The notes under the pieces are model-generated. The model made no database searches. It was not told the DNA's origin and saw only the letters and a list, made by a program, of their open reading frames with translations. The position numbers were made by a program, and so were the translations under genes. From Bryobacteraceae bacterium CoA2 C42 (GTDB lineage: Bacteria; Acidobacteriota; Terriglobia; Bryobacterales; Bryobacteraceae), in the NCBI GenBank assembly GCA_019931245.1, contig JAINDL010000007.1, positions 1-32,677 of the forward strand: 32,677 nt of DNA. Reading direction: 5' to 3'. Shown one piece after another: positions 1-32,677 of this stretch (position 1 is its first letter; each line of letters opens with the position of its first letter).

Positions 1-89
1 CTCGCCGTGCCGTGCCACGTGGCAATGGGTGTTTTCGACGTGGTCAACTTTATCCGAGCAGAAGTGGTCTTTTGGTGAGCGCCGAGGCA
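1..89. mobile_element. Possible IS21-family element end (partial)
   Basis: Two copies of GTGGTC followed by a T-rich stretch lie 24 nt apart, at 40-51 and 64-72, and a perfect 12-bp palindrome (TGCCACGTGGCA) lies at 13-24. Closely spaced repeats of this kind are typical of IS21-family termini. The segment stops exactly where homology to an IS6 transposase begins (about 88-90) and ends in CA, as IS21 ends do. No istA or istB coding sequence is visible because the window edge cuts the element. The family assignment is from memory of such ends and is uncertain. Confidence 0.35.
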
Positions 90-252
90 GAATGGTCGTC
101 TGTGCCAGACTGATGCCGCGTTCGCTCATCATGCTGACCAAATCCCGGTAGCTCAGTTTGAAACTCAGGTACCACCGTACGCACAACACGACAACCTCCT
201 TGTCGAAATGGCGACCGGCGACCAGCTCTTCGACCGAAACAAATCGGGACAT
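88..252 (-). pseudogene. IS6-family transposase, N-terminal fragment
   Basis: Reading the minus strand from an ATG at 252 gives about 55 residues of a typical IS6-family DDE transposase N-terminus: GRHFDKEVVVLCVRWYL, then KLSYRDLVSMMSERGISL, then the TTIL that normally precedes the RWV-type segment. From position 87 leftwards the reading frame stays open to the window edge but the residues (PRRSPKDHF and on) no longer resemble the family. The DDE catalytic domain is therefore missing, so the fragment cannot encode an active transposase. The matching terminal inverted repeat lies just upstream. The most economical reading is that another element inserted into, or recombined with, the IS6 copy. 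Confidence 0.8.
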
Positions 253-274
253 TCCCCCATCTTCGCCCATCCCG

Positions 275-293
275 AAAAGTTTGCACCAGAGCC
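275..293 (-). repeat. IS6-family terminal inverted repeat
   Basis: On the minus strand the sequence GGCTCTGGTGCAAACTTTT matches the GGNTCTGNTGCAAA consensus of IS6-family ends. It sits 22 nt upstream of the truncated transposase start, as expected for the 5' end of such an element. IS6 elements make 8-bp target duplications, so 294-301 would be one copy; its partner is not in the window. Confidence 0.7.
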
Positions 294-294
294 G

Positions 295-321
295 TTGAAA
301 CTGCTGTTACGTGTCGATAAT
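295..321 (+). promoter_or_regulatory. Candidate promoter of the HExxH gene
   Basis: TTGAAA (295-300) and GATAAT (316-321) are 15 bp apart, just outside the IS6 terminal repeat. A second -10-like TATACT lies at 331-336. Either could drive the gene starting at 356, which has a GAGTGAGG ribosome-binding site at 341-348. Confidence 0.3.
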
Positions 322-355
322 CTCAACGTCTATACTTGGGGAGTGAGGTTACGCC

Positions 356-949
356 ATGTTGCGCGGTGCCCTGTTGCTGCTTTTCCTGCCAGCGCTGTTC
401 TGTGCGGAAACAAAAGACGTTACGGTCGTCATGGATTTCGCCGAAGGCTTTTCGCCCCAAGCTCTGCAGGAGATGCAGGCTGAGGCTGGTCGCATCGTCC
501 GCAAAGCCGGCGTCAAACTGGCCTTTCTTCATCGGAACGAAGCCGCGCAGGACTCTTACAGCGAACTGGTCGTCTTCAAAATGTCGGGTCGCTGTGAAAT
601 GGACTCCTTTCCGGCCTTGCTCGACGAACGGGGTCCGCTCGCCTTCACCCTCACCACCGAGGGCCGCATTCTTCCCTTCGGCGAACTGAAGTGCGACCGC
701 CTCCGGGAGTCGATCAAAACCGCCATGGTGGGTTCGGACTTCAACAAAGGAAATCAATTGTTGGGCCGCGCCATGGGCCGTGTCCTCGCGCACGAGTTGT
801 ATCACATGCTGGCGCGCACCAAGGGCCACGGTAAAGGCGGCGTCGCCCGGGACGCGCTCTCGGCGCGTCAGTTAATCGCCGAGAATCTCGAACTTGGCGA
901 CCACGATTGCGCTTTCCTGCGCTCCGCTTCGCAAAAAAACTTCCTCTAA
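356..949 (+). CDS. Secreted HExxH-motif protein, putative metalloprotease
   Basis: This 197-residue protein begins with a short cleavable-looking signal peptide (residues 1-17, ending LFCA). Its notable feature is HELYH at residues 146-150, the HExxH zinc-binding motif of metallopeptidases, in a predicted helix (LGRAMGRVLAHELYHML). H158 lies seven residues after H150, a spacing that is not the metzincin HExxHxxGxxH, so the third zinc ligand is uncertain. Residues 20-110 do not match a family I can name. The ATG at 356 is supported by GAGTGAGG eight bases upstream. The gene sits next to IS debris and 225 bp before an Oar-like receptor, with no sign of sharing its transcript. The enzymatic role is inferred from the motif alone; a non-catalytic zinc protein is possible. 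Confidence 0.7.
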   Translation: MLRGALLLLFLPALFCAETKDVTVVMDFAEGFSPQALQEMQAEAGRIVRKAGVKLAFLHRNEAAQDSYSELVVFKMSGRCEMDSFPALLDERGPLAFTLTTEGRILPFGELKCDRLRESIKTAMVGSDFNKGNQLLGRAMGRVLAHELYHMLARTKGHGKGGVARDALSARQLIAENLELGDHDCAFLRSASQKNFL

Positions 950-1174
950 AATCGATCCATATTTTTCGAACTTTCCTCTCGACGCCGGGCCAACTTTACG
1001 CTACCGTATTGAGTAAGCCTTTTGGGGTCCTGGATGTTTGACCCCATCGCTCTCCAGCGTTTCCTTCTTCGAGCCGCGCGCATGGCTCTTCTTGCCTGGT
1101 AGCTGCAAAACTCCACTCTCCGTTCAGAGTCCAACCAGCACCCGAGTGCTGACGCTTAACCTAAGGATCTTCGA
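950..1174. other. Intergenic leader of first Oar-like receptor
   Basis: No coding sequence is supported here. An inverted repeat GGGGTC (1024-1029) / GACCCC (1040-1045) with a 10-nt loop could fold in a transcript, but no T-run follows it. A good ribosome-binding site (AAGGA within 1162-1168) lies just before the ATG at 1175. No convincing -35/-10 pair was found. Confidence 0.35.
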
Positions 1175-4100
1175 ATGGTTACTCGTTGGACCGCTTTTGC
1201 GTTGTTTTTCCTCTTTTTCTCCCTGTCGGCGAACGCGCAATCTATTCAGGGGGGCCTCCGCGGTCTTGTCACCGACAGCGGCGGCGGCGTGATTGCCAAT
1301 GTCAAAGTTTCCTTGACCGATCAGGCTACCAACCTGACCCGCAGCACCCTCACCAGTGCCACCGGCGATTACGTCTTCAACGCCGTTGTTCCCGCCGTTT
1401 ACGTGATTACCGCCGAATCCCCCGGCTTCAAAAAATATGACCGGCAAGGCGTCACGGTCGGCACCCAGGAGTTCCTCACCGCCGACATCAAAATGGAAGT
1501 CGGCAATGTCACCGAATCGGTGATGGTCACCGAAGAGGTCCCCGTTATCGAAACGGCGAACGCCTCGGCCGGCCAACTCATCGACCGCCAAAAATTGATC
1601 GATCTGCCTAATCTCGGCCGGAATCCTTTCATGATGGCCAAGATTGCGCAGAATGTGGTGGCCGTGGGCAATCCCCGGTTCAACCGGATGCAGGATCAGT
1701 CGGGATCCTCCCAGATTTCGCTTGCCGGCGGGCCCGTCCGCGGCAATAACTACCTGCTCGACGGCATCCCCATCACCGACTCGGTCAACCGCGCCGTCGT
1801 CATCCCTTCGCTCGAAGCGGTACAGGAAGTGAAGGTCCAGGCCAACACCTACGACGCCGAAATGGGCCGCACTGGCGGGGGCATGTTCAACACCTTCATG
1901 AAGAGCGGCGCCAACTCGCTGCAAGGTTCCGCCTTCGGGTACCTGCGCGAAACCGAGTGGCTCGCCAACAACTTCTTCAACAATCGCGCCGGCCGCGCCC
2001 GGCCCAACCAGCCTTTCCGCAACTACGGCGGCTCCATCGGCGGCCCCGTCTCCCTGCCCAAGCTGTATAACGGCAAGGACAAAACCTTTTTCTGGATCGC
2101 CGGCGAGGCCTACCGCCAAACCTCCTCCACCACCGGCGAGTTCGCCGTACCCACAGCCACCGAGATTGGCGGCGACTTTTCCCGCTCCTTCCGCAGCGGC
2201 TCCTCCGGCGCCCTACAGCTGATCTTCGATCCGTTGACCACCCAGCCCGACGGCACCCGGCAAACCTTCCCGGGCAATCTCATCCCCGCCAACCGGCTCA
2301 ATCCCATCGGTTTGGCCATCGCCCGCACCTACCCCGCCCCCACCCGCGAACGCGCCGGATTCGGCCAGAACAACTACACAGCGGCCTCCAACCAGTACGA
2401 CCGCGCCGACCAGACCACCTGGAAGGTCGACCACCAGGTCAATTCCTGGTGGCGCGCCACCGGCTCCTATCTCCACTACGGCTCCATCGAGCCGGGCGAA
2501 AACTGGTTCGGCACCATCTCCTCGCCCGCTCAGTGGACGCTCGGCCGCAAGGTGGACGCCACGGCGCTCAATAGCCTCTTCACCCCCAGCCCCACTACCG
2601 TCATCACGGTCCGCTACGGCTTCAACCGGTTCCCCAATCTGAGCTCCCAGCGCTCGGCCGGCTTCAACCTCGCCTCGCTCGGCTTCCCGGCCAACTATCT
2701 CTCTCAAGTCGACTCCCGCACCTTCCCCAACATCGGCATGCAGAACTTCTCGGCCCTCGGCGCCAACAGCAACAGCCAGCAGGTGTTTCATTCAAAGAAC
2801 CTCCTCGGATCGGTAGCGCAATTCGTCGGACGCCACAGCTTCAAGATGGGGGCTGACTACCGCCGGCTGCACATCGACGGCGTCGACCTCGGCAACGCGT
2901 CGGGAGCCTTCAATTTCAACGACCAGTTCACCCGCGCAAACCCCCTGGCGGCCACGGCCGGCACCGGTTCCGATCTCGCCTCTCTCCTGCTCGGCGTGCC
3001 GGCGAGCGGGGACTTCCTCAAGGCGACCAAAATGTTTCAGTACGTCGATTATTGGGCGGTCTACTTTCACGATGACTTCCGCATCAACGCCAAGCTGACC
3101 CTCAACTACGGCATTCGCTACGAGTACGAAACCGGACTGCAGGCCACCAACAACACCCTCATCACCGGCTTCAGCCGCACCATCGCCAACCCCATCGCCG
3201 TCACCGCACCCGTCGCCGGCTTCACCCCCAAAGGCGGCCTGCTCTACGCCGGCCAGGACGGCGGCCGCACCCAGACCGGTAACCTGAACCGCAACAAGTT
3301 CAGCCCCCGCGTCGGCATGGCCTACCAGCTCAACGCGAAAACTACGCTGCGGGCCGGTTACGGTATCTTCTGGGCGCCCATTCCCTATGGCTTCCAGAAC
3401 ACCCTGGGCTACTCGCAAACCACGGCCATGCTCGCCACCGCTGACGGCGGCTTCACCCCGGCCGGCTCGCTTTCGAATCCCTTCCCGGCCGGCATCCTGA
3501 CGCCCGTCGGCAACGCGAACGGCCTGCAGGCCGGCATCGGCCAGGCCATCGGCTTCATCAGCCAGGACCATCGCGCCCCCAATATCCACCAGTTCTCCTT
3601 CGATATCCAGCGCCAACTCCCCTGGGGCCTCGGCCTCGCCGCGGGTTACGTCGGCAGCCGCTCCTACAACCTCGTCCTCGGCGCCGGCGGCGTCAACATC
3701 AACCAGCTCGATCCCACCAGCTTCGCGCTCGGCACCGCCGCTCTCAACGCTTCGGTCTCCAACCCCTACTACCGCGCCGGCGGCCCCGGCTTCATCGGCG
3801 CCCGGACCATGACCCGGGAGCAGTTCCTCCGCCCCTTCAATCAGTTCTCGAACGTCACGCTCAACAACAGCGACTATAACCGCGCCGTCTACGACTCCTT
3901 CGTCAGCAAGATTCAAAAGCGCATGTCCGCCGGCTTCAGCTTCCTCGGCTCCTGGACCTGGTCCCGGAACCTGGACGCCTCCGTCGGCGGCGCGGGCACC
4001 TTCTTCAACGGCCTGGGCGCCATCCAGAACGCCTACGACCTCAACGCCGAGTACTCGCTATCCAGCGTCCACTCCCCCCACCGCTTCAGCAGCGCCTTCA

Positions 4101-4627
4101 CCTACGAACTCCCGTTTGGCAAAGGCAAACCCTTCGCCCAGGGCCGCCTGGCCGACCTTACCATCGGCGGCTGGTCCGTCAACGCCGTAACCACCTACCA
4201 GACCGGCTATCCGCTGGCCATCGCCCAGGCTGCCAACAACAACGGCCCCTTCGGCGGCGCCGGCCAGCGTCCCAACGCCACCGGTCTCAGCCCCCTCACC
4301 GCCGGCAGCCTCATGGACCGCATCGACGGATTTATCAACCGCGCCGCCTTTACCGAGGTCGGCAAATACCAGTTCGGCAATCTCTCCCGCACCATCACCA
4401 TGCGAGGGCCGGGCATCTCGGAATGGAACCTGTCGCTGTTCAAAACCTTCTCGCTCGGCGAAAAGTTCAAGGCGCAGTTCCGTGCCGAGGCCCTCAACGC
4501 CTTCAACACCCCGCAGTTCCGGGCGCCCAACCTCGCTTTCGGCGTTAGCAACACAAATTTCGGCAAAATCACCGAGCAAGCCAACTTCGCCCGCATGATG
4601 CAACTGGGTGTCCGCTTCTTCTTTTAA
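1175..4627 (+). CDS. Oar-like TonB-dependent outer-membrane receptor
   Basis: This is a 1150-residue outer-membrane protein. Residues 1-21 form a signal peptide (ending SANA). Residues 25-105 are a carboxypeptidase-regulatory-like beta domain (GLVTDSGGGVIANVKVSLTD, then SATGDYVF). A plug-like region follows (LPNLGRNPF, LLDGIPITD, then VQEVKVQANTYDAEMGRTGGG), and the rest is a long beta barrel with the aromatic C-terminus QLGVRFFF expected for BAM-dependent insertion. Such Oar/SusC-like receptors are greatly expanded in Acidobacteriota, and their ligands are rarely known. No TonB box is obvious. AAGGA seven bases upstream supports the start. A Tat-leader aminotransferase follows after 90 bp on the same strand. 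Family placement is firm; the substrate is unknown. Confidence 0.92.
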   Translation: MVTRWTAFALFFLFFSLSANAQSIQGGLRGLVTDSGGGVIANVKVSLTDQATNLTRSTLTSATGDYVFNAVVPAVYVITAESPGFKKYDRQGVTVGTQEFLTADIKMEVGNVTESVMVTEEVPVIETANASAGQLIDRQKLIDLPNLGRNPFMMAKIAQNVVAVGNPRFNRMQDQSGSSQISLAGGPVRGNNYLLDGIPITDSVNRAVVIPSLEAVQEVKVQANTYDAEMGRTGGGMFNTFMKSGANSLQGSAFGYLRETEWLANNFFNNRAGRARPNQPFRNYGGSIGGPVSLPKLYNGKDKTFFWIAGEAYRQTSSTTGEFAVPTATEIGGDFSRSFRSGSSGALQLIFDPLTTQPDGTRQTFPGNLIPANRLNPIGLAIARTYPAPTRERAGFGQNNYTAASNQYDRADQTTWKVDHQVNSWWRATGSYLHYGSIEPGENWFGTISSPAQWTLGRKVDATALNSLFTPSPTTVITVRYGFNRFPNLSSQRSAGFNLASLGFPANYLSQVDSRTFPNIGMQNFSALGANSNSQQVFHSKNLLGSVAQFVGRHSFKMGADYRRLHIDGVDLGNASGAFNFNDQFTRANPLAATAGTGSDLASLLLGVPASGDFLKATKMFQYVDYWAVYFHDDFRINAKLTLNYGIRYEYETGLQATNNTLITGFSRTIANPIAVTAPVAGFTPKGGLLYAGQDGGRTQTGNLNRNKFSPRVGMAYQLNAKTTLRAGYGIFWAPIPYGFQNTLGYSQTTAMLATADGGFTPAGSLSNPFPAGILTPVGNANGLQAGIGQAIGFISQDHRAPNIHQFSFDIQRQLPWGLGLAAGYVGSRSYNLVLGAGGVNINQLDPTSFALGTAALNASVSNPYYRAGGPGFIGARTMTREQFLRPFNQFSNVTLNNSDYNRAVYDSFVSKIQKRMSAGFSFLGSWTWSRNLDASVGGAGTFFNGLGAIQNAYDLNAEYSLSSVHSPHRFSSAFTYELPFGKGKPFAQGRLADLTIGGWSVNAVTTYQTGYPLAIAQAANNNGPFGGAGQRPNATGLSPLTAGSLMDRIDGFINRAAFTEVGKYQFGNLSRTITMRGPGISEWNLSLFKTFSLGEKFKAQFRAEALNAFNTPQFRAPNLAFGVSNTNFGKITEQANFARMMQLGVRFFF

Positions 4628-4647
4628 ACCAGTTCTCGCAAATTCTG

Positions 4648-4676
4648 GCCGGTTCCGATTCCCAAACAGAACCGGC
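4648..4676 (+). other. Stem-loop between receptor and aminotransferase genes
   Basis: GCCGGTTC (4648-4655) and GAACCGGC (4669-4676) are perfect 8-bp arms around a 13-nt loop, 20 nt after the receptor stop codon. No T-run follows, so it is not a standard intrinsic terminator. It could be a transcript-processing or attenuating hairpin between the two genes. Confidence 0.4.
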
Positions 4677-4717
4677 TCACTCTCAAGTTCAATCCCTAGC
4701 TAGGAGTTTCACTCATC

Positions 4718-5854
4718 ATGTCAGTTTTCACCTCTGCAGGACTCAAGAAAGAGTTCTCCCGTCGCGCCCTGGCTAAAGGCGGCGCCCTGCTGGCCGCCGG
4801 CGCCGCGCTGCCGTTCTACAACGAACCAGCCCTCGCCCAGCTTTCAATGATCGCCAACCTGGACCCGAACGCGGTTAAAATCAACGCGAACGAGAATCCG
4901 CTCGGCCCCTGCAATGAGGCGGCCGAGGCCATGTACGGCGTCATCAAAAAAGGCGGCCGTTACATGTACGAGGAGACCTTCAACTTCGCGAAAACCCTCG
5001 CCGAACAGGAAGGCCTGAAGCCCAACTACGTCATGCCCTTCCCGGGCTCCTCCGACCCCCTGCACCGCTCCGTGCTCGCCTTCACCTCGCCCGAAAAGCC
5101 CTTCGTCATGGGCGACCCCGGTTACGAAGCCGGCCAGCGCGCCGCGCAGTTCATCGGCACGAAGGTGATTCGCGTTCCTCTCAAGGCCGACCATTCGCAC
5201 GACGTGAAAGCCATGGTGGCCGCCAGCCCGAACGCCGGCCTGATCTACATTTGCAACCCCAACAACCCCACCGGCACGCTCACCAAGCGCTCCGATATTG
5301 AATGGGTCATTGCCAACAAGCCGGCCGGGTCCATCCTCGTCCTCGACGAAGCCTATATCCACCTCACCAACGAAGCCTTCGGCTCCGAATTCGTCGCCAA
5401 AGACAAGGACGTGATCATCCTGCGGACCTTCTCGAAGCTCTACGGCATGGCCGGCCTGCGCGCCGGCGCCGCTATCGGCCGTCCGGACCTCATCGCCAAG
5501 CTCTCCAGCTACGGTGCCGGCGCCCTGCCGCTCACCGGCATGGTCGGCGCCCACGCTTCGCTCAAGGTTCCCACCCTCGTGCCGCAGCGCCGGAAGCTGA
5601 TTGGCGATACCCGCGAAGACGTCTTCTCGTTCCTGTCCAAGCACAACGCGAAGTTCGTTCCCTCCGTGTCCAACAAGTTCATGATGGAACTCAACGGCAT
5701 GCCCGGCGGCGACATCGTGAAGGCCTTCGTTAAGGAGAAAATCTACATCGGCCGCGTCTGGCCCGCCTGGCCGAAGCACGCCCGCGTGTCGATCGGCACC
5801 CCGGAAGAGATGGCCAAGTTCAAAGCGGCTTATCTGAAAATCGCGAATGCCTAA
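4718..5854 (+). CDS. Tat-exported HisC-like PLP aminotransferase
   Basis: This 378-residue protein is a fold-type I pyridoxal-phosphate enzyme closest in look to histidinol-phosphate aminotransferase. Visible motifs are NANENPLGP (56-64), NPNNPTG (180-186), DEAY (210-213) and the PLP lysine K240 in RTFSKLYGMAGLRAG. The N-terminus is unusual: SRRALAK (14-20) is a twin-arginine motif followed by a hydrophobic stretch and a likely cleavage site at ALA-Q (40/41). This predicts export of the folded, cofactor-loaded enzyme to the periplasm. A cytosolic histidine-biosynthesis role is therefore unlikely, and its amino donor and acceptor are unknown. AGGAG at 4702-4706 supports the start. Its last codons overlap the SulP gene by 8 bp, implying translational coupling. 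An Oar-like receptor lies upstream. Confidence 0.85.
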   Translation: MSVFTSAGLKKEFSRRALAKGGALLAAGAALPFYNEPALAQLSMIANLDPNAVKINANENPLGPCNEAAEAMYGVIKKGGRYMYEETFNFAKTLAEQEGLKPNYVMPFPGSSDPLHRSVLAFTSPEKPFVMGDPGYEAGQRAAQFIGTKVIRVPLKADHSHDVKAMVAASPNAGLIYICNPNNPTGTLTKRSDIEWVIANKPAGSILVLDEAYIHLTNEAFGSEFVAKDKDVIILRTFSKLYGMAGLRAGAAIGRPDLIAKLSSYGAGALPLTGMVGAHASLKVPTLVPQRRKLIGDTREDVFSFLSKHNAKFVPSVSNKFMMELNGMPGGDIVKAFVKEKIYIGRVWPAWPKHARVSIGTPEEMAKFKAAYLKIANA

Positions 5855-7130
5855 GACCCAACCGGCTTCCTGGCAATCCTGGTCGCCGCTGCAGTACAGT
5901 CCACGCGAACTCGCCGGTGATCTCACCGGCGGGCTCGTGGCGGCCCTCATCGCCATGCCCTACGGTTTGGCTATGGCGGCGCTCATGGGCCTTCCCCCCA
6001 CCATGGGGCTGATGACCTCCGTCATCACCGCTCCCATCTGCGCGCTGCTCGGCCGCAATCCCGTTCTCATTGGTGGCACCTCCACGGTGACTGTTCCCTT
6101 CATCGCCGCGGCCGTACAGGCCCAAGGCCCGGCCGGCGCCGCCAAGATCACTATCGTGGCCGGCATCTTCCTGATGATCTTCTGCGTTCTCCGCTGGGGA
6201 AGCTACATCACCAAGGTGCCGCTGCCGGTCGTCTCCGGCTTCTCGTGCGGCATCGGCGCGATGATGATCATCTCCCAACTCCGCACCCTCTTCGGTCTCC
6301 GGATCGCCGCCGGCGGCTCCATGCTCGACCAACTCTGGAACGCGATGGTGAATCTGCCGTCGTTCAACTGGCAGGTTACCGCCCTCGCCTTCACCACCAT
6401 CTTCGGCGCCGCCCTCTGCGGCCGCGTCCTGCCCAACGCCCCGGCGCCAATGCTGGGCATTCTGGCCGCTGTCGGCTGCGGCAGCCTCTTTGGCTGGCAC
6501 GACAAAGAAGTGGGCGCCCTCTCGCTGTCCCTGCCGCCGCTTGCTAAGTTTACCTGGTCGCCCGCTGATACGCTGCAACTCATCCCCTCCGCCCTCGGCC
6601 TGGCTATTGTCACGAGCGTCAACCTGCTCATCACCTCCCGCGTCGTCGAACACTTCCGCGGCCGCCATCAGCATCTCAAACGCTCCGATGCCGACCGCGA
6701 ACTCGGTGCCTACGGCATCGCCAATTTGACTACCGGGCTGTTCGGCGCCCCGTTCAGCGTCGGCATCCCGGCCCGCTCGCTCGCCAACGTCCGCTGCGGC
6801 GGTTCCACGCGCGTGTCCAACATTGTCCACGCCGGCTTCATTCTGCTCTTCCTGACGGCCGGCTCCCAACTCGTCGAACACATTCCCATCTCCGCCCTCG
6901 CCGGCATCACCGCCTGGATGGGCTACTGTCTGCTCGATTGGTCCACATGGTTCCGCCTGCCGCGCATGCGCCGCACCGACGCCGTGGCCTTCCTGCTCAC
7001 CGTCTCGAGCGTTCTGGTCGTCAACGCCGCCATCAGCGTCGCCCTCGGCTGCGGCGTCTACGCGGTCCGCTGGCTCTACGACCGGCTGACGCACAGCCCG
7101 GCCGCCCCGCACGCCGTAGTGCAGAGCTAA
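5847..7130 (+). CDS. SulP-family anion transporter without STAS domain
   Basis: This 427-residue inner-membrane transporter starts with the SulP hallmark region (SPRELAGDLTGGLVAALIAMPYGLAMAALMG, here residues 18-48) and has about 10-12 hydrophobic segments. SulP proteins exchange or import anions such as sulfate, bicarbonate or dicarboxylates; the substrate cannot be told from sequence. Most SulP proteins end in a cytoplasmic STAS domain; here the chain stops about 15 residues after the last membrane segment (VYAVRWLYDRLTHS), so STAS is absent rather than frameshifted away in the visible sequence. The ATG lies within the last 8 bp of the aminotransferase gene. Its stop codon overlaps the stop of the convergent tyrA. 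Co-transcription with the aminotransferase suggests a shared substrate, but that is inference. Confidence 0.88.
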   Translation: MPKTQPASWQSWSPLQYSPRELAGDLTGGLVAALIAMPYGLAMAALMGLPPTMGLMTSVITAPICALLGRNPVLIGGTSTVTVPFIAAAVQAQGPAGAAKITIVAGIFLMIFCVLRWGSYITKVPLPVVSGFSCGIGAMMIISQLRTLFGLRIAAGGSMLDQLWNAMVNLPSFNWQVTALAFTTIFGAALCGRVLPNAPAPMLGILAAVGCGSLFGWHDKEVGALSLSLPPLAKFTWSPADTLQLIPSALGLAIVTSVNLLITSRVVEHFRGRHQHLKRSDADRELGAYGIANLTTGLFGAPFSVGIPARSLANVRCGGSTRVSNIVHAGFILLFLTAGSQLVEHIPISALAGITAWMGYCLLDWSTWFRLPRMRRTDAVAFLLTVSSVLVVNAAISVALGCGVYAVRWLYDRLTHSPAAPHAVVQS

Positions 7131-7942
7131 CTCAGATTCACGCTGCGCACCAGCCGCCGCCGCAACTCCGCGCCCTCGGCAAACTGGCCCTCGTTCTCGC
7201 CGAGCGATGCGCGCATGTCCCGCAACCGATCAATCATCTCGCCGAGCGCCGTATCCACCGGCCCCCGGTTCGTCCACAAGATATCCCGCCAAATTTCGTA
7301 AGGGCTCTGCGCCAGGCGCGTCGTATCGATCAGCCCGGGGCCGCTCACCTGAATCTCATCCCCCGGCAGCGCCCGCGTCACCGTCCCGGCCAGCGCGGTC
7401 GCCACCAACTGCGTCAGGTGGCTCGTGTAGGCCACGGCGCGGTCGTGCTCCTCGGCGCCCAGAATCACCACGCGCGCCCCCATCTTTTCAATCCAGCCGC
7501 GCAGCCAGTGTTCGGCCGTCAGCACGTACGTCCGGCCGCGAAACAGCGCCGCGTCAGCGCCCCGCACCCCGCGCGTCTCCTTACCCGCCATCGGATGGCC
7601 CCCCACATAGCTCCCCGCCGGTAGATACTCCCGCATCGCGGCCACAATCTCCGACTTGGTACTGCCGGCGTCGGTCACCGTCGCCTGCGGACCCAGCATC
7701 CGGCCTAAGGCCGGCATCCCCTCAATTATCTTCAAAATCGGCTGCGCCAGGTAGATCAAATCCGCCGTCTGCGCCACCTCTTCGAGCGTGGCGCCGCGAT
7801 CCACCACCCCTAACTCCACCGCCTCGGCAATCGTCCGCTCGGAGCTTACCCCAAGCAGCGTTCCCGTAAAACCCGTGCGGCGCAGCGCCAGCGCAAACGA
7901 GCCGCCGATCAACCCCACGCCGCAGATGGCGACCCGCTGCAT
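7127..7942 (-). CDS. tyrA: Prephenate (or arogenate) dehydrogenase
   Basis: This 271-residue enzyme performs the NAD(P)-dependent oxidative decarboxylation that commits prephenate or arogenate to tyrosine. The N-terminal Rossmann motif GVGLIGGS is at residues 8-15, and the GGHPMAG and YTSHLTQL segments match the substrate and catalytic region of TyrA. I start at the ATG at 7942 because it places the Rossmann motif at the very N-terminus; an in-frame start at 7975 would add 11 arginine-rich residues lying inside the upstream gene. The start lies 4 nt after the DAHP synthase stop. It is the last gene of the aromatic operon, and its stop overlaps that of the convergent SulP gene. Whether it prefers prephenate or arogenate is not decided. 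Confidence 0.93.
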   Translation of the reverse strand: MQRVAICGVGLIGGSFALALRRTGFTGTLLGVSSERTIAEAVELGVVDRGATLEEVAQTADLIYLAQPILKIIEGMPALGRMLGPQATVTDAGSTKSEIVAAMREYLPAGSYVGGHPMAGKETRGVRGADAALFRGRTYVLTAEHWLRGWIEKMGARVVILGAEEHDRAVAYTSHLTQLVATALAGTVTRALPGDEIQVSGPGLIDTTRLAQSPYEIWRDILWTNRGPVDTALGEMIDRLRDMRASLGENEGQFAEGAELRRRLVRSVNLS

Positions 7943-7946
7943 TCGC

Positions 7947-8960
7947 CTAAAGGCTCCGGCCCACCGCCTGCGCAATGGCTCGCAACTGCACCATCAACTC
8001 GGCGAACTGCTCAGGAAACAGGCTCTGCGCCCCGTCGCTCAAGGCATGGTCCGGATCATGGTGCACCTCCATCAGCAGCACGTCCGCCCCCGCCGCCACC
8101 GCCGCCCGCGCCATGGGCGCCACCAGGTTCCGCTTGCCTACCCCGTGCGATGGATCCGCCGCCACCGGCAGATGCGTCAAGCCCTGCAGCACCGGAATCG
8201 CCGACACGTCAAACGTATTCCGCGTCGCGGTCTCAAAGGTCCGGATGCCCCGCTCGCACAGAATCACCTCGTAGTTGCCACCCATCATGATGTACTCGGC
8301 CGACAGCAGCAACTCTTCAATCGTCGCCGCAATGCCCCGCTTGAGCAGCACCGGCCGCCGGATGGTCCCGAGTTCCCGCAGCAGATTGAAGTTCTGCATG
8401 TTCCGCGCCCCCACCTGTAGAATGACCGAGTACTCGCTCAGCAGCCCGATCTGGCTCCGGTCCATCACCTCGCTTACCACGAACAATCCGTGCCGGTCTG
8501 CCGCTGCGCGGATCATCTTCAACCCCTCTTCGCCCAGGCCTTGAAAGCTGTACGGGCTCGAACGGGGCTTGAACGCGCCGCCCCGGATCCCCTTCGCCCC
8601 GGCCTTGGCGACGATCTCGGCCGAAATCTCAATCTGGTCGCGGTTCTCAATCGAGCACGGGCCCGCCATCACCACCACCTCTGGCCCGCCGATCCTCACG
8701 CCTCGCACGGTGATCTCCGTGCCGTTGGGCCTAAACCGCTTGTTCGCCAGCTTGTAGGGAGAGACGATCCGGTGGCACTCCTTCACCCCGTCCAACACTT
8801 CAAACTCCAACGGGTCGAAATCTTCCTGCGGCCCCACCCCGCCCAGCACGGTATGCGTCACCCCGGTGGACTTATGCACCGTAAAGCCCATCATCACCAG
8901 CTTCTCGATCACCCGCTCCACCTGCGTCTCGGTGGCGCCCTCCTGCATTACGACCAGCAT
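7947..8960 (-). CDS. aroF: 3-deoxy-7-phosphoheptulonate (DAHP) synthase
   Basis: This 337-residue enzyme condenses phosphoenolpyruvate and erythrose 4-phosphate, the first step of the shikimate pathway. It is of the Ibeta type with an N-terminal ferredoxin-like regulatory domain (residues 1-70, VERVIEKLVMMGFTVHKSTG), followed by a TIM barrel with AGPCSIENRDQ, FKPRSSPYSFQG, LLKRG, CERGIRTFE and ADPSHGVGKR. These are the metal and PEP-binding motifs of the family. The N-terminal domain is the usual site of tyrosine or prephenate feedback in relatives. Its start codon shares one base with the chorismate mutase stop (TGATG), so translation is coupled. That neighbour suggests the mutase may bind to or help regulate this enzyme, as reported for some Ibeta enzymes. 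Confidence 0.95.
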   Translation of the reverse strand: MLVVMQEGATETQVERVIEKLVMMGFTVHKSTGVTHTVLGGVGPQEDFDPLEFEVLDGVKECHRIVSPYKLANKRFRPNGTEITVRGVRIGGPEVVVMAGPCSIENRDQIEISAEIVAKAGAKGIRGGAFKPRSSPYSFQGLGEEGLKMIRAAADRHGLFVVSEVMDRSQIGLLSEYSVILQVGARNMQNFNLLRELGTIRRPVLLKRGIAATIEELLLSAEYIMMGGNYEVILCERGIRTFETATRNTFDVSAIPVLQGLTHLPVAADPSHGVGKRNLVAPMARAAVAAGADVLLMEVHHDPDHALSDGAQSLFPEQFAELMVQLRAIAQAVGRSL

Positions 8961-9259
8961 CAGTTCTCCTTGCTCAACATCCGGTTGCGCTGAATGGTCC
9001 GCATCTCGTCCATGATCCGCTCAAAGATCCGGACGGCGGAATCGGCCGGCAGCGGGCCCCCGTTCGCCGCCGCCACGTTCTCGAGCACGGCCCGCTCGCG
9101 GTTTGGCTCATAAACATCGAACGCCGCGCTCTGCTTGATCTGCCCGATCCGCTCCACCACCCGCACCCGCTCGTTGATCAGCGCCACCAGGCGGCGGTCC
9201 ACCTCGTCGATCTCTGCCCGGCAGACGGCCAGCGCCGCCCGCGCCTCGTCCGGTGTCAT
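8960..9259 (-). CDS. Chorismate mutase, AroQ class
   Basis: This 99-residue, all-helical protein matches free-standing AroQ chorismate mutases, which convert chorismate to prephenate in the cytoplasm. Key segments are CRAEIDEVDRRLVALINERV (residues 13-32, first helix with the substrate-binding arginine), then the IGQIKQ lysine helix, EPNRERAVLE, and a C-terminal helix ending FERIMDEMRTIQRNRM. No dehydratase or ACT domain is fused, so a prephenate dehydratase must be encoded elsewhere. The ATG overlaps the trpA stop as ATGA, and its own stop overlaps the start of DAHP synthase. Placement between trpA and DAHP synthase puts the branch-point enzyme inside the operon. Confidence 0.92.
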   Translation of the reverse strand: MTPDEARAALAVCRAEIDEVDRRLVALINERVRVVERIGQIKQSAAFDVYEPNRERAVLENVAAANGGPLPADSAVRIFERIMDEMRTIQRNRMLSKEN

Positions 9260-10068
9260 GCCCGGCCCGCCCGGGCCCCGGCTTTCAACTCGCGCGTGAA
9301 GGCCTCCAGCCGGCTCTCCATTTCGAGCGAGCCCGCGCTCTCCTCAATAATCCGGACGAACGCGCTGCCCACCACCACGCCATCGGCAATCTTAGCTACC
9401 GCGGCCGCATCGGCCGCCTTGGCAATGCCAAAACCCACCGCCAGCGGCAGATCGGTCACCGTCCGCATCCGCTCCACCAACTCCGCCGCCGAACCGGCCA
9501 ACTGATCGCGCACCCCGGTCACCCCCGTCCGCGAAACCAGGTAAACGAATCCCGACGAGTAAGCCGCCACCTGCTTCAATCGCTCCATCGGCGAGGTCGG
9601 CGCCGCCAGAAATACCGTATCGAGCCCCGCCGCGCGCACCACCGGCACGAACTTGCCGGCCTCTTCCACGCTGGCGTCCGTCATCAGGATGCCGTCAATG
9701 CCGGCCGCCGCGGCGTCCTGCGCCAGCCGATCAAACCCGTAGCGCAGCAACGGGTTCAGGTAGGAGAACAGCAGAATCGGAATCTGGCTCCGCTCCCGGA
9801 TCTTCCGCGCCACCTCGAGCACCCCGGCCAGGCTCGCGCCATGGGCCAGCGCCCGCTCGGTCGCCCGCATGATCACCGGTCCATCGGCAATGGGATCGGA
9901 AAACGGCACGCCCAACTCAATCAGGTCGGCCCCGCCCAACTCCATGGCCTCGACCAACGAAACCGTGCGCTCGAGCGACGGATCGCCCGCCGTGATGTAG
10001 GCGATCAGCGCCGGCTGGTTCTCCGCGCGGCACCGCGCAAATAGTTGACTAATTCGACTCGGGTTCAT
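9256..10068 (-). CDS. trpA: Tryptophan synthase alpha subunit
   Basis: This 270-residue TIM-barrel subunit cleaves indole-3-glycerol phosphate to indole and glyceraldehyde 3-phosphate and passes indole to TrpB. The catalytic region [16 protein letters not shown] contains the family's Glu and Asp, and [13 protein letters not shown] and [13 protein letters not shown] form the phosphate-binding loops. Length is normal for the family. The gene overlaps the end of trpB by 20 bp and the start of the chorismate mutase by 4 bp. No residue that I would expect in an active alpha subunit appears to be missing. Confidence 0.96.
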
Positions 10069-11260
10069 CCAGTTCTTTCAGGTTTTCGCGGTAGATATCG
10101 ATGTCTTTGTCTCCCCGGCCGGAGAGGTTCACGATGAAGATCTCGCCCTTGGCCGCCGGAGCCCGGCGCAGCGCTTCGGCCACCCCGTGCGCGCTTTCGA
10201 GCGCCGGAATCAGGCCCTCGGTCCGCGCCAGCGTCTGCGCGGCCTCCAAGGCATCGGCGTCGGAGCAGGGCACGTATTCGGCCCGGCCCTGATCGGCCAG
10301 AAACGCATGCTCCGGGCCAATCATCGCGTAGTCCAGCCCCGCGCTCACCGAATGGGTCAGCGAAATCTGCCCGTCGCCATTCTGCAGCACGTAGCTGAAG
10401 CAGCCCTGCAGCACGCCCGGGCTTCCGCCGGCAAAGCGCGCGGCGTGTTCGCCCGGCGCGAGCGACCGGCCCCCGGCCTCCACCCCCACCAGCTTCACCG
10501 CCGTATCCGGCACAAACGCATGGAAGATGCCGATCGCGTTCGACCCGCCGCCCACGCAGGCGATCACTTGATCCGGCAGCCGGCCCTCTTTGGCCAGAAT
10601 CTGCTCACGCGCTTCGGCGCCCATGCAGCTGTGAAAGTCGCGAACCATCAGCGGATAAGGGTGCGACCCGAGCGCCGACCCGAGCAGATAATGCGTGTCG
10701 CCCACATTGGTCACCCAGTCCCGCATCGCCTCGCTGATGGCGTCTTTGAGCGTCCGGCTCCCGCTGGTCACGCCCGTCACCGTCGCCCCCAGCAGGCGCA
10801 TCCGGAAGACGTTCAGCCGCTGCCGCCGCATGTCCTCCTCGCCCATGTAGATCACGCACTCCATGCCGAAAAGCGCACAAACCGTCGCCGTCGCCACCCC
10901 GTGCTGCCCCGCGCCGGTCTCGGCGATGATCCGTTTTTTGCCCATGCGCCGCGCCAGCAGAATCTGCCCCAGCGCGTTGTTGATCTTGTGCGCCCCCGTA
11001 TGCAGCAGATCTTCCCGTTTGATGTAGATCTTGGCGCCGCCCAGCGTCTGGCTCAGGCGCTTGGCGTAGTAAAGCGGGGTCGGCCGCCCGGCATAGTCCT
11101 TCAGCAGGTCGGCCAGTTCGGCTTGAAACGTCGGGTCCCGCCGGGCCGCATAGTAGGCCTGCTCGAGCTCTTCGAGCGGGTTCATCAGCACCTCGGGGAC
11201 GAAACGTCCGCCGTAAGGTCCGAAGTGTCCGCCGCTATCGGGTTGAGAGGTAGTAATCAT
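10049..11260 (-). CDS. trpB: Tryptophan synthase beta subunit
   Basis: This 403-residue PLP enzyme joins indole and serine to make tryptophan. The PLP lysine is in [13 protein letters not shown], the catalytic glutamate region is [14 protein letters not shown], and the phosphate loop is [21 protein letters not shown] is typical of the TrpB1 type that pairs with TrpA. I start at the ATG at 11260, which overlaps the trpF stop as ATGA and gives the usual N-terminus ([16 protein letters not shown]). The reading frame is open upstream to 11500, but those 80 residues are a shadow of the trpF repeat in another frame and should not be annotated. Confidence 0.96.
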
Positions 11261-11880
11261 GCTGTTAATGCCAATTCGATGAATCGCGCCACCTTGGCGT
11301 GGTCTTTTATCCCGGGCCGCAACTCGAGCCGCGAACAGGCGTCCACGCCCCACGGCCGGGCGGTCGCAATCGCCTGCTGCACATTGTCCGGCCCCAGGCC
11401 CCCGGCCAGCAGAATCTTCCGTTCCGCGCCCTTGGCGCGGGACCAATCCGCCGCGCCCTTGGCGCGGGTCCAATCCGCCGCGCCCTTGGCGCGGGTCCAA
11501 TCAAACGTATGGCCGCTGCCCCCGTAAAGCTCCCCCGGCGCATCGAGCAGAAAGGCCTCGGCCGGAAACGTCAACCGGTCCATCGAAAAATCGCTCGTCA
11601 CGCGAAACGCCTTCCACACCGGAAAACCCGCCGGCGCCGCCTGCTCATCGCCGTGCAGTTGAATCACGTCCAGGCGCGCCTGCCGCGCTATTTCCACCGC
11701 GCGCGGCTCGTTCACGAATACCCCCACGCGCAGCACCCCGGCCGGGGTGACAATCGCGGCTGCCGACTCCGGATCCACGTAACGCGGACTCGGCCGGTAA
11801 AAGTTGAACCCGAGCGCGCCGGCCCCGGCGGCCGCATCGGCATCGGCCTGATTCGTGATGCCGCACACCTTGACCATCAT
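11257..11880 (-). CDS. trpF: Phosphoribosylanthranilate isomerase with internal repeat
   Basis: This 207-residue TIM-barrel enzyme carries out the Amadori rearrangement in tryptophan synthesis. The catalytic cysteine is C6 in VKVCGIT; other family segments are [33 protein letters not shown] and [12 protein letters not shown]. Between the last two, residues 127-153 are three copies of a nine-residue unit ([27 protein letters not shown]). Normal TrpF proteins have one short segment here, so about two units are extra. The repeat is a multiple of three and keeps the frame. It falls after strand 5, in a loop/helix region on the edge of the barrel, so activity may survive. The start overlaps the trpC stop by 4 bp and the stop overlaps the trpB start by 4 bp. 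Confidence 0.93.
11426..11506. repeat. 27-bp tandem repeat (3 units) inside trpF
   Basis: Three units start at 11426, 11453 and 11480, each 27 bp. Units one and two differ by one base within the unit (GGGACC versus GGGTCC), and unit three diverges only in its last four bases. Each unit contains an imperfect-loop hairpin core, CCGCGCC / GGCGCGG around CTT in units two and three. The near identity of copies points to recent expansion by slippage. Confidence 0.9.
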
Positions 11881-12659
11881 GCCCGTAACGCCCGCAGCGC
11901 CGCCGCCGGGTCCGGCGACAGCATCAAATGTTCACCCACCAAAAACGCCTGGTAACCCGCCCCCCGCAGCCGCTGCACATCGGCCGCCGAGTGGATCCCG
12001 CTTTCGCTCACCCGCACTACCCCCGCCGGCATCCGCTCCGCCAGCCGGACCGATGTCTCGAGCGATACCCGGAAGGTGTGCAGATCCCGGTTGTTCACCC
12101 CCAGAATCTCGGCGCCGGAATCGACCGCCCGCGTCAACTCCGCTTCGTCATGCACCTCGACGAGCGCCGCCAAGCCCAGCGAAGCGGCCACTTCGCGGAA
12201 GCGCCGCAACTCGTTCACCGACAGGATCGCCGCAATCAGCAGAATGGCATCCGCGCCGTAGGCCGCCGCCTCCACAATGTGCCGCTCATCAATCGTGAAA
12301 TCCTTCCGCAGCGCCGGCAGGCCAACCGCGCCGCGCGCCGCCTGCAGGTCGGCGAAGGAGCCATAGAAGAACTGCCGGTCCGTCAACACCGACAACGCCG
12401 CCGCACCCCCCGCCTCGTAGCTCGTCGCCAACGCTGCCGGGTCGAACGACTCGGCAAAAATGCCTTTGCTCGGTGATCCTTTCTTGATCTCCGCAATCAC
12501 CGCCGGCGTCGAACCCTCAAGCGCCGACCGGAAATCGCGCCGCGTGGCCATGCCGTCTGCTGCTCGCTCGGCCAACCGGGGCTCCGCAGTGCGCTCCCTC
12601 AGTTCACGCCGCTTGACTTCGACGATTCGGGCGAGAATATCGGGAACGGTCTGCTGCAT
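11877..12659 (-). CDS. trpC: Indole-3-glycerol-phosphate synthase
   Basis: This 260-residue TIM-barrel enzyme closes the indole ring from carboxyphenylaminodeoxyribulose phosphate. The motifs AEIKKGSPSKG (catalytic Lys region), ALSVLTD, LRKDFTID, LLIAAIL, ALVEVHDE, GVNNRDLHTF and VSESGI occur in family order. The length is standard and it is not fused to trpF. It starts 21 nt after the stop of the PPIase gene and may be transcribed with it; a -10-like TAGGAT at 12675-12680 on the minus strand could instead provide a local start. It is the first of seven densely overlapping aromatic genes. Confidence 0.96.
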   Translation of the reverse strand: MQQTVPDILARIVEVKRRELRERTAEPRLAERAADGMATRRDFRSALEGSTPAVIAEIKKGSPSKGIFAESFDPAALATSYEAGGAAALSVLTDRQFFYGSFADLQAARGAVGLPALRKDFTIDERHIVEAAAYGADAILLIAAILSVNELRRFREVAASLGLAALVEVHDEAELTRAVDSGAEILGVNNRDLHTFRVSLETSVRLAERMPAGVVRVSESGIHSAADVQRLRGAGYQAFLVGEHLMLSPDPAAALRALRA

Positions 12660-12680
12660 CCGGGACGATTCTTCATCCTA

Positions 12681-13532
12681 TCACTTGGCGGGTGCCACCA
12701 CCTTCACTTCCACGCTGGTCCGCATCTTTTGCATCCATTCCCGGCTCCGCAGCTGCTTCACATCCACGTACAACTTGTCCTTCACCTGCTCGTAGCTCTG
12801 CTCCTCGAGCCCGATCAGCTTGAACAGGTAGTACCCGTTCGGCAACCGCAGCGGCTGGCTGATCTCGCCCGGCTTCAATCCGAAAATCGTCTGCTTCACG
12901 TTCTCCGGAATATCGTCCGATCGCTTCACCGGCGGATAATCGCCGTCCTTTTCCCGCGTAGCCTGGTCTTTCGAATGCTCTTTGACCAGCGCCACGAAGT
13001 CCGCTCCGGCCTTCAGCTTGCCATAGAGTTCATCGGCCTTCTGCTTGGACTGTAGTTCCTCGGTCGCGTTGGTGAACGAAAGATAGATCAACTTTAACTT
13101 CGCCGTCGAGAACTGATCCTTCATCCGCTCGTAGTATCCCTTCAGCATCTCCGGCGGCAGCACGTCGTTCTGCTCCTGCCGCTGGATAATCGCCTCGCTC
13201 AGCACCGTCAGCCGGTTCATCTCAATCCGCTGCTGGTAGGGGCTCTCCTTGTCCAATCCCTCTTTTTCCGCGAGTTTCGCCATCTTTTTCAACCAGCCGT
13301 GCATGCGCAGAGCCTCCACCGGGTTGCTCCGCACTGCATCCTGCTGGGTCTTACTCATGGTCACCAGCAGCAGTTGCAGTTCCATCTGGGTGTACGGCTG
13401 TCCGTCGACAGTGGCGATCACCTCGTTCGGCTTATCGGGATCAATCACGATTTTCGGGTCGGGCGCCGGCAACCTCTGGGCCCAAAGGAGGCTCGAAACG
13501 AGAAAAACTGAGAAAACGGAGCGTGGGAACAT
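12681..13532 (-). CDS. Secreted parvulin-type peptidyl-prolyl isomerase
   Basis: This 283-residue protein has a signal peptide (residues 1-18, SVFSVFLVSSLLWAQ), an N-terminal helical chaperone-like region resembling SurA/PrsA (VIATVDGQPYTQMELQLLL) and a C-terminal parvulin domain (KLKLIYLSF, then ADFVALVKEHSKD, then IFGLKPGEISQPLRLPNGYYLFKL). Such proteins assist folding of exported, often outer-membrane, proteins in the periplasm. I start at the ATG at 13532 because it opens directly into the signal peptide; the frame is open a further 77 codons upstream, but that overlaps the divergent gene and looks non-coding. It heads a minus-strand run ending at 7127. A function for the many outer-membrane barrels here is plausible but not shown. 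Confidence 0.87.
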   Translation of the reverse strand: MFPRSVFSVFLVSSLLWAQRLPAPDPKIVIDPDKPNEVIATVDGQPYTQMELQLLLVTMSKTQQDAVRSNPVEALRMHGWLKKMAKLAEKEGLDKESPYQQRIEMNRLTVLSEAIIQRQEQNDVLPPEMLKGYYERMKDQFSTAKLKLIYLSFTNATEELQSKQKADELYGKLKAGADFVALVKEHSKDQATREKDGDYPPVKRSDDIPENVKQTIFGLKPGEISQPLRLPNGYYLFKLIGLEEQSYEQVKDKLYVDVKQLRSREWMQKMRTSVEVKVVAPAK

Positions 13533-13542
13533 CGTTGTTACC

Positions 13543-13550
13543 AATATACT
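13543..13550. promoter_or_regulatory. Overlapping divergent -10 elements
   Basis: Within the 36-bp gap between the PPIase and hydrolase genes, AATATACT can be read as TATACT on the plus strand (18 nt before the ATG at 13569) and as TATATT on the minus strand (10 nt before the ATG at 13532). If both are used, transcripts would have very short or no leaders. No clear -35 partner is visible. Confidence 0.25.
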
Positions 13551-13568
13551 GAAGTTATCCGAGCAACT

Positions 13569-14993
13569 ATGCGTTCTGGCCCGTTCATCACCGCGGTAGC
13601 GGTCGCAGTTGCGACGGCAGGTTTGTGTTGGGCGGATGGGCAGTTGCCCACCTTCTCTTACGCCGCCGACCCCCGGTTGCAGGCCGCCTCCCGGCAGCCC
13701 GCCCGCAACGGCTGGATCTTCCTCCACCTCGAAGGAGAACCCGCCACCATCGGCTTTCAGCATGGCTATCTGCTGGCCCCGGAGATTATTGATACCCAGC
13801 GCACCATCGCGGCCGTCCTCGCCCAGGACACAAAGAAAGACTGGGCTTTCTTCCGCACCGCCGCCGAACAGATCCTTTGGCCCCGCATCGAAGCCGAGTA
13901 CCGCGAGGAACTCCAGGGCATCGCCGAAGGCCTACAGGCGCGCGGCGCCAAACTCGACATCTGGGATGTTGTGGCCTTGAACGCGTGGCTCGAACTCGGC
14001 GCCTACTACGTCCCCTGGTCGCAAAAATCCGCCGTCCCCGTTCCCGAACGCTGCAGCGCCTTCATCGCCACCGGCAGTTACACCAAATCCGGCCAAATCG
14101 TCTTCGGCCACAACGCCTGGACCGGATACGCCGAAGGCGCCCGATGGAATGTCCTCTTCGATATCCAACCCACCAAAGGCTTCCGCCTGCTCATGGACGG
14201 CATGGCCGGCCTCATCCACTCCGGTGACGATTTCGTCATCAGCGCCAGCGGCCTGATGATCACCGAAACCACCATCAGCCACTTCGCCGGCTTCGACCCG
14301 TCCGGCATCGCCGAGTTCGTCCGCGCTCGCAAAGCCGCTCAGTACGCCGACTCCATCGATAGCTTCGCCCGGATCATGACGGAGGGCAATAACGGCGGAT
14401 ACGCCAATAACTGGCTCATTGGCGATCGCAAAACCGGCGAAATCGCCAGCCTCGAACTCGGCCTCAAGAACGTGACGCTCCAGCGCACCACCGACGGCTA
14501 CTTCGCCGGTAGCAACTTCCCGGTCAATCCCAAGCTGATCGCCGAAGAGACCACCTTCGATCCCAACGACAAGTCTTCCAGCCCCAACGCCCGCCGCATC
14601 CGCTGGGACCAGCTCATGGCCGCGAACAAAGGAAAGATCGACGTCGCCGCCGCCCGGACCTTCCTGGGCGATCACTTCGACTCAACCACCGGCAAGGTCG
14701 ATCCCAACGAGCGAACCCTGTGCGGCCACATCGATCTGTCCCCCCGCGGCGTCGCCGGCTGGGTCGGCCCCTACGCCCCCGCCGGCGCCGTCCAGGCCAA
14801 AGTCGCCGATGCCAAAATGGCCGAACAGATGCGCCTCGAAGCCTCCATGGGCCACTCCTGCGGCCTCCACTTCCGCGCCTCGTCCTTCCTCCGCCGGCGC
14901 CCCGCCTACCGGGCCCTCCGCCCCCATTTGAAAGACCTGCCCGCACAACCCTGGACAATGTTCACAACAGCAACAAGCCCGGATCGCTTATAG
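13569..14993 (+). CDS. Phospholipase-B-like / C45-type Ntn hydrolase
   Basis: This 474-residue secreted protein has a signal peptide (1-22, ending LCWA). It resembles the phospholipase-B-like and C45 acyltransferase group of N-terminal-nucleophile hydrolases. The candidate nucleophile is C162 in PERCSAFIATG, followed by FGHNAWTGY (179-187) and later NNGGYANNWLIGD and SLELGLKNV. In the family, autocleavage before the Cys exposes the nucleophile; here about 140 residues would precede the cut after signal removal. The substrate could be an amide or ester; lipase activity is not implied by the name. It is divergent from the PPIase. Its TAG stop shares one base with the GTG start of the cytochrome gene, so the two are probably co-transcribed, though a functional link is unclear. 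Confidence 0.8.
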   Translation: MRSGPFITAVAVAVATAGLCWADGQLPTFSYAADPRLQAASRQPARNGWIFLHLEGEPATIGFQHGYLLAPEIIDTQRTIAAVLAQDTKKDWAFFRTAAEQILWPRIEAEYREELQGIAEGLQARGAKLDIWDVVALNAWLELGAYYVPWSQKSAVPVPERCSAFIATGSYTKSGQIVFGHNAWTGYAEGARWNVLFDIQPTKGFRLLMDGMAGLIHSGDDFVISASGLMITETTISHFAGFDPSGIAEFVRARKAAQYADSIDSFARIMTEGNNGGYANNWLIGDRKTGEIASLELGLKNVTLQRTTDGYFAGSNFPVNPKLIAEETTFDPNDKSSSPNARRIRWDQLMAANKGKIDVAAARTFLGDHFDSTTGKVDPNERTLCGHIDLSPRGVAGWVGPYAPAGAVQAKVADAKMAEQMRLEASMGHSCGLHFRASSFLRRRPAYRALRPHLKDLPAQPWTMFTTATSPDRL

Positions 14994-15883
14994 TGACTCC
15001 TGTGATTCGTCTCTCCGGCCTCCTCCTGCTTGCCACCCTCCTGGGGGCTCAAGCAAAGGACCCCTACATCGGGTCGCAAGCCTGCCGCGCCTGTCACGTC
15101 GCGCAAACGCAAACTTTCTTCCGCAACGCCCACACCAAGGCCGACCGCGGCTGCGAAAGCTGCCACGGGCCCGGCCGCGCCCACGTCAGCGCCGGCGGCA
15201 AGAAAGATCTCATCGTCGCCTTCTCGGCGCTCTCCTCCCGCAAAGCGCTCGACAACTGCCTCTCGTGTCACGGCAAAGACTGGTCCCGCAACAACATCCG
15301 CCACAGCGCCCACACCCAGGCCGACGTCGTCTGCTCCAACTGCCACTCCGTTCATCAGGCCGCCACCCCCAAACATCTTCTCGCCAAACCGCAGAAAGAC
15401 CTCTGCTACAGCTGCCACCCCAACGTGCAGGGCCAGTTCTCCATGCCCTTCAAACACCGTGTCAACGAAGGCACCGTACAGTGCGCCGACTGCCACAACC
15501 CCCACGGCGCCCCCGCCCCCACCTGGCGCATGGGCCAGCGCCCCCGCCTCCAGCAGCACGCTCAGGCCAACGAGCAATCCTGCGTCCAGTGCCACGCCGA
15601 CAAGCGCGGCCCCTTTCTCTTTGAGCACGCCGCCCTCCGCGTCGATGGCTGCGGCAGTTGCCACGCCCCCCACGGCTCGGCCAATCCTCGGCTCCTCAAC
15701 CGGCCCGTCGTCTTCACCCTCTGCCTCGAATGCCACAACGGCGCCCCCGGCTTCGGCCGCGAAGGCCAGGGCATCCCCACCCAGTCCGCCTCTCACAACA
15801 TGGCCGACCCCCGCTATCAGAACTGCACCACCTGCCACGTCAAAATCCATGGCTCCAACGCCGACGCGAGGTTCCTGCGATGA
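14993..15883 (+). CDS. Decaheme c-type cytochrome, MtrA/DmsE-like
   Basis: This 296-residue periplasmic protein has ten CxxCH heme-attachment motifs, in order CRACH, CESCH, CLSCH, CSNCH, CYSCH, CADCH, CVQCH, CGSCH, CLECH and CTTCH. The number and the single-domain size match the MtrA/PioA/DmsE decaheme family, which forms a heme wire inside an outer-membrane barrel. The start is a GTG at 14993 overlapping the preceding TAG; a second GTG at 15002 is also possible. Either gives a signal peptide (VIRLSGLLLLATLLGAQA). The stop overlaps the start of an MtrB-like barrel gene as ATGA, the usual partner. I call it an electron-transfer module; whether it exports or imports electrons is not shown. Confidence 0.93.
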   Translation: MTPVIRLSGLLLLATLLGAQAKDPYIGSQACRACHVAQTQTFFRNAHTKADRGCESCHGPGRAHVSAGGKKDLIVAFSALSSRKALDNCLSCHGKDWSRNNIRHSAHTQADVVCSNCHSVHQAATPKHLLAKPQKDLCYSCHPNVQGQFSMPFKHRVNEGTVQCADCHNPHGAPAPTWRMGQRPRLQQHAQANEQSCVQCHADKRGPFLFEHAALRVDGCGSCHAPHGSANPRLLNRPVVFTLCLECHNGAPGFGREGQGIPTQSASHNMADPRYQNCTTCHVKIHGSNADARFLR

Positions 15884-17829
15884 GACCCCTCCTCCTCTGC
15901 CTCCTCGGCGCCGCGGCCGCCTCCGCCCAACCGGTCGTCGCCCCTACCCCCCAGCGCGCCGGCGATGCCAAGGGCGATGATCTCGCCGGCTACAACATCG
16001 TCAACTCCCTCGAAACCGGCTACCGCTTCCGCAACGTCGATGGCAACCTCGGCAAGTACCGCAGCGACGTCAACTTCGGCAACGGCCTCCGCGTTCTCGG
16101 CAGCTACCTCACCATCAATTCCAAAAAACCCGGCTCCGGCAAGCTCTTCGACGAACTCGTCCTCTCAACGCAAGGCCTCGGCAACGACCCCTACCAGTTC
16201 TCCTCCCTCCGCGTTCAGAAAGACAAACTCTACCGCTTCGATTCCGTCTGGCGCTGGATGGACTACGTCAACCCCGCCCTGCCCCTCGCCAATGGCCAGC
16301 ATGGGATCAACACCACCCGCCAGTTGCAGGACCACGACCTCGTCCTCCTCCCCCAAAGCCGCTTCCGCTTCCTCCTCGGCTACTCCCGCAACCAGCAGGA
16401 CGGACCAGCCTTCTCCACCCTCCAGTTCCCCGACGCACGCGGCGACGAGTTCCCGTTTCTTGAAAACGTCCGCCGTACCCGCAACGAATACCGCCTCGGC
16501 ACCGAATTCGAACTCTTCAAAACCCGCTTCCATATCCTCCACGGCTGGGAGTATTTCAAAGACGATACCCGCGCCCCGCTGTTCAGCCCCGGCCCCGGCG
16601 CCAACCCCAACGACACCAACACCCTCACCCGCTTCCGCCGCGACGAACCCACCCACGGCCAAGCCCCCTACTGGCGCATCGGCCTCCACAACGAAGCCCT
16701 CAAGACCTTCACTTTCGACGGCCGCTTCACCCATACCACCGGTCAGCGCCGCTTCGTCGTCGATGAACTCGCCATCGGCACCGGCCGCTTCGGCGCCGCG
16801 CAAAACCGCCAACTCTTCGCCGGCGGCAGCGCCCGCCGCCCCGTCACCACCGGCAACCTGACCCTTAGCTGGTTCCCCCTCGAACGCCTCACCCTCACCA
16901 ACCACACCGCCCTCTATAACACCCGCATGGAAGGCGAAGGCTCCTACGGCGAATTCTCGAACGCCGTCGCCGGCCTCAGCCTCCTCAATTTTCAATACCT
17001 TGGCATCCGCACCTTCGCCAACCTCACCGATGCCAATCTGAAACTCAACCGCTGGCTCGGCCTCTACTCCGGCTACCACTTCTCAGAGCGCCGCATCGCC
17101 TCCAGCCAGTTCGCCGACTCCGATCCCCCCGCCCGCCTCGACCGCGCCGAACAGACCAACCGTCTCCACTCCGGCCTCCTCGGCCTCCGCCTCCAACCCC
17201 TCAAACCGCTCCGCCTAAGCCTCGATGGCGAACTCGGCCGCGCCGACCGCCCCTTCTACACCACCAGCGAAAAAGACTTCCACACCCTCGCCGCCCGCGC
17301 CCAGTGGAAAACCAAACGCACCAGCCTCCTCGGTCGCTACCAGACCAACTACAACCTCAACTCCAACTCCCTGTTCGTCCACAGCGCCCGCAACCGCGTC
17401 GCCTCCCTCGACGCCGCGTTCAATCCCAAACCCTTTCTCACCCTCGAAGCCGGCTACGGGCACACCCACATCGAAACCGTCACCGGCCTCGCCTACTTCT
17501 CCCTCGGGGACCTCATCGAAAACGATCGCAGCCTTTACCGCTCCCGCCTCCGCCAAGTCCGCCTCGGCGTCCAACTCCAAATGGCCCGCCGCGCCGACTT
17601 TTACTTCGGCTATCACCGCATCCAGGACGCCGCCCGTCTCGGGTTGTCTCTCATGGATCAAGCATTCCCCCTGACCTACCAGACTCCTTTGGCCCGCTTC
17701 TCCGTTCAGATTTCGAAGAGGTTGCGATGGAATCTCGGCTGGCAGTACTACAATTACAGCGAGGAGCGTTTGGCATGGCAGAACTACAACGCTCATACTG
17801 GATTCAGCAGTTTGTCCTGGTCTTTCTGA
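15880..17829 (+). CDS. MtrB/PioB-like outer-membrane beta barrel
   Basis: This 649-residue protein has a signal peptide (MRPLLLCLLGAAAASAQ) and then many alternating amphipathic strands, with a terminal aromatic residue (SSLSWSF). Length, composition and tight linkage to a decaheme cytochrome fit the MtrB/PioB family, which sheathes the cytochrome and lets electrons cross the outer membrane. The N-terminal CXXC pair present in Shewanella MtrB is absent, as it is in some other lineages. The ATG overlaps the cytochrome stop (ATGA), so the two are translationally coupled and made in matched amounts. I start here rather than at earlier in-frame codons because those lie in the cytochrome gene and lack a signal peptide. 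No outer-surface multiheme (MtrC-like) gene is in the window. Confidence 0.82.
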   Translation: MRPLLLCLLGAAAASAQPVVAPTPQRAGDAKGDDLAGYNIVNSLETGYRFRNVDGNLGKYRSDVNFGNGLRVLGSYLTINSKKPGSGKLFDELVLSTQGLGNDPYQFSSLRVQKDKLYRFDSVWRWMDYVNPALPLANGQHGINTTRQLQDHDLVLLPQSRFRFLLGYSRNQQDGPAFSTLQFPDARGDEFPFLENVRRTRNEYRLGTEFELFKTRFHILHGWEYFKDDTRAPLFSPGPGANPNDTNTLTRFRRDEPTHGQAPYWRIGLHNEALKTFTFDGRFTHTTGQRRFVVDELAIGTGRFGAAQNRQLFAGGSARRPVTTGNLTLSWFPLERLTLTNHTALYNTRMEGEGSYGEFSNAVAGLSLLNFQYLGIRTFANLTDANLKLNRWLGLYSGYHFSERRIASSQFADSDPPARLDRAEQTNRLHSGLLGLRLQPLKPLRLSLDGELGRADRPFYTTSEKDFHTLAARAQWKTKRTSLLGRYQTNYNLNSNSLFVHSARNRVASLDAAFNPKPFLTLEAGYGHTHIETVTGLAYFSLGDLIENDRSLYRSRLRQVRLGVQLQMARRADFYFGYHRIQDAARLGLSLMDQAFPLTYQTPLARFSVQISKRLRWNLGWQYYNYSEERLAWQNYNAHTGFSSLSWSF

Positions 17830-17850
17830 TGCCAAACCGACTTCCGTCCT

Positions 17851-18165
17851 ATGGGCTTTATAACGACCGATGCGAACCTCTTTGCTGTGGGCATGTTCCT
17901 CGCCACGGCCTGGTTCCTCATCGCCCGGCCGGACCTGCCGCCGGAAAGCAACTGGCCGTTTCTCTACTACGGCACCCTGCTTCTCGGTAACGCCTACGGG
18001 ACAGCGTTTCTGCATCCCGCCGCTGTTTATGCCGCCGGCGCCTGCGCCCTCATCATTCGCTTCGAGTTCCTCTCAACGAGACTGATCAAGGCCCTGGTGC
18101 TGGCCGAGTCCGCCTGCCTGGCTTATGTACTCTGGGACTGCTTCCAGCATTTTGTCACTCCATGA
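17851..18165 (+). CDS. Small hydrophobic membrane protein, unknown
   Basis: This 104-residue protein has three or four predicted membrane segments (about residues 8-25, 36-54, 56-72 and 80-98) and no motif I recognise. It begins 21 nt after the barrel gene on the same strand and probably shares its transcript. No heme or metal-binding motif is present. It could be an accessory inner-membrane part of the electron conduit or an unrelated small protein. The ribosome-binding site is weak. Confidence 0.6.
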   Translation: MGFITTDANLFAVGMFLATAWFLIARPDLPPESNWPFLYYGTLLLGNAYGTAFLHPAAVYAAGACALIIRFEFLSTRLIKALVLAESACLAYVLWDCFQHFVTP

Positions 18166-18183
18166 GTGACCTGCTTTTAGTAC

Positions 18184-18202
18184 TTCGCCGCTCTACGGCG
18201 AA
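18184..18202. terminator. Hairpin between convergent genes
   Basis: TTCGCCG (18184-18190) and CGGCGAA (18196-18202) are perfect 7-bp arms around a 5-nt loop, between the small membrane protein gene and the rhodanese gene. The rhodanese stop codon lies in the loop. No T-run follows on either strand, so termination is only suggested by position. Confidence 0.4.
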
Positions 18203-18570
18203 ACTGTCTTCACAATCTCGTCTCTCTGCGCCAGGCCCTTCCAGCCGCCATCCAGCGACCAAACCTCCGTGTACCCCATCTTCTGCAGGTTGTCCGCCAC
18301 CAGCGCCGACCGGAAGCCCCCGCCGCAGTACAGCACCAGTTTGGTGTCCTTGGCCGGGATTTTGGCCTCGATGTCGCGCTCAATGATCCCTTTGGACAGG
18401 TGGACGGCGTTGGTCACGTGTCCGGCGTTCCACTCGTTGTCCTCCCGCGTGTCCACCAGCACATGCTCCTCCCCCGACTTGAGCAGCAGCACATACTGCG
18501 CCACATCAATCTCCCGTACGCGCGTCTTTGCGTCGCCCACCAACGCCAGAAATCCAGGACTATGCACCAT
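18193..18570 (-). CDS. Single-domain rhodanese-like protein
   Basis: This 125-residue protein is one rhodanese domain. DTREDNEWNAGHV (residues 40-52) is the N-terminal signature and C82 in LYCGGGFRSAL (80-90) is the active-site cysteine loop, so sulfur transfer or persulfide handling is likely in the cytoplasm. No signal peptide is seen. I start at the ATG at 18570, which lies 4 nt after the murA stop; the longer in-frame start at 18633 lies inside murA and adds a serine/arginine-rich stretch. A TATACT element 6 nt upstream could give an independent leaderless transcript. It is the last gene of the dinB-murQ-murA group; its connection to cell-wall genes is not obvious. Confidence 0.88.
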   Translation of the reverse strand: MVHSPGFLALVGDAKTRVREIDVAQYVLLLKSGEEHVLVDTREDNEWNAGHVTNAVHLSKGIIERDIEAKIPAKDTKLVLYCGGGFRSALVADNLQKMGYTEVWSLDGGWKGLAQRDEIVKTVSP

Positions 18571-18574
18571 TGCC

Positions 18575-19834
18575 CTAGTATATCCGGCGAATCCGCGCGC
18601 CCACCGACTCGAGCTTCTGCTCGATCCGCTCATAGCCGCGATCCATGTGGTAAACCCGGTCGATCACCGTCTCCCCTTCGGCCACCAGCGCCGCCAGCAC
18701 CAGCGACGCGCTCGCCCGCAAATCGCTCGCAATCGTCTGCGCCCCGGTCAACGCTCGCGGCCCCGCCACCATCGCCCGGTTGCCGTCAATCCGGATATTC
18801 GCGTTCATCCGGTTCAACTCGGAAACGTGCATGAAGCGGTTCTCGAAAATCGTCTCGGTGATCATCGCAATCCCGTCGGCCTGCGTCATCAGCGCCATGT
18901 ACTGCGCCTGCAGGTCGGTGGCGAAGCCCGGGTGCTCCTCCGTCGTGATGTCCACGCTGCGCAGCCGCGCCTGCGGCCGCACCCGTAAACTATCCCCGGC
19001 CGGCTCGGTCACCTCGAAACCCGCCTGCCGCAGCTTCGCCGTCAGCGCCGCCAAATGCTCCGGTACGCATTGCGTCACCGTCACGTCCCCGCGCGTAATC
19101 GCCCCGGCCAACAGCAGCGTCCCCGCCTCAATCCGGTCGGCGATAATCTCGTGCTCCGCCCCGTGCAGTTCCCGGACGCCCTCCACCGTAATCGTCGACG
19201 TCCCCGCCCCGCCAATCTTCGCCCCCATCTTCGTGAGCAGTTCGCACAGGTCCACCACCTCCGGCTCCCGCGCCGCGTTCGTAATCACCGTCTCCCCCGC
19301 GGCCAGCACCGCCGCCATCACAATGTCTTCCGTCCCCGTCACCGTGATCCGGTCAAAGTGGATCTGCCCGCCCCGCAGCCCCTCCGGCGCCTGCGCCTCC
19401 ACGTACCCGTGCGACTGCTCAATCCGCGCCCCCAACTGCTCGAGCGCCCGCATATGCAGGTCAATCGGCCGCGCCCCGATCGCGCATCCGCCCGGCATCG
19501 AAACCCGCGCCCGCCCCGTCCGCGCCACCAGCGGACCCAGCACCAGGCTCGAAGCCCGCATCGTCTTCACCACATCGTAAGGCGCCTCCGGCCGGGGCAG
19601 GGAAGCGGCGTGCACCACCGTCACCCCCGGCTCCTGCTCCTCCACGCTCGCCCCCATGTGGGCCAGCAGGCTCTGCATCGTCCGGATATCTTTCACCCGG
19701 GGAATCCGCCCCAGCCGCACCGGCTCCGCCGTCAGTAAACACGCCGCCAGCGCCGGCAACGCCGAATTCTTCGCGCCGCTCGCCGCAATCGAACCGCGCA
19801 GTGCGGCCCCGCCTTCAATCGAAAACTTATCCAT
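18575..19834 (-). CDS. murA: UDP-GlcNAc 1-carboxyvinyltransferase
   Basis: This 419-residue cytoplasmic enzyme transfers enolpyruvate from PEP to UDP-N-acetylglucosamine, the first committed step of peptidoglycan synthesis. K22-N23 (GAKNSALP) are the substrate-binding pair near the N-terminus, and C117 in MPGGCAIGARPIDLH is the PEP-binding cysteine attacked by fosfomycin, so the protein is predicted to be fosfomycin-sensitive. The EEHPGFATDLQAQ and TIFENRFMHVSELNRM segments are typical of MurA rather than AroA. The start overlaps the murQ stop by 8 bp. Codons end mostly in G, mirroring the C-ending codons of plus-strand neighbours. Confidence 0.96.
   Translation of the reverse strand: MDKFSIEGGAALRGSIAASGAKNSALPALAACLLTAEPVRLGRIPRVKDIRTMQSLLAHMGASVEEQEPGVTVVHAASLPRPEAPYDVVKTMRASSLVLGPLVARTGRARVSMPGGCAIGARPIDLHMRALEQLGARIEQSHGYVEAQAPEGLRGGQIHFDRITVTGTEDIVMAAVLAAGETVITNAAREPEVVDLCELLTKMGAKIGGAGTSTITVEGVRELHGAEHEIIADRIEAGTLLLAGAITRGDVTVTQCVPEHLAALTAKLRQAGFEVTEPAGDSLRVRPQARLRSVDITTEEHPGFATDLQAQYMALMTQADGIAMITETIFENRFMHVSELNRMNANIRIDGNRAMVAGPRALTGAQTIASDLRASASLVLAALVAEGETVIDRVYHMDRGYERIEQKLESVGARIRRIY
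18577..18582 (-). promoter_or_regulatory. -10-like TATACT before rhodanese gene
   Basis: TATACT on the minus strand ends 6 nt before the rhodanese ATG and overlaps the murA stop region. It would place transcription start at or near the start codon. No -35 is clear. Confidence 0.25.
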
Positions 19835-20654
19835 GATGATTCAAAATCGCCTGTTTCACATTCCGGCCCGCGGCCTCAAACAACCGCTCCGCCTCGGCCC
19901 GCTCCACGCCCGTCGCCTCGGCGATAATGCGAATCGCCCGGTCCACCAGCTTCTCATTCTTCGCCTGCACGTTCACCATCAGGTTCCCGTAGGTGTAGCC
20001 CAGCCGGATCATCAGCCCTGTCGACAGCATGTTCAGCACCAGCTTGGTCGCCGTCCCCGCCTTCATCCGCGTCGATCCCGTCAACACCTCCGGCCCCGTC
20101 GGCACCGCAATCGTGTACTCGGCCACCGCCGCCATCCGGCTCTCCGGCACGCACACCAGCGCCACCGTCAATCCGCCCAGCGCCCGCGCGTATTCGAGCG
20201 CGCCAATCACATAAGGCGTCCGCCCGCTCGCCGCGATGCCCACCAGCGTATCCCCCGGCCCAAACCCCCGCGCCTCCACGTCCGCCCGCCCCAGCGCGGG
20301 CGAATCCTCGCTCGCCTCGGTCGCCTGGTAGAGCGCCGTCATCCCTCCCGCCATGATCCCCTGCACCATCTCGTAGGGCACGCTAAAGGTCGGCGGACAC
20401 TCGGATGCATCCAACACTCCCAGCCGCCCGCTTGTCCCCGCGCCAATGTAGAACAACCGGCCCCCCGCCCGCACCCGCGGTGCCAACTGCTCGAGCACCG
20501 CCGCGATCGCCGGAATCGCCGCCCCCACCACCTCCGGCACCGTCCGGTCCTCGGCGTTGATAATCGCTAACATCTCGGCCGTCGACACTGCGTCGATCCG
20601 CGCCGATCGGGGGTTGCGCTGCTCGGTCAGCAGCAGGCCTAAAGGCTCAGACAT
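19827..20654 (-). CDS. murQ: N-acetylmuramic acid 6-phosphate etherase
   Basis: This 275-residue SIS-domain enzyme cleaves the lactyl ether of MurNAc 6-phosphate to give GlcNAc 6-phosphate and lactate during peptidoglycan recycling. GAGTSGRLGVLDASECPPTF is the sugar-phosphate loop with the catalytic glutamate (residues about 71-90), then GIAASGRTPYVIGAL and GSTRMKAGTATKLVLNMLST, all family signatures. The N-terminus (TEQRNP, normally TExxN) is also typical. It starts 14 nt after the dinB stop and overlaps murA by 8 bp. No PTS component, anhydroMurNAc kinase or NagA is adjacent in the window, so import and phosphorylation genes must be elsewhere. Confidence 0.95.
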   Translation of the reverse strand: MSEPLGLLLTEQRNPRSARIDAVSTAEMLAIINAEDRTVPEVVGAAIPAIAAVLEQLAPRVRAGGRLFYIGAGTSGRLGVLDASECPPTFSVPYEMVQGIMAGGMTALYQATEASEDSPALGRADVEARGFGPGDTLVGIAASGRTPYVIGALEYARALGGLTVALVCVPESRMAAVAEYTIAVPTGPEVLTGSTRMKAGTATKLVLNMLSTGLMIRLGYTYGNLMVNVQAKNEKLVDRAIRIIAEATGVERAEAERLFEAAGRNVKQAILNHHG

Positions 20655-20668
20655 GAACTATCAGAATC

Positions 20669-21907
20669 TCACTTTTTCGGCTTCCCGGTCTGGTCCGGCG
20701 CGTTCGGCAGCGCCTCGTGCGTCCGCTCTTTGAACCGTCCCTGCAGCCCCAGCGCCAGGGAAACCGACCCCTCTCCGTACTTGTCTCGCAGCTTGTCCAT
20801 CGCGCTCAACGCCCGGCCCATCCGCTCCTGCTGCGCCCCTTCGAGCAGATCCAGCTGCCCCGCCTCCGGCGACAAACCCGACGTCTGCACCCCCAGCAGC
20901 CGGATCGCCGCCCCCGCTCGCCGGTTCTTCCGCAGCAGCTCCCGGGCCGTTTGATAAATCTCCGTATCGATCTGCGTCGCGTGACCCAGCGTCAGCGCCC
21001 GCGTAAAGGTTGAAAAATCGCTGTACCGCAGCTTCAGTTGAATCGTCCGCGCCCACAGTCCGTGCTCCCGCAGCCGCCGCCCCACCTTCTCGCTCAAATG
21101 CGCCAGCGCCGCCTCCAGCGCCTCGCTGTCTGCCGTATCCACCGAAAACGTATGCTCATGGCTGATCGACTTCGGGTTCTGCTCCGCCCCGATCTCGCCC
21201 TGAAACCAACCCCCGGCGTCCAGCCCCTTGCTCTTGCCCGCCAGCGCCAGCCCCCACTCGCCCAGATGCTCGGCCAGAAACTTCGCATCGAGCGCCGCCA
21301 GGTCGCCCACCTGCCGAATCCCCAGCCGGTGCAGCTTCTGCTCGGTCACCTTGCCGACCCCGGGTATCTTCCGCACCGCAAGCGGCGCCAGAAACGCCGC
21401 CTCCGCCCCCGGCGGAATCCACACAATCCCGTGCGGCTTGGCCTGGTCCGAACAGACCTTCGCGAGCAGCCGCGACGTCCCGGCCCCGATCGAATTGTTC
21501 AACCCCGTGGCTTCTCTAATGGCGTTGTGCAGCTTATGCGCCGCCAACAACGGCGGCCCGTGCAGCCGTTCGGTCCCCGTCATGTCCAGGTACGCCTCGT
21601 CAATCGACGCCATCTCCACCTGCGGCGTGAAACGCCCCAACACCTCCCGCACCAGGTTCGAATACTTCCGGTACCGGTCCGGATGGCCCTCCACGAAAAT
21701 CGCCTGCGGACAAAGCTGATGCGCCGTTCGCAGCGGCATCGCCGAATGTACCCCAAACTTCCGCGCCGCGTAGGAAGCCGCCGAAACGACCCCCCGCTGC
21801 TCGGACGACCCGCCTACCACCACCGGCTTGCCGCGTAACGACGGGTCGTACAACTCCTCGACCGAAACAAAGAAGGCGTCCATGTCGACGTGGAATATCG
21901 TCTTCAC
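20669..21907 (-). CDS. dinB: DNA polymerase IV (Y family)
   Basis: This 412-residue translesion polymerase has the palm motif HVDMDAFFVSVEELYDP at the N-terminus and the second catalytic site SIDEAYLDMT (about residue 100-110), so both metal-binding carboxylate clusters are intact. The thumb helix-hairpin-helix is IPGVGKVTEQKLHRLGI, and the little-finger domain follows. QLDLLEG near residue 345 resembles a beta-clamp-binding motif. The start codon is GTG at 21907, chosen because the family begins within a few residues of HVDMDAFF. It lies 45 nt downstream of the hicA remnant, and is followed by murQ. No LexA-type operator was recognised upstream. Confidence 0.95.
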   Translation of the reverse strand: MKTIFHVDMDAFFVSVEELYDPSLRGKPVVVGGSSEQRGVVSAASYAARKFGVHSAMPLRTAHQLCPQAIFVEGHPDRYRKYSNLVREVLGRFTPQVEMASIDEAYLDMTGTERLHGPPLLAAHKLHNAIREATGLNNSIGAGTSRLLAKVCSDQAKPHGIVWIPPGAEAAFLAPLAVRKIPGVGKVTEQKLHRLGIRQVGDLAALDAKFLAEHLGEWGLALAGKSKGLDAGGWFQGEIGAEQNPKSISHEHTFSVDTADSEALEAALAHLSEKVGRRLREHGLWARTIQLKLRYSDFSTFTRALTLGHATQIDTEIYQTARELLRKNRRAGAAIRLLGVQTSGLSPEAGQLDLLEGAQQERMGRALSAMDKLRDKYGEGSVSLALGLQGRFKERTHEALPNAPDQTGKPKK

Positions 21908-21952
21908 TCTATGCCTACCCTGAATTGGAAGCCAAGGGCGATTTCTCCACCA

Positions 21953-22063
21953 TCATTGCGGTGAACCCGTTTCTGGTCGCTGGGACCAATCGTGTCTGCC
22001 GCCGTGCCGGATAAGTCCACACCCAGCCTGCTCCAGCTTTCCGACGAGATCCGGGCGCTTCAT
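21953..22063 (-). pseudogene. hicA: hicA toxin remnant, C-terminally truncated
   Basis: An unlisted 36-codon frame starts at an ATG overlapping the hicB stop (ATGA) and reads MKRPDLVGKLEQAGCGLI, then RHGGRHDWSQRPETG, ending in TGA after PQ. This matches the first half of HicA mRNA interferases, including the G-G-x-H-D-W core with the catalytic histidine. The usual second half (VPRH-x-E-I and the final helix) is missing. Another frame downstream reads V-H-R-N then G-E-I, which may be a decayed trace. Loss of the C-terminal helix makes an active toxin unlikely; an indel error in the assembly is the other explanation. Confidence 0.65.
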
Positions 22064-22254
22064 TCCATCGCAAGCTCGGCAACACTGCGGATGCCAGGAA
22101 TCTCACCACTCGTCAAATCCCGGTAGAGGTCACGAAGGTTCTCTTCGAGGTCGCTGCGCGAATCCCCTTGCGTAACGGTATCGGGGAACTGCTCAAAATA
22201 ACCAAGCCACATCTCCCCATTTTGCCAACGGATAGAACGGGGCTTGCTGTGCAT
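22060..22254 (-). CDS. hicB: HicB-family antitoxin
   Basis: This 64-residue protein matches the short HicB-like antitoxin domain: MWLGYFEQFPDTVTQGDS, then LEENLRDLYRDLTSGEIPG, then a C-terminal IRSVAELAME. Such proteins bind and neutralise HicA. No separate DNA-binding domain follows, as in the small hicB variants placed before hicA. The gene overlaps the hicA remnant by 4 bp, the normal hicB-hicA arrangement for this subtype. A TAGAAT hexamer (minus strand, about 22261-22266) a few bases upstream of the ATG could be its -10. With the toxin damaged, the antitoxin may be a leftover. Confidence 0.8.
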   Translation of the reverse strand: MHSKPRSIRWQNGEMWLGYFEQFPDTVTQGDSRSDLEENLRDLYRDLTSGEIPGIRSVAELAME

Positions 22255-22360
22255 AACCCCATTCTACAAATTCGCTCCCCAGAGCCGAATCGCGGAAGGG
22301 GCCGCCGCCGAATGAAATCGACTCGACCCCTCCCCGCACCCCTGCCAAGGCAGATCCCGA
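22255..22360. other. Intergenic between hicB and receptor gene
   Basis: This 106-bp stretch carries the hicB upstream region and the 3' flank of the second Oar-like receptor gene. No coding sequence or clear intrinsic terminator was seen; a GC-rich imperfect inverted repeat (GGGGCC near 22300, GACCCC near 22335) is the only structure. Confidence 0.3.
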
Positions 22361-25300
22361 TCAGAAAATCAGCTTCAAGCCCAACTGCATAATCCGCGCG
22401 TCCCGCGATGAGTTGATCACCCCAAATAACGCTGCGGCATTCTTCCCGTCCGGTCCCGGACTGAAGTTGTCATTCACCAGACCCAGGTTCACTTTGTTGA
22501 ACGCATTGAACGCCTCGGCCCGGAACTGCAGCCGGATCCGCTCGGTCACCTGCGTGTCCTTGATGAGCGACCCGTCAAAATTGATCGTCCCCGGATGCCG
22601 CACATCCGGCAATCCCCGGCTCACGTTGCCAAACTCAAACTCCGGCGGATTCACAAACTGCGCCGTGTCAAACCACCGCCGCGCCGTCCGTTCCCCCGCC
22701 GGCAGATTCGCTGACTTGCCTGTCGAGTTCGGCCGGTCCGCCGCGAAGTTCGCCGCGCCGCGCACCGTCAGCGGTGTACCCGTCTGGAAGACGCCAATCA
22801 CGTTCACCTGCCAGCCGCCCACGATCCGGTTCATCACCCCGTTGCCCGTGTCAAAACGCTTGCCCCGGCCAAACGGCAGTTCGTACAACCCGTTAATCAC
22901 CAGCCGCCGCGACACATCCGCCGGATCCACCGACTTGTTGATCTGCCGGTTGAACAAGCCGTCCTGGAAGCCCCCCTCGTTCACCTGCTCAATCGGCCCG
23001 AAGTCCACCGGCACAATTGCGCTGTCCGCTATCCGCTTGCCGCCCGTGAACGCCACATCCACCAGCAACCCGTTCTTCATCCGCTTCCGCACGTTCACCT
23101 GCAGCTGGTGCGAGTTGTAGTTGCCCAGCCGCGGATTCCGCACGTTCACCCCGTTGTAGTAAGGGAACGGCTGCAGCGAACGCTCCCGCGTAATCGTCGC
23201 CGCGCCCAATCCGCCCGGCACCCGGCCCGCAAACGGATTCGGCACCGTCGTAAACAGATCCTGCCGCAGCCGCAGCCGCAGTTGCGGATCCAGCTGATTC
23301 AGGTTGTACCCGTTGCCCACGAAATGGTTGCCCTTGTTGCCCGCGTAGCTCACGTCAAACACCCAGTCGCCAATCTGGTGCTGCAAGCCGGCGTTCCACT
23401 GCTGCGTCATTGGCGTCGTCGGGTCGTTCTCGGTAATCGCTACCGTCTGGCCCAGCAGCGCCAGCGGCCCCGCGCTCGCCCCCGGCGCCTCCAGCGGAGA
23501 CCGCGGGAATCCGTCCCGGAAACGCAGCGCCCGCTGTCCCGGCCCCTGCGCTACGTACTGCGTGTTCGTCGTCGAGAATAACTGCGTATCACCCAGGAAG
23601 TTGCGGTAGAAAATCGAGGGATAAAACACCCCGTACCCGCCCCGGAACACCGTCGTGCCCTTGCCGAAAATATCCCACGCCCAGCCAATGCGCGGCCCGA
23701 AATCGTTGAAGTCTTCCTTGTAGAAGCTCCGCGGCTGGCCGTTCTTGCCCGCAAATACCGTCACCCCGCGAAAGCCGTCCGCCGTCCCGTTCGGGTCAAA
23801 GTTAATGTGCCCGTCGTTCCGCTCATACGGCTTCTGCTGCCAGTCCCAGCGCAAGCCCAGGTTCAGCGTCAACCGCCGCCCCACCTTCCAGTCGTCCTGC
23901 ACAAACGTCGAAATCGCCACCGCTTGCCACGTGTTGCCGATAATCCGGTCGATACTCGCACTGCCCACCTCGCCGAGCAGAAATTGCGCCATGTTGTTGC
24001 CTGTGTTCGTCGCCACGAGCGGCTGCGTCGTCAAACCGCCAAAGCTGAAGTTCCCCGCCAGCGCCCCGCCCTGCCGGTTCGAACCCTGCAGCAGTCGGTG
24101 GTTGTAGCCAATCTTCACCGTGTGGTTCCCCGCCACCTTTGTCAGCATGTTCTGGATGTCCCAGTTCAGCGAACCGCGGTTGCCCACCGCGCCGCCTCCA
24201 ATCGGCCCAAATCCGAAATCCACCTGCACCAACTGCTCGTTCGGATAGCTCGCCGGCAGCGACAAAATCGACCGCCAGTCCGGCCCCGCATTGATCGCCC
24301 GGAAGATAAACGACTGCCGCATCAGACCCACCCGCAAATTGTTGATCATCGTCGGCGAAAACGTATAAGTATCCGAAATCATCGCGTTCCGGTTGGTCTG
24401 GTTGTCTTCGCGATTCTGGCCCACCCGCGGATCCGTGTAAATGTTGTTCGCCTTCGGCGCGTGCGTCGCGTCCGTGTAGCGGAAAAAGATGCTGTGCGCA
24501 TCGTTGAACCGGTGATCGACGCGCGTGCTCTTCTGCGACCAGTTCACCAGGCTTAACGAATCATCCCCGAAGTTCTGCGCCTGCGTGAACGGATTGCTCG
24601 GCGTCCGGTTCGGCGCCGGCCAGAATCCCACCATCTTCGGCGTAATCGGATCAAACCGCGCCTGCGGCACCACGTTGCCTGGAAACGGATCCCGCACCAG
24701 CCCCGCCCCCGCCGGATTATTCCGCGTCGTCGCCGGATCGAAAATCTGCGTAAACACCCCGTTGGCATTTGCCAGCGTCGAAAAATCGCCTCGCCGCCAC
24801 GGCTCAATCGGCACCGTCGAAAACCGCGGCGTGCTCTGCCGCAGCCGGTACTCCTCCCAATTGAAAAATCCGAACGTCCGGTTCTTGATCGCCGGACCGC
24901 CAATCGATCCGCCGTACTGGTTGTAGCGCAGCGGCAGCCGCCGCGTCGCAAACGCATTCCGCGCATCGAGCGCGTTATTGCGCAAAAACTCATACAGCGT
25001 CCCGTGGAACTGGTTCGTCCCCGACTTCGTCACCAGGTTCACCGCCCCGCCCGCCGTAAATCCAAACTCGGCCGACATCGATCCGCTCTGCACCTTGAAC
25101 TCCTCCACCGCGTCCACCGCCGGCGGAATCCCCACCTCGCCCACATAGCTCAGCACGTTATTGTTCCCGTCCAGCATCTGCGCGTTCATCGAACTCGGCG
25201 AGCCGTTAATCGACAGCGAAGAAATCTGAATCCCGCGGTCGCCAAACCCCGAGTTCGTCGGACCCGCGTTCGAAATCACCCCTGGCGTCAGCAGCGTCAA

Positions 25301-25750
25301 CGCCAGCGCATTCCGCCCGTTCAGCGGCAAATCACTCACCCGCCGGTTCTCAATCACGTTCCCCAGCGTCGCGCTGCCGGTGTCCACCAGAATCTGCTGC
25401 CCGGTCACCTCAATCGTCTCGGCCACCTGGCCCACTTCCAGCGCGAAACTCACCTCCGCGTTCTGGTTCACCTGCAGCACAATCCCCGCCCGCACCGCCC
25501 GCTTGAACCCCGTCTTCTGCGCGTTGATCTCATACTGCCCCACGGCCAAACCCGGCATCGTGAAGAAGCCTCGTTCGTTGCTCGTGGCCCGGGCCGTAAT
25601 GTTGGTCCCGGTATTCCGCGCCTCCACCGCGACGCCCGGCACCACGGCCCCCTGCGGATCGCTGACCGTCCCCGAGATCGTTCCCGTCTGCAACTGCGCG
25701 TGGGCTCCCAGCGCAAAAAGAAAAAAAGGAAGCAGTTGTCTATGTGACAT
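22361..25750 (-). CDS. Oar-like TonB-dependent outer-membrane receptor
   Basis: This 1129-residue protein has the same plan as the receptor at the left end of the window: signal peptide (1-18, ending GAHA), regulatory-like beta domain (GTVSDPQGAVVPGVAVEARN, residues about 29-48), plug motifs (LPLNGRNALAL, MLDGNNN, VEEFKVQSGSMSAEFGF, NLVTKSGTNQFHG) and a long barrel ending QLGLKLIF. It differs from the other two receptors in having no downstream enzyme on its strand; the next gene is hicB, 106 bp beyond its stop and starting new. It is transcribed divergently from the MscS-type channel. Its ligand cannot be predicted. Confidence 0.92.
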   Translation of the reverse strand: MSHRQLLPFFLFALGAHAQLQTGTISGTVSDPQGAVVPGVAVEARNTGTNITARATSNERGFFTMPGLAVGQYEINAQKTGFKRAVRAGIVLQVNQNAEVSFALEVGQVAETIEVTGQQILVDTGSATLGNVIENRRVSDLPLNGRNALALTLLTPGVISNAGPTNSGFGDRGIQISSLSINGSPSSMNAQMLDGNNNVLSYVGEVGIPPAVDAVEEFKVQSGSMSAEFGFTAGGAVNLVTKSGTNQFHGTLYEFLRNNALDARNAFATRRLPLRYNQYGGSIGGPAIKNRTFGFFNWEEYRLRQSTPRFSTVPIEPWRRGDFSTLANANGVFTQIFDPATTRNNPAGAGLVRDPFPGNVVPQARFDPITPKMVGFWPAPNRTPSNPFTQAQNFGDDSLSLVNWSQKSTRVDHRFNDAHSIFFRYTDATHAPKANNIYTDPRVGQNREDNQTNRNAMISDTYTFSPTMINNLRVGLMRQSFIFRAINAGPDWRSILSLPASYPNEQLVQVDFGFGPIGGGAVGNRGSLNWDIQNMLTKVAGNHTVKIGYNHRLLQGSNRQGGALAGNFSFGGLTTQPLVATNTGNNMAQFLLGEVGSASIDRIIGNTWQAVAISTFVQDDWKVGRRLTLNLGLRWDWQQKPYERNDGHINFDPNGTADGFRGVTVFAGKNGQPRSFYKEDFNDFGPRIGWAWDIFGKGTTVFRGGYGVFYPSIFYRNFLGDTQLFSTTNTQYVAQGPGQRALRFRDGFPRSPLEAPGASAGPLALLGQTVAITENDPTTPMTQQWNAGLQHQIGDWVFDVSYAGNKGNHFVGNGYNLNQLDPQLRLRLRQDLFTTVPNPFAGRVPGGLGAATITRERSLQPFPYYNGVNVRNPRLGNYNSHQLQVNVRKRMKNGLLVDVAFTGGKRIADSAIVPVDFGPIEQVNEGGFQDGLFNRQINKSVDPADVSRRLVINGLYELPFGRGKRFDTGNGVMNRIVGGWQVNVIGVFQTGTPLTVRGAANFAADRPNSTGKSANLPAGERTARRWFDTAQFVNPPEFEFGNVSRGLPDVRHPGTINFDGSLIKDTQVTERIRLQFRAEAFNAFNKVNLGLVNDNFSPGPDGKNAAALFGVINSSRDARIMQLGLKLIF

Positions 25751-25768
25751 AACAGATTTCAGTTTGCG

Positions 25769-25797
25769 AGTATATAGAAACTAGCTCTGCGAAGCAA
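25769..25797 (-). promoter_or_regulatory. Candidate promoter of second Oar-like receptor
   Basis: On the minus strand TTGCTT (25797-25792) and TATACT (25774-25769) are separated by exactly 17 bp, and TATACT lies 18 nt before the ATG at 25750. This is the best-formed sigma-70-like promoter in the window. Confidence 0.45.
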
Positions 25798-25812
25798 ATC
25801 GGCGCGCTTCAG

Positions 25813-25818
25813 TATAAT
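25813..25818 (+). promoter_or_regulatory. Consensus -10 before MscS-type gene
   Basis: A perfect TATAAT ends 13 nt before the ATG at 25832, so the transcript would have a leader of only about 6 nt. No good -35 is seen 17 bp upstream. It is back to back with the receptor promoter. Confidence 0.4.
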
Positions 25819-25831
25819 TCCAGGGTTGCCA

Positions 25832-27466
25832 ATGCTCACCGCCTCGCCGCCGCGCCCACCCGCTCTTGCGCGCCTCGCCCTGCTCGCTCTCGCCCTGCTT
25901 TCCCTATCCGCCCAGCCCCCCGGCGCCCCCGTCGTCCTCGACGGCGTCACCCTCTGGACCGTCAAAGAACCTCGCGCGAATTTCAACCCCGCCCAACGCG
26001 CCGAAGACATCCGCTCAAGCCTCCTCGCCCTCGCCGAAGACCCCCGCCGCGACCTCGCCGACCTCCTCGAAGTCCACACCGGCTCAGAATCCATCCTCCT
26101 CGTCGACCGCGTTTACCTCTTCGCCGTCACCGACGCCGACGCCCGCGCCGAATCCCGCTCCCTGCCCGAACTCTTCGCCCAGCGCCGCAACCTCGCCCTC
26201 GACGCCGTCCGCCGCTACCGCGCCGCCCGCACTGTCGAGTTCTACCTCAACGCCCTCGGCCGCTCCCTCGCCGCCCTCGCCCTCGCCGCCGCCGCCCTCT
26301 GGCTCCTCCGCTTCCTCTACCGCCAATCCAAACTCCGCGTCCGCCAAACCTCCGCCCGCCTCGCCGCCAGCGAACACGGCTTCGCCCGCCTCCTCCACAC
26401 CCTCGAACGCCAGCTCTTTATCCTCGCCCGCCTCTCGCTCCGCCTCCTCTTCTTCGCCCTCGCCGCCGTCGTCGTCCTCGCCTCTATCTCCTACATCTGC
26501 AGCCTCTATCCCGCCACCGCCAACCTCGCCGAAGCCGCCCAACTCGCCGCTGCCAACTCCGCCGGCCTCGCCGCCGCCGCCCTCCTGGCCTACATCCCCA
26601 ACCTCCTCCTCATCGCCATCGTCTTCGCCTTCACCTACGCCCTGCTCAAAATCGCCGCCGCCCTCGCCCGCGCCATCGACTCCGGAGCCGTTACCCTCCC
26701 CCGCTTCCACCGCGAATGGGCCCAGCCCACCTACGGCCTCCTCCGTATCACTCTCATCCTGTTCGCCCTTGTCGTCGTCTTCCCCTACCTCCCCGGCGGC
26801 GATTCCCCCGCCCTCCGCGGCGTCTCCATCTTCATCGGCGTCCTCGTCTCCCTCGGCTCCGGCTCCGCCATGGGCAACCTCATCGCCGGACTCATCCTCA
26901 CCTACATGCGCCCCTTCCAGATTGGCGACCGCGTCCGCATCGCCGACTCGGTCGGCGACGTCACCGAAAAGTCCCTCCTCGTCACCCGCATCCGCACCGT
27001 CAAAAACGTCGAGGTCATCGTCCCTAATAGCGCCATCCTCGGCGCCCATATCGTCAACTACAGCACCAACGCCCAGGACCACGGCCTCATCCTCAACACC
27101 ACCGTCACCATCGGCTACGACGCCCCCTGGCGCCGCGTCCGCGAACTCCTCATCCAGGCCGCCCTGGAAACCCCCGGCATCCTCCCTCAACCCGCCCCCT
27201 TCGTCCACCACACGAGCCTCAACGACTTCCACGTCAGCTACGAAATCAACGCCTACACCCGCCACGCCGCCCAAATGGCCGCCACTTACTCCGAACTCCA
27301 CAAAAATATCCAGGACGCCTTTCACGCGGGCGGCATTGAAATCATGTCCCCCGGCTACCTCGCCGTCCGCGACGGCAACACCGTCACCATTCCCCAGTCC
27401 CAACGCGCCCCCGGCTACGCCCCCCCTGCCTTCCGCGTCCAATCCCAGCCCCCCGCCCAACCCTGA
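25832..27466 (+). CDS. MscS-family mechanosensitive channel
   Basis: This 544-residue inner-membrane protein has a signal peptide, a periplasmic domain (about 25-130), several membrane segments (about 143-161, 195-225, 235-275 and 298-320) and the MscS pore and beta domain: GSGSAMGNLIAGLILTYMRP, FQIGDRVRIADSVGDV, IRTVKNVEVIVPNSAI and then a C-terminal alpha/beta vestibule to about 520. It would release solutes on hypo-osmotic shock. The extra N-terminal part makes it longer than the 286-residue E. coli MscS, like the intermediate-size homologues. I start at ATG 25832; a TTG six bases earlier adds only two residues. Third codon positions are almost all C. Confidence 0.92.
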   Translation: MLTASPPRPPALARLALLALALLSLSAQPPGAPVVLDGVTLWTVKEPRANFNPAQRAEDIRSSLLALAEDPRRDLADLLEVHTGSESILLVDRVYLFAVTDADARAESRSLPELFAQRRNLALDAVRRYRAARTVEFYLNALGRSLAALALAAAALWLLRFLYRQSKLRVRQTSARLAASEHGFARLLHTLERQLFILARLSLRLLFFALAAVVVLASISYICSLYPATANLAEAAQLAAANSAGLAAAALLAYIPNLLLIAIVFAFTYALLKIAAALARAIDSGAVTLPRFHREWAQPTYGLLRITLILFALVVVFPYLPGGDSPALRGVSIFIGVLVSLGSGSAMGNLIAGLILTYMRPFQIGDRVRIADSVGDVTEKSLLVTRIRTVKNVEVIVPNSAILGAHIVNYSTNAQDHGLILNTTVTIGYDAPWRRVRELLIQAALETPGILPQPAPFVHHTSLNDFHVSYEINAYTRHAAQMAATYSELHKNIQDAFHAGGIEIMSPGYLAVRDGNTVTIPQSQRAPGYAPPAFRVQSQPPAQP

Positions 27467-27492
27467 TTCCGTCCAGCATTCTGACCACCCTT

Positions 27493-27520
27493 TCCGGCGA
27501 AAACCGGATCAATGTACAAT
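27493..27520 (+). promoter_or_regulatory. Hairpin and -10 before third receptor
   Basis: TCCGG (27493-27497) and CCGGA (27504-27508) form a short hairpin with a CGAAAA loop, 7 nt before TACAAT (27515-27520). TACAAT ends only 5 nt before the ATG at 27526, which would make the transcript leaderless. Confidence 0.3.
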
Positions 27521-27525
27521 TCTTC

Positions 27526-30500
27526 ATGCGCGCTTTTCTGGCCTGCTTTCTTTCTCTCGCCCCCGCGGCCCTCCCCCAAACCTTCAACAACGGCACCCTC
27601 CTCGGCACCGTCACCGATCCCTCCGGCGCCTCCGTCCCCGGCGCCTCCGTCCGCGTCTCCCGCGACAATCCCGCCTTCCGCCGCGAAACCCTCACCGACG
27701 CCTCCGGCAACTACCTCCTCCCCCAGGTCCCCCCCGGCGCCTACACCCTCACCTTCGAAAAAACAGGCTTCCAGAAAACCGAAACCAACAACGTCGATGT
27801 CAGCGCCGCCCAAACCGTCCGCGTCGACTCCCAACTCACCGTCGGCTCCGTCTCCGACACCGTCCGCGTCGAAACCCGCGCCGCCCAGGTCGACACCGCC
27901 TCGGCCAACATCGGCTCCACCGTCTACGGCACCCAGGTCCAGGAACTCGCCCTCAACACCCGCAGCTTCACCCAACTGATGACCCTCCAGCCCGGCGTCA
28001 GCTCCATGCAGGCCCAGCAGCCCGGCTTCGGCTCCAACACCGGCGTCCCCTTCTCCTTCGGCGGCAGCCAGACCAGCGCCAACAATTGGACCCTCGACGG
28101 CGGCCGCAACGTCGACACCTTCAACGGCAACAACCTCGCCATGGTCAACCTCGACGCCATCGCCGAAGTCCGCATCGAACGCAACGCCTACACCTCCGAC
28201 TACGGCCGCAACGGCGGCGCCCAGATCAACGTCGTCACCAAGTCCGGCACCAACGACCTCCACGGCACCCTCTTCGAGTTCTTCCGCAACGACAAACTCG
28301 ACGCCCGCAACTTCTTCGCCGCCCGCCGCCCCAAGAACCGCTATAACAACTTCGGCGGCACCCTCGGCGGCGCCATCAAACGCGACAAACTCTTCTTCTT
28401 CCTCTCAAACGAATACCGCCGCATCTGGCAGACCACCGGCGCCCGCACCAGCATCGTCCCCACCGACGCCCAAATCGCCGGCAACTTCTCCGCCACCCGC
28501 GACATCCGCGACCCCCTCACCGCCCAACTCTTCCCCAACCGCCAGATCCCCGCCTCCCGCCTCGACCCCAACGCCCTCGCCCTCATCCGCACCTACTACC
28601 AGCGCCCCAACTTCCAGCAGGGCGCCCTCAACTTCACCTCCGCCGAACCCGACGGCACCAACTACCGCTCCGGCCTCGCCCGCCTCGACTGGAACGCCAA
28701 GGAAAACTTCACCGTCTTCGCCCGCTATAACCTCGACTCCACCCGCCTCATCAGCCCCTACGGCCTCTTCGCCGGCAACCCCATGCAGAACGTCGCCGAC
28801 AGCGAACAATCCCACGTCATCCGCGGCGCCAACCTCTCCACCACCTGGATTGTCAACTCCAACATGGTCAACCAGCTCACGGGCTCCTTCTACGGCGGCT
28901 CCCTCGCCATCTCGACGTCGGCCAACGCCGCCCGCGCCCGCGAAGCCGCCTTCCGCGTCCCCCGCGTCTTCAATACCCAGGTCGCCGCCGCCGGCCTCAT
29001 CCCCTCCATCTCCCTGTCCCAGGGCTACGCCGGCATCGATATCCGCTGGCCCCAGAACATCACCTCCTATACTTGGGAAATCATCGACAACTTCTCCTGG
29101 AACAAAGGCCGCCACAGCATCAAGTTCGGCGGCGCCATCGACAAAGAAAACAAGTCCCAGAATCAGAGCGTCCCCAACAACAACGGCACCTTCACCTTCA
29201 ACAGCCAGCCCACCGGCGATGCCCTCGCCGACCTGCTCACCGGCAACGCCTTCCAGTACACCGAAAACTCCAATCACGTCTTCGGCCGCTCCCGCTGGGA
29301 AAACTGGTCGCTCTACATCCAGGACCAGTGGCGCGCCACCAACCGCCTCACCCTCACCTACGGCGTCCGCTACGAAATCTACGAACCCGAAAAGGACGAC
29401 GACGGCAACTACTCCTTCTTCCTCCCCTCCCGCTTCAGCCGCGCCGCCGCCGCTACCGTCCTGCCCGCGAACGGCCAAATCGTCACCGGCACCCAAAACT
29501 ACGATAACGGCGTCGTCGTCGTCGGCAAATCCGACTCCCCCTTCGGCAACGCCATGACCAACACGGTCTACAACACCTTCGCCCCCCGCGGCGGCTTCTC
29601 CCTCGGCCTCGGCAAAAACAACTCCACCGTCCTCCGCGGCGGCTTCGGCATGTTCCACGACCGCTGGGCCCAGCTCGTCTCCGGCGCCCGCAACAACTGG
29701 CCCTTCAACCAAAGCGCCTCCATCTTCAGCACCGCTTTCTCGAACCCCGCCCAAGGCGAACGCCGCTTCTTCCCCATCGCCCTCACCAACTACGCCTCGC
29801 CCTGGAACATCCCCTATTACATGAAGTGGTCCCTCGGCCTCCAGCACGCCCTCCCCGGCGACATCCTCCTCGACGCCAGCTACGTTGGCTCCCGCGGCGT
29901 CGCCCTCACCCGCACCCGCGACATCAACCAACCCGTCGCCTCCGCCGATGTCGCCGCCGGCCGCCTCAACGTCAACGCCGCCCGCCCCTTCCCCGGCTTC
30001 GCCGCCATCTCCACCAACGAAACCACCGGCCAGTCCGTCTATCACAGCCTCCAAACCTCGGCCACCCGCCGCTTCGCCCGCGGCATCTCCCTCCAGGGCT
30101 CCTACACCTTCTCCCGCTCCATCGACAACGTCGCCACCCCCCTCAACTCCTACGCCGCCAACGGCATGGAACGCGGCCTGTCCGGCTTCGATCGCACCCA
30201 CGTCCTCGTCGTCAGCTACGTCTACGAACTCCCCCTCCTCCGCAACAGCAAAGGCGCCCTGAAGCAGATCTTCGGCGGCTGGCAGGTCTCCGGTATCAGC
30301 CGCTTTGAATCCGGTACGCCGTTCTCCATCACCGTCCCCGGCGACCGCGCCGGCACCGGCACCGGCGGTCAGCGCCCCGATGTCTCCGGCTCCATCAACC
30401 TCGACCGTACCCTCCAGCGCTGGTTCAGCGGCGCCTTCGCCGCCCCCGCCCTCGGCACGTTCGGCAACCTCGGCCGCAACGTCGTCCGCGCCCCCGGCTT

Positions 30501-30717
30501 CGCCAACTGGGACGTCTCCTTCAGCAAAAAGGCCGAACTCTTCCGCACCGCCAACGACCACCCCGTCCAACTCCAGTTCCGCGGCGAGTTCTTCAACCTC
30601 TTCAACCACACCCAATGGGCCGGTGTCTCCGCCGCCGTCGGCGCCGCCAACTTCGGCCAGATCACCTCCACTCGCGACCCCCGCCTCACCCAGCTCGGCC
30701 TCCGGCTGATATTCTGA
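27526..30717 (+). CDS. Oar-like TonB-dependent outer-membrane receptor
   Basis: This 1063-residue protein has a signal peptide (1-18, ending AALPQ), a regulatory-like domain (GTVTDPSGASVPGASVRVSR, then DASGNYLLPQVPPGAYTL), a plug region (LNTRSFTQLMTLQPGV, WTLDGGRNVDTF, IAEVRIERNAYTSDYGRNGG, NVVTKSGTNDLHG) and a barrel ending QLGLRLIF. It follows the MscS gene by 59 bp and is followed by a Tat-leader enolase-superfamily gene whose ATG shares one base with its TGA stop, so that pair is almost surely co-translated. The coupling makes the enzyme's substrate a candidate ligand for this receptor, which is inference. Confidence 0.92.
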   Translation: MRAFLACFLSLAPAALPQTFNNGTLLGTVTDPSGASVPGASVRVSRDNPAFRRETLTDASGNYLLPQVPPGAYTLTFEKTGFQKTETNNVDVSAAQTVRVDSQLTVGSVSDTVRVETRAAQVDTASANIGSTVYGTQVQELALNTRSFTQLMTLQPGVSSMQAQQPGFGSNTGVPFSFGGSQTSANNWTLDGGRNVDTFNGNNLAMVNLDAIAEVRIERNAYTSDYGRNGGAQINVVTKSGTNDLHGTLFEFFRNDKLDARNFFAARRPKNRYNNFGGTLGGAIKRDKLFFFLSNEYRRIWQTTGARTSIVPTDAQIAGNFSATRDIRDPLTAQLFPNRQIPASRLDPNALALIRTYYQRPNFQQGALNFTSAEPDGTNYRSGLARLDWNAKENFTVFARYNLDSTRLISPYGLFAGNPMQNVADSEQSHVIRGANLSTTWIVNSNMVNQLTGSFYGGSLAISTSANAARAREAAFRVPRVFNTQVAAAGLIPSISLSQGYAGIDIRWPQNITSYTWEIIDNFSWNKGRHSIKFGGAIDKENKSQNQSVPNNNGTFTFNSQPTGDALADLLTGNAFQYTENSNHVFGRSRWENWSLYIQDQWRATNRLTLTYGVRYEIYEPEKDDDGNYSFFLPSRFSRAAAATVLPANGQIVTGTQNYDNGVVVVGKSDSPFGNAMTNTVYNTFAPRGGFSLGLGKNNSTVLRGGFGMFHDRWAQLVSGARNNWPFNQSASIFSTAFSNPAQGERRFFPIALTNYASPWNIPYYMKWSLGLQHALPGDILLDASYVGSRGVALTRTRDINQPVASADVAAGRLNVNAARPFPGFAAISTNETTGQSVYHSLQTSATRRFARGISLQGSYTFSRSIDNVATPLNSYAANGMERGLSGFDRTHVLVVSYVYELPLLRNSKGALKQIFGGWQVSGISRFESGTPFSITVPGDRAGTGTGGQRPDVSGSINLDRTLQRWFSGAFAAPALGTFGNLGRNVVRAPGFANWDVSFSKKAELFRTANDHPVQLQFRGEFFNLFNHTQWAGVSAAVGAANFGQITSTRDPRLTQLGLRLIF

Positions 30718-31823
30718 TGCCCATGCAACGCAGACTCTTCCTCGCCAGCCTGTTCGGCGCCGCCGCCCGCGCCGCCTCGGTTAAAATCGAACGCGTCGAA
30801 CTCATCCAGGTCGTCGTCCGCATGAAGCCCGGCGTCGTCTACAGCCCCGACTTCGGCCCCACCCTCGACCAGCGTCTCGTTGTCTTCGACACCTACCCCA
30901 AGTTCCTCATCAAACTCTACGCCGACAACGGCATGGTCGGCCTCGGCGAAACCGCCCGCGAAGTCTCCGCCGCCGCCGCCCAGCGCAACGCCGATTTCAT
31001 CAAAGGCAAGCGCATGGAGGAGCTCGACAACAACCTCCCGGAACCCTCCACCGCCGACGGCTTTGAAATCGCCATGTTCGACCTCATGGGCAAATCCTCC
31101 GGCCTCCCCGTCTGCGCCCTCCTCGGCGGCCGCCTCCAAAGCAAGGTCGCCGTCTCTTATTGGACCGCCCAGCGCACCTTCGACGATCTCGTCAAGGTTG
31201 GTGAAACCGCCGTCGCCAAAGGCTTCCGCAATCTCAAATTCAAAGCCCGCCTCGGCGACCCCATCGAAAAGCAGATGGCCGCCGTCACCAAAGCCTCGCC
31301 CCATCTCAACTTCATCGTAGACTTCAACTCCTCCTACCCCGACCTCGCCAGCTTCCTCCCCGTCGCCAAGCGCCTCGAAGGCTACAACCTCACCATTGAA
31401 GATCCCTTCCCCAAGCGCCTCGACTGGTTCCGCCAGCTCCGCCAGCGCACCACGATTCCCCTCGCCCTCACCCCCACCGGCCCCGCGCAGCTCTTTGACG
31501 CCATCAAGTCCGACGCGGTCGATATCTTCAACCTCGGCGGCAACATGCGCGAATTCGTCCGCGAAGCTTCCATGGCTGAAATGGCCGGCATCCCCTGCTG
31601 GCATGGCTCCGGCGTCGAACTCGGCATCCGCGACATGTCGTTTATCCATGCCGCCGCGGCCACCCGCAGCTGTACCATCGGCTCCGATACGCTCAGCTAC
31701 CTCCGCCAGCACAGCCTCATCACCCCGCCCTTTGAACCCGTCAACGGCTATATCGAGGTCCCCACCAAACCCGGCCTCGGCGTCGAACTCGACGAGGACG
31801 CTGTCAAACGCTTCCGCGTCTAA
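30717..31823 (+). CDS. Tat-exported enolase-superfamily protein
   Basis: This 368-residue protein belongs to the mandelate racemase / muconate lactonizing group of the enolase superfamily. K174-F-K176 resembles the KxK catalytic motif, D202 (VDFN) and E228 (IEDP) match the first two metal ligands, and H296 lies in CWHGSGVELG. Where family members have the third acidic ligand (around residues 251-254, usually DE), this protein has LTPT, so metal binding or activity may differ. The N-terminus MPMQRRLFLASLFGAAARA has a twin-arginine-like motif and hydrophobic stretch, suggesting periplasmic export. The start is the ATG overlapping the receptor stop (TGATG); the ATG six bases later is equally possible. 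The reaction is unknown. Confidence 0.83.
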   Translation: MPMQRRLFLASLFGAAARAASVKIERVELIQVVVRMKPGVVYSPDFGPTLDQRLVVFDTYPKFLIKLYADNGMVGLGETAREVSAAAAQRNADFIKGKRMEELDNNLPEPSTADGFEIAMFDLMGKSSGLPVCALLGGRLQSKVAVSYWTAQRTFDDLVKVGETAVAKGFRNLKFKARLGDPIEKQMAAVTKASPHLNFIVDFNSSYPDLASFLPVAKRLEGYNLTIEDPFPKRLDWFRQLRQRTTIPLALTPTGPAQLFDAIKSDAVDIFNLGGNMREFVREASMAEMAGIPCWHGSGVELGIRDMSFIHAAAATRSCTIGSDTLSYLRQHSLITPPFEPVNGYIEVPTKPGLGVELDEDAVKRFRV

Positions 31824-31834
31824 CCCCGCCGGGT

Positions 31835-31860
31835 CCCATCTCAGGCACCCATCTCAGGCA
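31835..31860. repeat. Perfect 13-bp tandem repeat, candidate operator
   Basis: CCCATCTCAGGCA occurs twice without a gap (31835-31847 and 31848-31860), ending 1 bp before TATAGT (31862-31867) and 11 bp before the DHFR-family ATG. A direct repeat in the -35 zone of a promoter would suit a regulator, but slippage alone could also explain it. Confidence 0.5.
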
Positions 31861-31861
31861 G

Positions 31862-31867
31862 TATAGT
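31862..31867 (+). promoter_or_regulatory. -10-like TATAGT before DHFR-family gene
   Basis: TATAGT ends 4 nt before the ATG at 31872, placing a predicted transcript start at or just inside the start codon. No ribosome-binding site is present, which agrees with a leaderless message. Confidence 0.35.
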
Positions 31868-31871
31868 TGGC

Positions 31872-32417
31872 ATGTCTCGCCTCCGCGTCTATCTCGGCTG
31901 CTCGCTCGACGGCTGCATCGCCGGACCCGATCACGACCTGTCGTTCCTGGACGAACACCCTCCCGAGCCGGATGCTCAGGGTGGGCTGTCGTTCGAAGAT
32001 TTCCTCTCCGGAATCGGCGTCCTGCTCATGGGGCGCCGCACCTATCAGGTGCTGCTCGATTACGATGTCTGGCCCTACGGCGACCGCATCGTGCTCGTCG
32101 CCACGCATCACGAACTTCCCTCTGCGCCGCAGGGAGGCCAGGCGCGGGCCGTGAGCGGACCCATCGACGAACTCGTGGCCGAGGCCAAGGTTCTGGCCGG
32201 TGGTCGGGACGTCTATCTCGATGGGGGCGACCTCGTGCGCCAGGGCCTCGACGCCGCGCTCGTTGACGAGATCTGCCTCACGTTTCTTCCGCTGGTGCTC
32301 GGACGCGGCATCCGCCTCTGGGACGGCCTCGCTAGGCGGAATGACCTGGTGTTCGATCCACCCGTGATGCATGGCCGACGCATGGTGCAGCTCAGGGCCC
32401 GGGTGGCGCGTCCATAG
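31872..32417 (+). CDS. DHFR / RibD C-terminal family reductase
   Basis: This 181-residue cytoplasmic protein matches the dihydrofolate-reductase-like family of RibD C-terminal type: VYLGCSLDGCIAGPDHDLSFL (residues 6-26) is the N-terminal strand and nicotinamide-loop region, LLMGRRTYQVLLDY the central motif, and DVYLDGGDLVRQGL the NADPH-binding turn (normally GGxxL). Typical members are NADPH-dependent reductases whose substrates are mostly unknown; it lacks a RibD deaminase domain, so riboflavin synthesis is not implied. Its base use is unlike the genes to its left: G and C are about balanced on the coding strand. A 13-bp tandem repeat and a TATAGT lie directly upstream. Its 3' end overlaps the convergent edge gene by 26 bp. 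Confidence 0.86.
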   Translation: MSRLRVYLGCSLDGCIAGPDHDLSFLDEHPPEPDAQGGLSFEDFLSGIGVLLMGRRTYQVLLDYDVWPYGDRIVLVATHHELPSAPQGGQARAVSGPIDELVAEAKVLAGGRDVYLDGGDLVRQGLDAALVDEICLTFLPLVLGRGIRLWDGLARRNDLVFDPPVMHGRRMVQLRARVARP

Positions 32418-32677
32418 CCCAAACGAATGCATCATCCTCCAACCGCAACGCTACGCGCTCAAATTGGAATCGGACCCCAACGCGGCGAATGACCAACTCG
32501 AAAGGCCGAGCAGGAACTGATACCGCCGCTCGCTGCGTTTTACCAAACAGTTCGATCGTGTCCATTCCCAGGCGCTCCCCCTGTCCTGCTGCGTACGCGA
32601 TGCCGGCGACATATCGGGCTGGCCTGTATCCGGCCAGCCTTCCCACCAGAGAGCCCGCTCCCGACCCTCCCAACGCC
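32392..32677 (-). CDS. Unknown protein, 5' end beyond window
   Basis: The minus-strand frame is open from the window edge to a TGA at 32392, giving at least 95 C-terminal residues. Codon use and composition look coding: mixed residues such as GMDTIELFGKTQRAAVS, then RPFELVIRRVGVRFQFERVAL. The true start lies outside the window. I recognise no family, and no membrane segment or catalytic motif is visible. It converges on the DHFR-family gene with a 26-bp overlap. Confidence 0.5.
   Translation of the reverse strand, partial: ALGGSGAGSLVGRLAGYRPARYVAGIAYAAGQGERLGMDTIELFGKTQRAAVSVPARPFELVIRRVGVRFQFERVALRLEDDAFVWAMDAPPGP

Follow-up and report, generated by a model that had tools for sequence, protein, structure and literature searches.

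Do the large Oar-like receptors of acidobacteria work together with Tat-exported enzymes encoded directly downstream of them? The question is raised by a stretch of 32,677 nt from Bryobacteraceae bacterium CoA2 C42 (GCA_019931245.1, JAINDL010000007.1, positions 1-32,677, forward strand; hereafter, the window), where such a succession of genes occurs twice. The original prediction was that the two pairs are copies of a repeated module, in which an outer-membrane receptor delivers a substrate to a periplasmic cofactor enzyme. To our knowledge, no Oar-like receptor of these acidobacteria has an assigned substrate. The features of the window that matter here are the following.

356-949, + strand: w1, small zincin-like protein, secreted, 197 aa; motif HExxHx7H (residues 146-158, about nt 791-829); below all Pfam cut-offs
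1175-4627, + strand: receptor of pair 1, TonB-dependent and Oar-like, from the clade linked to the aminotransferase, 1150 aa; PF25183 (OMP_b-brl_4) and PF13620
4718-5854, + strand: PLP aminotransferase, predicted to be Tat-exported, 378 aa, NF006580 subfamily; RR at residues 15-16 (about nt 4760-4765)
5847-7130, + strand: SulP-family permease, 427 aa; PF00916; 8-nt overlap with the aminotransferase gene
22361-25750, - strand: third receptor; DNA polymerase IV gene, without leader, 453 bp downstream
27526-30717, + strand: receptor of pair 2, Oar-like, from a different clade, 1063 aa; PF25183, 691.5 bits
30717-31823, + strand: enzyme of pair 2, enolase superfamily (MR/MLE), with a Tat leader, 368 aa; PF13378, 110.8 bits; RR at residues 5-6 (about nt 30729-30734)

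The gene layout is as it had been described. Pfam domains and the leader motif confirm that the receptor at 1175-4627 (pair 1) is followed on the same strand by an aminotransferase with a twin-arginine leader. In pair 2, the enzyme starts at 30717 with MPMQRRLFLA, and its ATG overlaps the TGA of the receptor gene. The count of two receptors out of three in 32 kb is also correct, since the neighbour of the third one is the leaderless DNA polymerase IV gene.

Tat leaders downstream of receptors

The genome of the window carries at least 65 Oar-like receptors. In a survey of 61 genomes representing 60 genera of one family, 27 to 397 first-look receptor candidates were found per genome. Whether Tat enzymes are enriched behind such receptors was examined in the surroundings of receptors and in 20 stretches chosen away from them, which still held 3 receptor-like genes. 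Genes were called with a codon model and leaders were scored with a regular expression, rather than with TatP or SignalP. This expression matches only 8/566 internal pseudo-N-termini taken as control segments, so chance is an unlikely explanation for the twin-arginine leaders. A downstream neighbour was counted if it lay on the same strand at no more than 150 bp, was at least 100 aa long and was not itself a receptor. On this basis, 29 neighbours were counted from 71 receptor rows; the other rows ended at the border of a stretch, had a neighbour that was short, a receptor or on the opposite strand, or showed a gap of more than 150 bp.

Tat leaders were found directly downstream of receptors in 5/29 cases, as compared with 29/206 behind the non-receptor genes of these stretches (p = 0.58) and with 13/165 in the stretches away from receptors (p = 0.16). 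Without the two pairs of the window, 3/27 cases are left (p = 1.0 and 0.48, respectively). Reading by eye adds one Tat neighbour in the same genome (L016_3). For a second genus, the ends of 20 receptors yielded 11 neighbours that are on the same strand, at least 100 aa long and not receptors, 4 of which are within 150 bp; none of the 11 has a Tat leader as called, and one (L353) has it if its start is moved. These are small numbers obtained with simple tools, and they show no excess of Tat leaders over background, either in the genome of the window or in the second genus. The idea that a Tat enzyme follows Oar-like receptors as a rule is therefore not upheld. Exported proteins of any kind are only weakly commoner downstream of receptors (15/29, against 70/206 with p = 0.10 and against 52/165 with p = 0.055). 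Tat genes are commoner in the near-receptor stretches as a whole, with 50/419 genes of at least 100 aa against 19/287 in the stretches chosen away from receptors (p = 0.02). Given at least 65 receptors and Tat leaders on 19/287 and 50/419 genes, two such pairs are unremarkable by themselves.

Nor is pair 2 another copy of pair 1. The association of the enolase-superfamily enzyme with a receptor was seen in the same genus only (G004). No receptor lies directly upstream of the enolase orthologue (57-67%) in any of the six other genera examined. In two of them (L153, L155), receptor genes or fragments are found several genes away and an MFS transporter lies directly downstream. The RR leader, judged by eye, is kept in five of these six orthologues. 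Orthologues of the pair 2 receptor (62-64%) in three other genera lie beside genes other than that of the enzyme; one (G043) has a different MR/MLE protein on one side and a KDPG/KHG aldolase on the other, and another (G056) lies beside an RraA-like aldolase. Since the pairing was seen in the genus only, the two pairs are not copies of one module, and the claim of a repeated module is not upheld. Pair 2 is a separate, lineage-restricted neighbourhood. Conservation within the genus only would fit a coincidental adjacency; however, in two other genera, enzymes of the sugar-acid or 2-oxo-acid type are encoded close to the orthologue of the receptor, so pair 2 may not be pure chance. In a post hoc count, MR/MLE coding was found directly downstream of three receptors of the same genome (in the window, at L040 and in a broken set at C100).

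Conservation of the aminotransferase locus

The situation of pair 1 is different from that of pair 2 in that the partners stay linked across genera. The receptor is assigned to the Oar-like class by its domains (PF25183, 654.4 bits; N-terminal PF13620, 60.4 bits). Its structural model is weak (pLDDT 63), and the Foldseek matches of this model include TonB-dependent transporters, among them YddB, FusA and the siderophore receptors FpvA and PirA. The enzyme is a class I/II aminotransferase. In its leader, the twin-arginine motif SRRALAK goes together with a hydrophobic stretch and a cleavage site between ALA and Q (placed by eye), and TatC is encoded in the genome (203.9 bits); by these sequence criteria, the protein qualifies as a predicted Tat substrate. 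It passes NF006580 (PRK09105), a model that includes the leader, with 454 bits for a cut-off of 444. Its closest named equivalog is PtaA (NF051461), of which it stays below the cut-off (353.5 vs 500 bits). It also stays below the cut-off of histidinol-phosphate transaminase HisC (TIGR01141; 189.1 vs 276.55 bits).

All 17 aligned orthologues of the aminotransferase match both NF006580 and NF051461, and residues R15, R16, P32, E36, A40 and Q41 of the leader are invariant among them. In a scan of named genomes, from which the best 80 aminotransferase loci of a larger number were taken, the gene was called in 78. Of these 78 copies, 73 show S/TRR within the first 75 residues as called; in three of the five others the motif reads NRR, and in the remaining two, whose starts are extended, the leader falls at the end of the part examined or past it. 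Thus, homologues of both enzymes keep their leaders, and the original prediction does not fail on this point.

The permease encoded next to the aminotransferase matches PF00916 (188.8 bits for a cut-off of 23.2) and misses the cut-off of TIGR00815 sulP (170.9 vs 380.45 bits); the Pfam results show no STAS domain. At the other end of the locus, residues H146, E147, H150, H158, C80 and C113 of w1 are the same in all members of two alignments, of 10 and of 12 relatives. The best Foldseek matches of the w1 model (pLDDT 80) are metzincins, with a probability of 1.0 and a TM-score of about 0.5, the best E value being only 1.1e-3 and none being 0.001 or lower. The motif of metzincin zinc proteases is HExxHxxGxxH, which is not that of w1. 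Nor does w1 match the M16 protease of Fus-type import: it reaches no Pfam cut-off and carries HExxH instead of HxxEH.

Among the 61 family genomes, orthologues of the aminotransferase (at least 51% identity, or at least 58% for partial ones) occur in 28, and 43 have at least one match with an E value no higher than 1e-60. Orthologues of SulP are found in 23 genomes and the receptor subfamily in 20. When co-occurrence with the aminotransferase is assessed by Fisher tests, kinship ignored, p is about 3e-10 in the case of SulP and about 2e-5 in that of the receptor clade. SulP adjoins the aminotransferase on the same strand in 22/22 genomes where both were counted. In a FastTree phylogeny of 88 receptors, 15 out of 15 aminotransferase-linked receptors, that of the window among them, form one clade with a support of 1.0. 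Linked receptors are about 50-59% identical to that of the window across genera and 90% inside the genus. The best other receptor of the same genome in this tree set is 34% identical to it; the set left out a second copy of the subfamily from that genome (55% identical, unlinked). Overall, 16/25 copies of the receptor clade adjoin the aminotransferase, one of them beside an aminotransferase truncated at a contig end, and 9/25 are unlinked, one of these being in the genome of the window. One unlinked receptor of the clade (G034) lies beside genes for a TauD-family dioxygenase, an MFS transporter, a rhodanese, an SrpI-like encapsulin and a class-V aminotransferase.

The best 80 named loci show the same association. 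Within three genes of the aminotransferase, the receptor clade is found in 32/78 loci, SulP in 26/78 and w1 in 11/78; receptors of other clades alone are found in 7/78, and none of these partners in 29/78. After collapsing at 85% identity, the counts become 25/65, 21/65 and 9/65 for the receptor clade, SulP and w1, respectively, and 32/65 loci have none of the three partners at this distance. When neighbours up to six genes away are clustered, only the receptor clade, SulP and w1 recur in more than five loci. Eleven linked arrangements were distinguished among the collapsed loci, the receptor being, for instance, placed before the aminotransferase, after it, after SulP or divergent. Beyond the module, gene order is scrambled. 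Order therefore varies while linkage is kept, and that linkage outlasts rearrangement is the strongest sign of a working unit. Synteny conserved among related genomes is in part a matter of shared ancestry. The dedicated receptor clade, the invariant Tat leader and the conserved linkage argue that the first receptor-enzyme pair is a real partnership, as had been proposed. It is very likely that positions 356-7130 of the window form one functionally linked locus, made of w1, a dedicated receptor, the aminotransferase and SulP. The 32/65 loci without partners, together with the 9/25 unlinked receptor copies, indicate that the parts can also work apart. The linkage of w1 is observed in a minority of loci.

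Other signals were searched for around these genes. An Rfam search gave no match in the window; for seven related loci, its only matches were two tRNAs. A Fur-type consensus 19-mer is absent from the window at up to three mismatches, and no convincing upstream word is shared across loci. In the window, a block of aromatic amino-acid genes (TyrA/AroF/Trp) lies next to SulP; as this adjacency was seen in the same genus only, a functional link of this block to the module was rejected.

Possible functions of the locus

The original prediction mentioned no described system of this form, yet several are on record. In Fus and YddB/PqqL, a TonB-dependent receptor is encoded with a periplasmic or secreted protease (PMC6793856). 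PtaA (periplasmic transaminase A) acts in Pseudomonas in the tailoring of the pyoverdine side chain and is Tat-exported in a folded state with PLP; related aminotransferases occur in species that make no pyoverdine (PMC6206403). Loci combining a receptor and a periplasmic enzyme are thus of an already known kind, and the present combination is a variant. It resembles Fus and YddB/PqqL in that a receptor gene stands beside the gene of an enzyme that is periplasmic or secreted; the Foldseek matches of the receptor model moreover include FusA and YddB. It differs from them in that their enzyme is an M16 protease, whereas the constant partner here is a PLP aminotransferase, the protease-like w1 being of the HExxH type and present in a minority of loci. 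With PtaA, the aminotransferase shares the wider family and the Tat leader, but not a score above the PtaA cut-off. The association of a receptor, a Tat aminotransferase and SulP in this phylum was not found in titles and abstract openings of the openly licensed literature. Its conservation in soil acidobacteria points to an undescribed uptake-and-conversion pathway. PtaA-related aminotransferases thereby gain a conserved genomic context outside pseudomonads. In addition, the tie of a receptor clade to a specific periplasmic enzyme, a permease and a protease-like protein makes the substrate of the receptor testable.

A mechanism can be tentatively proposed, to which we give slightly less than an even chance as a whole. 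The receptor would take an amino-bearing substrate across the outer membrane. This substrate is probably peptide-like, in view of the zincin in the locus, and w1 may trim it; the receptor and w1 would fit such an uptake and trimming, as in Fus and YddB/PqqL (PMC6793856). By analogy with PtaA, the aminotransferase would reach the periplasm via Tat, already folded with PLP, and would convert there the free amine of the substrate to a 2-oxo group. SulP would then carry an anion through the inner membrane: the 2-oxo product on its way in, or an amino-acceptor acid on its way out. A periplasmic transaminase has to be supplied with an amino acceptor and relieved of its product, and an anion permease encoded next to it fits this need. 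A more specific version, possible but on balance unlikely, is that the receptor clade feeds the periplasmic PLP enzyme while SulP swaps the 2-oxo product for the amino acceptor, with a substrate that could be an organosulfur compound. The latter suggestion comes from the TauD/rhodanese neighbourhood of G034, a single lead in this direction, and from the fact that SulP belongs to the sulfate-permease family. If true, such a pathway would correspond to a processing of nutrients by transamination outside the inner membrane.

Alternatively, the locus may serve maturation rather than catabolism. The aminotransferase would tailor a secreted peptide-type metabolite, such as a siderophore, in the periplasm, and the receptor would re-import the loaded product. 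PtaA and the TonB-dependent receptor FpvA indeed share one pathway (PMC6206403), PtaA is the closest named equivalog of the aminotransferase (353.5 bits), and FpvA and PirA are in the Foldseek list of the receptor model. However, the PtaA cut-off is missed (353.5 vs 500), no biosynthesis gene family recurs among the neighbours of the best 80 named loci, the window has no Fur-type site and the role of SulP is left unexplained, which makes this alternative rather improbable. An outward-working receptor is a still more doubtful proposal. It is inspired by Myxococcus xanthus, where Oar, an Oar-type TonB-dependent barrel, is functionally tied to a protease, being required for the secretion of PopC from the periplasm (PMC6434023), and the protease-like w1 could be viewed in the same manner. 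PopC, however, is secreted without a signal peptide, unlike the aminotransferase and w1; the available part of PMC6434023 does not mention an aminotransferase or SulP, and a channel role of Oar does not follow from it. Moreover, an extracellular aminotransferase would presumably want for a supply of amino acceptor, and an inner-membrane permease would have no obvious place. Finally, abundant receptors (at least 65) and Tat enzymes (leaders on 29/206 and 13/165 genes downstream of other genes) could simply end up adjacent, as the lack of a Tat excess behind receptors would allow, but for pair 1, coincidence is made highly improbable by a linkage that spans many genera, by the dedicated receptor clade and by the variable gene order.

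The tentative scheme of import followed by periplasmic transamination concerns a locus whose named relatives of 94-99% identity belong to metagenome-assembled acidobacteria. Among the relatives that follow, many bear the label Bryobacterales, Bryobacteraceae, Solibacter or Acidobacteriia, and a few that of another phylum.

Receptor 2 neighbourhoods and the third receptor

Receptor 2, the receptor of the second pair (window 27526-31823), has orthologues in other genera. In G043 (locus L333), the orthologue is flanked by a KDPG/KHG aldolase and by a different MR/MLE protein, and in G056 (L331) by an RraA-like aldolase. Because aldolase and MR/MLE genes flank these orthologues, the two loci hint at sugar-acid or 2-oxo-acid substrates. 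Elsewhere in the own genome (L012, G000:C100:8304-10006), two convergent Oar-like receptors enclose broken enolase-superfamily frames.

Locus L161 of the sister genome G004 matches the window in the order of the pair-2 receptor and the DNA polymerase IV gene, but lacks the intervening receptor (window 22361-25750). Since G004 keeps the flanking order without it, this receptor looks like either an insertion in one of the two lineages or a loss from the other.

Genes around the aminotransferase module

The window also holds the following genes:
1-266, minus strand: presumably the start of an IS6-type transposase, judged by eye, truncated by the contig end
7127-12659 and 18575-19834, minus strand: aromatic amino-acid gene block (TyrA, DAHP synthase, TrpA, TrpB, TrpC, EPSP synthase) adjoining the module
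13623-17829, plus strand: consecutive genes, the first for a proenzyme acyltransferase/hydrolase of C45 type, the next for a multihaem cytochrome with doubled CXXCH and the last for a secreted protein of 649 aa that has no Pfam match

Neighbourhood comparison found the adjacency of the aromatic amino-acid block to the module in the same genus only.

An unlinked receptor and the Tat leader

An unlinked receptor of the aminotransferase-linked clade occurs in G034 (L316, G034:C12, 8304-17790), followed by genes of these types:
TauD-family dioxygenase
MFS
rhodanese
SrpI-like encapsulin shell
class-V aminotransferase

This gene set possibly represents a sulfur-starvation neighbourhood.

In the alignment of the window aminotransferase with its orthologues, the cleaved portion of the Tat leader (window 4718-4840) is unusually highly conserved, and the Glu of its c-region (LPFYNE...AQ) is invariant.
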